A stretch of DNA of 46,989 nucleotides, taken from contig LDJB01000002.1 in assembly GCA_001028815.1 (NCBI GenBank), positions 606,322-653,310 of the forward strand. The letters run 5' to 3'. Shown one piece after another: positions 1-46,989 of this stretch; position 1 is the stretch's first letter; every line of letters starts with the position of its first letter. The position numbers and the translations under genes were made by a program. This stretch comes from Peptococcaceae bacterium 1109. Its GTDB lineage: Bacteria > Bacillota > Limnochordia > Darwinibacteriales > Darwinibacteriaceae. The notes beneath the pieces were generated by a model that did not search any database, had not been told where the DNA came from, and was given only the letters and a program-made list of their open reading frames with translations.

Positions 1-1
1 A

Positions 2-235
2 AGGTATTTCACAGACAACTCAGATGGACTAGACAACGATTCAGGTCAGGGTGCTATGTACGTCTACACTGCCATGCTCTGGAATTTTTGATTGCCAAAA
101 ACAACCAACATTGTCATGGACGTAGTGGTTACAGACCCCTACTGGTATGAGGACGATTGGGACGAAGAAGACGAGGAGTTGGGAGATTGGCTGAAAGCGT
201 TGTTTAAGGATTGGCCAGGCGGTAGCGATTGGTGA
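2..235 (+). pseudogene. Fragment of unknown protein with acidic, Trp-rich tail, interrupted by a 29-bp insertion
   Basis: Read in frame 2 from the window edge, the sequence codes without stops to a TGA at 89-91. It then continues in the same frame to a TGA at 233-235. The stop lies inside a roughly 30-bp sequence that is repeated at 6216. Removing that sequence would join the two halves in frame. The second half codes a strongly acidic stretch (EDDWDEEDEE) followed by a short Trp-rich end. I do not recognise the protein. The 5' part lies outside the window. Confidence 0.35.
75..105 (+). repeat. 31-bp exact repeat, copy 1 (IS21-like end relic)
   Basis: This 31-bp sequence is identical to 6216-6246. 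It begins TGCTCTGG and ends AAAAACAAC. Its reverse complement begins TGTTTTTGGCAATC, which resembles the outer tips of IS21-family elements. No transposase accompanies this copy, so it looks like a solo end or excision scar. The family assignment is inference from the tip sequence. Confidence 0.55.
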
Positions 236-339
236 GTCTGCACCTTAGGGTCTTCTACTCTGTCCTGGGCCAACGCGGAAAGACCAATCGGCTCGAGTTG
301 CGCCAGAACTGCACGCAGAGAGACGTCTAGATGAAACAA

Positions 340-663
340 GTGAAAAGGGCAGCTAAATGAAAGCGATACCTTAAGGCTGATAGGCTTTTTCGGTGTAAAC
401 CCTTTGAAGGACTATGCAATACAAGAAATTGACAGGTGCTATGATGAGCTTTAGGCTCCCAGGCCTGAAACCTGGACAAGAACAGCATAGTCTTGGATAC
501 TTCCGGCGTTCTGGTAACTGAACGGGAAGCGATAGAAATGACATTACTGAAAGATTGTTTGGCAGCAGTGAAATCAGGCACCCTGACCTCGAAGAACTCC
601 TGAGGACCTTAAAAGAGGGCGTTGATTACAACGCTCCCTTCAGTACCAGAGTAGCAGCTCAAT
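340..663 (+). pseudogene. Decayed coding fragments, possibly amidohydrolase-like
   Basis: Short protein-like stretches appear in shifting frames. Around 389-446 one reads IGFFGVNPLKDYAIQEIDRC, and after a frame change it is followed by RLPGLKPG. This is reminiscent of TIM-barrel amidohydrolases, where a helix leads into GLKLHP. A second open stretch (about 523-663) ends in VDYNAPFSTRVAAQ and a TAG stop at 661-663. No start, ribosome-binding site or continuous frame exists. The amidohydrolase idea is weak. Confidence 0.25.
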
Positions 664-676
664 AGTGTGCAATCAA

Positions 677-707
677 AAAAGGGGACGGATAGGTTCTGTC
701 CCCTTTT
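677..707. repeat. REP-like palindrome
   Basis: The arms AAAAGGGGAC (677-686) and GTCCCCTTTT (698-707) are perfect inverted repeats around an 11-nt loop. Such A-rich/GGGGAC palindromes are common dispersed units in Bacillota and Deltaproteobacteria, often near REP-associated tyrosine transposases. It could also act as a bidirectional terminator because both sides are A/T rich. Only one copy is seen in this window. Confidence 0.5.
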
Positions 708-740
708 CCGCATTCCTGGAATCCACTGAGAAGGAAGAGC

Positions 741-1092
741 ATGAGATAGCCACGTGGCCAGAAGTCAAGTCTAGCGGTTGCAATGGTCTTTCTGGCTTGT
801 TTTCAGCTGGTGGGACTCGTAACCGGTACGTCTCAGGCGGCGACTGTCATTAAGGCTCCCGGATATGCAGGAGTTTCGGTAGCAGCCAGAAAGGCCGTAG
901 CCGAGCAGATGTCCACTGGCCTACCGTCTAGTGCCACCGTGGCGGTGATGGTTGAAGGCCGGATCGTGTACGCAGAAGGGTTTAGGATGAGAGACCGTGC
1001 TTTGAACTTGCCGATGGACCTCGATACCCAGTTCAACATCGGTTCCATCAGTAAGGTCTTCACCGCCGCAGGCCCCTTGATCCTGGCCAGAC
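741..1092 (+). pseudogene. Serine hydrolase (beta-lactamase family) N-terminal fragment with stop at codon 3
   Basis: A ribosome-binding site (AAGGAAG) precedes ATG 741, but the third codon is TAG (747-749). The frame is then open through a signal-peptide-like segment (LAVAMVFLACFQLV) into a beta-lactamase/transpeptidase-like domain. That domain includes the S-x-x-K motif in NIGSISKVFTAA. Homology ends abruptly near 1092, just after the catalytic Ser helix, so most of the roughly 350-residue domain is missing. Downstream restart at ATG 783 is possible but has no ribosome-binding site. Nonsense codon plus truncation make this a pseudogene. Confidence 0.7.
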
Positions 1093-1096
1093 AGTT

Positions 1097-1323
1097 CTAT
1101 GTCATGGGCCTCAGGGAGAGCAGTTTGAGAATGAACAATGACTTCTGGCCGATCACAGTGAGGCCAACGATTGTGATGAAGAACGGCAGCGCCGGGGCAA
1201 ACCCATAGCTGAGGGCTTTGCGCCTTAGCAGGGTAATGCCACAACCCCCGTAGACTGGCAAGACCACCGCCAAATAGATCACAACGGCCCGTTCTGTGGT
1301 GTACACCTCGATCGTGCTGCTGT
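1097..1323 (-). pseudogene. Hydrophobic C-terminal fragment, inverted relative to the serine hydrolase fragment
   Basis: On the minus strand an open frame codes two or three hydrophobic segments (AVVIYLAVVLPVYGGCGITL, then FAPALPFFITIVGLTVIG). It ends at a stop directly abutting the end of the truncated serine hydrolase on the other strand. Many beta-lactamase-family hydrolases carry such C-terminal membrane segments. One reading is that the tail of the same ancestral gene was inverted while its middle was deleted. No start or ribosome-binding site is visible, and the assignment is tentative. Confidence 0.3.
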
Positions 1324-1329
1324 CCCATC

Positions 1330-2067
1330 TCACGAAAGCAATATAAACAGATACCCCGTTTGAACCATGAGAACGTTGCTGATGCTGTGCATGACCATGG
1401 GATATACGATGCTGCGGGTATCTTGGTATGCTTTACCTTCGATGATCCCCTGTGAAAAGGCATAGAGGAGTTGGAAAAATCCCGCCTCAAAAGTAAGCGG
1501 GAAGAGCGACCATTTGGCGTGAGCTAAAGAGAACAAGAGGGCAGCTATGATGGTTTCCAGGCTGATCCCCCATCCCACATTGACGCTTCTCCCCAGCACA
1601 GCCGGTATAATCGTGATGGGCAGCGCTCTGTACAGAAGCTCCTCGGCCGGTCCGGTGCAAAAGAGCTGGAAGAACAGCGTCCCGATGATGTTCCTACGGT
1701 TCAGTGGGAAGGCATATGTCGGCAGCGAGTTGCTGGTCAGCATGAGCACATGGACGACAAGGGTTATACCAGCGAGAGCGCCGGTGTACCGAACAACGTA
1801 GCTGACCCCCGCTTTTCTGTCACCAAGGCCGAGGTTGAACTCCAGATTATCCACCTTTTGCAGAAACAGTATTGCGGCCAAGGCCAAGACCGCCATAGAC
1901 GTATGGTGAACGATGTTCCACAGATAGGCGTGATCGGGATCAAATTGCTCATACGAAAAAAGGTTGGCGAAGCCTCTTGCCGCCCCACCTACGGCTCTTT
2001 GGATCACAAGCAGCAGCAAAGTCAAGGCGACACACGACAGTATGCTGTCAAAACGTTTCCTTTCCAT
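1330..2067 (-). CDS. CPBP family intramembrane glutamic protease
   Basis: This 245-residue multi-spanning membrane protein carries the CPBP (Abi) signature: TGPAEELLYRA (motif 1, EExxxR), a His in SLAHAKWS (motif 2) and a His/Asn in VMHSISNVLM (motif 4-like). Family members are CAAX-like proteases used in prenyl-protein processing or in self-immunity to bacteriocins. The ATG at 2067 is chosen because GGGAGG lies about 9 nt upstream; the frame is open further upstream but without a better signal. The gene follows a TetR regulator on the same strand, with a copy of the TetR-type operator between them (2109-2121). Control by that repressor is therefore likely. A second, similar CPBP gene lies at 11114. 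Substrate unknown. Confidence 0.85.
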   Translation of the reverse strand: MERKRFDSILSCVALTLLLLVIQRAVGGAARGFANLFSYEQFDPDHAYLWNIVHHTSMAVLALAAILFLQKVDNLEFNLGLGDRKAGVSYVVRYTGALAGITLVVHVLMLTSNSLPTYAFPLNRRNIIGTLFFQLFCTGPAEELLYRALPITIIPAVLGRSVNVGWGISLETIIAALLFSLAHAKWSLFPLTFEAGFFQLLYAFSQGIIEGKAYQDTRSIVYPMVMHSISNVLMVQTGYLFILLS

Positions 2068-2108
2068 TGTTTCTATGACCTCCCTTTTTGGAGCCCGATA
2101 TTTTGTTT

Positions 2109-2121
2109 GAACGTTCGTTAG
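2109..2121. promoter_or_regulatory. Putative TetR operator, copy 1 (before CPBP gene)
   Basis: The palindromic core AACGTTCGTT (2110-2119; AACG-N2-CGTT) is identical to the core at 2762-2771 in front of the tetR-like gene. It lies between tetR and the CPBP gene, about 45 bp upstream of the protease start. This suggests a second regulated transcription start or a relic of duplication. Confidence 0.6.
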
Positions 2122-2161
2122 ATAACCCTCGAAAAGGAGCCTCAGAGGAACTCCTAAGGCT

Positions 2162-2737
2162 TCAACTGAGACCACCGCGCGCGATTCCCTGCAATACAAT
2201 GGCGATTTCCTCTCTGATTTCATCTTTTGGAAGATAATGGTTTTTCACGACGATCTTCTCGATCATTGTCTCCAGTAGATGGACTAGCGTCCTGACTACT
2301 GCTTCCCCGTTTGGAATGTTCTGTATGTATGGCTGGAGAATCTCCCTGTGCCTGGGAAGTATGCCCTTCTCCCACTCATCCATTAGGTTCATCAGTTCCT
2401 CATCACCATCGAACGTCAGGTACACCTTGATGCCAAGCCGGTAGACTTTCCGATGGTAATCACTGAGATGGTTCAAGCCATAGATGAACTTCGTGTAGAG
2501 ATCAATAACATCATCGTTTTTCGAGAGCGCTGCCTGCCTTTTTACCAAGTCAAAGAACTCCTTCTTGATTATCTCATCAAAGAGTTCTTTCTTGCTGCTG
2601 TAGTAGTAGTAGATCATAGGCAGTGAGCAGCCCACGTCTTTAGCGATGTTGCGGATTGTGGTCCCGTGATAGCCGTTATCGTTGAAATGCGCCACAGCCA
2701 CCTCTTTGATTCTGGTGCGCAGATCCTTGTCGTCCAT
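2162..2737 (-). CDS. TetR/AcrR family transcriptional regulator
   Basis: This 191-residue protein has an N-terminal helix-turn-helix typical of TetR repressors: AVAHFNDNGYHGTTIRNIA, then a recognition helix with CSLPMIYYYYSSKKELFDEI. An all-helical ligand and dimerisation domain follows. ATG 2737 is preceded by GAGGAAGG. Upstream is a good minus-strand promoter (TTGACA, 17 bp, TACTAT) with an operator overlapping the transcription start. The gene is therefore probably autorepressed. It lies directly upstream of the CPBP protease gene and probably controls it. The ligand cannot be inferred. Confidence 0.9.
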   Translation of the reverse strand: MDDKDLRTRIKEVAVAHFNDNGYHGTTIRNIAKDVGCSLPMIYYYYSSKKELFDEIIKKEFFDLVKRQAALSKNDDVIDLYTKFIYGLNHLSDYHRKVYRLGIKVYLTFDGDEELMNLMDEWEKGILPRHREILQPYIQNIPNGEAVVRTLVHLLETMIEKIVVKNHYLPKDEIREEIAIVLQGIARGGLS

Positions 2738-2759
2738 AGGCTACACCTTCCTCGTTTAT

Positions 2760-2803
2760 TTAACGTTCGTTAGTATAGTACCATGTGAGAGTTTCTATGT
2801 CAA
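2760..2803 (-). promoter_or_regulatory. tetR promoter with overlapping operator
   Basis: Read on the minus strand, -35 TTGACA (2803-2798) and -10 TACTAT (2780-2775) are 17 bp apart. The palindrome AACGTTCGTT (2762-2771, extended to TTAACGTTCGTTAG) sits just downstream of the -10. That is the classic position for an autorepressing TetR operator. The same core occurs at 2110-2119. Confidence 0.7.
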
Positions 2804-3187
2804 CGGCCCACAGAAACTTATAGAGACATTTACCGAAAAGTACGATTAGCTCAATCATGGTCGTGAGGCTGCGAAACTGGCCAGACGCCTTCTGGAGACC
2901 CTGGAGCGGCCTTTTCCGGTGAACGTTTGTCGTTGGCGTTGGGTATTGGTGATGCGGATAACATCGACCGCTTTGATGTCTACAGAGTCACGAGCACCTC
3001 TGTAATCTGTCCTTTCTCACATTGCCTTACGAAGAACAGCTGAACAGCGTAATTCAGACTCTATCTAGGCTGGAGAAGTATAGGATACTGGAGCTCGCCA
3101 CAAAGAGAGCAGCGAAGCTTTGGCGAGACAGGATCGATTTCCAAATTCAGTTCTTCACTAGGCTGAAGGCACAGCTAGAGGCGAGTG
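2804..3187 (+). other. Non-coding or decayed stretch with two coding fragments
   Basis: No intact gene is visible. A stretch at about 2868-3044 reads in one frame as protein-like sequence (GERLSLALGIGDADNIDRFD) ending in TGA. An overlapping frame at 3022-3207 codes 61 mostly helical residues ending at TAG. Neither has a ribosome-binding site and I recognise neither. They may be remains of a gene upstream of the broken lipoprotein. Confidence 0.3.
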
Positions 3188-4609
3188 ATGCTCTTTTATC
3201 GTTCTAGCGCTGAGTGGTTGTACGGGTGGAGGCTCCAAGGTCAGCTATAAGTTGACTGTTTCGGTTGACGGCAACGGCACTGTTGAGCCTTTTGTTGGCC
3301 CACGTGAGTATAGTAGTCCTACAATCGTGACCCTAACAGCGAAGCCTGATGAGAACTCCGAGTTTGAACGCTGGATCGGGGACGTCTCCAGTCCCGACAC
3401 GCCGGAAACGGAAGTTGTGGTAGACCGCGATAAGGCCGTTGTAGCGGCTTTTGTCGGTTTGCTAGGGGCAGAAATTCCCGTTAAAACAGGAGATGCTATC
3501 CGGTTCACGAACGGTGTTGTTGTGGATCTGCAAAACGTTGATGTGCCAGCGGAAACAACCGTTATCGTCACGGATGTCGCGGAGGAAATTGGGCTCCCCG
3601 AAGAACTGCAGCTGGCGGGATCCGCAGTTGAGATTGATTTCGAATCCGCCGGCGAGCTCGACTTCTCCGAGGGGGTGGTTCTGAGGCTGCCTGTTGATCC
3701 GGGGGCGGACCCTGATCAAATTGGTGTGTTTCACCTCAACGGAACAGAATGGCACTACTTGCCCACTACAGTAGAGGACGGATCGGCAGTGGCCACAGCC
3801 ACCAGCTTCTCCACTTTTGCGGTGTTGGCGGCAGAAACTTCCGCACCGGTGGAGTCGTCAGTTGTGGGGTTTCGCGTTGAGCAAGGCGAAGAGATAGTAC
3901 TCTCCGCAAGCCCCGCGGCGCAAATCTGGTACAGCACAACGGGCCCAGATTATCCAGGAGATTACCAGCTGTACGAGCCACCACTCGCGATGCCGGGCGG
4001 GTATTTTGAGTTTTACGCTGTGGCAGTGGAGCCGAACAAGCGGCCCAGCGAGGCCACGAAGTTCAGATACGTGGATGCCGATTATACGGTGGTTATCGTG
4101 AAGGACGAGGCTGGGGAGCCAATGAACGGTGTTGGGGTATGGTTCATCGAAAGATCGGAACGTATCTACACCGACGAGGAAGGTTTTGCAGCCCAGAGGA
4201 TAATCGGAGAAGAAACAATAATCATACCCTTCTTGGAAAATCACGTCTTTGAGCCATCGGCGACAATCGGAGGAAGGGGCGGCACGCTTACGTATGTGGG
4301 CAAGCCTAGTGTAGAACAGGTCATCAGAACAGACTTGGCTTTTAACCCCGTGGAATTCCAAGATCCAGGCAAGCTTAACCCCTTTGTTTCGCCTAGAATC
4401 AGAGAAGCCATGAACAGGCTGATCGACAGGCATCACCTAGCCAGCATTGCTGGTGAGTTCGTCTACCCAATTTGGACATTCCTGACGCAGGACAGCTTTG
4501 ACTACGGCTTCATGGAAGATGTTCTTGCTCGGCTGGAAACGAGCTACGCTTATGACCTCGATGGTGCTCGGCAGATCATTGAAGACGAAATGAAGAAACT
4601 AGGTGTTTT
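3188..4609 (+). pseudogene. Lipoprotein with Big-like repeat domains fused to part of a peptide ABC substrate-binding domain (5' half, split by IS)
   Basis: A lipobox (LALSGC, Cys codon 3219-3221) has no in-frame start. ATG 3188 would reach it only if one T of the run 3194-3197 were absent, so the 5' end appears frameshifted. The frame then runs through a divergent InlB-type repeat (KLTVSVDGNGTV ... FERWIGDV), an unassigned beta domain, a chitobiase C-terminal-like segment (WYSTTGPDYPG) and a carboxypeptidase-regulatory-like segment. It then switches to a family-5 substrate-binding region (IREAMNRLIDRHHLASIAG). The N-lobe that normally precedes this segment is missing. The IS interrupts the frame after EDEMKKLG. 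The remainder resumes at 6247. Confidence 0.7.
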
Positions 4610-6215
4610 GGGGGTGCGGACAAAAACCTGGACTTGTAAGTCAGGAGGTAGTCCATGCATTCCTACGAGGAACGAATGAAGGCAGTCCAACTGTTCATCA
4701 AGTATGACTTAAGTGTTGCTGATACGATCAGGGAGCTAGGTTATCCTACCCGCAATACGCTAATTCGGTGGTATAATGAGTACCTCGAAAAAGGTGATTT
4801 GCACGAGAAATTTCAGAAGAAGCCCAGGTTCACGCAGGAGGAGAAAAGAAAAGCTGTTGACTACTATCTTGAGCACGGACGTTGCGTCAGACGGACAGTC
4901 AGGAAACTGGGTTATCCGTCTCGAACGACGTTGACACAATGGATAGATGAACTAGCGCCCGGAGAACGAAAGATTCGCATAACCCAAGGTTCCATGGTAA
5001 AATTCTCTCAAGAACAGAAAAAGGAAGCCGTTATTTCCCTATGCACTAACGAAGCGTCGGCAGCGACTCTGGCCGAAAAACGCGGAATCAGAAGGGAAAC
5101 GCTGTACAAGTGGAAAAAGCAGCTCCTCAGCGAAAAAGGTCAGATAACCGTGGAACAGTTGAGACAAAAGCCCCTGCCTGATGACAAAGATGAATTGGAG
5201 ATGGAGCTAGAGTCTCTGAAAAGACAGGTATACCGGCTCCAGCTAGAGTTAGATATTCTCCAAAAGGCCGCTGAAGTAGTAAAAAAAGACCGGGGCATCG
5301 ATCTCCAAAAGATGACGAATAGAGAAAAGACCATGGTGATCGATGCCCTAAGAGAGAAATACCCACTAAACGAATTACTAGCTCTCGTTGCCATCTCCAA
5401 GAGCAGCTATTTCTATCAGAAGAAAGCGTTGAGCCGGCCAGACAAATACGCTTCTTTGCGGAAAGAAGTAAGGGATGCGTTCGGGAAAAGCAAGTGTGTC
5501 TATGGTTACAGGCGAATTCACGCTGCTCTCCGGAAGAACGGCATAACATGTTCGGAAAAAGTAGTTAGGAGACTGATGCTTGAAGAGCACCTTGTGGTAC
5601 AGGGAAAGAAAAGACGCAGTTACAGTTCCTACCTGGGTGAGATTAGCCCAGCTGTACCTAACTTGCTGGAACGCGACTTTCACGCAGAAAAACCAAATGA
5701 GAAATGGCTGACAGATATCACGGAGTTTCACATACCAGCGGGCAAAGTCTATTTGTCTCCTCTCGTTGATTGCTTCGATGGTATGGCGGTTAGTTGGACG
5801 ATAGGCACTAGCCCCGACGCGGAACTTGTTAATACGATGCTTGACGGCGCTATAGCCTGTTTATCTCCTGGAGAACACCCCGTTATACATACCGACCGTG
5901 GCTGTCATTATCGTTGGCCAGGATGGATTGCCCGCATGGAAACCGCTGGGTTAACTCGCTCGATGTCCCGAAAGGGATGTTCCCCAGATAACGCTGCATG
6001 CGAAGGCTTCTTTGGAACGCTAAAGAGCGAAATGTTTTACACGAGATCTTGGGAAGGTGTTTCTCTGGAAGAGTTCATATATGAGCTAGATGGTTTTCTT
6101 CGCTGGTATAATGAGGAGCGGATCAAAATATCTTTAGACGCTATGAGCCCGATAGAATATCGACGAAGTCTTGGCCTAGCCGCGTAGTCAAGTCCAAAAA
6201 AACGTCCGCACCCCC
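4610..6215 (+). mobile_element. IS3-family insertion sequence
   Basis: The ends are imperfect 26-bp inverted repeats: GGGGGTGCGGAC at 4610-4621 and its complement GTCCGCACCCCC at 6204-6215, with GGACTT and AAGTCC at the inner edges. They enclose a single IS3-type transposase gene. No target duplication directly flanks these repeats. Instead (A)ACTAGG is found at about 4597-4603 and again at 6245-6250, outside TGTTTT on the left and the 29-bp IS21-like end on the right. The IS3 element therefore seems to lie inside the relics of an earlier insertion in the substrate-binding-protein gene. Confidence 0.85.
4655..6187 (+). CDS. IS3-family transposase, single fused ORF
   Basis: This 510-residue DDE transposase has three N-terminal helix-turn-helix segments (VADTIRELGYPTRNTL, VRRTVRKLGYPSRTTL, AATLAEKRGIRRETLYKWKK). 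A coiled coil (about 170-205), an HTH_21-like region and an rve integrase core follow. Catalytic residues are visible as D in WLTDITEF, D in IHTDRGCHY and E in CEGFFGTLK. Most IS3 elements make OrfA and OrfAB through a -1 frameshift; here the two are fused in frame. An A7 run at about 5280 (VVKKD) sits where the shift site normally lies. AGGAGG precedes ATG 4655. The gene appears intact. Confidence 0.93.
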   Translation: MHSYEERMKAVQLFIKYDLSVADTIRELGYPTRNTLIRWYNEYLEKGDLHEKFQKKPRFTQEEKRKAVDYYLEHGRCVRRTVRKLGYPSRTTLTQWIDELAPGERKIRITQGSMVKFSQEQKKEAVISLCTNEASAATLAEKRGIRRETLYKWKKQLLSEKGQITVEQLRQKPLPDDKDELEMELESLKRQVYRLQLELDILQKAAEVVKKDRGIDLQKMTNREKTMVIDALREKYPLNELLALVAISKSSYFYQKKALSRPDKYASLRKEVRDAFGKSKCVYGYRRIHAALRKNGITCSEKVVRRLMLEEHLVVQGKKRRSYSSYLGEISPAVPNLLERDFHAEKPNEKWLTDITEFHIPAGKVYLSPLVDCFDGMAVSWTIGTSPDAELVNTMLDGAIACLSPGEHPVIHTDRGCHYRWPGWIARMETAGLTRSMSRKGCSPDNAACEGFFGTLKSEMFYTRSWEGVSLEEFIYELDGFLRWYNEERIKISLDAMSPIEYRRSLGLAA

Positions 6216-6246
6216 TGCTCTGGAATTTTTGATTGCCAAAAACAAC
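6216..6246 (+). repeat. 31-bp exact repeat, copy 2 (IS21-like end relic)
   Basis: This copy is identical to 75-105. It abuts the right inverted repeat of the IS3 element and is followed by ACTAGGTG, which repeats the sequence to the left of the IS. The reverse complement begins TGTTTTTGG, and the left flank of the IS3 element retains TGTTTT. Together these suggest the tips of one older element with a 6-7 bp target duplication, a size that fits the IS21 family. Confidence 0.55.
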
Positions 6247-6713
6247 TAGGTGCTGAACTGCGGGACAATGTGTGGTATTACAGCAATGAGCCGGTCGAGC
6301 TCATATTCATTATTCGCAGTGAGGACGAGCGCACAGAGTTCGGAAATTATATCGCTGCTCAACTAGAATCAATTGGGTTTAGAGTTGAGAAGCAGTACAA
6401 GGACTCAGGAGAAGCGATGCCGATCTGGCGAGACGGAGATCCAACAGAAGGGCTGTGGCATCTAGTTACGGGAGGTTGGTCCGCTCCTAAGGGGCAGGCA
6501 ATGCAGACCCACTTTCTTAAACAGATGTACACCCCGGAAGGAATCCCATTTCGCCTGTGGGAATACTATACCCCCGTTCCTGAGCTTGTCGAAGCTGCAG
6601 ACATGCTGTCCATTGGTGTCTTCGAGTCCCTAGCGGAGAGGAAGGATGTATTTGAGCAGGGACTAAAGCTAGCCCTAGAGGATTCAGTGAGGATCTGGCT
6701 TACCGCGAGATAG
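6247..6713 (+). pseudogene. Peptide ABC transporter substrate-binding protein, 3' fragment after the IS
   Basis: The frame codes GAELRDNVWYYSNEPVEL, which directly continues the LG at the end of the segment before the IS. It resembles the C-lobe of family-5 (oligopeptide/dipeptide type) substrate-binding lipoproteins, with LESIGFRVEKQY and LWHLVTGGWSAPK. It stops early at SVRIWLTAR, whereas relatives continue for roughly another 150-200 residues, so this end is also truncated. No translation start of its own is supported. Confidence 0.75.
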
Positions 6714-6726
6714 AAGGTGCATGCAG

Positions 6727-6755
6727 CCGGGCCTGGCAGATTCAGCCAGGCCCGG
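6727..6755. terminator. Strong GC hairpin after the broken SBP gene
   Basis: CCGGGCCTGGC (6727-6737) pairs perfectly with GCCAGGCCCGG (6745-6755) across a 7-nt loop. There is no clear T run on either side, so termination efficiency is uncertain. It lies between two convergent genes. Confidence 0.5.
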
Positions 6756-6801
6756 GTACTAACAGTTGGCTGTGCGACTTCTGATACCTGTGTAGTAGGA
6801 T

Positions 6802-7656
6802 TTACCTAATAACCCACTGTGCTCTGGCGGCGAAGTAACTATCAGGATACTTTTCGATCAGGCTTTCGAATACTTCGTTCGCGAGCTGGCGCTCCTTGCG
6901 CTCAAGCAGAGTCTCGCCTAACGTATAGAGAGCCGCTTCTGTATAGGTATAAGTGGCCCCCGAACCTGCGTCTACGTACACCATGTCACCGAATTCTTCA
7001 ACGATGTCCATATAGGCTTTCTGAAGCTGCGCAACATCATCGCTATAGTGGGATTGAGCTCTGGCGCGGCCAAAAACCGCTGAATAGTGCTGTTCTGGGC
7101 TCGGATTGTATTTCGTCAAAACCTCGTTGTAGGCCCATACGGCGCTAGATGCCTGCATGTTTACTTGCTCCAAGGAACTTGCTATAAGCAGCCACGCATC
7201 AATGGTTATGTCTTCATGGGTATGCTTGCCTGCCATGTACGGGGTGATAATATAGATCTGTGCGCTGTCCACAGCTGTATCATAGGCACCCCAGATCGTC
7301 AAGGTCGCCACTTCAAACAAAGACGCCTCTAGATACGTCCTGTCGTAGTCTTCCGAGTACTTCCTAGCGGTTTCGATGCACTCCAGGATCGAATCAAGAT
7401 TTGCTTCCTCTACCCAAAGTGCTCTCTGAGTCCTGTTCAGCGCAAGCGCAAGCAGGATATTTGCTTTGGTTGAGTATCCTTTCGGGTCGGTAGGGTTTAC
7501 CCGAATATAAGCCTCAACCTCGTTGTATGCTTCTTTGTAGTACCCTGACTTGTAGTAAGTCTTTGCATCGTCCAAGCTGGCAGCAATGCTGCTTCCGGAT
7601 GCAAGCAGAAGTAATGCGCACAAAACGAGAGTGACTTGGCTGTGTTTCCTGGTCAT
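6802..7656 (-). CDS. Secreted tetratricopeptide-repeat protein
   Basis: This 284-residue protein starts at ATG 7656, with GGAGGA about 6 nt upstream. It has a typical signal peptide (TLVLCALLLLASGSSIAAS). The mature part consists of TPR-like helix pairs, for example AKTYYKSGYYKEAYNEVEAYIRVNP near the start and GETLLERKERQLANEVFESLIEKYPDS near the end. It therefore probably acts outside the cytoplasmic membrane as a protein-interaction scaffold. There is no lipobox. No operon partner is evident, as its neighbours are pseudogenes and an IS remnant. Confidence 0.75.
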   Translation of the reverse strand: MTRKHSQVTLVLCALLLLASGSSIAASLDDAKTYYKSGYYKEAYNEVEAYIRVNPTDPKGYSTKANILLALALNRTQRALWVEEANLDSILECIETARKYSEDYDRTYLEASLFEVATLTIWGAYDTAVDSAQIYIITPYMAGKHTHEDITIDAWLLIASSLEQVNMQASSAVWAYNEVLTKYNPSPEQHYSAVFGRARAQSHYSDDVAQLQKAYMDIVEEFGDMVYVDAGSGATYTYTEAALYTLGETLLERKERQLANEVFESLIEKYPDSYFAARAQWVIR

Positions 7657-7779
7657 AGCGTTCCTCCGATTCTGAAACAATCTTTGTGTCGTAACCACGG
7701 GCATCAGAAGCCACATCAGCCATAGTCTAGATTCACCAAGAATTCAGGGCTTTCCTGTGTGGTTGGCGCAGAAATGCAT

Positions 7780-7952
7780 GCTACACAGAAGGTAAGCTTG
7801 CTCTCCAGATAGCGCTGCTTGCGAGGGGTCTTCGGACTAGTGAAAAAAGAGATGGTCTACACACGGTCCTGGGCGCAAGAAGCCCACTTGGCTTCAGACA
7901 GAGTCTAGGTCTGATAGCGTAACCGGGTCCAAGAAAACGTCCGTACCCCCAG
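7780..7952 (+). mobile_element. Remnant of an IS3-family element (3' end)
   Basis: The segment CTCCAGATAGCGCTGC and the following 90 bp align, with many changes, to the 3' part of the transposase gene at 5975-6060, including ACACGGTCCTGG matching ACACGAGATCTTGG. It ends in GTCCAAGAAAACGTCCGT followed by CCCCC, a near copy of the right inverted repeat of the intact IS. Frames are broken by stops, and the left end is gone. It is a different, older member of the same subgroup. Confidence 0.7.
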
Positions 7953-8161
7953 TTGTCTGGTTCAATTCACCAGCCTACAGATCTTCCGTGATGGAGCGGA
8001 GAAAGACATTGACAGGCGGGAAGTGGAGGAATATACTTGGGTGAACGCCCGGCGTGAAAGGCTTAGAGCTGTGAGTTTGTTTGTGAAACTAGGCGCATAT
8101 AGTCGCCATTCAGGGAGGGGGAGTCCTACTGCGAAGACCGCTAAGTTCGCAGTGGGGAAAC

Positions 8162-9421
8162 ATGGACTCAAGAAGGAAGAAACGCCTTTGGCCAGCGTTG
8201 TGGAGGGTACTGCTGGCGCTGTTGGCTGTCGTTGCTGTCTTTGGAGCACTAAATTACAAAACGTTGGTGAAGATCTACCACGGCATCACTCTGTTCAAAC
8301 CAGAAAAGCTCACTGAGAATTTCCGCAGCTTGGACCAGTGGTTTGACTCACGGAAGGTGGCTGCTGGTTCAGCAGTATCAAGTTTTGATTATGACCTACA
8401 GGACTTACCTTCTAGCTATGTCTATAAGGGCCACACCAAGGATGTGGGCCAGTTTATAGATGAGACCCACACCACTGGCCTTGTGGTTACCCGAAACGGC
8501 TCCATTGTCTATGAGGAGTACTTCCGAGGCAACAATGATGCGTCGCGATGCATCCTTTGGTCCGTTTCTAAGTCCGTGGTATCGGCGCTCGTAGGTATAG
8601 CGGTCGACGAGGGCTTCATCAGGGATATCCATGAACCTGTCACAGCTTATGTACCCAGCTTAGCTGCTAGCGGGTATAACGGAGTGAGCATCAAAGATGT
8701 CCTCCAGATGTCTTCCGGAATTCGGTTTACCGAAGACTACGCCGATCCCAAGTCTGACATAAGCCGCTTGGGCCCGCTGTCCGTAGGCCTGGGCCCCTCC
8801 CTGGAAAGTTTCCTTCTAGAGCTGGATAGAGAGCACGAGCCAGGGACGCGCAGAAAGTATGTCAGCAGCGATGCACAGGTACTTGGTATGGTTGTTCGGG
8901 CAGCTGTGGGAATGGATCTAGCTAGCTATATGGAAGAGAAGCTGTGGAGGCCTGCTGGCATGGAAGGAGCAGCCTATTGGCTGCTAGACAGTACGGGGGT
9001 TGAGTCGGCCTTCGGCGGTCTTAATGCTTGCCTCCGGGACTTGGCCCGCTTCGGCAACCTATACCTGAATGATGGGTATTGGAATGGGAGGCAGATCATT
9101 TCTAAGGAGTGGATCCGAGCTTCTGTGACACCAGATGCTCCGCATCTCCTGCCCGGGGCCAATCCTCGCTCCGATTCGGTGCTAGGGTATGGCTACCAAT
9201 GGTGGGTTCCTGGAGGCGAGGATCGAGACTTCCTGGCAATGGGTATCTATGGACAGGCGGTGTATGTCAATCCGCGATACAACGTTGTTATTGCCAGAAC
9301 CGCGGCATACAAGGGCTATACCATTGATGGAGTAGAGATGGAACTGGAGAGCGTGGAATTCTTCCGTGCTATTGCAAGGCATCTCGGAACAGATAGTGAG
9401 ATTCTCGATAACCACAAATGA
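8162..9421 (+). CDS. Serine hydrolase, beta-lactamase/NylB-like family
   Basis: This 419-residue protein has an N-terminal membrane anchor (residues about 9-30), then a class C beta-lactamase-like domain. The nucleophile motif S-V-S-K is at about 134-137 (LWSVSKSV), and a Tyr motif YVS is near 233 (RKYVSSDAQVLG). The GYGYQWWVP segment is typical of the 6-aminohexanoate-dimer hydrolase/EstB branch. Likely an envelope-facing esterase or amidase. The substrate cannot be told, and true beta-lactam hydrolysis is not implied. The ribosome-binding site before ATG 8162 is weak (GTGGGG). The gene lies just downstream of an IS3 remnant, so its original promoter may be displaced. Confidence 0.85.
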   Translation: MDSRRKKRLWPALWRVLLALLAVVAVFGALNYKTLVKIYHGITLFKPEKLTENFRSLDQWFDSRKVAAGSAVSSFDYDLQDLPSSYVYKGHTKDVGQFIDETHTTGLVVTRNGSIVYEEYFRGNNDASRCILWSVSKSVVSALVGIAVDEGFIRDIHEPVTAYVPSLAASGYNGVSIKDVLQMSSGIRFTEDYADPKSDISRLGPLSVGLGPSLESFLLELDREHEPGTRRKYVSSDAQVLGMVVRAAVGMDLASYMEEKLWRPAGMEGAAYWLLDSTGVESAFGGLNACLRDLARFGNLYLNDGYWNGRQIISKEWIRASVTPDAPHLLPGANPRSDSVLGYGYQWWVPGGEDRDFLAMGIYGQAVYVNPRYNVVIARTAAYKGYTIDGVEMELESVEFFRAIARHLGTDSEILDNHK

Positions 9422-9980
9422 AGGGATTGGCCAGGGCGTAAACGGCATACTCTGGCAACCATCGGGCCGGACGTAGGGTGTACACCTTTGTTGCTTCAGA
9501 CAGCAAGTCAGGTCGTGAGTGACCATTAGACACGTTCCACTTATCGGATACCTTGGCAGCTTCTTGCCATTGATCCAGCTTTTTCTACTAATGTCACTCT
9601 GCCCTGACCAATACTGCCAACCGGTATGACAACGGGCTCCGTCCACCATGACATCTCCAACCACTTCTATCCTGAAAATGTCACCAGCAGTGGAGCTAAC
9701 AGAACTAATCCGGTCTAGAAGGCGCACAGGGTTCGGTCCGATAGCCTTCATGTCAGGTTCTGAGTCCAGAAGCTGAGTATGGCTAGTCTGCCTCTAGAAC
9801 AGACTGTAAGGCTCTCGCGTTTAGGCACCCGGGCCATCTGAGTTCTCCCGTGGAACGCACATGAGACGTGGGTGTAGGCATAATCATGGACCCCGATTCA
9901 CCAGGGGAGTCATGTTCTCGCGGCATTGCAGACCCGCGCAGGCAACGTCAAGATCGCCCTTTGAGCTTAGGAGGGTAAAG
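9422..9980. other. Intergenic stretch without a supported gene
   Basis: About 560 bp. On the minus strand a frame is open from about 9751 to 9430 (with GDIFRIEVVGDVMVDG), but it lacks a ribosome-binding site and overlaps the serine hydrolase. I see no RNA gene or repeat. A frame extending the downstream gene back to 9861 is not supported by a start signal. Confidence 0.3.
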
Positions 9981-10349
9981 ATGGAGAAGTTCACGAAGGA
10001 AGACTTGGGGGATGCCCTTGAGGCTGTAGCTTCCATGATCAGAAGAACTGAGAATGTACGGGCGAAGTTCAAGGAAGGGACGCCGCAACACTCTCTGCAG
10101 CGCAATAGGCTGGCGGCGTTGAACACCGCTTTGCAGCTCATATCCCACGAGCTATCAGGCAACCATGGGGAAATGCCCACTACTGCCGAATTGGAGCAGG
10201 CGAGGGCACCCATTGCTTCGCTGATCAGTAAATCGGAAAAAGCAAAGCAAAAGGTGGCACCTAGTACCTGGCAGCACAACATGCTTGAAGCTAACCTGAA
10301 AGGCCTTTACATAGCTTCTCAGCTCTTGGACGCGTATACTATCAGTTAG
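9981..10349 (+). CDS. Small helical protein with internal duplication
   Basis: This 122-residue, all-helical protein has GGAGGG just upstream of ATG 9981. Its two halves resemble each other: LEAVASMIRRTENVRAKF...GTPQHSLQRNRLAALNTALQLI (about 11-55) and APIASLISKSEKAKQKV...STWQHNMLEANLKGLYIASQLL (about 72-117). Each half carries a Q-H-x-(L/M)-x-x-N core. Similar hypothetical proteins occur in clostridia. There is no signal peptide and the function is unknown. The next gene starts 70 bp downstream on the same strand. Confidence 0.75.
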   Translation: MEKFTKEDLGDALEAVASMIRRTENVRAKFKEGTPQHSLQRNRLAALNTALQLISHELSGNHGEMPTTAELEQARAPIASLISKSEKAKQKVAPSTWQHNMLEANLKGLYIASQLLDAYTIS

Positions 10350-10418
10350 ATGAGGACTAGCTGAAGTCTTTGCCCACGCGTATGGGCACATCTATTCTCG
10401 CTGGAAAGGAGCAGTGGA

Positions 10419-10856
10419 ATGATGGGATTCAACGCGTTTAACTACGGTGCAAATGCAGTGTGTTTCGAAAAGAACGGGCGAAAGTATGGCATGATCTGTT
10501 CTTGGGCTACTCAGGTGGATTACGACAAGGTTGTGATGCTGTTGGGCGCCCAAAGCGCCACCGGCAGAAACATTGCTAAAGGCGATATCATCGGTGTGAG
10601 CGTGCTAAGCGCTGAGCAGGAGGACGTAATGGAACGGTTGGGGAACCACCATTCCGACCAAATGGACAAGCTTGCCGGACTAGATTACGCCCGGGATGGT
10701 TCTGCCGTTTTGATCAACAATGCCAGCGTAACCATGGTGGTAGAGGTACTTGATATTTACCATCTTCCCGGCATCGAGGAAGATCATCTCGTCTACGGGC
10801 TGATAAAATCTTACACAAAGACAGGCCTCCCAATGCTGCGGCCTGATCTGGGATAG
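10419..10856 (+). CDS. Flavin reductase-like (FMN-binding split-barrel) protein
   Basis: This 145-residue cytoplasmic protein has the layout of the flavin reductase/split-barrel family. An early strand carries the flavin-contact segment GMICSWATQVDYDKV, and later there are a GDIIGVSVLSAEQ segment and a C-terminal VYGLIKSYTK strand. Family members bind FMN and reduce flavin or iron with NAD(P)H. AAAGGAG precedes two consecutive ATG codons (10419, 10422). The gene may share a transcript with the small helical protein upstream. Catalytic activity is inferred from family only. Confidence 0.8.
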   Translation: MMGFNAFNYGANAVCFEKNGRKYGMICSWATQVDYDKVVMLLGAQSATGRNIAKGDIIGVSVLSAEQEDVMERLGNHHSDQMDKLAGLDYARDGSAVLINNASVTMVVEVLDIYHLPGIEEDHLVYGLIKSYTKTGLPMLRPDLG

Positions 10857-10926
10857 ATAGAGACAAAACCATAGGCTCCACACCAATCAAGCTGAAGAGA
10901 ATGGCGGTGGAGTTTGGTCCCAGCAT

Positions 10927-11083
10927 GGAACACATACGCTGACAAGGAACGAGATTGTCAACAACTCGAGCCAACGATGCGGCGCGATCTTCATCAAGGG
11001 CGGTGCCCGCTGCCCCTATTCCCACAACATCATGGGGGGGCAACACGTCCAACGACATAACCGATGAAACAAGCCCTTTATAG
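10927..11083 (+). pseudogene. Parallel beta-helix protein fragment, frameshifted
   Basis: The frame from 10927 reads THTLTRNEIVNNSSQ then CGAIFIKGG and YSHNIMGG, typical of Asn-rich coils in right-handed beta-helix (PbH1/NosD-like) surface proteins. A G7 run at 11034-11040 breaks the frame. With one G fewer the sequence continues as NTSNDITDETSPL to TAG 11083. No start is present. It is a remnant of a larger gene. Confidence 0.5.
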
Positions 11084-11113
11084 TCACTCAAGCAAGACAA
11101 GGGATCGCCGCAC

Positions 11114-11839
11114 TCACTGCATCAGCATTGTTATGAGGATTGTAACGCTTACCACGATCACATTACTGATGCTGTGCATCATCATGGGATAAATCACACT
11201 GCCGCTTTTCTCGTAACAATCACCGTAGAACAAGCCCAGCCCAATGGCAAATAACACTTGCATAAGGGAATATGAGACTTGAAAGGGGGCAAAGGAAAAG
11301 CGAACATGGGCCAGCCCAAAGATCACCGCAGCGGTGATGTTGGCTAAGCTTGCTTTTCCAGCGGCCCCCTTTCCCCTCAAAACAAGCCCGAGCATGGTGA
11401 TGGCGAAGGCCCTAAAGATGAGTTCTTCCGAAGGCCCAGTGAGGAAGAGCTGAAATCCTAGGTAACCAACGATATTTCTCGCCACCAGGGGATAGGGAAA
11501 CGGCTGAAATGACTTTGTCAAAAGGATGATCACCATATAGCCGGCCGTGTACATACTAAAGAAAGTCAAGGTAAACCGCACGACATAGTGCCGGCCAACT
11601 TCCTTATTGCCCCAGCCCAACCCAAAGTCCAGGGGCATAAGCTGCCTACTAACCAGCATGATGGCCAAGAAAACCGCCCCTTGAACAAGATGATGGACAA
11701 ACAACCATGCATATGCTCCATCGGGGTCAATGGCTCTGTAATCGAAACCGTCGGCGATCATACCGGCAATCTTAGGGACTCCTAACAGTAGTGCCGTGAG
11801 AAGCAGCGTCCAGCAGAGGGATTTAAGAGCTTTAGCCAT
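11114..11839 (-). CDS. CPBP family intramembrane glutamic protease (second copy)
   Basis: This 241-residue polytopic protein has the CPBP signature TGPSEELIFRAF (EExxxR), a His in IFGLAHVRFSFA and MMMHSISNVIV near the C-terminus. Those motifs closely match the protein at 1330-2067, so the two are paralogs. ATG 11839 is chosen because AGGTAGGTG lies upstream. It is 13 bp after the GNAT gene stop, and the longer frame would overlap that gene entirely. It is the last gene of a rhomboid-methyltransferase-GNAT-CPBP cluster. The substrate is unknown. Confidence 0.85.
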   Translation of the reverse strand: MAKALKSLCWTLLLTALLLGVPKIAGMIADGFDYRAIDPDGAYAWLFVHHLVQGAVFLAIMLVSRQLMPLDFGLGWGNKEVGRHYVVRFTLTFFSMYTAGYMVIILLTKSFQPFPYPLVARNIVGYLGFQLFLTGPSEELIFRAFAITMLGLVLRGKGAAGKASLANITAAVIFGLAHVRFSFAPFQVSYSLMQVLFAIGLGLFYGDCYEKSGSVIYPMMMHSISNVIVVSVTILITMLMQ

Positions 11840-11852
11840 TTCCGGTTTACAC

Positions 11853-12383
11853 CTACCTTTGCGCCTGTGGTGCCCTGGATGGAGATTGAAAAATGAAGAC
11901 ATCTCCAAAGGAACCATCATCATATTCTGCGTCGGGGTGCCCCGGGATGCAGACGAAGTCCCCACCTGTGTACTCACTGATTATCTTATTCCAAAAGTGC
12001 ACCGAACCCAGATTCTTAGGGTGACGCTTGAGCTGCCATTTCCCGTGGAACATGTCGAAAATCTTAAAGGCAGCATATCTCCCAACGCCCCGGCCCCGGT
12101 ACTTGTGCATCACGAAAAACTCCGCCACAGAATAATCGGTTTTTTCGCTGACTTCTGGGAGAGTATTGATCATGGCAAATCCAGCCAGTTTGTCATCGAC
12201 CTTGATAAAGAAGGCATGGCGCCCCTCTTCAGTCCAGTAATAGTCCAAGTAGTCATAGCCATACAGGCCGAGATGATTCACATCTCTCTGATCATACTGG
12301 GAAAACTCATAGTCGTACTTCTCCAGAAGATTGCGGAGGATCTCTTTCTCGCTAACATCAACGGGAACAAGTTCGATTTTCAT
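11853..12383 (-). CDS. GNAT family N-acetyltransferase
   Basis: This 176-residue protein has the GNAT acetyl-CoA pyrophosphate loop YRGRGVGRYAAFKIF and the preceding beta4 strand (SVAEFFVMHK). The C-terminal part (LGSVHFWNKIISEYTGG) is the usual GNAT alpha4-beta7 region. ATG 12383 has AGGAG at 9 nt, and that ribosome-binding site overlaps the 3' end of the methyltransferase gene, so the two are probably translationally coupled. The acetyl acceptor is unknown. Confidence 0.88.
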   Translation of the reverse strand: MKIELVPVDVSEKEILRNLLEKYDYEFSQYDQRDVNHLGLYGYDYLDYYWTEEGRHAFFIKVDDKLAGFAMINTLPEVSEKTDYSVAEFFVMHKYRGRGVGRYAAFKIFDMFHGKWQLKRHPKNLGSVHFWNKIISEYTGGDFVCIPGHPDAEYDDGSFGDVFIFQSPSRAPQAQR

Positions 12384-12390
12384 TCTCTGC

Positions 12391-13224
12391 CTACTCCTTT
12401 CTTGCTACAGCGCAGAGGACCGTGTTGCTTGGCTCGTATGGTGCTCCTGCCACATCCCCGTAGATGTCAACATCACTAAAGCCAGCGGTGGCTAACTCAC
12501 CCCGCAGATCCTGTTCTTCAAAGGTGTGGTCCCAGATGTTGTAGCACTCAATCTCCGTTTCGGTTATCACAACGTACCTGTTCAGAAAAGTGTTACTGTC
12601 ATCATAACGGTAGAAGGATTCTAGGCACAGATGAGGTTTTGCTCTCCAAAAACCTGCCTGCGTGAAGTTCCAAGTATTGTGCTCCGGTTTGCCCGCATAC
12701 TTCGCGGGAGTAAAGACGTCTAAAATCAAGTGCCCGCCTGGCCTTAAAGCCTTGTAGACGTGGGCCAGCACACTCTCCCGATCCCTATCGGATAGAGCAC
12801 CGTAGTCACAGTAAATCAGCACTACCACATCGAACGTATCAGGCAAGGACAGGTTTAGGTAGTTTTGGTTTACATAGGTGATTTCCAATCCTTGCCTTGC
12901 CGCGCTTTTACGGGCGTAGTCAATAGAGCGCGCGGACAAATCCACACCGGTGACCTGATACCCCTTCCGGCAAAACCTTTCAGCATAGAGCCCTGGCCCG
13001 CACCCCAAATCCAAGAGGCGCGGATAGTCCTTCGGGGGCAAGATGCGGGAGATCCATTCCACAGACTTGTCTATAAACAGGTGGTTTCGTGATGCCGCAT
13101 CCCATTCGGGATCGAGATGGGCCGCGAGCATTCCCTTGGAAATGTGTTCATCATCCCAAAATGGGGCTGAGCTTGGAGCGTATAACTCTGGCCTAGCTAG
13201 GTAGCTTAGAAGCTTACTGAACAC
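12391..13224 (-). CDS. Class I SAM-dependent methyltransferase
   Basis: This 277-residue Rossmann-fold methyltransferase has motif I LLDLGCGPGLYAERF (about 80-94) and the acidic ribose-binding end of beta2 in VTGVDLS. Motif IV-like FDVVVLIYCDYGAL follows, then the post-motif segment LRPGGHLILDVFTP. The start is GTG 13224, with GGGGAG 7-8 nt upstream. It belongs to the rhomboid-GNAT-CPBP cluster, with an 8-bp gap to the GNAT gene. A small-molecule acceptor is likely but cannot be named. Confidence 0.88.
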   Translation of the reverse strand: MFSKLLSYLARPELYAPSSAPFWDDEHISKGMLAAHLDPEWDAASRNHLFIDKSVEWISRILPPKDYPRLLDLGCGPGLYAERFCRKGYQVTGVDLSARSIDYARKSAARQGLEITYVNQNYLNLSLPDTFDVVVLIYCDYGALSDRDRESVLAHVYKALRPGGHLILDVFTPAKYAGKPEHNTWNFTQAGFWRAKPHLCLESFYRYDDSNTFLNRYVVITETEIECYNIWDHTFEEQDLRGELATAGFSDVDIYGDVAGAPYEPSNTVLCAVARKE

Positions 13225-13266
13225 GCTCTCACTCCCCTTAGCATCATCAGGAGCTGTGGTTCTGCC

Positions 13267-13842
13267 CTATCGTCCCGCCTTCCTTCGAAGGGCATAGCCA
13301 AGGGCAAGGCCTGCTGCGATGCCAGTTGCGTGGGAAGGCCCCCCAACGGAAAGCTGGGGGTTTTGGATTGCCAAAAGGGCATTTACTACAAAAAGGGCAA
13401 CCACCCAATGCACTGCTTTGGACTTCATCACTACCGCATTAGGATTAAGCCCCGCGTAGGCTGCTGCGATCCCAAAGGCCGATGCTGATGCCCCGGCGAT
13501 AGCCCCACCTTGGTATCCGATGGCTGAGGCATAGGCAAGAATAGTCACGCTGCCGATTAACCCGCACGCAAAATAGACGCCTGCCACTGCCTGAGCATTT
13601 GTCTCTCGTTCCAAGCGTGTGCCAAAGACAACGAGGAGGAGCATATTCAAGAGGATATGAACGAGGGCCTCATGGGAGAAAAATACCGTTAGTAAGGATA
13701 GGGGGCGCTCTCTAAGCATACCTGGGTTTAGCAGTAGGACTTCGGCTAGTTCAGGAAAAATGCTTATGGCTGCAAACACTATAATGTTGATGGCTACCAA
13801 AGCCCATGTTGCATAGCTGTCTCTTAGGTGCGTCCCTTTCAT
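13267..13842 (-). CDS. Rhomboid family intramembrane serine protease
   Basis: This 191-residue, six-helix protein has the rhomboid hallmarks. These are HxxxxHxxxN in SHEALVHILLNMLLL (second helix), the catalytic Ser in GASASAFG (fourth helix), and the catalytic His in SHATGIAAGLALGYAL (sixth helix). GGGAGG precedes ATG 13842. It cleaves membrane proteins within the bilayer. It lies 42 bp upstream of the methyltransferase, so the operon contains two intramembrane proteases of unrelated mechanism. Confidence 0.92.
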   Translation of the reverse strand: MKGTHLRDSYATWALVAINIIVFAAISIFPELAEVLLLNPGMLRERPLSLLTVFFSHEALVHILLNMLLLVVFGTRLERETNAQAVAGVYFACGLIGSVTILAYASAIGYQGGAIAGASASAFGIAAAYAGLNPNAVVMKSKAVHWVVALFVVNALLAIQNPQLSVGGPSHATGIAAGLALGYALRRKAGR

Positions 13843-13949
13843 CTTCTAAACCTCCCAGGTTTAGCCACATGATGCTCTTATTCAGCGGAAATCTTCGATC
13901 ACCTCTCAAACTCACCTGCGACGTGAAATAAAATCCTGCTAGACAGAAG

Positions 13950-13987
13950 CCACCCTCGGCTGTTAACGGTCACAAAGCCGAGGGTGG
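13950..13987 (-). terminator. Terminator of the chemoreceptor gene
   Basis: A perfect 12-bp stem, CCACCCTCGGCT (13950-13961) with AGCCGAGGGTGG (13976-13987), has a 14-nt loop just downstream of the minus-strand chemoreceptor stop. The T-rich tract GATTTTATTT follows on that strand after a short gap. Confidence 0.65.
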
Positions 13988-14011
13988 ATGAATCCAATCA
14001 CAATGTGCACA

Positions 14012-15877
14012 TCAATCCAACTTAAAGCGGTTAACCAGCCCTTGGAGGTGGCCTGCCATCTCCATTAAGGACTGGGAGGAGTGAGACACTTGAGCAATTG
14101 ACGCTGCTTGTTCCTGGGTGACACCAGCAATTTCTGCTCCACTGTGGTTTACCTCATCAAGCCCTCCCACAATGAGTTGCACCTCGTCCACAACCCCCCC
14201 AACAGTCTGCAGGATCTCATGGAGGATGTGGCCACTTTCCCTTACTTGCTCCAGAGCCTCGTCGGCCTGCTGCGCGCCGCGGCCCATCCCACTAACTGCT
14301 GCCTTAATCCCGTGTTGGATTTCCCCAATCAGTTCTCCAATCTCCGCGGCAGCTTGGGATGTTTGTTCCGCGAGGCGCCTCACTTCCTCCGCCACCACCG
14401 CAAACCCCCGGCCGTGTTCTCCCGCCCGGGCCGCTTCGATGGCGGCATTGAGAGCGAGCAGATCTGTCTGATCAGAGATGGCGGTAATAGTGCTCACGAT
14501 GGAGCCAATCTCTGAAGAAAGGCTATCGAGCTGGTTGATGTTGTTGGACAAGGCGTGGGTATCCTCCCGCACTGAACCAAGTTGGGTGATGATCGCACCG
14601 AGCGCTCCTTCTCCCCGAACAGCCTCGCTAGAGATTTGCTGAGCCCGCTCCCGGACTCCCATGGCTCGGTTGTGGACCTGTTCGATGGTGGAGGAAAACT
14701 CGTTTGTGGTGCTGGCGATCTGCTCCACAGAGGCACTGACTTCCTCAGATGTAGCTGCCATTTCCCGGCTCATGCGAGCAAGGTCATTGGTGGCATCCGC
14801 AACGCCCCGAATTGCTTGTCCTACCTCATCCAAGGTACGGTTTAGTGAATCGGCCACCATTCCCACTTCATCCTTTGTATTGAGCTGGACGCGGCTCGCG
14901 AAATTCCCTTTGGCCACATCCTCCATTACCCGCTGCACCGTTGCCAAAGGGCGGGCGATCTGGCGGCCCAAGAAAAGGGAGGCACCAACCCCAAAGGCAA
15001 TAAACAGTATGGATATGCCCAACATAAAGGTACGCAGGGACTCGATGTTCCCTAGAACATCGCTTTCTATGGCACCAACGGCCAGGGTCCACCCTGTCAT
15101 GGAGATAGGAGTGACACCATCGATACGCCGGGTACCGTCGCCAGTTTGATACCGAATAACACTATCGCCGGTCGAATCTAATTGAGCCAGGGCCTCCCCT
15201 ACAGGAGCCAATGGGCTGGATTGGTCAAAAACACTGATACCCCCGAGCACCAATTCGCGATTGGGATGGGCCATGACTGTCCCTTGCTCGTTGAGGATGT
15301 ATGCCCAGCCTTGCTCGCCGAAGGCAAGGTGATCCACGATATCGCCCAAAGTGTCATACCCACGTTCACCGAGCAAGACGCCTACCACGTCATCGTAAGA
15401 GATGATGGGGACGGCAAAGACAATAGTCATTTCCCCCGTTTCCTCATCCACCAGTAGGTCCGACACAGCTGCCGCCCCTCCGAAGGCAGCAGCAATGTAA
15501 GGTTCATCCCCAGCCTCAGATACGGTGTTATCATTGTAGCGGATGCTTCCTCCTGGGTAGGCCACGCCAAAGCGACGAAAATCGCTGAGGCGTTCGATCT
15601 CAGAGCGCAGTGCGAGGCGCTGGGCTCCCCAGTCCATCCAAACCATTTCGGGCCGTGCCGCGATGGTTTCCAAGATTGCTAACTGGCCTTGGAGCCTGCT
15701 TTCCAGGTATCCGGCAGCTTCTTGAGCAACGAGGGACACAGCCCGTTCCACCTCTTCCATTACCGCCCGGGAACCCTGGCTATAGGAGAGGTAGGACAGC
15801 CCGACACAAGTTACGGTGAGCAGCAGTACGGCGTAGACAGCGATTCTTGTAGATACCCTTCGAAATCGGAATCTCAC
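14012..15877 (-). CDS. Methyl-accepting chemotaxis protein
   Basis: This chemoreceptor has about 621 residues. Its domains run TM1 ([14 protein letters not shown]), an extracytoplasmic dCACHE-type sensor (about 45-290), TM2 ([19 protein letters not shown]), HAMP ([17 protein letters not shown]) and a long cytoplasmic coiled coil. The coiled coil includes the conserved signalling tip ([20 protein letters not shown]). An ATG exists at 15895, but the sequence right after it is GAGGAGG followed 6 nt later by GTG. I therefore place the start at GTG 15877. No other chemotaxis genes are nearby. The ligand is unknown; dCACHE sensors often bind amino acids or organic acids. Confidence 0.92.
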
Positions 15878-16032
15878 GATGGCCCTCCTCGACATTGCTG
15901 TGGTAGTATCACCACAGCGGCACTATTATTGCTTAATGAAAATTACTACCAACCTATTTAATTTACAATTCGGCAACAGAGACGGGATTCCTGCACACTT
16001 AGCCATCGGAATTTCCCTCGTTTGTGCAAGAA

Positions 16033-16060
16033 AGAAAACCGCTAGGAACAGCGGTTTTCT
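16033..16060 (-). terminator. Rho-independent terminator of the membrane hydrolase gene
   Basis: AGAAAACCGCT (16033-16043) and AGCGGTTTTCT (16050-16060) form an 11-bp stem with a 6-nt loop. Read on the minus strand it is followed by TTCTTG. It lies 33 bp after the stop of the hydrolase gene. Confidence 0.8.
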
Positions 16061-16092
16061 CATTCTTGGCTAGCTCTGGGCTGTGGAGAGGC

Positions 16093-18219
16093 TTAGGACA
16101 TAAGGTTCCAGAAGGTTGCCGTATTGGCGGCGGTGATCATGGTAAAGAGTAGAGCGTTTAAGAAGGAAGCCAGCCACACATGGCCCGTATCCTCAAAGAG
16201 TTTCCGGGCATAAACAGCAGCAACTCCCAAGAAGGGGGTCAGGGCGAAGAGCAGGATTCCATTGAGGGTCACAGCTGGGTATCCCGCAACGCCGGTGATA
16301 AACAGTTTGCCGTAGTGATAGAGCAGCCAGAGCCCGAGGCCGCCAGCGTTTAAGATTACTGCCACCAGAACACTGGCGCACTTCTTCAGCCCTCTGGTGC
16401 TGGCGTTGAGGGCCACCGCGTTGCTTAAATAGAACACGAAGAAGAAGGGGAGATAGCGTAGGGCAGTGCGGAAGTGCTCAAGCCTGAACGTGCGAACCGC
16501 AAGGGTCCAAAGGCGGAAGTCTACTCCGAAGATGGCTTGAATCAGCCAAAGCACGATGTAGCCTGTGACAACCGCGGCCAAAGCCGCGGCCAAGCTGGCC
16601 ACTATGACAGCTGGCTTAAACAGCAGCCCGTAGCTGGCAAAGGCCGTGCCAGCGTTTTTCCCAGCCAGATAGTAGGTGATCACATTGAACAGGGCTGCGA
16701 TCAAACCGCTGGCCACTGCCCAATAGGCGATTTGGTTCGTGGTGGGTTGGTTGAAGGTGCTTCCCAAAGCAAGGAACGACTCAGGCCGCCGCAGCCACGT
16801 AATGAGCAACACAGCCATGATGGTGATGGGGATGTAGCTCCGCCAAAGGCCGTTTCCCCCTTCCTGTTTCTTGCTGCCTGTATAGATCAGCCAAGCGATA
16901 CTGAGCACCGCAGCTATTACGGTAGCCCAGAGCAAGAGCTGCACGCCTGAGGCAGTTTTGGCAAACAGTTGAGGGAAGAAGATTGCTGGGAGCCAGGCGA
17001 CAAGGATAATGAGCACCCACATGGCCTTGGCCCTTGGCCCTGTTCCCAATGAGATTACTTCAGGCGCGGGGGCAACGGAGTTCCTAAAGAAGGGCAGGGT
17101 AATTAGGAGCCTGACTGAGGCAGGAACGAGCAAGAAAAACCCAATCAAGGCTACGAAATTGAACGCTTCTTTCAGCCACCAGATCTGGTTGTTGGGGCTC
17201 AAGGTAGCTTTGGCCTGCTTGGGCGAAGTTACCCCCTGAAAGGCAGCGGTGTAGAACTCAATGAGGTTAGCCGTGGTTTCTCTGGAAAAATGGTTCCAGG
17301 GGTGGATCTCAGAAGGAGTGTAGATGATACGCTTGGCCTCTTGGGAAGGCCTGATCTCATTCCCTTCCACGATGACTGGGCCCGAATCGACGGTATAGAA
17401 TTTGCCTGCCTCACCTGGGCCATCCGTTGGCGCCAAGCCGAGGAATGCCTTGCCTGAGGCGGTTGCGGGGAAGTCCTTGAAGGTGACAGTTCCGCTGATG
17501 GCCCGCTCCGCGGGTGTCTTTTCCTCATCAGCCTTGTTGAAAAAGAACTCATCAAAGTGGGCTGCGATCATGCCCACAGTCCTAGAGCCAAAGGCAGCCT
17601 GGAACTGCTCTTGCGAAGCAACTGCCTGAGAGAAGGAGAAATCCGAACCGACAGAGATCCCCGTGTAGATCATGCGGTAACCGCTCTGGAGCGCTGCCAT
17701 TTCGTCCATGTACATCGCGATAAACGATGAAAACCCGCCCATAGAGTGGCCGCTCACCGCCACATAGGCATTCCCCGCTTCGTCCTTCTTTGTGTAGGGC
17801 TGGTCGTAGATATACTTGGCTGCATCGAATTGAGAATAGATCCAGAAGGTGCCGAAATGGCCTCCAGGGGGGATAGGCTCTGCCCAGCGGGAGTCGCCGT
17901 GATCGTACATGTCCACAGCCAGGACGATGTACCCTCGCCGAGACATTTCCACCGCGGGTGCATCCTGCATTTCTTTGGAGTTGAGGTAGCCGTGGGTGGT
18001 AATGATCACAGGCCTCGGATCTTGAGGCCCAGCCCCCTCAGGCATGTAGAGCAGGCCCGTGAGGGTGCCCCGTTCTGTGGGGAACTCAATACGCTGGACC
18101 TTTACTGAGTAAAACGAGGTATGGAACAACCCTGCTAGAAAACTCCCTGCCACAATCAGGACGAGCGCCAAGACCAGCATGCCGTGCGGTCTTTTCAGCA
18201 GTTCTGTCAACCTCTTCAT
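16093..18219 (-). CDS. Membrane-anchored alpha/beta hydrolase with polytopic C-terminal domain
   Basis: This 708-residue protein has an N-terminal transmembrane helix (about 14-33). The alpha/beta-hydrolase domain follows, with the oxyanion segment THGYLNSKE, nucleophile elbow GHSMGG (Ser about 159) and a candidate His in IHPWNHFSRETT. From about residue 350 there are roughly ten hydrophobic segments to the C-terminus. GGAGGG precedes ATG 18219. This fusion of an extracytoplasmic hydrolase with a multi-helix membrane domain suggests a lipid or envelope substrate. The function is not established. Confidence 0.82.
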   Translation of the reverse strand: MKRLTELLKRPHGMLVLALVLIVAGSFLAGLFHTSFYSVKVQRIEFPTERGTLTGLLYMPEGAGPQDPRPVIITTHGYLNSKEMQDAPAVEMSRRGYIVLAVDMYDHGDSRWAEPIPPGGHFGTFWIYSQFDAAKYIYDQPYTKKDEAGNAYVAVSGHSMGGFSSFIAMYMDEMAALQSGYRMIYTGISVGSDFSFSQAVASQEQFQAAFGSRTVGMIAAHFDEFFFNKADEEKTPAERAISGTVTFKDFPATASGKAFLGLAPTDGPGEAGKFYTVDSGPVIVEGNEIRPSQEAKRIIYTPSEIHPWNHFSRETTANLIEFYTAAFQGVTSPKQAKATLSPNNQIWWLKEAFNFVALIGFFLLVPASVRLLITLPFFRNSVAPAPEVISLGTGPRAKAMWVLIILVAWLPAIFFPQLFAKTASGVQLLLWATVIAAVLSIAWLIYTGSKKQEGGNGLWRSYIPITIMAVLLITWLRRPESFLALGSTFNQPTTNQIAYWAVASGLIAALFNVITYYLAGKNAGTAFASYGLLFKPAVIVASLAAALAAVVTGYIVLWLIQAIFGVDFRLWTLAVRTFRLEHFRTALRYLPFFFVFYLSNAVALNASTRGLKKCASVLVAVILNAGGLGLWLLYHYGKLFITGVAGYPAVTLNGILLFALTPFLGVAAVYARKLFEDTGHVWLASFLNALLFTMITAANTATFWNLMS

Positions 18220-18343
18220 GCATTAGCCCTCCGTTTTGGAAAGATTTTATATTCAGTAATTCCAAGAACCTTTCAGGTTACCTCCTAAAAAAGGTGCTGC
18301 TTGCCCAGTGCCAACAGCCCTCTTTAGATCTAGCTGAAGCTTC

Positions 18344-19990
18344 CTAGAACCTCAGCCCTGTCAGGCGGAAGTTCACTCTTGTTTCCGCAGTGCTGCTCAC
18401 CTCGACTCCTAAGGAGAGATCGGCGGGGTATAATCCAAAGAAATGCAGTTCAGAGCCAATCCCCACGGTTAGGCTCGGCCGCACGTCGAGCTTGGTGACA
18501 GGAGATTCTAACGTCAACCGTCCGAGAACGTATGGGCGAGCTAAAACAACGGTAACGGGGAAGTGTTCTTCGCCCCATGGGAAAACCTGAACCTGGGGAG
18601 CTGCGGCCATTAAGAGGGTATCCTTAAGGGGTACATCCTCTTGCTGCCTCAGCCCAGTGACCCGCAACGACAGGCCAGCCACTACCGGGGAATGATCCCA
18701 CAGCTTCGGGTTGCTGGCAGAGACCTGCCAGGCCTTTTCCCCTTGGGATGCATAGGCCGCTTCGAGAGACAGCTGTTTGAGCTCAGGGCCTTGCACATAA
18801 AACCCAAAGGTGGGCTGCTCTTTCTGCGGGCTCTTGCGCACGAAGAGGTCTACAGAGCCCCAGTTGTGCTTGCCCCAGTCAACAAAGACTTCATGGCCGC
18901 CGTCTTCTGGATCCATGCCGTAGCGGTATCCGATCCCAAACCAGGAGAGGGGCCCGTGGGTAAACTTAAATCCCAGCTTGGGGAAGTTATATAGGCGATC
19001 GAACTGGAACTCTGGCTTGAAAGTGAATCTCTTGGGCAAGCGCTCCACACGCTGCTCAGCTCGGCCCACGATCTCCTTCAGTTCGTCCCTGGTGTAACCT
19101 TGCTGCCGGTAGGGGTGGAACGTAAAACCTGGTTCCTTGGCCAGAATGGCTGCTTTGATTTGGTCCATGTATTCCAGCCCTGCTTCATAGCCTTGCTCGA
19201 TGAAGTACGCCACCTTTTGAAACTCCCAGGAGGAATCTAGCCCTACCTTAGGAACAATAACCACATCGGCCATTGAAGTATTGATTTGGGTGTAGCCGCC
19301 CATCATGGCGGCGAGGGACATGCGGAGGTTATCGATGATATTGCGGTAATCCGCGTTACTATAGTCTTTTTCGAGGGACACCGCGATGATTACATCTGCT
19401 CCCATTGCCGCTGCCACGTTGGCGGGCACTTGGTTAGTTAGCCCCCCGTCCACATAGTAGCGGCCGTTGATTTCCACAGGCGGGAACACTCCCGGGATGG
19501 ACATACTTGCCTGGATACCGATGCTGACTTTCCCTTCACTGAAGGCAACATCTCTGGCTGTACCCAAATCAACCATTACTGACTTGAACGGGATGGGCAT
19601 CTCATCATAGGTCCGGCCGCCGAGGAGCTCGTCGAGGAACACTTGAATGCCTGTGCTGTCTACTACGCCCCCGGTGAGGGGGATGGGAATGTCGAGGAGC
19701 TTGGACGCATCCAAGTGCACTGCGACTTCCGCAATGTTTTCCACGGAATAGCCGCCTGCATAGAGGCCAGCAACGATGCTTCCCATGCTGGTTCCCACAA
19801 TCATGTCAATGGGGATTCCGTTTTCCTCCAGCGCTTGGATCAAACCAATGTGGCTGAAGCCCCGGGCAGCACCGCCGCCCAAGACCAGAGCGACAGTGGG
19901 CCTTTCCTGTCGAGCGGAGGCCACTGACAAGGGGATCAGCACAAGGCATACTACCAAGAGGCTGCTCCACAGTCTTCGCTTGTATGTCAA
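18344..19990 (-). CDS. Secreted patatin-like phospholipase with C-terminal beta-barrel-like domain
   Basis: This protein of about 548 residues has a signal peptide (SLLVVCLVLIPLSVASA) and a patatin domain: the Gly-rich oxyanion loop LGGGAARGF, nucleophile GTSMGS (Ser about 68) and the catalytic Asp in VDGGLTNQVP (about 181). After a linker of about 60 residues, the last 200 residues alternate polar and hydrophobic positions in short strands (FGFYVQGPELKQLSLEAAYA and others) and end in LTGLRF with terminal Phe. This matches the plan of type Vd secreted patatins (PlpD/FplA), though no POTRA domain is evident and the barrel is short. TTG 19990 has AGGAG at 9 nt. TTG 19999 directly abuts the ribosome-binding site and is less likely. 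Confidence 0.82.
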   Translation of the reverse strand: MTYKRRLWSSLLVVCLVLIPLSVASARQERPTVALVLGGGAARGFSHIGLIQALEENGIPIDMIVGTSMGSIVAGLYAGGYSVENIAEVAVHLDASKLLDIPIPLTGGVVDSTGIQVFLDELLGGRTYDEMPIPFKSVMVDLGTARDVAFSEGKVSIGIQASMSIPGVFPPVEINGRYYVDGGLTNQVPANVAAAMGADVIIAVSLEKDYSNADYRNIIDNLRMSLAAMMGGYTQINTSMADVVIVPKVGLDSSWEFQKVAYFIEQGYEAGLEYMDQIKAAILAKEPGFTFHPYRQQGYTRDELKEIVGRAEQRVERLPKRFTFKPEFQFDRLYNFPKLGFKFTHGPLSWFGIGYRYGMDPEDGGHEVFVDWGKHNWGSVDLFVRKSPQKEQPTFGFYVQGPELKQLSLEAAYASQGEKAWQVSASNPKLWDHSPVVAGLSLRVTGLRQQEDVPLKDTLLMAAAPQVQVFPWGEEHFPVTVVLARPYVLGRLTLESPVTKLDVRPSLTVGIGSELHFFGLYPADLSLGVEVSSTAETRVNFRLTGLRF

Positions 19991-20020
19991 ATCACTCAAC
20001 TCCTATATCAACTAGGATTG

Positions 20021-20741
20021 CTATTTTCTGGTGTTGCTACAAGAGTATGCATTTTTCCTTGACCTGTCAAGCTTTTCAGTGGTCACATAAGCTAGCAAGC
20101 CTACTATGCTGGCAAGGGCGGTGAACATCACCCATCTCCACGGATAGACTCTCTTGCGGCGTGCATCCGTGTAAACCCACAGCACGCTCAAGGGCCAGTG
20201 CGTCAAGAATAGGTATACCAAAGCCGCGTAGCTAGCCCAAATCAATCGGGTGGGAAGGGGAAGCCATAGGGCCACACTCACTGTGGTGCCATCGTGCTGT
20301 GAATAGCTCTTCAGAAGAAACGTAGGGCTGCGCCCGATAAAGGGATAGCGGTCAACAAGGGGTTCCAGCCAGTTCCCCAAGGCTGATGTAAGCTGGGTGA
20401 GGAAATCTGGATCAGGACTACGGTTGTAGGCCTCAATAAAGTCTTCGGCCGAACCGGTTAGCCTGTGGGGAGAACTGTGCTCTATCTCACCGCTGGCCCC
20501 AATCTAACTGGTTTCTTCTAAGGTATGGCAAGAGTATCAGCCCGCAGAGGTTCAGAACAACGCCAACAGTAAACAGGCGGCTCGCCCAAGGCGCATCAAG
20601 GATACAGAGAAGGAGCAGTCCAGAGAAGATATAGGCTGCCCAGAATAGCCAATCCTTCCACCGCACAGCGGGGGAAGGCCTGCGGGAAGAAGCGGCTTGT
20701 TGATCCGCTGCGATTTGCCCAATCACATTCTCCATCTTCAT
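20021..20741 (-). pseudogene. Membrane protein gene split by a frameshift
   Basis: ATG 20741 opens 84 codons (two hydrophobic helices, ending QLDWGQR) to TGA 20487. In the neighbouring frame the coding sense continues without a gap as GASGEIEHSSPHRLTGSAED and runs to 20021. That part has two more helices and a VYTDARRKRVYPWRWV motif typical of small membrane proteins. The break is at a GGGG run near 20500. The ATG overlaps the end of the truncated ABC ATPase and has no ribosome-binding site of its own. Together with that truncation, this looks like a decayed ABC-transporter-linked membrane protein of about 240 residues. Confidence 0.6.
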
Positions 20742-21268
20742 ATGAGGCGGCGAAAAGACACTCTCTCATGGGGGTCTAGCCCAGCAGTGGGCTCATCAAC
20801 GATGACTACCCGGGGGTCGTTAAGTAAGAGCTGGGCTATACCTAGGCGCTGTTTCATCCCTCCAGAAAAGGTGCCCACTTTTTCGTTATGCACATCCCAG
20901 AGATTGACCTGCTCTAACACGCGCTGGATGCGCCAGGCGCGTTCAGGAGCTGAATGGATCCCCGACAGGATGGCAAGATAATCTAGGCACTCCGCCGCAG
21001 TCAAGTTCGGGTAAAAGCCGAACTCTTGGGGCAAATACCCCAAGATGGCCCGCACCGCATGCTTGTCCTTGAGAAGGTCAATGCCATAGACCTTCACTTG
21101 CCCGTGAGTGGGCAGCAGCAGCGTTGCTAGGATGCGTATGAGAGTGGTCTTGCCTGCGCCGTTCGGCCCTAACAAACCGTGGATGCCTGGAGAGACTGCC
21201 AGGTAGATGTTGTCCAGTGCAGCCTTCCCCTGTGGGTAGATCTTGCTTAAGCCTTTAATCTCGATCAT
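20738..21268 (-). pseudogene. ABC transporter ATP-binding protein, C-terminally truncated
   Basis: This 176-residue product begins at ATG 21268 after AGGGGG. It has Walker A (GPNGAGKTT), a Q-loop (GYLPQEFG), the ABC signature (FSGGMKQRLGIAQ), Walker B (VVIVDEPTAGLDP) and the D-loop. It stops at SFRRLI, before the H-loop His and the C-terminal region of a normal ATPase of about 230-300 residues. It resembles ATPases of ABC-2 exporters, but no intact permease follows. Without the H-loop it should not hydrolyse ATP normally, so I treat it as a broken gene. A deletion at about 20741 is likely. Confidence 0.75.
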
Positions 21269-21346
21269 ATCTGTGCCCCCTTTGACTGTTAGACGGCAAA
21301 GGGCGGGCTTTCGTTGAAGGGGATACGCTGGGCAAACCACCCAGCG

Positions 21347-23431
21347 TTAATACTCTCCGCACACAGGACACTTGTACCACCAGTTGCCTTGAGCATTGGG
21401 AATCGGCTCATGCAAGCACAGTTCTCCTGTTTTAAGGATTGCATGGCTTGGGCGGTAAACGCAGTGCTGGATCACCATCACCCTTCCGCATGTCTGGCAG
21501 TTGCAGTAGAGGGGGATGCCGTAGCACTTGTTTGTATCGGTATGTAAGAGTTCTTCGATCCACTTTGTTTCGGTTCGGTTCGGAGGAACGTAGGTACCGG
21601 GGCGCAAGGTGATTTCCGTGCCAGGGCCGAGTGCTCTTGCACAGTGGATGCAGATATCCCTTTGCTCTCCATGGTAGTGGAGAATGAGGCCAAAGATCTT
21701 TCTCAACTGCCGATTGGCGGTGTAACCCGGCCGCAGGCTGATGGCGCCAAGGCGGTGGGCAAGATATGACCGATCTGCCTCCGGTGTATTAAGTCTTGCT
21801 GCTAGGGGCTTTTCTCCCCAGAAGTCGAGTTCCTCATCGGTATGGAGGATGAAAGCTGCGGTCAAGTTGAAGGGTTTACCGTATTTATCCCGCGCGCAGC
21901 CTTCCACATCTTCCAATACTTGAGGGATCCCTTGTGCGTTGTAGTCTCGGTACTTCGCATCAAAGACCACCTGCAGCTCCTTCTTGCGGCTGCCTCGGGT
22001 AATGTCTATTTCCAAGAAGATGTCTGGCTTCACGTGCCCCGATCCGCTCGGCTTCGGCAGCTCCTTTTCGTAATAAACGCCGATGGCTAGAGTAGGCCCG
22101 CCCGGAATAGTTCCCCGGAGGCCAAACCGGGTATTAGTGGGAATTACCAGTTCCCCTCGTTTGATTTTGATTTGGTCAAACAGGCTGCGGCCATCCTCTG
22201 GCCGCAGATGGAGCTGGGTAATTAAGCTGCTGTAAAGGCGGACCAAACACCAGATTTCATACAGTTCCCACGTTGCCTTCACATTGCCCTGCCACAGTTC
22301 GGTAAACAGTGATAGGACATGCTGAATGCCATCAAGAGAGGCCTTGCGGCTGTTGAAGAACTCCCGTACAACAGCGGCATACCCTGGGGTGCCCAGCAGC
22401 CGCTGCGTGATTTCAGGCAGCACTCTAGGGGTAGAGACGTCTTTAAGAAATGATGTCCGCCGAGCTTTCTTTGCCCATTCAATAGTCTGTTGCAGCTCCT
22501 GGAGGGTTGCGGCAATGGTCTTGTTGAGCTCCGCAGTGACTTGGTTGGCCTTGCTTAACCTCGCCCTTGCTTGCCGGGTAAACCCTTCGAAGTTGGCAAT
22601 GCTAGCCAGCTCATCCAGGACCGATTCATCAACCAACTCCCCTTGTGAGGATTGGAGCAGAGCGGCCGTCCCTTCTGCCACCAAAATGAGATAGTGGTCA
22701 AGAAGGTGGCAGAGGAACTGGTTTTCACTGCAATCGCTACCGGAAAGGCGCCTTAGGCCAAGCTGGGGCGTGTGGGGCCCTCGGACATAGGCTTTGACGA
22801 GCATCTGTGGAGAACGGACTTGGTAATAGTCCCGGTTAATGCCTGTCCCCACCTTGATTTCCCTTAACGGCCGTTTGGTGATCACAGCCCAGTTTTGCTG
22901 CAAAGCCCTGCCCAGGCGCAGCAGCGACTCTGCCGATCGGAAGTAGCCCCTCATCCCCTGGGGGATGCCCCCTATCTGGCCCTCGCCAAGCTGGTCCGGC
23001 ACTGGGCCTGCAAGATTGCCATAGAGGTAAGTTGAGGTAGATAGGGCAAGCAGGCCAATGTCTCTGAGCATCTTCTCCAGTTCTTCATCCCCGATATTCG
23101 CAGTCAGCACCTCAAGTTTGGCCGCTGTCCCCTGGCCGTGGAGCTCTCTGCCGTGCTCATCTGTGAGCTTGACCAAAACTGTCCCTGCAGGGGTCTTGAC
23201 CGCATCCCGAATGCGCCGTTTCTTGGGTCTATCTTTGGGAATGAACCAGTTCTGCTTATCTGTGGACGTGAGCTCAAGGAGTTGGCCATCCCGTTTTTTG
23301 AGCGCAACTTTGCCCTCCCAGGGAGTGCTGAGCTGCACCCACCATTCTCCTTGAAACTGGCGGATGTGGGGAAGGCCATCTATTTCTGGAAGGGGCCCAT
23401 TTTCATCCCTAAAAGTAATCTTTGGATACAT
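21347..23431 (-). CDS. DUF2357 / McrC-like PD-(D/E)XK protein with zinc-ribbon tail
   Basis: This 694-residue protein has beta-rich N-terminal parts (about 1-130), a helical DUF2357-type middle with a coiled-coil stretch (about 290-330), and then a restriction-endonuclease-like core. The core shows KPDIFLEI followed by QVVFDAKYRDY, which supplies the Asp and the D-x-K of a PD-(D/E)XK active site. The last 90 residues carry Cys pairs (CIHC, CNCQTC, CPVC) like a zinc ribbon. McrC-like proteins pair with an McrB-like AAA+ motor in type IV (modification-dependent) restriction. Here the motor gene lies 6 bp upstream. Likely a cytoplasmic defence nuclease; the target modification is unknown. Confidence 0.75.
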   Translation of the reverse strand: MYPKITFRDENGPLPEIDGLPHIRQFQGEWWVQLSTPWEGKVALKKRDGQLLELTSTDKQNWFIPKDRPKKRRIRDAVKTPAGTVLVKLTDEHGRELHGQGTAAKLEVLTANIGDEELEKMLRDIGLLALSTSTYLYGNLAGPVPDQLGEGQIGGIPQGMRGYFRSAESLLRLGRALQQNWAVITKRPLREIKVGTGINRDYYQVRSPQMLVKAYVRGPHTPQLGLRRLSGSDCSENQFLCHLLDHYLILVAEGTAALLQSSQGELVDESVLDELASIANFEGFTRQARARLSKANQVTAELNKTIAATLQELQQTIEWAKKARRTSFLKDVSTPRVLPEITQRLLGTPGYAAVVREFFNSRKASLDGIQHVLSLFTELWQGNVKATWELYEIWCLVRLYSSLITQLHLRPEDGRSLFDQIKIKRGELVIPTNTRFGLRGTIPGGPTLAIGVYYEKELPKPSGSGHVKPDIFLEIDITRGSRKKELQVVFDAKYRDYNAQGIPQVLEDVEGCARDKYGKPFNLTAAFILHTDEELDFWGEKPLAARLNTPEADRSYLAHRLGAISLRPGYTANRQLRKIFGLILHYHGEQRDICIHCARALGPGTEITLRPGTYVPPNRTETKWIEELLHTDTNKCYGIPLYCNCQTCGRVMVIQHCVYRPSHAILKTGELCLHEPIPNAQGNWWYKCPVCGEY

Positions 23432-23437
23432 CCTGGG

Positions 23438-25372
23438 CTACCTCCAATAGCTTACCAGTGGCCGAAGTTCATCGCTAACTTGGGCGCTCAGCCAGGCAGC
23501 TACAGACTGGGCGGAAGGGGAGAGGTAGGGGCGTACTTCCCGGTTGTTGAGCCAGCTTAACAAGGCCTCTCCCTTTCCACCCTCATCATCCTTTAAGAAC
23601 CTGATGCGTGGTAGGATTTTCGTGAAAATGAAGTACCGGAAGGCTTCTTTTCCATCCATGCCCAGAAGGTGGGCTGTGTTGGTGAACACCCGGAAATCCC
23701 GCTTCGCTCTGTGTCCGAGAGGGAGAACCACGTCCTGAAGCTGGTCTTTCCAACCCAGCAGTATTGTCCAGTAGTCTTCCCCCTCTGGAGCCAGAGGGGT
23801 GTCGCTGAGTGCAGGTTGGATATCCGCTAAGCTGAGGGGAAGGCGCAGATCATCAAGATTTCTCGGGATGGTATTTAGGTAGTCCTCGAGCTGTGCGGGG
23901 GGGAACTGAATCACATAGGACCGATCGATTACCTTCGGGCTTAAGTCATAGGTGGTTTCATCTGCGTTCAATGTCCCCAGAAGAACCAGGTTTTCCGGGA
24001 TACCCAAAGTCCCAGGGTAAGTCTTCAATAATCCTGCCAGTTCCTCAAGGCGAAGCCTTTTCTCCACCGACAAGTTTCTTCCCTCTTTCTGCAGTTCAGC
24101 CTGCTCTGTACAGAGCAAAGTGAGTTCGTTCCGCAATCGGGTCTGGAGATCTTGAGCGTACAATTTGAGCCCATCTGTCCGCTGTCCTTCGCCGTCCCCT
24201 TTGCTGTATTCCAACACCGATAATAGGTCTGCCCCATAGTCTTCAATCCGCGCGAGGTTAAGCTCATCCAAGGCTAAGAAGAAGAGCCGATCAGAGTAGT
24301 TCTTCGCTTCTATAAGGCCGTTCACAAATGGTGAAGGGGAATAGATGTTCCGCAGGGGATCGTAAAAGCCCAAGAGGTCAGAGGAGTCCAGCCAGCCTGG
24401 GCGGACTGGCACCACCTCATCCCCTCCATCTAGGAGCTGTGCAGCGGTGCGAATGGTGCTTGTCTTACCTGTTCCAACTGGCCCGCTCAGGAGGACGAGG
24501 CACCCGCTGAGGCACGCAGTAAGCGTGGACACGAGAAAGCTGAGGCAGATATCCTCAGGGAGTCTCAATCCTGCACTTTCAATGGCTTTAACCCACTGTT
24601 CCCTGATTTCCACCAGGTTCATGCTGGCCCGGGCTGTGCGCCCTGCCTTGACTTCCTTGGGGAACAGATATTCTATGTGTTTGATGTGGTTCTCATAGAG
24701 GCTTTCAAGCTTGGCCTTCTCCGCAGCAAGCTCATTGGCTTTCGCCTCAAGCACCTTGCCCTTGCCTTCCAATTCTCGCCAAGTATCAGCCAGTGAACGC
24801 CGCTCTTGTTCTAGCTGGATATCTTTTGCCACAGCCTGACCTAGTTGTTGCTCAGCTAGTTCCTTGAGTTTCACTGCTTGTTCCAGTTTCGCTTCAGCTT
24901 CTGCCAGCTTGCTTTGGGTACGTGAGCTCACTTCTTCATCAATGCTAGCCTCTGCCTTGCTGAGCTCGTGGTGCAGTCGTTTTATCAGTTCTGCTTGCAG
25001 GTAGTCCAGTAAGTTTTTTCTTCGCTCTTCAAAAGCATCCTCAGTTATTTGCCTCACGTTCTTCGCTATGGCATATGCTGTTCCGTTTCTATCCCGCTTC
25101 GCAGTTCCAGGGTTAACCCAGTGAAACCGTACCAGGTCGTCTTTCTTCACTGCGCCTGCTTCAGCCAGTGCTTTGTGGGAAGCAAGAAAAAGGGTAGCAG
25201 GCTCACCTAAGCTAGTGGGCAGTCCCGGGATTTCACAACGGATTATGCACCTCTTAGATGAGACGCTTTCTACTCTTCCCACTAAAGCATGTTCCTGCGA
25301 TTCCGTTAGGAGAGGAATAATCCACCAATATTGTACATAGTCCTCGCTCAGTTCGTATTCTGGTGACAGCAA
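23438..25372 (-). CDS. McrB-like AAA+ ATPase/GTPase with N-terminal coiled coil
   Basis: This 644-residue protein has a small beta-rich N-terminal domain (about 25-110, possibly OB-like), a long charged coiled coil (about 115-235) and an AAA+ motor. The motor shows Walker A GPVGTGKTS (about 297-305), Walker B FFLALDELNLARIE and sensor-1 segment GTLNADETTYDLSPKVIDRS. The NADETT...SPKV(I/L)DR pattern marks McrB-related AAA proteins rather than canonical E. coli McrB (MNTADRS). TTG 25372 has AGGAG at 9 nt. It is first in a two-gene operon with the DUF2357 protein. The long coiled coil recalls described coiled-coil McrBC variants; placement there is inference. Confidence 0.8.
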   Translation of the reverse strand: MLSPEYELSEDYVQYWWIIPLLTESQEHALVGRVESVSSKRCIIRCEIPGLPTSLGEPATLFLASHKALAEAGAVKKDDLVRFHWVNPGTAKRDRNGTAYAIAKNVRQITEDAFEERRKNLLDYLQAELIKRLHHELSKAEASIDEEVSSRTQSKLAEAEAKLEQAVKLKELAEQQLGQAVAKDIQLEQERRSLADTWRELEGKGKVLEAKANELAAEKAKLESLYENHIKHIEYLFPKEVKAGRTARASMNLVEIREQWVKAIESAGLRLPEDICLSFLVSTLTACLSGCLVLLSGPVGTGKTSTIRTAAQLLDGGDEVVPVRPGWLDSSDLLGFYDPLRNIYSPSPFVNGLIEAKNYSDRLFFLALDELNLARIEDYGADLLSVLEYSKGDGEGQRTDGLKLYAQDLQTRLRNELTLLCTEQAELQKEGRNLSVEKRLRLEELAGLLKTYPGTLGIPENLVLLGTLNADETTYDLSPKVIDRSYVIQFPPAQLEDYLNTIPRNLDDLRLPLSLADIQPALSDTPLAPEGEDYWTILLGWKDQLQDVVLPLGHRAKRDFRVFTNTAHLLGMDGKEAFRYFIFTKILPRIRFLKDDEGGKGEALLSWLNNREVRPYLSPSAQSVAAWLSAQVSDELRPLVSYWR

Positions 25373-25451
25373 TGTCCACTTCTCCTTTCAGCCCGAGGAA
25401 GTATCCTTCATATGTTCTTCGCTGTGGGGATGCTTTTCCCTAGCTAGAAGG

Positions 25452-25479
25452 TTGCTTCACAGGACAAGGCGAATACAAT
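25452..25479 (+). promoter_or_regulatory. Promoter of the DUF3800-like gene
   Basis: -35 TTGCTT (25452-25457) and -10 TACAAT (25474-25479) are spaced 16 bp apart and lie 28 bp upstream of ATG 25507. The region between the divergent genes is only 134 bp, so both promoters share it and could be co-regulated. Confidence 0.55.
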
Positions 25480-25506
25480 AATTAACATTTTCAAGGAGAT
25501 GGGAAT

Positions 25507-27645
25507 ATGCAGGTTAGGCACTACGAACTGTTCCTGGATGAGAGCGGCAACTTCACTGACGGCCGGCCTTCCCTGATAGGAGGCGTTTTTTGCTCTAGTG
25601 GGCAGCTCACAGAAGAGCTGGCCTTACAGCTCTTGGGGGAAAGCCTTAGCGAGGTGGGCCTTGACTTCCCTGAAAGCGGACAGGTGCACGGCACAGAGCT
25701 GCCTAAGGATGTGTTTGCCCCCTTCGCGCTCAGCCTAATCAGGAACATGCTTGCCAAGGAAATCCAGCCCATTGTCTTTGAGAACCAGGAACGGATCGAA
25801 ATCGTCGATCCTGATACTACCTACATTCACCTGGTGGCAGAGGGTATAACCAGGCTTTTTTCTGCCTTGAGCTGTGCAGGCAGGGAGACTGCCCTGAGCG
25901 TCACCGCTGCTCGGCGCATGGTGGAGGACAAGCAACATCAATCAGCGTTGAGGGCCATTCCCCGGGAAGAGTACTTATACCGGATCAAAGAACACATGGC
26001 CACTGCTATGCTGCGCCTCGGTGTCCGGGAATACCGGGATCAATGGTCTTTAGACGGGTTTCGCCTCGGTTCAGCCAGGACAGAGTATACTCTGATGCTC
26101 GCGGATGTGATCTGCCACGCCTGGTACTCCCGCTATACTAAGTTTGATGCGCAAGGCAGAACTCGCCTGGAGCAGGCTTTAGGGCGTTTTCACTTCACAG
26201 TCGTAGAAAACGGGGTTTTAGCAGCCATTGCCCGGAAACGGAGCGATGGTGCTTTCGGCGAAGCTCTCTTCCTCGCCCTGTCCGAACTGGGTGTGGCTCC
26301 TACCAGCGCCAATCAAGAACGCCTCGCATACCAGCTGGAATATGAGGTGGAGCAGATATTGGAACTCCTTGCAGGGATGCCCCGCTTTGGCCTTCGCCAG
26401 CACATTGATGCCCTCCTGGTGCAGGCGGATTACTTAGTGGTAATCCAAAAGGATTACGAGCGGGCTGAGCGGGTTCTTCTACAAACCAAGAAAAGGGTGC
26501 TAGAACCTCTTGGTAAGCGTTTGGGCAGCCGCTTTGCTGGCCTTGATGGGGCAAACCTGAGAGTTGCTTCTCTTCTCCTTGCCATCCATAACCACAGGGG
26601 TTTTGTCCATACCCTAGAGGATGTCTTAGGTAGTGCGGACAGTGCCCTAACCACGCTAGCTCAGCGCTTCGAAAACCTTGACCTCGTCTTGAGCTACCTC
26701 AATCGGAAGACAGTTTACTTGAACAACTCCTACAACTTCGGGGCAGCTTTGGAGCAGATCGACCGATTGATCAGGTTCCATGAAGAGATCATGAGCCTTT
26801 ATCCAGTGGAACTGCCGCAGTTGTTTGGGGACGGGTTAAAGTCAGACATTCTTGGAAAGCTTTACGGGAGCAAAGTGCAGACTCTGACATTCCTTGGAAG
26901 AAAGGAACCAGAATACTACGCATTCGCCCGGGAAGCGTCAGCGCGGGCGATTCAGGAGTTCGAAAGCCCGGAGGATGTTTGCCGGCAGTATCTCTATCGC
27001 TGCCAGCTAGAAACAGATGCAGGCCAATTCCAAGCTGCTTGGGAGTACTTGGTGAGGGGGACGGCTTACCGCGAGGGGCCTCTCAGCCCAGATGAACTCG
27101 GGGCTTTCCTCAGGGGGGACGAAGATGGGAGGAATACCTTCTCTCTTGCCCATTACTGCCGGTTGATGGCAGCCTGCGTGTTAAGGGGGGATAAAGGGGC
27201 TCAGGACTTTGGGGAGGCAATGGCCGAGGCTTGGCGCGCCCACTCCCTCGATGAACACCCCTTCCTAATGAGAGGCTTCGCGGCACATCCATTGGAGATA
27301 ATCAAGTGGAAACTGGGGAGCTGCTTTCTCGCAGCTAACCGGGTGAAGGAGGGCCTAAAGCGGCACCAAGAAGCCCTCAATATTTGCTTTAATGATGGAG
27401 ACAGCCTGACACTTCACACCATCGGCCTCGGGATTTTGGTGGAACAAGCGGGCCTCTTGCTTAAGTTAGGGAGCAAGCACTATCCTCAAGCCTTGGAGCA
27501 AGCCCGGAGGCAGGTAGCTAAGTTCCTCAACCGGCCCGAGCTTCCCAAAGCCATGAGGGAGTATTTCGCTCACTGGCCAAGGGCACTGGAAAGGCCTAGC
27601 TCCAGCCAGAGCCTTCTGGCGTTGTCCTGGGAAGTGCCATATTAG
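25507..27645 (+). CDS. DUF3800-like domain fused to TPR-like helical repeats
   Basis: This 712-residue protein starts at ATG 25507 with AAGGAG at 8 nt. The N-terminus (YELFLDESGNFTDGRPSLIGGVF) matches the start of DUF3800, an RNase H-like fold with a conserved DESG acidic motif. A second Asp occurs in the LMLADVICHAWYS helix, as expected for that fold. From about residue 260 the protein is entirely helical with TPR-like units (EALFLALSELGVAP, AEYLV- and ALEQIDRLIRFHEEI-type pairs). It is transcribed divergently from the McrBC-like pair, suggesting a third component or a linked defence gene. DUF3800 proteins are frequent in defence and mobile regions, with no settled function. Confidence 0.65.
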   Translation: MQVRHYELFLDESGNFTDGRPSLIGGVFCSSGQLTEELALQLLGESLSEVGLDFPESGQVHGTELPKDVFAPFALSLIRNMLAKEIQPIVFENQERIEIVDPDTTYIHLVAEGITRLFSALSCAGRETALSVTAARRMVEDKQHQSALRAIPREEYLYRIKEHMATAMLRLGVREYRDQWSLDGFRLGSARTEYTLMLADVICHAWYSRYTKFDAQGRTRLEQALGRFHFTVVENGVLAAIARKRSDGAFGEALFLALSELGVAPTSANQERLAYQLEYEVEQILELLAGMPRFGLRQHIDALLVQADYLVVIQKDYERAERVLLQTKKRVLEPLGKRLGSRFAGLDGANLRVASLLLAIHNHRGFVHTLEDVLGSADSALTTLAQRFENLDLVLSYLNRKTVYLNNSYNFGAALEQIDRLIRFHEEIMSLYPVELPQLFGDGLKSDILGKLYGSKVQTLTFLGRKEPEYYAFAREASARAIQEFESPEDVCRQYLYRCQLETDAGQFQAAWEYLVRGTAYREGPLSPDELGAFLRGDEDGRNTFSLAHYCRLMAACVLRGDKGAQDFGEAMAEAWRAHSLDEHPFLMRGFAAHPLEIIKWKLGSCFLAANRVKEGLKRHQEALNICFNDGDSLTLHTIGLGILVEQAGLLLKLGSKHYPQALEQARRQVAKFLNRPELPKAMREYFAHWPRALERPSSSQSLLALSWEVPY

Positions 27646-27661
27646 AAAGGAAAATTACCCC

Positions 27662-27689
27662 TTGCTTATTTAATGCAACATGGTATAAT
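27662..27689 (+). promoter_or_regulatory. Promoter upstream of the tandem-AAA gene
   Basis: -35 TTGCTT (27662-27667), 16-bp spacer and a perfect -10 TATAAT (27684-27689) begin 16 bp after the stop of the preceding gene. Transcription would start near 27696, immediately before an intrinsic terminator. Confidence 0.65.
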
Positions 27690-27707
27690 ATTCCATGCTG
27701 GCTGAAG

Positions 27708-27747
27708 ACGGACTTATCTTGACTAGAAGGATAAGTTCGTTTTTTTG
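27708..27747 (+). terminator. Intrinsic terminator in the leader of the tandem-AAA gene
   Basis: ACGGACTTATCTT (27708-27720) pairs with AAGGATAAGTTCGT (27727-27740), with one G-U pair and one bulge, followed by T7. It can terminate the upstream gene. It also lies downstream of the TATAAT promoter, so that promoter's transcripts would be cut to about 50 nt unless read through. This is an attenuator-like arrangement. Confidence 0.7.
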
Positions 27748-27813
27748 CCCTCTAGTGAACCTTGTCAGCTGAATAGGGTGTGCAGTTTGACACCGGGAAT
27801 CTTGAGAGGAGTG

Positions 27814-29535
27814 TTGATTATCAGCAATCACAAAACCCCCGCTGTGGAGCAGCCTTCCCATGTATCCCTGGACAAGCCAGTTACGTGGGAAGAGGTTCAA
27901 AGGGACATCCGTTCTCTCGTGGGAGCGCAGCTTGTTAAAGAGCAGCTGCTCGAGATTACCCGCATCCTTGGCAACATCAAGGAGCACCAGGCACGCCATC
28001 ATCTCACTAACATGCCCCCCATTCATTTTCTCATCAAGGGCCCAGCAGGGGGCGGAAAGCGGTACGTAGCCCGTATCCTCAGCAAGATCCTACAGTATTA
28101 TCAGCTAGCAGAGAAGCCGCTGCACATGGTCACAGTAAGCAACATGGAATCCCTTCCTGAAGTCTCGGCCCAATCTCCCATCTATGTGCCTGTTGTGGAC
28201 AGGCTTATTCCTAAAGACAGCCGCCGCAATTATCTAGTCACTACCTTATTCTGGGCGCACCTCGAACGCATCGCTGACCGTCAAAGCGTAATCTTGGGGG
28301 TCGATTCAGAGCGCGGGTCAGAATTCGTCGAGGCCCTCACGTTTGCCCCCGAGATTCAGTTTAAGATTGAGATCCCCGACTACCGCTGGGAGGACTTGCT
28401 GGCCTACGCCCGGAAATATGCAGCACAATACAAGTTCAAATTGGTCAAGCCCGCAGTGGCAGAGTTCCGGCGCGCCCTGGAAGAAGCCCAGAGCAAGCCA
28501 GATTTCGCCAATCTCCGCTCAGTGGAGAAGATAATCGATCGGGCGATGATGAACTACTATATCAAACCAGGCCAGGACGCCCCGCACGGGAAGCAGTACG
28601 CCGCTCTCCAGGGCCAGCACTTCATCGTGAGCCCACATGTGCATGCCGTACCGGTGGCCCAGAAGGCCCAGAATCCCCTTGCCCAGATCAACTCATTGGT
28701 GGGCCTCAAGGAAGTTAAGGCAAGGCTCAATCAGCTCATGGCACTAGCGAATCTGCAGAAAAGACGCTCAGAACAAGGGCTTTCTGCAGAGCCCATCAGC
28801 ACCCATATGGCTTTTTCAGGTTCCCCCGGCACCGGGAAAACAACTGTGGCCCGCTTGGTGGGGCAGGCTTTGAAGGAATTAGGCTTGCTGGAAAAAGGCC
28901 ACTTAGTTGAAGCCGCCCGGGAAGACTTGGTTGGGCAGTACGTTGGCCACACCGCGCAGAAGACAGCGGATGTAGTGGAACAAGCCCTCGGGGGCGTGCT
29001 GTTTATTGATGAGTGCTACAGCCTGAACGCAGGCCACGGCATGGACTATGGCCGGGAAGCGGTGGCCACTCTAATTAAGAAGATGGAGGACGCCCGGGAC
29101 AATCTCACGGTGATCTTCAGCGGGTACAGTCAGGAAATGGAAGCGTTCCTGGACATGAACCCTGGGCTGAGATCTCGGATTCAGTTCCACCTTACCTTTC
29201 CCGACTATACAGGCGAAGAGCTGATGGAGATTTTCCTCAAGCTCTGCCACGACGAGGGGTATGAGCTGTCAAGGGAGGCCGCGTTGGAACTAGAAGCTCT
29301 CTTGCAGCAGCTCTACGGGAAGAGGCGGGACAACTTCGCCAACGGCCGCTTGGTCCGGTCTCTATTTGAGCGGGCGAAGCTCTCCTTAGCCACAAGGGTA
29401 TGGCAGGACCCAAAAACTGCCTCGCTGAGCCTCATCCTGCCCCAGGACGTTCAAGCCTTAGCCACCTATAGTGATGTGGCTGGCCTTTTAAGGGCACAAC
29501 GCCGGGGGATTGGCTTCCACGCTGTAAGCGCTTAG
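27814..29535 (+). CDS. Tandem AAA domain protein, CbbX/SpoVK-like
   Basis: This protein of about 573 residues has two AAA modules. The first (about 50-270) is degenerate: Walker A is GPAGGGKR with Arg in place of Thr/Ser, and the Walker B strand ends VDSE rather than DE. The second (about 295-560) is canonical, with GSPGTGKTT, GVLFIDECYSL, sensor-1 VIFSGY and Arg-finger region MNPGLRSRIQFH. This is the CbbX/SpoVK pattern of AAA remodelling ATPases. The start is uncertain. GAGAGGAG at 27804-27811 is followed by TTG 27814, then ATT and ATC codons at better spacing. The frame extends to 27745, but that part overlaps a terminator. Confidence 0.8.
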   Translation: MIISNHKTPAVEQPSHVSLDKPVTWEEVQRDIRSLVGAQLVKEQLLEITRILGNIKEHQARHHLTNMPPIHFLIKGPAGGGKRYVARILSKILQYYQLAEKPLHMVTVSNMESLPEVSAQSPIYVPVVDRLIPKDSRRNYLVTTLFWAHLERIADRQSVILGVDSERGSEFVEALTFAPEIQFKIEIPDYRWEDLLAYARKYAAQYKFKLVKPAVAEFRRALEEAQSKPDFANLRSVEKIIDRAMMNYYIKPGQDAPHGKQYAALQGQHFIVSPHVHAVPVAQKAQNPLAQINSLVGLKEVKARLNQLMALANLQKRRSEQGLSAEPISTHMAFSGSPGTGKTTVARLVGQALKELGLLEKGHLVEAAREDLVGQYVGHTAQKTADVVEQALGGVLFIDECYSLNAGHGMDYGREAVATLIKKMEDARDNLTVIFSGYSQEMEAFLDMNPGLRSRIQFHLTFPDYTGEELMEIFLKLCHDEGYELSREAALELEALLQQLYGKRRDNFANGRLVRSLFERAKLSLATRVWQDPKTASLSLILPQDVQALATYSDVAGLLRAQRRGIGFHAVSA

Positions 29536-29567
29536 CTCTAAGTCCATGACGATGGGGGGATGCACCC

Positions 29568-29987
29568 GTGAAAGCTATAGTGATTGACGGCCAGGGTGGG
29601 GGTATGGGCCGCATGATTGTCGAGGCCCTGAAAAAGGAACTGCCCCACTTGGAAATCGTTGCCTTAGGTACCAACGCCCTAGCAACCGCAAACATGCTCA
29701 AGGGCGGTGCGGACCAGGGGGCCACTGGGGAAAACCCCATCGTGTACAACTGCCCTCAGGCAGATGTGATCATCGGGCCCCTCGCGATAGTGGTGGCTAA
29801 TTCCCTCCTTGGTGAGATTACCCCCGCCATGGCCAAGGCGGTGGGGGAATCGCGAGCCACAAGGATCCTACTTCCCGTTGATCGGTGTCAAAACGTCGTG
29901 GTAGGCGTTGTGCCTCGCTCTTTCAGTGAGTATATCCAGATGGCAGTGGACGAGGTAAAGCGTATAGTTGAGGCGTCTGAGGCATAG
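29568..29987 (+). CDS. DUF3842 family protein
   Basis: This 139-residue protein begins with a nucleotide-binding-like loop MKAIVIDGQGGGMGR, then alternating strands and helices (IVALGTNALATANML, ADVIIGPLAIVVANSLLGE). This is diagnostic of the DUF3842 family common in anaerobic Bacillota. The start is GTG 29568, preceded by GGGGGATG. It lies 32 bp after the tandem-AAA gene and probably shares its transcript. No biochemical function is known to me. Confidence 0.88.
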   Translation: MKAIVIDGQGGGMGRMIVEALKKELPHLEIVALGTNALATANMLKGGADQGATGENPIVYNCPQADVIIGPLAIVVANSLLGEITPAMAKAVGESRATRILLPVDRCQNVVVGVVPRSFSEYIQMAVDEVKRIVEASEA

Positions 29988-29989
29988 AA

Positions 29990-30009
29990 AAGGCCCCTTC
30001 GGGGGCCTT
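29990..30009. terminator. Bidirectional terminator between DUF3842 and ECF genes
   Basis: AAGGCCCC (29990-29997) and GGGGCCTT (30002-30009) enclose a TTCG tetraloop. The position just after DUF3842 and 35 bp from the end of the convergent ECF gene suits both. Confidence 0.75.
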
Positions 30010-30044
30010 GAGATACCTTCTGATACCTCGCCTGCCAGCGCAGC

Positions 30045-30581
30045 TCAGCTGAATCGCTTTAGGTATCCGTTTTTCTTGAGCGCGATGACAATGGCGGGAA
30101 TGGCAATGAGCTGTAAGATGATGCCTGGCACTGCATTGATGAACGCGCCGGACATAAACAGCTGCCAGGAAAATGCTTGGCCGCTCAAACCATAGAGGGA
30201 TAGGCTTGCCAGTCCCCAGACAGCTCTTCCGCCCAGCATGGCCAGGACGAGGCTGAGGTAAATGGTGAAACTGTTCTTGGGCAGGTGGCGATATAGGTAT
30301 CCTGTGAGGAAACCGTAAGCACCTAATTCAAAGGTCATAGCTACCGCTGTGGGGAAGAGCGGCGGCATGCCCAAAAGGTAGCTTCTAAATAGGGGAAGAA
30401 TTAGCCCCACGGCCAAGCCGTATGGCCCGCCAACGATGAACCCGCACAGCAAGACGGGGATGTGCATTGGGAGCAGCATGCGCCCAATCGTGGGGATCTG
30501 GCCTGTGAAATAGGGTAAGATCATTCCCAAGGCAATGAAAAATGCTGCCAAAACCATGCGCCGGATTTCCTTTGGCTTCAT
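30045..30581 (-). CDS. ECF transporter S component
   Basis: This 178-residue membrane protein has about six hydrophobic helices and the S-component hallmarks: an N-terminal AAFFIALGMILP helix with small residues facing EcfT, and MHIPVLLCGFIVGGPYGLAVG in the middle. ATG 30581 has AAAGGAG at 8 nt. Such proteins bind a vitamin or similar micronutrient and share an EcfA-EcfA'-EcfT energising module encoded elsewhere. No module genes are present here, so it is a solitary group II S component. The substrate is unclear. Its leader contains an attenuator-like terminator. Confidence 0.82.
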   Translation of the reverse strand: MKPKEIRRMVLAAFFIALGMILPYFTGQIPTIGRMLLPMHIPVLLCGFIVGGPYGLAVGLILPLFRSYLLGMPPLFPTAVAMTFELGAYGFLTGYLYRHLPKNSFTIYLSLVLAMLGGRAVWGLASLSLYGLSGQAFSWQLFMSGAFINAVPGIILQLIAIPAIVIALKKNGYLKRFS

Positions 30582-30605
30582 CTGCAGACTCCTTTCTGAG
30601 CGAAT

Positions 30606-30657
30606 AAAAAACCACAACGATATAAAACCCCTTTCCAGGGATTGTATACCTTCGTGG
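30606..30657 (-). promoter_or_regulatory. Attenuator-like leader of the ECF S-component gene
   Basis: Read on the minus strand, CCAC (30657-30654) with the following GA can pair with TCGTTGTGG (30620-30612), followed directly by T6 (30611-30606). Two small hairpins fit inside (ATACC/GGTAT and CCC/GGG). The terminator lies 25 bp before the gene start and after a plausible promoter (TTGAAG, 16 bp, TACTCT). A leader terminator before a micronutrient transporter suggests a metabolite-sensing RNA. I cannot match it to a known riboswitch class. Confidence 0.5.
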
Positions 30658-30788
30658 TATGTGCATTACTATAGAGTAAACTAGCCTACAGCGGCTTCAA
30701 CCGCACAAAACCCGGCTTCTGCCTGGTACCGAACATAGCTTACCACAGACTGGCATCTCTGTCTAGGGAGCAAATATGAGCTGCCCCC

Positions 30789-30817
30789 TTGATATTCCAG
30801 CTAGACTGTGCTATCAT
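30789..30817 (+). promoter_or_regulatory. Promoter of the c-di-AMP riboswitch operon
   Basis: -35 TTGATA (30789-30794) and -10 TATCAT (30812-30817) have exact 17-bp spacing. The predicted start lies a few bases before the riboswitch P1 stem. Confidence 0.7.
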
Positions 30818-30827
30818 ACCTCTAGAT

Positions 30828-30940
30828 TGTCTCCGAATGCTGCATAGTAGTGGGGGACCCACCTTTTTTGGGGTGAATCTTGTTCTGGCAAGAGGGGCGA
30901 CTTGGGCGTCCTAACCCGACAGCTAACCCCATAGGAGTAC
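30828..30940 (+). ncRNA. ydaO/yuaA (c-di-AMP) riboswitch
   Basis: The conserved blocks of this class appear in order: GTGGGGGACCCA (30850-30861), GGGGTGAATC (30870-30879), GGGGCGAC (30894-30901), then CCCGACAGCTAACCCC (30915-30930). P1 closes with CTCC (30831-30834) and GGAG (30934-30937). It is followed by an intrinsic terminator, so c-di-AMP binding probably promotes termination, as in most members. It controls a cation antiporter and a PII-like protein, fitting the role of c-di-AMP in potassium and osmotic control. Confidence 0.93.
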
Positions 30941-30943
30941 ACC

Positions 30944-30988
30944 AAGCGTGTGACATGACTCATTTGAGTCCCGTTATGCGCTTTTTTT
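30944..30988 (+). terminator. Riboswitch expression-platform terminator
   Basis: AAGCG (30944-30948) pairs with CGCTT (30979-30983), and the inner stem GACTC/GAGTC closes an ATTT loop. The middle pairs with a few wobbles, and T7 (30982-30988) follows. It sits between the aptamer and the antiporter start. Confidence 0.8.
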
Positions 30989-31043
30989 CTTGCCTTAGTT
31001 TACATGGGGGAAAGCGCGACAGAAAAGGTGGGGGGTTGTTATT

Positions 31044-32264
31044 ATGAATGTTTTGCTCAAGCTCGGAGTCATCTTAATTGTTGGCCTTTTGGGCGGAAAA
31101 ATCGCACGCCTGTTCAAACTGCCCAATGTTTCTGGTTACTTAGTAGCGGGTTTGCTTTTGGGGACATCGTTCTTCAAAATCGTCAGCCCCGCAGATGTGG
31201 ATGCCTTCGCTGTAATCAGTGAAGTTGCATTGGCAATTATTGCCTTCAGCATTGGCAGTGAGTTCCTGCTGAAAGATATGCGCAAGCTCGGCAAGTCGAT
31301 TGTGGTGATCACTCTCCTCGAGGTCATTGGGGCAGTGGCAGTGGTATTCTCCATAATGTATTTCGGCTTCAAACAGCCCTTTGCCTTCAGTATAGTGATC
31401 GCGTCCATGTCAGCGGCCACCGCTCCCGCGGCTACATTGCTTGTGATGCGCCAGTATCGTGCCCGTGGCCCATTGACCAGTACCGTTCTGCCTGTGGTGG
31501 CCTTGGATGACGTCTTTGGGATCATGGCCTTTGGGATTGCTATGTCTGTTGCCCGCCTTTCCATGGGCAGCAACCTCTCGCTCTTACAGATGCTAGTTCA
31601 GCCTGGGGTTGAAATCTTTGGCTCATTGGCCTTAGGCGCGGTCCTTGGGTTAGGGCTCTGGTGGTTATCCAGGGGAGCGGCTGATCGTGATGAGCTGCAG
31701 GGCATCTCACTAGCAGCTATTGCGGTGGCCACAGGGCTGGCGAACCATTTCCACTTGTCGCCCCTTTTGACTTGCATTACCATGGGGACTGCGCTGGTTA
31801 ACCTGCAGCCCAACTCTGCCAGGGTGTTCGGCTCAGTAAATGATTTTGCCGCTCCCGTATACGTGCTGTTCTTTGCCCTCGCAGGAGCCAGCCTGGATCT
31901 GGGTATCCTGATGAAGGTAGGAGTCATGGGCGTGTTTTATATCTTCGCTCGGGCTGCAGGCAAGATGATCGGGGCTGCGGCAGGAGCGAAAATGGTCAAC
32001 GCACATCCAAACGTCACGAAATACCTCGGCCTGGCACTGCTCCCCCAAGGCGGAATTTCCATCGGCTTGTCTGTCTTAGTCAGGCAGCTTCTGCCAGAAT
32101 ATGCCCCGGCCATTACTACCATCATCATGTTTAGCGTCCTGATTTACGAAGTGACCGGGCCAATCTTCGCAAAGATTGCCATTGCAAAAGCAGGGGAAAT
32201 CAACGGCATGGATAAAGCCGGTGATCATCAAGCCGTTCCTGTTGTAGAGGAACTGGTATTCTAA
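31044..32264 (+). CDS. CPA2-type cation:proton antiporter
   Basis: This 406-residue protein has about 12 transmembrane helices and no cytoplasmic RCK domain. GKIARLFKLPNVSGYLVAGLLLG is the typical first hairpin of Kef/Na-H exchanger proteins, VVALDDVFGIMAFG the helix carrying the transport Asp pair, and LALLPQGGISIGL a conserved CPA2 element. ATG 31044 follows GGTGGGG. Expression is under the c-di-AMP riboswitch. Monovalent cation (K+ or Na+) exchange with H+ is the family function. K+ is favoured by the riboswitch context, but ion and direction are not shown by sequence. Confidence 0.9.
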   Translation: MNVLLKLGVILIVGLLGGKIARLFKLPNVSGYLVAGLLLGTSFFKIVSPADVDAFAVISEVALAIIAFSIGSEFLLKDMRKLGKSIVVITLLEVIGAVAVVFSIMYFGFKQPFAFSIVIASMSAATAPAATLLVMRQYRARGPLTSTVLPVVALDDVFGIMAFGIAMSVARLSMGSNLSLLQMLVQPGVEIFGSLALGAVLGLGLWWLSRGAADRDELQGISLAAIAVATGLANHFHLSPLLTCITMGTALVNLQPNSARVFGSVNDFAAPVYVLFFALAGASLDLGILMKVGVMGVFYIFARAAGKMIGAAAGAKMVNAHPNVTKYLGLALLPQGGISIGLSVLVRQLLPEYAPAITTIIMFSVLIYEVTGPIFAKIAIAKAGEINGMDKAGDHQAVPVVEELVF

Positions 32265-32290
32265 GACTACCCAGAAAGAAGGTATGAGCT

Positions 32291-32641
32291 GTGTACGCTT
32301 TGTTTGTGGTGCTCAACCAAACAGATTATCTCGATGATCTCCTAGAGAACTTCGTGGAGGCGGGGGTTAAGGGAGCTACAGTCCTCGACAGCCAGGGTAT
32401 GGCCAGCGCAATTGTGAACAGCGGGGAGCAGCGCATTCCCCTGTTCGGCTCCCTCAAAACCTTGATGGAAGGGGCACGCCCCTACAACAAGACCGTTTTC
32501 ACCGTCTTAGAAAGTGAAGCAATGGTAGAAAAAGCTGTTGCTGCCGTTCAAGAAGCCCTAAAGGATCTTCCTCCAACGGGATTGGGCTTCATGTTCACTG
32601 TGCCAGTAGCCAAGACATATGCCTTAAGGCCAGAGAGCTAG
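32291..32641 (+). CDS. PII-like signalling protein
   Basis: This 116-residue protein has the PII ferredoxin-like beta-alpha-beta arrangement (YALFVVLNQTDYLDDLLENF, GVKGATVLDSQGM, then the second repeat TVFTVLESEAMVEKAVAAVQ). The T-loop region is short and lacks the uridylylated Tyr motif of GlnB. GTG 32291 has GAAGG at 8 nt. It lies 26 bp after the antiporter in the same riboswitch-controlled operon. PII-like proteins bound to transporters are known elsewhere (for example SbtB, and PstA, which binds c-di-AMP). It may therefore regulate the antiporter; that is inference. Confidence 0.75.
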   Translation: MYALFVVLNQTDYLDDLLENFVEAGVKGATVLDSQGMASAIVNSGEQRIPLFGSLKTLMEGARPYNKTVFTVLESEAMVEKAVAAVQEALKDLPPTGLGFMFTVPVAKTYALRPES

Positions 32642-32704
32642 AGGGGAGCATTTTCCTGCGCAATCGGGAAACCATATAAGCAAAAACTGTGGAGGAGGTT
32701 GCGC

Positions 32705-32920
32705 ATGGAAGTTCACTGTACCGTCAGCAACTGTCAGTGGTGGGACGACAATTACTGTGCTGCTCGATCAATCTTGATTACCACCGATTCGGTTGGGGAG
32801 GAACTCCCAGAATCCTACGACTACCAACAGACCCAAAACATCGTCAACATGTTTGGGGAAACACCGGCAGATTCGTGTATGGCGACTTGCTGCAAGACGT
32901 TCACTGAACGGAGAGACTAA
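32705..32920 (+). CDS. DUF1540 small Cys-rich protein
   Basis: This 71-residue protein has the DUF1540 motif (HCTVSNCQWWDDNYCAA) and a C-terminal CMATCCKTF segment, giving Cys groups that suit metal binding. ATG 32705 follows GGAGGAGG at 5-6 nt. Third gene after the c-di-AMP riboswitch, with its stop about 55 bp before the terminator. DUF1540 proteins are common in spore-forming Bacillota, and their function is unknown. Confidence 0.82.
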   Translation: MEVHCTVSNCQWWDDNYCAARSILITTDSVGEELPESYDYQQTQNIVNMFGETPADSCMATCCKTFTERRD

Positions 32921-32975
32921 GAGAGTGGAATAAACATGCCGCAAGGGTTCATGGGAGTGCAGGCAGAGAGCGCGC

Positions 32976-33006
32976 AAAAGGGCAGCGCGCTGCTCTGCCC
33001 TTTTTT
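32976..33006. terminator. Bidirectional intrinsic terminator
   Basis: AAAAGGGCAG (32976-32985) pairs with CTGCCCTTTTTT (32995-33006) across a 9-nt loop. T runs occur on both strands. It ends the antiporter operon and the convergent ABC exporter operon. Confidence 0.9.
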
Positions 33007-33008
33007 GT

Positions 33009-34838
33009 TTAGACACGGAGAAGGCTGTTCTGTTGTTCGTCAAGGAACTGGTTCATATACAGGCGGTAGTAGTACCCCTTGGCCTGCATGAGCTCCTCGT
33101 GCGTACCCTGTTCTTGGATGGCTCCGCCCCGGATAACTACGATGCGGTCTGCGGAACGGATAGTGGAGAGGCGGTGGGCAATGACGAAGCTGGTCCGCCC
33201 CTGAAGCACTTTCTTGATAGCTTCTTGGATCAACAGTTCTGTCTCTGTATCGATGGACGAGGTGGCCTCATCCAACACAAAGATGCGAGGATTGGCCAGC
33301 ACCGCCCGGGCAAATGAGATGAGCTGTTTTTCTCCCGTGGAAAGGAGCCCTCCCCCTTCGCCTACCTCTGTTTGGTAGCCCTTTTCCAACTTCATGATGA
33401 ACTGGTGGGCATTGACGAGTTTTGCTGCCTCTATGACTTCCTCATCTGTGGCGGTGAGGCGGCCATAGCGGATGTTCTCCATAATGGTGCCGGAAAACAG
33501 GTGTGGGCTCTGGAGCACGTAACCTAAGCTGCCGTGCAGCCATAGAAGAGGGCGGGTGCGGTAATCCACGCCATCAATTAAGATGCGCCCGGAAGTGGGT
33601 TCATAGAACCGACAGGCTAGGTTTACCACGGTGCTTTTGCCTGCCCCCGTCTCGCCCACCAGAGCAATTGTCTCCCCAGCTTTTACCTCTAGATTGAAAT
33701 CAGTGAGGACTGGTTCATCTGGGTTGTAGGCAAAGGAGACATGTTCAAATGTGATGTCACCTCGGAGAGGCGGCAGCTGAGAGTTAGCGCTAAGCTTGAG
33801 TGAGCTTCCGTACTTAGCCACCACCTCAGGGCTGTCCTTGATCTCCGGTTCCGTTTGGATGAGGGAGATCACCCGCTCAGCTGAGGCATGGGCCGCTTGC
33901 AGTTCCGCAAATACCCGGGCCATTTCCCGCACAGGCTCGAAGAACTGCAGCGTGTACGAGATAAATGCCACCAAGACTCCGTAAGATACAGCGCCTTGCA
34001 GCACGCTTTTGCCGCCGTACCACAGGGCAAGCCCCGTCCCCGTACTGCCCAAAAGGAGCACGATGGGCAAGAAGAGGGATGAGTACACCGCCGCACGGAT
34101 GGCAGAGGCCCGGAGCGAACCTGTGAGCTGAGAAAACTCCGCCAAGTTCTGTTCTTCCCGGCTCATGATCTTCGTTGTCGTGGCTCCGGTGATGCCTTCG
34201 TTGTATGCTCCGGTAATCCGGGAGTTCAGGCGCCTAACTTGCCTGTGCTCACGGAGAATCCGCTTTTGGAAGAACAGGCTCACCACCACAAGCAGGGGTA
34301 CAACGGCCAAAGAAACCAAAGCCAGCCGCCAGTTCAGGGCAAACATCACGGCGGTGTACACCACCATGCTCGCACTCCCCCAGAACAGGTCCACACAGCC
34401 CCACGACACGATTTCCCCCAGACGGTTAACATCTGATGTCATGCGGGCCATGAGCCAGCCAACGGCCTTCTTGTCGTAGAAGGATAGGGAGAGCTCTTGT
34501 AGGCGGATAAACCCATGCTTGCGGATCTCGTAAGACAGCCCTGTTTCCACCTTGCCCGCGGTGGTGATGAACAGGTAGACATTGAGAGCTTGAATCACCA
34601 CAATGGCAAGGTATCCTCCTACAAACCATCCGATGCCCTCAGTGGTTTGAGGAACCACGAACTGATCAATAGCAATTTTGTTCATGTAAGGGAATAAAGC
34701 ATCAACTAACGCTACCCCGATGACCACCACGATCAAAAGGCCAAGCTCCCGGCGGAAGGGTTTTGCGAACCGCAAGATCTCCCGCCAGAGCTTTAGATCA
34801 ACTTTATCGGGGTAGTGGTCTTCATATGGGTCGTGCAT
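33009..34838 (-). CDS. ABC exporter, heterodimer subunit with canonical ATP site residues
   Basis: This 609-residue type IV half-transporter has a six-helix membrane domain (about 25-310) and an ATPase domain. The ATPase has Walker A GETGAGKST, Walker B IFVLDEATSSIDT with the catalytic Glu, and H-loop FVIAHRLSTI. The ABC signature is altered: LLSTGEKQL, with Thr at the position of the first Gly of LSGGQ. It is the second gene of a two-gene operon, starting 12 bp after its partner. Altered signature here and a missing Glu in the partner are the usual asymmetric pattern of heterodimeric multidrug exporters such as BmrCD, LmrCD and TM287/288. Confidence 0.9.
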   Translation of the reverse strand: MHDPYEDHYPDKVDLKLWREILRFAKPFRRELGLLIVVVIGVALVDALFPYMNKIAIDQFVVPQTTEGIGWFVGGYLAIVVIQALNVYLFITTAGKVETGLSYEIRKHGFIRLQELSLSFYDKKAVGWLMARMTSDVNRLGEIVSWGCVDLFWGSASMVVYTAVMFALNWRLALVSLAVVPLLVVVSLFFQKRILREHRQVRRLNSRITGAYNEGITGATTTKIMSREEQNLAEFSQLTGSLRASAIRAAVYSSLFLPIVLLLGSTGTGLALWYGGKSVLQGAVSYGVLVAFISYTLQFFEPVREMARVFAELQAAHASAERVISLIQTEPEIKDSPEVVAKYGSSLKLSANSQLPPLRGDITFEHVSFAYNPDEPVLTDFNLEVKAGETIALVGETGAGKSTVVNLACRFYEPTSGRILIDGVDYRTRPLLWLHGSLGYVLQSPHLFSGTIMENIRYGRLTATDEEVIEAAKLVNAHQFIMKLEKGYQTEVGEGGGLLSTGEKQLISFARAVLANPRIFVLDEATSSIDTETELLIQEAIKKVLQGRTSFVIAHRLSTIRSADRIVVIRGGAIQEQGTHEELMQAKGYYYRLYMNQFLDEQQNSLLRV

Positions 34839-34850
34839 TTTCCTTCACCT

Positions 34851-36641
34851 TCATTCTACAGCTTCTTCTGCTAGCGAGGCTTGGAGGTCCCAGATGCGCT
34901 GATACAACCCGGGCTCGTTCACCAGCTCCTCGTGGGTACCTGCTTGCACAATCTGGCCATCATCTAAGACTAGAATGAGGTCAGCGTTGGAGAGGCTGGT
35001 GATGCGGTGTGAAATCAAGAATGTTGTGGCCCGGCGGGCTCTGCCCCGTAAGGCTTGGCGGATGGCTAAGTCAGTTTCTGTATCCACCGCACTTAAGGAA
35101 TCGTCAAAGATCAAAATGGGGCTGTGGGTGATGAGCGCCCGGGCAATTGCGATGCGCTGGCGCTGGCCCCCTGAGACAGAAACGCCTCGCTCTCCCACTA
35201 AGGTATCGTAGCCCTTGTCAAACTGCATGATCACATCGTGAATCGCCGCATCTTTCGCGATTTGGAACACTTCCTCGTCCTGAGCGTCAGAACGGGCTAG
35301 AGTGATGTTCTCCCGAATGGTTTTTGCAAACAGGAAGGGCTCTTGAGGGACAACGCCCACATGGCGGCGGATCCACTTCTTGTCAATTTCCTTCAGTTCC
35401 ACGCCATCTACCTTGATGGATCCACCTTGGTAGTCGTAAAGCCTTACCAAAAGGTGCATCAAGGAACTTTTCCCTGAGCCCGTGTGGCCCAAAATTCCCA
35501 CAGTTTGCCCAGGTTCTACCGTGAAGCTGATCCCTTTTAGCACTGGTTTATCTGGCTCATAGCCAAAATACACATTGTCGAAAACAATCCCGCCCTTAAT
35601 CTCGGGCTTGTTGAAGTTTTCCTCCAGGACCTCCCTCGGCGCATCCAAGATTTCTTGGATGCGCTCCGCCGCAACCAGGGCTTTCCCCATGTCCGTGAGG
35701 ATCCGGCCCATCTGGCGGACGGGCCAGAGGAGCATCCCTACATAGGAGCTATAGACCACCATGGTGCCTATGCTGAGGCTCCCTTGCGCTGTGAAGTAGG
35801 CACCCGCAGCCGCCACGATGGCAATCTGGGCCAATGCGAGAAAATCTGATGAACCCCAGTAGCACGCGAGGAGCCAGATGAGGTGGAAAACCTTGTGACG
35901 GTGGGCGGAGTTTTTCTCTTCAAATTTCTCAATCTCAAAGGCTTGGTTGGCAAACGCACGCACGACCCGAACCCCGGTGAGGTTTTCCTGCAGGACAGTT
36001 GTCATCTCTGCCTCGGCCTCATCAGCGGTTTGAAAGGCGGTTCGCACTTTACGGAAGAACACTACCGCAAAGGTGAAGATTACCGGGACCACCGCGAGGG
36101 AAATCAGGGTCATGCGCTTGTCTAGGGACAGCATTACGTAGGCCGAGAAGGTGACCATGAACAGCGCATTCCCCACTTCCACGAACTGCGCCCCTAAGAA
36201 TCTCCGGATTGTTTCCACATCAGAGGTACAGCGCTGGATGAGATCGCCTGTGTCTGCCTGTTTATGGTAGCTGTAGGGCAGATACTGGAGGTGATCGTAT
36301 AGCCTGTCTCTGAGCTTCCTGGCCGTTGTCTCACTGGCCTGGGCTGAGAGCCTGCCGCGCAAGAAGATAAAAATACCCCGGAGAAGTGTGATGGTAATCA
36401 ACAACATCCCGGGGATCCAGAGTGCCTGCCGGAGCGGGCGGACATCATACCCTTCCATGAAGCTCAGTATGGGAAAGGGTGCGGTCATAGGTTGGTCGCC
36501 GATAATTGAGTCAATGGTGATGCGGATAACCAGCGGCCCCATAATCGTGAACAAGGCGGCCATACCTACGCTAAGGATTGCTCCCAGATATGTTAGTCGA
36601 TTTCCATGCATGTAGTTCCATAACAGTCTGATTGATTTCAT
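34851..36641 (-). CDS. ABC exporter, heterodimer subunit with degenerate catalytic residue
   Basis: This 596-residue half-transporter has six membrane helices and an ATPase domain. The ATPase has Walker A GHTGSGKSS, canonical signature VSVSGGQRQR, Walker B ILIFDDSLSAVDT and H-loop FLISHRITSL. The second Asp of IFDD replaces the catalytic Glu, so its own ATP site is expected to be slow. That matches the non-equivalent sites of BmrCD/LmrCD-type exporters. ATG 36641 has GGAGG at 8 nt. A promoter lies 40-70 bp upstream. The cargo is unknown; drugs or lipids are typical. Confidence 0.9.
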   Translation of the reverse strand: MKSIRLLWNYMHGNRLTYLGAILSVGMAALFTIMGPLVIRITIDSIIGDQPMTAPFPILSFMEGYDVRPLRQALWIPGMLLITITLLRGIFIFLRGRLSAQASETTARKLRDRLYDHLQYLPYSYHKQADTGDLIQRCTSDVETIRRFLGAQFVEVGNALFMVTFSAYVMLSLDKRMTLISLAVVPVIFTFAVVFFRKVRTAFQTADEAEAEMTTVLQENLTGVRVVRAFANQAFEIEKFEEKNSAHRHKVFHLIWLLACYWGSSDFLALAQIAIVAAAGAYFTAQGSLSIGTMVVYSSYVGMLLWPVRQMGRILTDMGKALVAAERIQEILDAPREVLEENFNKPEIKGGIVFDNVYFGYEPDKPVLKGISFTVEPGQTVGILGHTGSGKSSLMHLLVRLYDYQGGSIKVDGVELKEIDKKWIRRHVGVVPQEPFLFAKTIRENITLARSDAQDEEVFQIAKDAAIHDVIMQFDKGYDTLVGERGVSVSGGQRQRIAIARALITHSPILIFDDSLSAVDTETDLAIRQALRGRARRATTFLISHRITSLSNADLILVLDDGQIVQAGTHEELVNEPGLYQRIWDLQASLAEEAVE

Positions 36642-36679
36642 CTTTGTTCCTCCTTTCCCTGCTTAGGCTACCTTTTTAC

Positions 36680-36707
36680 ATTATAGCACCAAACCCGTAA
36701 TAGGCAA
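36680..36707 (-). promoter_or_regulatory. Promoter of the ABC exporter operon
   Basis: On the minus strand, -35 TTGCCT (36707-36702), 16-bp spacer and perfect -10 TATAAT (36685-36680) lie about 40 bp upstream of the first exporter gene. Confidence 0.65.
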
Positions 36708-36843
36708 GGGAAAGTTCTGTTTTTTCCATACAGTTTCGCGGTTGCCCTAAGAAAACCCCTCTGAAAGCGCGCTCATTCGACAGGTTTTTCAGAATAGATG
36801 TGGAAGATCTTACCCGTATGGACACTCAGGGGGGTTGGGGTGT

Positions 36844-38691
36844 ATGGCTCACGGCCGCGGTGTGGCTCAACAATACCATCGGCTTTTATTTGGCGAGTCC
36901 CAGAGAGGGCTTGCCGTCTTTGAGATCGTTTGGGATCCTGATGGCCAACCGGTTGATTACGTGATTGTGGGCCTAAATGACAAATTCGCAGAGATGTTTG
37001 GGTGTGATGCCCACGCTGTCGTGCGCACCAGGGTTTCTCAGTCTTTGCCAGAAATCATGGAAATGTGGCAGGATGCTTTGGCGGTCACGGCTCAGAGCGG
37101 CGTGGATCAGGAAATCGAGCTTTTCCACCTGCCTACTGAAGCTTGGCTGAAAGTCTCCCTTTACAGCCCGGCGCCGAACTTAGTGGGCCTTGTTGTGGCG
37201 GATATGACGGCCTGGGTAGAAACGGCTCAGGCTCTGGAGGAGTCCCAAACTCAGCTGAAGGAGAGCGAGCGCTTTCTCCAATCGATCCTGGACAATGCTC
37301 CAGTGGCCATCTGGCTTACCGATCCCAACGGCAACCGCCTCCTTGTCAACAAGCGCTATGAAGAGGATACGGGAATCGGCACTCCCCACTGCAGCCTTAC
37401 AGAGGAAGAGCAAGCAGTATGCCGCCACACTGATATGAAAACGCTCATGAGCGGAGGGCCTCAAGAGTTTGAGGAAGAGATCACTTTCCAAGACGGTGAG
37501 AAACACACCCTGCGTACAATCAAGACCATTCTCCGCAAGGACAACGGGGAGATTGTGGGTATTCTCGGGATTGGAGTGGACATTACCGCCCTGAAGCGGG
37601 TAGAGGCAGAACTCTGGCGGCACACATACTATGATTCCCTCACGGGCCTGTACAACCGGCGGTTTGTAGAAGAAGAGATGATTCGCCTCGAACAAGGCAG
37701 CCATCTGCCCATCAGCGTGATTATGGCTGATGTGGATGGGCTTAAACTGATCAACGACGCTCTCGGGCATCAAGAAGGTGACCTCCTCTTGCAGACGGTC
37801 GCGGATGTCCTCCTGCAAGCGGCTCGCCCTGGCGACATCGTGGGGCGTTGGGCGGGGGATGAGTTTGTGGTGCTTATGCCCAGGACAGATCGGGAAGAGG
37901 CTAACCACATCGCTAATCGGATCCGGCTCTTGTGCAAGGGGCAGACAGGGAAACTGATTCCCATAAGCGCCGCTGTGGGAGTGGCCACCAAGGTTGATCG
38001 GGGCCAGACGATGGCAGAGACCCTCAATGAAGCCGAGACACTCATGTACAAGCGGAAGACTCTTAATGCCAGGGAAACGCGCCGTTCTTTTACGGACTCA
38101 TTGAAGAGAATCTTACTAGAGCGCACTGGGGAAACGGAAGCTCACATGCAGAATCTCCAGGTTCTGGGGCTCGCCTTAGGCCAGGCTATCGGCCTTGATG
38201 AGTGGTATCTCCATCAGATTCGCCTCTTGGCAGTGTTCCACGACATCGGAAAGGTGCGCATCCCTGTGGAAATCCTTCGCAAACGGGGTCCCCTCACCCC
38301 CGAGGAACGGGATATTATCCAGATGCACCCAGAGACCGGGTATCGCATAGCATCCATTGCCCCTGATTTCCAGCATGCTGCAGAGGCAATTCTAGCCCAC
38401 CATGAGCACTGGGATGGCAGCGGTTATCCTAAGGGGTTGCAGGGCGAGGCCATACCTCTCGCAGCAAGAATCTATGCTGTGACCAACTGGTTTGATGTGC
38501 TGTATTTTGGCAGGCCCCACCGGCCCGCAGCGAGCATCACCCGGGCTTTACGAGAGCTCAAGGTTGGGGCTGGTACCTTGTTCGAACCCCGGCTGGTAGA
38601 TGCCTTTGTGGAACTGGTGCGCACAACGTCCATCCTCGAGCAGCTGAGGAACTCAAACCCAGCGGCCTTAGCTGCGTCCACAGCTCCGTAG
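36844..38691 (+). CDS. PAS-PAS-GGDEF-HD-GYP protein (c-di-GMP turnover)
   Basis: This protein of about 615 residues has two PAS-like sensor domains (about 12-120 and 140-255). A diguanylate cyclase domain follows with active-site RWAGDEF and, five residues upstream, an RPGD motif that fits the inhibitory I-site (RxxD). An HD-GYP phosphodiesterase domain is last (HDIGK, then HHEHWDGSGYP). Both c-di-GMP synthesis and breakdown motifs are intact. There are no membrane helices, so it probably senses a cytoplasmic cue through PAS. ATG 36844 is preferred over TTG 36835 because AGGGGGG lies about 10 nt upstream. Confidence 0.9.
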   Translation: MAHGRGVAQQYHRLLFGESQRGLAVFEIVWDPDGQPVDYVIVGLNDKFAEMFGCDAHAVVRTRVSQSLPEIMEMWQDALAVTAQSGVDQEIELFHLPTEAWLKVSLYSPAPNLVGLVVADMTAWVETAQALEESQTQLKESERFLQSILDNAPVAIWLTDPNGNRLLVNKRYEEDTGIGTPHCSLTEEEQAVCRHTDMKTLMSGGPQEFEEEITFQDGEKHTLRTIKTILRKDNGEIVGILGIGVDITALKRVEAELWRHTYYDSLTGLYNRRFVEEEMIRLEQGSHLPISVIMADVDGLKLINDALGHQEGDLLLQTVADVLLQAARPGDIVGRWAGDEFVVLMPRTDREEANHIANRIRLLCKGQTGKLIPISAAVGVATKVDRGQTMAETLNEAETLMYKRKTLNARETRRSFTDSLKRILLERTGETEAHMQNLQVLGLALGQAIGLDEWYLHQIRLLAVFHDIGKVRIPVEILRKRGPLTPEERDIIQMHPETGYRIASIAPDFQHAAEAILAHHEHWDGSGYPKGLQGEAIPLAARIYAVTNWFDVLYFGRPHRPAASITRALRELKVGAGTLFEPRLVDAFVELVRTTSILEQLRNSNPAALAASTAP

Positions 38692-38751
38692 GGGGGTCTT
38701 ACATGTAATATTCCCTCCACTTGTCTCGTATCCATAACCGAAGGAGAGTTG

Positions 38752-39534
38752 ATGCGATTGTTTACCAAGGCCGAGCTGCAGAAGCAACTTGAGGCAATGG
38801 GCATTCTGCCTACCGATACTCTGCTCGTACACTCTTCCATGAAGGCCATTGGCGAAGTGGAAGGGGGAGCAGATACCGTCTTAGATGCGCTCATGGACTA
38901 TATGCACAAGGGGCTCTTGATTTTGCCCACCCATACGTGGCAGCAGATCAACGCCGAGTATAATGTGTTTGATGTGCTGCATGAACCGTCCTGTGTAGGG
39001 ATACTCACTAACATTTTCCGCCAGCGGCCTGGTGTGATTCGCTCTTGGCACCCCACCCACTCAGTAGCCGCGTACGGCAAAGATGCAGCAGATTACACCC
39101 GCGGGGAAGAGCAGTTTGATACTCCTTGCCCCCGGGCAGGCTGTTATGGGAAGCTCTACGACCGTAAGGCCAAGATTCTGTTCCTTGGCTGCCGCTTGAA
39201 CCGGAACACAACCATTCACGGGGTGGAGGAGTGGAATAAGATTCCGAACAGGCTCGCCACTGTCCCCCAACTGCTGTGGATTAAGACTCCCCAAGGAGAT
39301 ATGATCCGCCGGCCCATGTACGGGCACTTCTCTCCAGTAACGGACATTTCTTCGAACTACATCAAACTGGAAGCTCCGCTTTTGGCTCGGGGAATTGCTC
39401 GCAGGGGGGCCTTTGGCAAGGCGGAATGCATCATTGTGGATGTAGTTCCCATGGTCGAATTAACAACTACCTTCCTGCAGAAAAATCCGGACTTATTCAT
39501 AGATGATTCACCGGTACCCACCGAGTGGTACTAA
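38752..39534 (+). CDS. AAC(3)-family N-acetyltransferase
   Basis: This 260-residue protein resembles the aminoglycoside 3-N-acetyltransferase (Antibiotic_NAT) family. It has HSSMKAIGEVEGGADTVLDAL near the N-terminus, ILPTHTW, and the conserved RSWHPTHSVAAYG segment with the His used in catalysis. GAAGGAG precedes ATG 38752. Many chromosomal members have no demonstrated role in drug resistance, so the substrate is left open. It lies 18 bp upstream of a nucleotide-sugar epimerase gene, so an amino-sugar substrate is one possibility. Confidence 0.85.
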   Translation: MRLFTKAELQKQLEAMGILPTDTLLVHSSMKAIGEVEGGADTVLDALMDYMHKGLLILPTHTWQQINAEYNVFDVLHEPSCVGILTNIFRQRPGVIRSWHPTHSVAAYGKDAADYTRGEEQFDTPCPRAGCYGKLYDRKAKILFLGCRLNRNTTIHGVEEWNKIPNRLATVPQLLWIKTPQGDMIRRPMYGHFSPVTDISSNYIKLEAPLLARGIARRGAFGKAECIIVDVVPMVELTTTFLQKNPDLFIDDSPVPTEWY

Positions 39535-39552
39535 GAAAGGAGCAAGTTGGTT

Positions 39553-40482
39553 ATGAAAATAATGGTTACGGGCGGCGCCGGCTTTATCGGTTCAACAGTT
39601 GTTGATGCCTATATTGCTGCGGGGCACGATGTGGTTATCATCGATAATCTAGAATCAGGGCGCGTAGAAAACATAAACCCTAAAGCTAAGTTTTACCTTA
39701 TGGATGTGCGCTCGCCAGAGTTGCGGAAAGTATTTGAGCTGGAAAAGATCGATGTTATCAACCACCACGCCGCGCAGAAGTCCGTACCCCACTCTGTGGA
39801 AGACCCCGTTTTGGATGCGGAGATCAATATTCTGGGCATCCTCAACCTTTTGGAGCTGGCTGTGGAGTTTGGTGTTAAGCGAGTAATCTTCAGTTCCACT
39901 GGGGGAGCTCTCTTAGGAGATGCAGATGTGATCCCTACTCCAGAGGATTCACCGGTTCAAACCATCTCGCCCTACGCCATTACTAAATTCACCAGTGAGA
40001 AGTACTTGGATTTCTACCGCATAACTCACGGTCTCACATACGTTGTTCTCCGCTACGCGAACGTATACGGGCCTCGGCAGATAGCCGAAGGAGAGTGCGG
40101 CGTCACCCCCATTTTCTTAGAGAACCTCTTGCATGACAGGCCCAGCAAGCTCTATGCCTATGAGGATATGCCTGATGGCTGCACCCGGGACTACGTTTAT
40201 GTAGGGGATGTTGCCCGGGCCAATGTCATTGCCCTAGATAAAGGTGACAATCTCATTTTCAACATCGGTACAGGTCAAGAGGTGTCCACTGGGCAGGTTT
40301 ACCGCTATCTCCAAGATGCCACAGGGAAGTACGATGTCCCCTTGCTTCCCGCAGGTGAGCGAGTAGGGGATTTGCGCCGCAGCGCCTTAGATATTACCCG
40401 GGCCCGGAAGGTCTTGGGCTGGGAGCCAGAGGTGGATTTCCCCACAGGCCTGAGAGAGACTGTAGCGTACTTTCAGAAGTAG
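39553..40482 (+). CDS. NAD-dependent epimerase/dehydratase (UDP-glucose 4-epimerase-like)
   Basis: This 309-residue extended short-chain dehydrogenase has the NAD-binding GGAGFIGS at residues 7-14, the acidic VIIDNLESG ribose contact, the catalytic SSTGG Thr/Ser and YAITK (Tyr-x-x-x-Lys) in SPYAITKFTSEKY. It also has the RYANVYGPRQ and RDYVYVGDVARA segments of GalE/RmlB-like enzymes. ATG 39553 has AGGAG at 10 nt. Likely makes an activated sugar for envelope polysaccharide. Exact substrate not determinable. Part of a cluster with AAC(3) and HD genes. Confidence 0.9.
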   Translation: MKIMVTGGAGFIGSTVVDAYIAAGHDVVIIDNLESGRVENINPKAKFYLMDVRSPELRKVFELEKIDVINHHAAQKSVPHSVEDPVLDAEINILGILNLLELAVEFGVKRVIFSSTGGALLGDADVIPTPEDSPVQTISPYAITKFTSEKYLDFYRITHGLTYVVLRYANVYGPRQIAEGECGVTPIFLENLLHDRPSKLYAYEDMPDGCTRDYVYVGDVARANVIALDKGDNLIFNIGTGQEVSTGQVYRYLQDATGKYDVPLLPAGERVGDLRRSALDITRARKVLGWEPEVDFPTGLRETVAYFQK

Positions 40483-40493
40483 GAAGTGACATA

Positions 40494-41084
40494 GTGGCTA
40501 AAGCACGTCTGCACCAGCAGTTGGCGTTCATCGTTGAAATAGACAAACTCAAGCAGGTTTTTCGCCAGAACCTCATCGTGGATGGATCCCGCCGGGAAAA
40601 CGATGCGGAGCATTCCTGGCACCTGGCAGTGATGGCGTGCCTTCTCCAGGAGTATGTGGATGAGCCTGTGGACCTTGTGCGGGTGCTGAAGATGGTGCTT
40701 CTCCACGATCTTGTTGAGGTCGATGCTGGGGATGTTTTCTGCTACGACGATGAAGCCAACATCAACAAGGCTGAACGGGAAAGGGTCGCTGCGGAGCGGA
40801 TTTACAGCCTCCTTCCGGAGGACCAAAGGGAAGAATACCTGGGGTTGTGGCTTGAGTTCGAGGAGCATCGAACCCCTGAAGCCCGGTTTGCTGTTTGCCT
40901 GGATCGCCTCCAGCCCATCTTGCAAAACTATCACACTGGCGGAGGCACGTGGGTAGCCCATAGGGTGCCCTTGGCCAAGGTTATGAAACGCTTGGCACCC
41001 ATCAAGGATGCCTCCGTTGAGTTGGGCGAATTTGCGGAAGATCTAATCCGTGAAGCCATCGCCCGTGGTTACTTGACGGAATGA
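40494..41084 (+). CDS. HD-domain phosphohydrolase, YfbR-like
   Basis: This 196-residue all-helical protein has metal ligands in ENDAEHSWHLA (His) and LLHDLVEVDAGD (His-Asp), followed by a further Asp in AVCLDRLQPIL. This is the layout of the YfbR/HDDC2 family of 5'-deoxynucleotidases. GTG 40494 begins 11 bp after the epimerase stop, with GGAAG upstream. Predicted cytoplasmic nucleotide hydrolase. The substrate is inferred only from family. Confidence 0.85.
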   Translation: MAKARLHQQLAFIVEIDKLKQVFRQNLIVDGSRRENDAEHSWHLAVMACLLQEYVDEPVDLVRVLKMVLLHDLVEVDAGDVFCYDDEANINKAERERVAAERIYSLLPEDQREEYLGLWLEFEEHRTPEARFAVCLDRLQPILQNYHTGGGTWVAHRVPLAKVMKRLAPIKDASVELGEFAEDLIREAIARGYLTE

Positions 41085-41091
41085 ACAAAAG

Positions 41092-41123
41092 AGCCCCACC
41101 TGCTCTAGGGCAGATGGGGCTTT
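41092..41123. terminator. Bidirectional terminator between HD gene and leuS
   Basis: AGCCCCA (41092-41098) pairs with TGGGGCT (41115-41121), with an additional inner CTGC/GCAG pairing. Short A and T tracts flank it. It lies between the convergent gene ends. Confidence 0.75.
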
Positions 41124-41141
41124 CCTTGTGCTGTGGGTCCC

Positions 41142-43556
41142 TTACTTCACCACAATATTGTAGATCTTGCCGGGGACGTAGATTTCCTTGACGATGTTTT
41201 TCCCTTCAATGTAGCGCTGGATGTTTCCATTAGCCATGGCCAGCTCCCGTGCTCGTTCCACAGGGTCTGTGAGGGATACAGTAATCTCGCCCCGGACCTT
41301 GCCGTTAATCTGCACTGCAATATCCACCGTTTCTTCAATAACCTTATCCGGATCCCACTTGGGCCATTCCTGGGCATGTACGTAACCAGGGAAGCCCATG
41401 CGTACCCACATTTCTTCCGTGATGTGGGGAGCTACTGGATTGAGGAGGATGAGTAGCGTCTTCAGCTCAGCGTGGGTAATGCGGCCCACGGCAAAGATTT
41501 CGTTCAGCAAGGCCATCATCGCGGCGATGGCTGTGTTAAACTTGAGGTTCTCGTAGTCTTCGCTGACCTTCTTAATGGTCTTGTGGAAGCTCGTTTCCAG
41601 ACTCGGGTTGAACTCCTTGCCTGGCACAGCCATCTCTTGCAAACGCCAGAACCGATCAAGGAAGCGCCTGCAGCCCCTAACGCCATCGGTGGACCAGGGA
41701 ACGCTCTTCTCAAAGTCGCCGATAAACATCTCGTACAGCCGCAGCGTATCCGCACCGTATTCCGCCACAATCTCGTCGGGGTTAACAACGTTGCCCCTGG
41801 ACTTAGACATCTTTTCGTTGTTTTCCCCAAGAATCATCCCGTGGGAAGTACGCTTTTTATAGGGTTCCGGATAGGACACAACACCGATATCATACAGGAA
41901 CTTGTGCCAGAACCGGGAGTAGAGCAGGTGCAGGGTGGTGTGTTCCATCCCACCGTTGTACCAGTCCACAGGCAGCCAGTAGTCGAGCCTGTCTTTGGCC
42001 GCAAGATCCTCATCGTTTTGAGGATCGGTATAGCGGAGGAAGTACCATGATGACCCTGCCCACTGTGGCATGGTGTCTGTTTCCCGCTCCGCGGGGCCGC
42101 CGCACTTGGGACAGGTCGTCTCCACCCAATCCCTGATCTTTGCCAGCGGTGATTCTCCTGTATCTGTTGGCTCGTAGTTTTCCACATCGGGGAGGACTAC
42201 CGGGAGTTCCTCTTCAGGGACAGGCACCCATCCGCACTTGTCGCAGTGCACCAAGGGAATGGGTTCGCCCCAATAGCGTTGGCGGGAGAAGACCCAGTCA
42301 CGCAGTTTGAAGTTGACTTTCCGCCGCCCCAGCCCTTGTTCTTCCAGCCAGGCAGTGATCTTCTTGATGGCCTCTGACACTTCCAAGCCGTTAAGGAAGC
42401 CGGAGTTTACCATGATCCCCGATTGGGTGTCGGTGTATGCTTCCTCTTGCACGTTGCCTCCAACCACCACTTCCACGATGGGTAGGCCGAACTTCCGGGC
42501 AAACTCCCAGTCCCGTTCATCGTGGCCAGGAACAGCCATAATGGCGCCGGTACCATAGGTCATGAGGACATAGTCAGAAATCCAGATGGGAATCTCATTG
42601 CCTGTGGCTGGGTTCAAAGCCCGCAGCCCCTTGATTTCTACACCTGTCTTGTCTTTAGTCAGCTCAGCCCGTTCGAAATCGGACTTCTTCTTTGCTTGGT
42701 CCCGGTACGCCATGAGCTCAGCATAGTTGCTGATCTGCTCTTTGAATTCGTCAAGGAGGGGATGCTCCGGAGAAATGACCATGTACGTGGCGCCGAAGAT
42801 GGTGTCAGGGCGCGTTGTGAAGACACGCAGCTTGTGGGGAGTCCCTACTACAGGGAAGTCCACTTCTGCGCCTTCAGAGCGTCCGATCCAGTTCCGCTGC
42901 TGCACTTTCACCCGGTCGATATAATCCACCAGTTCCAGGTCATCGATGAGGCGTTGGGCATAGGCAGTGATCTTCAGCATCCACTGATTCTTTACCCGCA
43001 TTTCCACTTCGCTGCCGCACCGCTCACAGCCGCCGTTTACCACTTCTTCGTTGGCCAGGCCGATCTTACACGACGGGCACCAGTTGATGGGCATTTCTTG
43101 CTTGTAAGCCAGGCCCTTTTCAAACAGCTTCAGGAAAATCCATTGGGTCCACTTGAAGTACTCAGGATCGGTGGTGTTCACTTCCCGGGACCAATCAAAG
43201 GAGAATCCCAGTGACCGGAGCTGTTCCTTGAAGCGGGCGATATTCCGCTCTGTCACAATCCGGGGATGGATCTTGTTTTTGATAGCATAGTTTTCCGTCG
43301 GCAGGCCGAAGGCATCCCAACCCATGGGAAAGAGGACGTTGTAGCCCTGCATCCGCCGCTTGCGCGCCACGATGTCCAAAGCCGTGTATGGGCGAGGGTG
43401 CCCCACGTGCAGCCCTTCACCGGAGGGGTAAGGGAATTCGATGAGCGCGTAGAATTTAGGCTTGGAATGATCTTCAGAGGTGCGGAAAGTTCCTTTCTGC
43501 TCCCAAAAATCCTGCCATCTGGGTTCAATTTCTTGGGGATTGTACTTCCGTTCCAA
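41142..43556 (-). CDS. leuS: Leucyl-tRNA synthetase
   Basis: This 804-residue class I synthetase charges tRNA-Leu. The HIGH-type motif is [11 protein letters not shown] near residue 45, and the KMSKS motif is in [11 protein letters not shown] near 570. A zinc-binding insert (CPSCKIG...CERCG) lies near 160-180, and a CP1 editing domain includes [12 protein letters not shown]. Tryptophan-rich [14 protein letters not shown] and the tRNA-binding C-terminus are complete. TTG 43556 is the start, with AGGAGGG at 7 nt. Expression is controlled by an upstream leucine T-box. Confidence 0.97.
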
Positions 43557-43569
43557 GGCAATTCCCTCC

Positions 43570-43815
43570 TAACAGGCACAAAACCCGTTCGCCTTAGAGA
43601 CGAACGGGTCGCGGTACCACTCTAATTAACACGGCTGCCCTGTGCAACTGTGTTCACTCGAAACCTTTAACGGGGTTACCGGTTGGAGTTACTTCCACTT
43701 CACCCCAACAGCTCCTGGGCGAGTTCAGGCTCAGCTGCTGCCTCGCACCATCCGGCAGCTCTCTGGGAAAATTGGCCCTACTACTCCCATTCAAAGCTTG
43801 TAGCAGATGAATCTT
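43570..43815 (-). ncRNA. T-box leader of leuS (Leu CUC specifier)
   Basis: On the minus strand the T-box core AGTGGTACCGCG lies at 43621-43610, followed by the terminator stem ACCCGTTCGTC/GGCGAACGGGT and TTTTG. Stem I shows AGAGAGCTGCC and TGGTGCGA blocks and, after them, a CTC triplet at 43723-43721 as the likely Leu specifier. Uncharged tRNA-Leu would stabilise the antiterminator and raise leuS expression. Confidence 0.92.
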
Positions 43816-43820
43816 CTGTC

Positions 43821-43849
43821 ATTGTAGCAAGTTTGGATAGGAAAGTCAA
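43821..43849 (-). promoter_or_regulatory. leuS T-box promoter
   Basis: On the minus strand, -35 TTGACT (43849-43844), 17-bp spacer and -10 TACAAT (43826-43821) stand immediately upstream of the T-box leader. Confidence 0.75.
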
Positions 43850-43987
43850 CACTTGGGCTTGCCTCTAAGCAGGATGAGAAGCCTGTTTCTGACCGGCCCC
43901 GCCCTTTGACACTCTTATCCTAGCCCTATATAGTATAGGTGGGTATGGCGTGGCAGGAAATGGTACATGCTATTGTAGTTAGGAGAG

Positions 43988-44689
43988 ATGGCTGTGGGTG
44001 TTTTGCGCGAGGCTGGGATTGGCACGATGAATGAGATGTCGCTCCATTCTGCCCTGAAGGATCTGTACGTTGAGCCTGGAGACTTGGTGGAGAGTGAAGT
44101 AGGGCGCTATGTAGTGGACATTGTCAAACAGGGCCGCCTAGTTGAGATCCAGAGCGGCAACTTCGCAGCTTTTCGCAGGAAACTCGGGTCTCTTCTTGAA
44201 GAACACGTGGTGCACTTAGTGTATCCGGTGGCTCAGATCAAGTATATCGCCTACATATCTCCAGAAACGGGTGAGAGGCTTCGTCGCCGGAAATCGCCCA
44301 AAGAAGGCACTGTATGGGACGTATTCTCTGAGCTAGTTTACATGCCCAGCCTGCTCACGCACCCGAACCTTCGCCTAGAGGTCCTGTTGGTTGTAGAAGA
44401 AGAGGTGCGCTGTGCGGATGGGCGGGGGAGCTGGCGCAGGAATGGGGTCAGTATTATTGATCGCCGCCTGATGGATGTAGTAGAAAGCAGGGTGTTTTCT
44501 TCTCCCAGGGATTACGTGGACGTTCTGCCCCAGGACTTGCCGGAAGAGTTCTCCAACAAGGAACTAGGGCAGGCACTGCAAATCTCTACTGCCAGGGCAA
44601 GGACGATTACCTATACACTCCGGGAAGCGGGGATTATACATCAAGCAGGTAAAAAGGGCAACCAACTACTGTACCGGCGCCCAAACTAG
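43988..44689 (+). CDS. Conserved protein, PD-(D/E)XK-like N-domain with winged-helix C-terminus
   Basis: This 233-residue protein (or about 220 from ATG 44027) carries, after MSLHSALKDLYVEPGD, the segment YVVDIVKQGRLVEIQSGNF. There D...E-x-Q, followed by a basic helix AFRRKL, resembles a PD-(D/E)XK nuclease core. The C-terminus (NKELGQALQISTARARTITYTLREAGII) reads as a winged helix. Strong conservation of such proteins across Bacillota is my recollection, not computed. AGGAGAG sits only 2 nt before ATG 43988, so GTG 43994 or ATG 44027 may be the true start. No function is established. Confidence 0.7.
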   Translation: MAVGVLREAGIGTMNEMSLHSALKDLYVEPGDLVESEVGRYVVDIVKQGRLVEIQSGNFAAFRRKLGSLLEEHVVHLVYPVAQIKYIAYISPETGERLRRRKSPKEGTVWDVFSELVYMPSLLTHPNLRLEVLLVVEEEVRCADGRGSWRRNGVSIIDRRLMDVVESRVFSSPRDYVDVLPQDLPEEFSNKELGQALQISTARARTITYTLREAGIIHQAGKKGNQLLYRRPN

Positions 44690-44695
44690 CGTGAG

Positions 44696-44724
44696 TTATC
44701 CACAGTATACACAGGTTACCCACA
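44696..44724 (+). promoter_or_regulatory. Two DnaA-box-like sites in tandem
   Basis: TTATCCACA (44696-44704) is a perfect consensus DnaA box. TTACCCACA (44716-44724), two helical turns downstream in the same orientation, differs at one base. The pair lies in the intergenic region between the conserved nuclease-like gene and rubrerythrin. It may titrate DnaA or regulate transcription. It is not evidence for an origin, since no dnaA or dnaN is near. Confidence 0.4.
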
Positions 44725-44820
44725 ACATTCCGCGTGAAACGGGTGTTCTGTGTCAACATTTAGGGTCTGAGGTTTATTAAGAATGTATAGCAATATGTAA
44801 GGGGATAGGTATAATTAGCA

Positions 44821-44862
44821 TTGATAACCATTAAGAAATATGGTATAGTAATTCTTACCATA
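44821..44862 (+). promoter_or_regulatory. Rubrerythrin promoter with palindromic operator
   Basis: -35 TTGATA (44821-44826), 17-bp spacer and -10 TATAGT (44844-44849). A palindrome with arms TATGGTA (44839-44845) and TACCATA (44856-44862) covers the -10 region. Its position suits a repressor that responds to oxidative stress or metal. The sequence is not a standard PerR or Fur box, so the regulator is unknown. Confidence 0.6.
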
Positions 44863-44893
44863 AGAAAATAACGAACTCAGGAGGAATGGAAGT

Positions 44894-45397
44894 ATGCGCA
44901 TAATGACCGAGCAAAACCTGCGTGACGCCTTTTCTGGCGAGAGCCAGGCCCACATGAAATACCAGATCTACAGCAGCGTTGCTGAAAAGGAAGGCCTTCC
45001 CAATGTGGCCCGCCTGTTCAAAGCAATTGCCTATGCTGAGCTGGTACACGCACGCAACCACCTGAAAGAACTGGGCGGCATTAAGGATTCTACCGAGAAC
45101 CTCCAAGATGCAATCAATGGCGAGACTTTTGAGGTAGAAGAGATGTATCCTGCTTATCACGCTGTTGCAGAATTGCAGGAAGAAAAGGGCGCTGTCCGTT
45201 CTACCCATTACGCTCTTGAAGCGGAAAAGATTCACGCGGAAATGTACACTGACGCTAAGAAGACTGTCATGGAAAAGAAGGACATTGAAATCGGCACCAT
45301 CCAGATCTGTGACGTCTGCGGTTACACTGCAGAGGGAGAGGCACCAGACAAATGCCCTGTTTGCAGCGCTCCCGCCAGCAAGTTCCTTGCATTCTAA
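44894..45397 (+). CDS. Rubrerythrin
   Basis: This 167-residue protein has an N-terminal ferritin-like four-helix domain with di-iron ligands in SGESQAHMKY, AYAELVHARNH and EAEKIHAEMY (ExxH motifs). A C-terminal rubredoxin-like Fe(Cys)4 domain follows (CDVCGY...CPVC). It reduces hydrogen peroxide in anaerobes using rubredoxin electrons. AGGAGG precedes ATG 44894. A single-gene unit with its own promoter, palindromic operator and terminator. Confidence 0.95.
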   Translation: MRIMTEQNLRDAFSGESQAHMKYQIYSSVAEKEGLPNVARLFKAIAYAELVHARNHLKELGGIKDSTENLQDAINGETFEVEEMYPAYHAVAELQEEKGAVRSTHYALEAEKIHAEMYTDAKKTVMEKKDIEIGTIQICDVCGYTAEGEAPDKCPVCSAPASKFLAF

Positions 45398-45411
45398 TAA
45401 CGCTAACGGCT

Positions 45412-45437
45412 AAAGGGGAGGTGAACTCCCCTTTTTT
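45412..45437 (+). terminator. Rubrerythrin terminator
   Basis: AAAGGGGAG (45412-45420) pairs with CTCCCCTTT (45426-45434) across a 5-nt loop. The T6 run is part of the 3' arm and extends past it. It lies 15 bp after the stop. Confidence 0.9.
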
Positions 45438-45504
45438 CTATGGGAAAATCGTGGTAAACTGAATTTGAGAACAATATCACTTGCCAGACAAGGACTGAGG
45501 CATA

Positions 45505-46599
45505 TTGAATGGCTTTGCTGTCACCGAGTTTCGCCGTGGAGAGCCGTTGTTCGTTAAGGGTAATCCGGCCCGGGAGATGTATTTCATCGTCACGGGCACA
45601 GTGGAATTGGTGGATGGCCACACAGTTGAAAAGCTGTCCACTGGTGGGGTTGTGGGGGCGGTGGAGTTTCTCCGCCAAGAGCCTTACAAAACCTCCGCGC
45701 TGTGCGTGAACGATACCAGTGTGCTGGTTCTAAATGAAGAGAACTTGCCTGAGTTTTTTCAGCGCCAGCCTCAGCTGGGTTTCATCTTGCTGAAAGCAGT
45801 GGCCGCTTACATACCATCTTCCGTGGAACGAAGGGGTCAAGCCCAAGCCGCTCCTCAGCGGCAGCTTCACCAGAGCTTAAGGGAACTCCTCCCTCCTGGC
45901 CATCCGCAAAGCGATGCCCAGAGGCCGGAAAGCGATGGGGAGTTTTTGTATATCAAAACGGTGCAGTGCCCAGTATGCCAAGCCTCGTTTTCCACGCACA
46001 GCATCAGAGAATCGCGCCTCATGACAGAGAGAATCTGCCCTGATTTCCGCGTGATCAATGGGGGCTTTGAGCCCTTGTGGTATCATGCCTGGGTGTGCCC
46101 AGAGTGTCTTTACGCTCAACCGGCAAACCAGTTCGAACAGATAAGTCCAACCATTGCTGGCAAGATCCGTGGACAGCAGCAGCGCTATCCTCTTAAGGGG
46201 GATTTCCAATTCTCCGCAAGCCGCACTCTGCAGGAAGTGTTCTTGTCCTACTTTCTCGTGCTCAGGACGTTGGAGTTCATGGGTGCCCCCGCGGTGCAGT
46301 TCGGGAACACTTGGTTGAAGCTCTTGTGGCTGTACGAGGACATGGGGGAACAGAACTGGGCACAACAAGCGGCAGAAAGGGCCCTAGCCTATTTCGAAGA
46401 GGCCATCGTTTCAGGCCGCCGCAGTGATGAGGGCGATCAGCGGTTGTTCCTCATTATGGCAGAGCTTTGCCTCCGTTTGGGCAAGCGCGATGAAGCTCTT
46501 CGTTATCTGTGGGAAGTGCTGAGTATCAAAGGTGGGAGCGAGCGCTACCGCCGTCAAGCATCAGACCGGATCCAGGACATCAGGAGCGCAATCCAATAG
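45505..46599 (+). CDS. Cyclic-nucleotide-binding domain fused to DUF2225
   Basis: This 364-residue protein has an N-terminal cNMP-binding fold (GEPLFVKGNPAREMYFIVTG, VVGAVEFL) covering about residues 8-115. A DUF2225 domain follows a Pro/Gln-rich linker. DUF2225 shows two Cys pairs (CPVCQ, then CPEC) for metal binding and TPR-like helices to the end. It lacks the helix-turn-helix of Crp/Fnr regulators, so it is not an ordinary transcription factor. The usual cAMP-contact Arg in the phosphate cassette is not obvious, so the ligand is uncertain. Start at TTG 45505, with GAGG upstream. Role unknown. Confidence 0.8.
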   Translation: MNGFAVTEFRRGEPLFVKGNPAREMYFIVTGTVELVDGHTVEKLSTGGVVGAVEFLRQEPYKTSALCVNDTSVLVLNEENLPEFFQRQPQLGFILLKAVAAYIPSSVERRGQAQAAPQRQLHQSLRELLPPGHPQSDAQRPESDGEFLYIKTVQCPVCQASFSTHSIRESRLMTERICPDFRVINGGFEPLWYHAWVCPECLYAQPANQFEQISPTIAGKIRGQQQRYPLKGDFQFSASRTLQEVFLSYFLVLRTLEFMGAPAVQFGNTWLKLLWLYEDMGEQNWAQQAAERALAYFEEAIVSGRRSDEGDQRLFLIMAELCLRLGKRDEALRYLWEVLSIKGGSERYRRQASDRIQDIRSAIQ

Positions 46600-46618
46600 C
46601 CCGGGTGTTAGCAAGGCG

Positions 46619-46647
46619 TTGTAATGCAGGGGTAGATGTGGTATAAT
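46619..46647 (+). promoter_or_regulatory. Promoter of the tRNA-Arg gene
   Basis: -35 TTGTAA (46619-46624), 17-bp spacer and perfect -10 TATAAT (46642-46647) stand 16 bp before the tRNA. Confidence 0.7.
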
Positions 46648-46663
46648 AACGTGTAGCAAAAAC

Positions 46664-46739
46664 GGCCCCGTAGCTCAGGGGATAGAGCGGTGGTTTCCTA
46701 AACCATGTGCCGCAGGTTCGATTCCTGCCGGGGCCGCCA
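46664..46739 (+). tRNA. tRNA-Arg (anticodon CCU)
   Basis: A complete cloverleaf: acceptor GGCCCCG/CGGGGCC, D-arm with GCTCAGGGGATAGAGC, anticodon stem GTGGT/ACCAT with loop TTCCTAA (anticodon CCT at 46697-46699), T-arm GCAGGTTCGATTCCTGC, and an encoded CCA at 46737-46739. It reads AGG codons. Minor Arg tRNA genes are frequent attachment sites for integrative elements, and an integrase-like gene begins 141 bp downstream. Confidence 0.97.
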
Positions 46740-46813
46740 TTTTGAAAATGCTGTTGTAGAGCCACTTTAGCGGTGGCCAAAGGCACGAATAATTCACCGA
46801 TGTAAGCATTGGG

Positions 46814-46833
46814 TTGTACTCTTTTGTACTCTT
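46814..46833 (+). repeat. Tandem 10-bp direct repeat near the tRNA 3' end
   Basis: TTGTACTCTT occurs twice in perfect tandem (46814-46823 and 46824-46833) between the tRNA and the integrase-like gene. Short direct repeats in this position often serve as arm-type integrase or excisionase sites, but that is inference. Confidence 0.4.
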
Positions 46834-46880
46834 TTCATGGTGATATTCTGTCTCTGGCCGCACGAGGAGGCTCTTTTTTT

Positions 46881-46989
46881 GTGGCAAAGAAAGTGAATAC
46901 TCGTTTCGGTTTGGTAACAGTAGGGGTAATGAAGGGGCAGAATCGTTTCAGGATTCAGCGAACTATCGATGGTAAGAAGTATCAGTTTG
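46881..46989 (+). CDS. Tyrosine-recombinase-like integrase, N-terminal end (partial)
   Basis: GTG 46881 has AGGAGG at about 11 nt and opens a frame to the window edge (36 codons). The residues GQNRFRIQRTIDGKKYQF match the small three-stranded AP2-like N-terminal domain (Arm-DNA-binding) of phage-type tyrosine integrases. The catalytic domain lies outside the window. Position directly after tRNA-Arg on the same strand supports an integrated element. Confidence 0.6.
   Translation, partial: MAKKVNTRFGLVTVGVMKGQNRFRIQRTIDGKKYQF

Follow-up and report, generated by a model that had tools for sequence, protein, structure and literature searches.

A TPR-DUF3800 gene with a predicted RNase H2-type fold beside a CoCoNuT Type I-A-like gene pair

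CoCoNuT systems of Type I-A are RNA-linked relatives of McrBC that consist of two genes, cnuB and cnuC (Bell et al. 2024, PMC11090510). As described there, Type I-A CnuB combines an N-terminal CSD/OB fold and a coiled coil with a GTPase motif of the NxD form, often followed by E or D, and an insert of helical structure separating Walker B from NxD, and CnuC carries an Ig-like N-terminal β-sandwich, DUF2357, a PD-(D/E)xK nuclease and a zinc ribbon. CoCoNuTs are predicted by their describers to target RNA, and according to the same source no NxD McrB GTPase has been characterised (PMC11090510). From a separate line of work, a TPR-DUF3800 protein is known to accompany a sub-branch of Cas12a2, for which crRNA biogenesis was suggested as one option (Altae-Tran et al. 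2023, PMC10910872), and DUF3800 has been associated with VI-F (Cas13f) and V-A2 systems (PMC12669027).

The window, i.e. the whole 46,989-nucleotide stretch analysed here from Peptococcaceae bacterium 1109, contains a pair of genes (A and B) with the features of a CoCoNuT Type I-A pair, together with a divergently oriented TPR-DUF3800 gene (C). This third gene is what is new here; Type I-A was described as a bare pair. The features are as follows.

21347–23431, minus strand: B, CnuC/McrC-like nuclease of 694 aa (open reading frame call, Pfam, weak and partial PADLOC PDC-M26B match at E 3e-11, alignment of relatives); N-terminal region, DUF2357-like region ~291–355, PD-(D/E)XK region 389–495, C-terminal seven-cysteine zinc domain 594–691
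23438–25372, minus strand: A, CnuB/McrB-like AAA+ protein of 644 aa with TTG start (PADLOC PDC-M26A match at E 4e-49, motifs); N-terminal ~110 aa, probable coiled coil ~111–250, AAA+ core whose sensor motif is NxD (NAD) and whose Walker B–NxD insert is extended
25373–25506, no strand: 134-bp gap separating the divergent genes A and C, with ribosome-binding sites for both
25507–27645, plus strand: C, TPR-DUF3800 protein of 712 aa; residues 1–~235 RNase HII-like, ~237–707 TPR helical repeats
27745–29535, plus strand: D, SpoVK/CbbX-like double-AAA protein encoded by a host gene on the flank, judged to lie outside the system

The open reading frames of A, B and C were confirmed at the coordinates assigned to them earlier. 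A and B are separated by 6 nt; A starts with TTG preceded by AGGAG, C with ATG preceded by AAGGAG. The sequence-only reading had described a divergent promoter region of 134 bp shared by A and C, of which the gap and the orientation hold, whereas no promoter consensus stands out in it and no significant promoter or terminator match was obtained there. Since C points away from the pair, co-expression of the three genes is not guaranteed. Gene D was considered as a further member and rejected, because it is kept in three relatives (G001, G015, G011) that are without A, B and C. The slot beside D is a variable defence site, occupied by DarT and a macrodomain protein in G001 and by A/B/C in the window. 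Both this variability and the divergent orientation would suit an independent C: a small gene of defence or toxin-like type that has no physical or functional link to A/B and happens to occupy the same defence islands as CoCoNuT and CRISPR operons. We regard this explanation as possible but less likely.

In the AAA+ core of A, GPVGTGKT at 297 is Walker A and LDELN at 368 is Walker B, with GTLNADETT at 466 bearing out the NADETT variant reported for the motor protein. Its shortened motif corresponds to N469-A-D471, and the NxD form was found in 17/17 relatives compared. The stretch between Walker B and NxD spans 91 residues in A versus 36–54 in the other, non-I-A NxD relatives compared; it measures 50–54 residues in the relatives from G039, G049, G044, G024 and G050. 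The region following the N-terminal extension is plausibly a coiled coil by its composition, with two thirds of its residues being E, K, L, A, Q or R and one Pro in 152 residues; a simple heptad test gave a z of 1.6. In our own tree, the window grouped with Nostoc and Annamia plasmid pairs.

For B, the residues P469 D470 ... D491 A492 K493 were invariant across seven diverse relatives and PDDEXK_7 scored 27.7 bits against a Pfam cut-off of 22.1, in agreement with the intact PD-(D/E)XK site noted from the sequence. The DUF2357 region proposed for the same protein holds for the family, matching 6/7 members, with the window protein itself giving a weak match (E 0.0065). Similarly, a C-terminal zinc domain is present, but the single Cys4 ribbon proposed earlier is not: seven cysteines are invariant (594, 597, 645, 648, 657, 688, 691), so that two zinc sites are probable. 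A phmmer match of B to LGP2 (E 0.48), raising a RIG-I-like zinc domain, disappeared with a seven-sequence profile and was therefore treated as chance.

The AAA+ motifs, the PD-(D/E)XK site and the matches of A and B to M26A and M26B of the two-protein PADLOC candidate PDC-M26 support a pair related to McrBC; C was matched by no M26 model. As in classical McrBC of E. coli K-12, an AAA+ motor and a PD-(D/E)XK partner stand in tandem. We weighed whether A/B performs ordinary McrBC restriction of modified DNA with C being irrelevant, for which the intact nuclease site and a PDB match of the A profile to McrB (E 5e-5) could be adduced. However, the classical motor has NxxD where A has NxD, and this difference together with the Walker B insert places A in the CoCoNuT branch; in addition, the pair has a zinc domain and an extra partner, a Pfam search revealed no known modified-base domain at the N-terminus of A, and C recurs in operons with such pairs. 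Judged on its motifs, the pair is not classical McrBC, and ordinary restriction is quite unlikely. The cutting of modified DNA expected for it at first is not supported; for CoCoNuTs, RNA targeting is predicted (PMC11090510). With Type I-A as published, A and B share the NxD motif, the long Walker B–NxD stretch, the N-terminal extension, and the PD-(D/E)xK nuclease with DUF2357 and zinc domain. These motifs and the published description assign features of a Type I-A-like pair to A/B, differing by the TPR-DUF3800 gene attached in the window and in two other genomes.

An AlphaFold2 model of C residues 1–241 (pLDDT 86, pTM 0.87) adopts a predicted RNase H fold: the top 17 PDB matches in Foldseek were all RNase HII, H2 or HIII, led by 1eke, 2dff and 3puf (E 2e-5 to 7e-4). 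Beyond this domain C matches TPR proteins, in line with the helical repeat region recognised earlier. The DUF3800-like start suggested by the DESG motif was likewise borne out, as C carries LDESG and PF12686 scored 28.6 bits (cut-off 21) on the homologue from G705, exactly at C. In total 3/9 C-family members match PF12686 at E up to 0.1, and C of the window taken alone falls below Pfam detection, so membership in DUF3800 is assigned by profile at the family level. Invariant residues of the family comprise D11, E12, H61, R137 and D200. A complete RNase H2 active site is DEDD, with the third aspartate usually following strand 4; the C-family alignment has no invariant acid at that place. With D11, E12 and D200 being the only invariant acids, catalysis could be lost or altered. 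C resembles RNase HII/RNase H2 in its predicted fold and in the DESG of its first strand, a DExG-like motif, yet differs in its ~12% identity, its TPR extension, the third catalytic aspartate not being seen and its genomic setting. Most likely, C would be a docked ribonuclease, acting as effector or as processing enzyme.

Ten other genomes carry homologues of C. The CoCoNuT operons of G645 and G666, both Selenomonadaceae, have C as their third gene, ordered AAA–nuclease–C on one strand, and the start of C overlaps the stop codon of cnuC (ATGA and TGATG, respectively), with the two CnuC proteins sharing only 27% identity. The sequence-only reading had proposed A, B and C as a linked defence module and made this depend on the DUF3800-TPR gene recurring beside McrBC-like pairs; C adjoins such pairs in these genomes, so the linkage stands, as a non-exclusive one. 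Type III CRISPR genes surround or adjoin four further homologues: C follows cmr6 in G089, stands next to Cas6 in G705, is ATGA-coupled to a CARF-HEPN gene in G559 and, in the III-D locus of G713, lies 3 nt behind a CARF-HEPN gene. In the sample found, this setting is at least as frequent as that with CoCoNuTs. The remaining four (G379, G654, G793, G761) adjoin neither system, as an independent C would predict; against independence stand the start-stop overlaps with cnuC (G645, G666) and the CARF-HEPN gene (G559), and a co-occurrence above chance in one family. Among 189 Selenomonadaceae genomes, CoCoNuT was present in 8, C in 9 and both in 4, with 0.38 expected (hypergeometric P 1.6e-4, uncorrected for kinship). 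C was adjacent in 2/8 CoCoNuT I-A loci of this family, leaving 6/8 without an adjacent C. Matches confined to the TPR part (G775, G678, G141, G358) were left out of these counts, and G046 (L021) was discarded as a chance match. Insensitive pattern scans of the genome collection gave nothing with the single A sequence and, with a C profile, two loci already among those known; IMG/VR scans and PLSDB yielded no phage or plasmid carriage of C. DUF3800 genes have been linked to ncRNAs; near C, neither the window nor eight C loci gave an Rfam match to a structured RNA.

In the C tree, the window protein is sister to a III-B homologue and apart from those of G645 and G666, implying either two or more origins for the pairing of CoCoNuT with C or an old pairing that was repeatedly broken. 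A search for Cas10 in the genome of the window returned no match, so C there is no remnant of a local type III system. From the type III contexts, the Cas12a2 and Cas13f literature and the 6/8 CoCoNuTs without adjacent C, we infer that C serves RNA-triggered systems as a portable partner and is no obligate part of McrBC. The TPR-DUF3800 protein of Cas12a2 loci shares the TPR plus DUF3800 architecture and the RNase H fold, and those loci also have a UvrD helicase neighbour, like C in G379 (PMC10910872). The likeness drawn here is one of architecture, and the partner there is a crRNA-guided Cas12 instead of a CoCoNuT pair. Because crRNAs are present in the type III and Cas12a2 contexts (PMC10910872), C could serve crRNA biogenesis, but CoCoNuT works without crRNA and the genome of the window lacks a Cas10 match, pointing to a crRNA-free role at least in the window, disfavouring a general role in crRNA processing and rendering this function highly improbable. 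Alternatively, instead of being an effector, C could be a regulator or off-switch that breaks down the RNA, hybrids or signals arising on activation and so limits self-harm. The RNase H2-like fold would suit such clean-up, and a common attenuator would explain why C accompanies several unrelated systems with collateral RNA damage in common (PMC10910872). Yet no single known signal molecule is common to CoCoNuT, Cas12a2 and type III, and the standalone C genes would have nothing to attenuate; we consider an off-switch rather unlikely.

We therefore favour, with a probability of about 0.55, A/B as a CoCoNuT I-A-like NTPase–nuclease pair and C as an optional RNase H2-fold third component docking by its TPR repeats, a reading built on the layout of the genes, the families assigned to them, the fold predicted for C and recurrent operon linkage. 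Complex formation, catalysis, substrate and antiviral effect would follow a scheme in which the CnuB ring (A) senses the invader, predicted to be RNA or translation-linked in CoCoNuTs, and CnuC (B) would stimulate NTP hydrolysis and supply its intact PD-(D/E)XK nuclease. C may then dock via its TPR repeats onto the activated immune complex and, as a second nuclease, would most likely cut RNA, alone or within hybrids, either as effector or in processing of products. The same C module is plugged into type III CRISPR operons, with proteins of similar architecture in Cas12a2 and Cas13f loci. A wider and more tentative proposal, possible but short of probable, takes TPR-DUF3800 as a portable RNase H2-type effector common to the unrelated RNA-triggered systems CoCoNuT, type III CRISPR, Cas12a2 and Cas13f. 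If so, one nuclease module would serve different sensors as a docking partner, and the presence of C would itself predict an RNA-triggered system.

What CoCoNuT I-A systems do can be approached directly through a third gene that recurs and whose product has a predicted nuclease fold. That this gene also recurs in type III loci, and according to the literature in Cas12a2 and Cas13f loci, suggests that RNA-triggered immune systems have a step in common, for which C may be a weapon or clean-up enzyme that they share and that is as yet unstudied.

The gene lengths, strands and 134-bp divergent gap claimed by the sequence-only reading were all borne out by an ORF and gap check, yielding the following arrangement, with two regulatory RNA elements further along the window:

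21347–23431, minus strand, gene B, CnuC/McrC-like nuclease, 694 aa
23438–25372, minus strand, gene A, CnuB/McrB-like AAA+ protein, 644 aa
25507–27645, plus strand, gene C, TPR-DUF3800 protein, 712 aa
27745–29535, plus strand, gene D, SpoVK/CbbX-like double-AAA flanking host gene
30821–30953, c-di-AMP riboswitch, preceding the cation/proton antiporter-like gene at 31044–32264
43593–43803, T-box leader, preceding the leucyl-tRNA synthetase-like gene at 41142–43556

A and B are spaced by 6 nt and transcribed together, C lies on the opposite strand, and plausible ribosome-binding sites precede all three. The window forms the end of a 653-kb contig in a 2.7-Mb genome (96.75% complete), and the GC content of the module was not distinct from its surroundings. 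A genome of the same genus, G001, has gene D and the patatin and DUF3842 genes in conserved form; upstream of its D, a DarT-like and macrodomain gene pair (L111, 2645–4533) takes the place of A, B and C, indicating that the site is a variable defence slot. Downstream of B, an ABC transporter ATPase ORF (20738–21340) spans 200 aa, which falls short of the matched models, and is possibly truncated.

PADLOC identified A and B as candidate defence pair PDC-M26 (4e-49 and 3e-11, respectively); Pfam returned a weak AAA_5 match alone for A and PDDEXK_7 above threshold for B. The nearest sequences found were on cyanobacterial plasmids of Nostoc HK-01 and Annamia, at 30–37% over long stretches. The AAA motif of A is GTLNADETT. 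The short NxD form characterises a large group of McrB relatives to which the CoCoNuTs belong; among these, Type I-A is distinguished by a helical insertion separating Walker B from NxD, and its CnuC comprises DUF2357, PD-(D/E)xK and zinc ribbon (Bell et al., PMC11090510). The Walker B–NxD distance was 91 residues in A, 92–94 in the Selenomonadaceae G666 and G645, 114 in Klebsiella and Sphingopyxis, and 50–54 in the relatives from G039, G049, G044, G024 and G050; A thus shares both the NxD motif and the long stretch with published CnuB. B matches the DUF2357 and PD-(D/E)xK of CnuC, the weak DUF2357 match being backed by six of seven relatives, and PD469–470, D491-A-K493 and seven cysteines, set against the zinc ribbon of CnuC, are invariant in B and its relatives. 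Together, the NxD motif, the 91-residue stretch and these CnuC-like features make a Type I-A-like CoCoNuT the most fitting description of A and B.

AAA relatives were present on 239 plasmid records of Klebsiella and other Enterobacteria (137 Klebsiella), with a nuclease gene beside the AAA gene in the one record examined. On Nostoc sp. HK-01 plasmid4 (L026, 5915–8176; AP018322.1, 7927–10188) a CoCoNuT I-A-like AAA protein, adjoined by its nuclease partner, carries a fused N-terminal reverse transcriptase domain (RVT_1, E 1e-18); in its main text, the paper on CoCoNuTs (PMC11090510) does not use the term "reverse transcriptase". The window's own genome (contig C1; L018, 6834–11149) encodes a second, distant AAA protein of 855 aa with an NxD motif (GTANYDETT), partnered by a DUF2357/PD-(D/E)XK protein. 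Three same-class genomes have a 365–380 aa gene ahead of an NxD AAA–nuclease pair (L012, 8339–9436; L013, 9575–10705; L014, 3898–5037), a possible further subunit for which the one member tested gave no Pfam match.

Single-sequence searches with C alone, including Pfam and PADLOC, gave no convincing match. A phylum-wide whole-genome search yielded two full-length relatives, and profile searches raised the set to eleven DESG-domain genes, counting the one in the window, in a sample of 1,661 searched genomes (repeats included), mostly of one phylum; the pattern-based collection scans were insensitive. Across genomes, the DUF3800 model fell exactly on C in G705, exceeding the curated cut-off, and gave weak matches to three others. 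Structure prediction for full-length C was confident (pLDDT 84), its C-terminal two-thirds matching TPR proteins, and for the isolated N-terminus (pLDDT 86, pTM 0.87) the first 17 PDB matches were RNase HII/H2/HIII (best E 2e-5). DExG is a known RNase HII signature, and the DESG motif of C coincides with it. D11, E12, H61, R137 and D200 are invariant among nine C proteins; no invariant acid follows strand 4. DUF3800 has been described as an RNase H fold with catalytic rearrangement (Altae-Tran et al., PMC10910872).

The proposed check, a C gene beside such pairs in other genomes, was answered by operons in G645 (AAA 228–2306, nuclease 2310–5417, then C) and G666 (same order, opposite strand). 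Both pairs are homologous to A/B by BLAST (AAA E 1e-33 to 2e-35, nuclease E 2e-10 to 1e-8), and C starts within the nuclease stop codon, as ATGA and TGATG. As the two nucleases share only 27% identity, the arrangement is either old or repeatedly made. Among 189 Selenomonadaceae, C was present in four of eight CoCoNuT genomes versus 0.38 expected (P 1.6e-4, ignoring kinship), and adjacent in two of the eight loci.

Further contexts of C include a III-B operon (after cmr6, G089), a III-D locus (3 nt after a CARF-HEPN gene, G713), a position after Cas6 at a contig end (G705) and ATGA-coupling to a CARF-HEPN gene with III-D genes ~10 kb off (G559); no obvious partner was seen among the neighbours in G793 and G761. 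In Schwartzia succinivorans (G379) C stands beside a UvrD-exonuclease gene, 63 kb from a CoCoNuT I-A pair (L093, 3720–9806) that itself immediately follows type III-D CRISPR genes, Cas6 among them. In G654, C is the first gene of a same-strand cluster that also encodes Hsp70-like, NB-ARC ATPase and two Pfam-unmatched proteins (L042, 8736–18414), apparently an undescribed defence cluster. A tree of the C proteins places the window's member with that of the III-B operon (99/99), and the two from CoCoNuT operons in another part. Co-occurrence in half of the CoCoNuT genomes, the lower adjacency and these other contexts show that C is a recurrent but optional partner of the CoCoNuT pair.

The TPR/DUF3800 architecture has been reported in Cas12a2 and Cas13f settings (PMC10910872, PMC12669027), and was seen with type III in this analysis. 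All systems in which it has been seen and that have a known or predicted trigger are RNA-triggered or RNA-linked, CoCoNuT by prediction. A general crRNA-processing role for C is unlikely, because CoCoNuTs lack crRNA and no Cas10 match was found in the window's genome. C may be an effector, processor or attenuator. Type III, Cas12a2, Cas13f and CoCoNuT systems would all be compatible with an RNase H2-like nuclease that is docked through its TPR and acts on RNA or hybrids once the system has been activated.

Follow-up and report, generated by a model that had tools for sequence, protein, structure and literature searches.

The window, the whole 46,989-nucleotide stretch of DNA analyzed, contains a c-di-AMP riboswitch aptamer followed on the same strand by an intrinsic terminator and by genes for a CPA2-type cation/proton antiporter, a PII-like protein, and a DUF1540 protein (Table 1). 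The aptamer matches RF00379 end to end, at 83.8 bits compared to a gathering score of 38 (E value of 3.6e-18, cmscan), and the terminator hairpin sits between it and the antiporter gene, which agrees with the original prediction of a ydaO-class aptamer and terminator ahead of an antiporter. The predicted order of the three genes also holds, and their products score above the cutoffs of their Pfam families (PF00999, 115.1 bits compared to 26.2; PF00543, 28.8 bits compared to 25; PF07561, 52.8 bits compared to 22.1). The promoter-like site begins at the start coordinate of the original prediction; the region contains 3 such sites, with 1.9 expected from shuffled sequences, so that the site taken alone is weak evidence. 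An ECF transporter S component gene is divergent from the riboswitch, and no further Rfam family was found in the intergenic region that the two share. Elsewhere, the window contains a full-length T-box leader and a tRNA gene.

Table 1. Features at and around the riboswitch locus, in window positions
Feature	Position	Strand	Basis or remark
ECF transporter S component	30045-30617	minus	PF12822
Promoter-like site TTGATA-17-TATCAT, TG before second hexamer	30789-30817	plus	consensus match 10/12
c-di-AMP riboswitch aptamer, RF00379	30821-30953	plus	cmscan, model 1-134 of 134
Pseudoknot loop strand CUUGG	30901-30905	plus	pairs with 30942-30946
Pseudoknot tail strand CCAAG	30942-30946	plus	last three bases double as base of terminator left arm
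Intrinsic terminator	30944-30988	plus	hairpin 30944-30983, then T-run to 30988
CPA2-type cation/proton antiporter, 406 aa	31044-32264	plus	PF00999, ALDD motif (D155, D156), K307
PII-like protein, 116 aa, GTG start	32291-32641	plus	PF00543
DUF1540 protein	32705-32920	plus	PF07561
Terminator-like hairpin 3' of DUF1540	32979-33006	plus	
T-box leader, full length	43593-43803	minus
tRNA gene	46664-46736	plus

The source genome encodes two diadenylate cyclases, two PstA proteins, and one TrkH, with TrkA_C domains in two genes. It has one other c-di-AMP riboswitch, an apparently orphan copy (L037, 8277-8408, minus strand; G000:C3:214276-214407) that keeps a CUUGGA/UCCAAG pseudoknot, lacks a terminator, and is followed by a 59-aa open reading frame without an assigned function; a LysM gene is convergent. 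A further P-II (PF00543) match, at G000:C1:263691-263978, has a single TAA stop in frame.

The antiporter and PII-like genes form a conserved pair

Relatives of the PII-like protein were found at 34 loci, 31 of them close. The antiporter gene is directly upstream of the PII-like gene in 29 of the 31 close relatives, with a c-di-AMP riboswitch ahead of the antiporter in 20 and none in 7 that have the pair; L008 and L025, where the contig ends before the leader, are outside these riboswitch counts. Thus, the arrangement of riboswitch, antiporter, and PII-like gene is far beyond chance. The exceptions to adjacency are L009 (positions 3776-4345), which has an intact PII-like gene and an antiporter cut to a 32-residue remnant by gene decay or misassembly, and L024 (positions 3513-4342), where the PII-like gene directly follows a PTS EIIA-type gene with no antiporter within the stretch examined. 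In a phylum-wide profile search, the PII-like family was present in 76 of 398 genomes, and the antiporter adjoined the PII-like gene at all 29 further loci inspected (27 antiporters identified by tblastn, L168 and L169 by open reading frame inspection only). The pair occurs in either gene order, and also in remote families within the phylum; it is a real, widespread module. Such strong conservation is the reverse of the result named beforehand as a refutation, relatives whose antiporters all lack a neighboring PII-like gene. Of 20 relatives whose entire genome was scanned, 16 have no RF00379 match apart from the antiporter leader, and near three of the antiporters that lack the riboswitch the search returned no other Rfam family.

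DUF1540 does not share this conservation. Its gene, the sole copy found in the source genome, is probably co-transcribed with the pair in the window, but DUF1540 was not found at any of the relatives' antiporter/PII-like loci examined, which rules it out as a system component. It looks like an incidental neighbor, so the proposal of a third gene under the riboswitch stands for the window and does not extend to the conserved module.

The antiporter has an ion-site motif resembling that of sodium exchangers

The best NCBIfam match of the antiporter, the single PF00999 match in the source genome, is the CPA2 family TIGR00932, at 42.9 bits compared to a curated cutoff of 238.3. The window protein and its riboswitch-linked relatives have the DD motif of the ion site and the conserved lysine, as in NapA. 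Since the K+-transporting KefC has QD at this site and the DD motif resembles that of Na+/H+ rather than K+/H+ exchangers (PMC11150392), Na+ appears at least as likely as K+ to be the transported ion.

In a clade without the riboswitch (L003 to L007, L020, and L033), the second Asp of the motif is Gly (ALDG or ALNG) in all six aligned proteins, as judged by eye against the strictly conserved ion-binding Asp of NapA and KefC with L007 left out. A TTGACA...TATATT-like promoter lies right before the antiporter gene in this clade, and riboswitch loss and ion-site change go together there.

The PII-like protein belongs to a family distinct from PstA

All 31 members of the PII-like family match PF00543, with E values up to 0.01. 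The predicted model of the window protein has the PII ferredoxin-like fold (pLDDT of 77.7), with 1hwu as the best-matching chain (Z score of 13.4 over 85 residues). The canonical ATP-phosphate residues of GlnB and GlnK are absent, the B-loop GDGK being replaced by GFMF and the C-loop RxR by a YPL-type stretch.

The gene adjacency, together with the precedents of AmtB-GlnK and of SbtA-SbtB, a transporter with a PII-superfamily partner (PMC8352866), suggests that the PII-like protein may gate the antiporter. We consider it improbable that it does so as a c-di-AMP receptor like PstA, which would make its gating a direct c-di-AMP response. The predicted PII fold, the co-transcription under a c-di-AMP riboswitch, and the conserved GAT and SQGM stretches where PstA has ATK and GGF (by eye) are consistent with such a role, but none of the 31 family members matches PF06153 (PstA/CdAMP_rec), the protein aligns with the two PstA proteins of the source genome at an hhalign probability of 2%, these PstA proteins are encoded separately, and the pair is also found without a c-di-AMP riboswitch in front. 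By sequence, then, an identity as PstA is rejected. It is also doubtful that the two genes are merely co-regulated, with the PII-like protein acting on some other target and making no contact with the antiporter. A PII-like gene beside a PTS EIIA-type gene (L024) and one that remains where the antiporter has decayed (L009) would fit this idea, but the two genes adjoin one another at nearly every locus, in either order and across distant families, which argues against it.

The terminator begins within the aptamer pseudoknot

Crystal structures of c-di-AMP aptamers contain a pseudoknot in which, here, the CCAAG tail strand immediately 3' of P1 pairs with CUUGG in an aptamer hairpin loop; PMC9337991 also mentions "the aptamer pseudoknot". 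This pseudoknot is paired in 27 of 27 antiporter leaders, with every cell of the alignment a standard pair and 13 compensatory cells in which both bases change, from GC to AU. P1 and the loop-tail pseudoknot together have 100% of cells paired, with covariation support.

In the window, the left arm of the terminator (AAGCG...) begins within the tail strand. We found the same overlap in 18 of 20 scorable antiporter leaders compared to 3 of 45 controls, which are other c-di-AMP riboswitches taken mostly from 249 genomes of the phylum (Fisher P of 4.5e-11, inflated by the common ancestry of the leaders). Terminator scoring handled the pseudoknot wrongly in L026 and L100 and gave no score for L099, so these were judged by eye; the veg-linked leader L100 was scored as apart but seems by eye to overlap. 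Two of the three overlapping controls precede SulP genes, and the third is doubtful. The left arm starts 16 to 18 nt past CAGCTAA in most antiporter leaders compared to 26 to 98 nt in most controls, and six additional antiporter leaders have a CCAAGCG...GCGC layout. In L022 and L023, the terminator falls slightly outside the pseudoknot; in L029, none is nearby. The genomes of L022 and L023 also carry trkA-linked riboswitches (L043 and L046). The overlap layout is not confined to antiporters, since it also precedes SulP transporters (L117 and L118), a Veg-like DUF1021 gene (L140), and a short open reading frame (L139).

Most leaders have an overlap of 3 nt, and L013 and L016 have one of 5 nt. 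Blocking it costs 0.8 to 4.8 kcal/mol in most leaders and up to about 10 in L013; in the window, the hairpin changes from -19.7 to -14.9 kcal/mol when the pseudoknot tail bases are blocked, and a shortened hairpin beside the T-run can still form. Separate covariation of the terminator base was not above that of shuffles, so it is energy and conservation, not covariation, that support the terminator.

The expression platform has the layout expected of an ON switch

For a switch to be OFF, the terminator must be kept from forming while no ligand is bound. An OFF-type layout has a terminator apart from the aptamer and an upstream antiterminator, and the window leader shows neither. In the antiporter leaders, the mean probability that the terminator left arm pairs upstream is 0.33, which is 0.08 below that of shuffled arms, while in the controls it is 0.60, or 0.14 above shuffled arms (P of 1.6e-5, overstated because the leaders are related). 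By this measure, no upstream antiterminator pairing is evident in the antiporter leaders, unlike in the controls. Pairing of GUUAU in the 5' flank with AUAAC in the left arm was considered as an antiterminator and dropped, since by eye it is not conserved. The trkA riboswitches L043 and L046 have the classical OFF layout, with a tail complementary to their own terminator arm. In several cell wall riboswitches (L062, L067, and L068), the pseudoknot tail resembles a ribosome-binding site (by eye), so that one and the same sequestration of the tail would turn expression OFF at cell wall genes and ON at antiporters.

Without upstream pairing of the left arm, termination looks like the default state of the antiporter leaders, and the pseudoknot, once stabilized by ligand, would compete for the terminator base. 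The fluoride riboswitch, an ON switch, works through the same kind of overlap (PMC11077080), and PMC9337991 assigned OFF control to a c-di-AMP riboswitch with a separate terminator and ON control to a Na+ riboswitch with an overlapping one. ON control would also agree with the rule in Bacillus subtilis that c-di-AMP stimulates cation exporters and inhibits importers (PMC7857571). We therefore read the "apparent OFF switch" of the original prediction differently and put at slightly better than even the chance that c-di-AMP turns the antiporter ON, as would fit a cation exporter; with the terminator overlapping the pseudoknot and no antiterminator evident, the paradox of ion direction raised there would be removed. 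We infer this sign rather than read it directly, because the overlap is 3 nt and a shortened hairpin could still form.

The opposite sign, a classical OFF switch in which c-di-AMP promotes termination and a Na+/H+ antiporter is needed at low c-di-AMP (under salt stress or K+ limitation) alongside K+ uptake, seems to us rather unlikely. All c-di-AMP riboswitches that we found in the literature examined are OFF switches (PMC9960051, PMC6488665, PMC9337991), a terminator remains when the 3-nt overlap is lost, and a Na+ extruder, as the DD motif would allow, could suit OFF control. However, we found no antiterminator that would allow read-through without ligand, the layout is unlike that of the control riboswitches, and, given the overlap, bound ligand would weaken rather than strengthen the terminator.

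Discussion

If c-di-AMP does turn the antiporter ON, the terminator hairpin (AAGCG...CGCUU, then a U-run) would stop transcription ahead of the antiporter gene in the absence of ligand. When c-di-AMP is high, the aptamer, presumably bound by it, would keep the CUUGG/CCAAG pseudoknot and so remove the AAG base from the terminator left arm, weakening or delaying the hairpin. RNA polymerase would then read through into the antiporter and PII-like genes, and the antiporter would take in H+ for an exported monovalent cation (K+ and/or Na+) at times when c-di-AMP signals a high cellular cation level. At the protein level, the PII-like protein would gate the antiporter on sensing a small ligand, with an adenine nucleotide the likeliest candidate.

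The components resemble those of several known systems. The B. subtilis ydaO (kimA) and Bacillus thuringiensis kdpFABC riboswitches have the same RF00379 aptamer, matched here over its full length, and an ion transporter as the target, but the terminators of the ydaO/yuaA riboswitches are further downstream, whereas here the terminator begins within the pseudoknot tail without an evident antiterminator, and the gene controlled encodes a cation antiporter instead of a K+ importer. The fluoride (crcB) riboswitch shares the overlap of pseudoknot and terminator in its expression platform, with another aptamer and ligand and an overlap that is a six-pair pseudoknot tract. KhtTU and CpaA are K+ exporters stimulated by c-di-AMP at the protein level through RCK_C domains; they too are CPA-type exchangers connected with c-di-AMP and have a regulatory part of nucleotide type, but here regulation would fall to a separate PII-like protein, and the link to c-di-AMP that we observe is an RNA. 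SbtA-SbtB and AmtB-GlnK likewise pair a membrane transporter with a PII-superfamily protein, which in those systems is a gating trimer, but their transporter families are unrelated to this one and gating is suggested here by gene adjacency alone. PstA/DarA (PF06153) shares a PII-type fold and a c-di-AMP-producing host with the PII-like protein and belongs to another sequence family.

Taken as a whole, these observations could describe a two-tier circuit of reversed polarity, in which c-di-AMP switches on a cation exporter through a pseudoknot-overlapping terminator and a distinct PII-like family, in the usual place of the RCK domain, senses an adenine nucleotide (possibly c-di-AMP) to gate the exporter; we offer this complete scheme tentatively and give it a low probability. 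Its parts are of known kinds, and the gene association may have been tabulated earlier; what is new is that the expression platform looks wired in the opposite sense and that its target is the antiporter/PII-like module. c-di-AMP riboswitches have so far been described as OFF switches, chiefly of importers and cell wall genes. If the antiporter leaders do act as ON switches, a phylogenetically broad set of them would have the reverse wiring, the position of the terminator relative to the pseudoknot would match the aptamer to the sign of its target (importers off, exporters on), and the leaders would provide a natural ON-type c-di-AMP sensor. The widespread pairing of a CPA2 antiporter with a PII-like protein is a candidate transporter-gating system.
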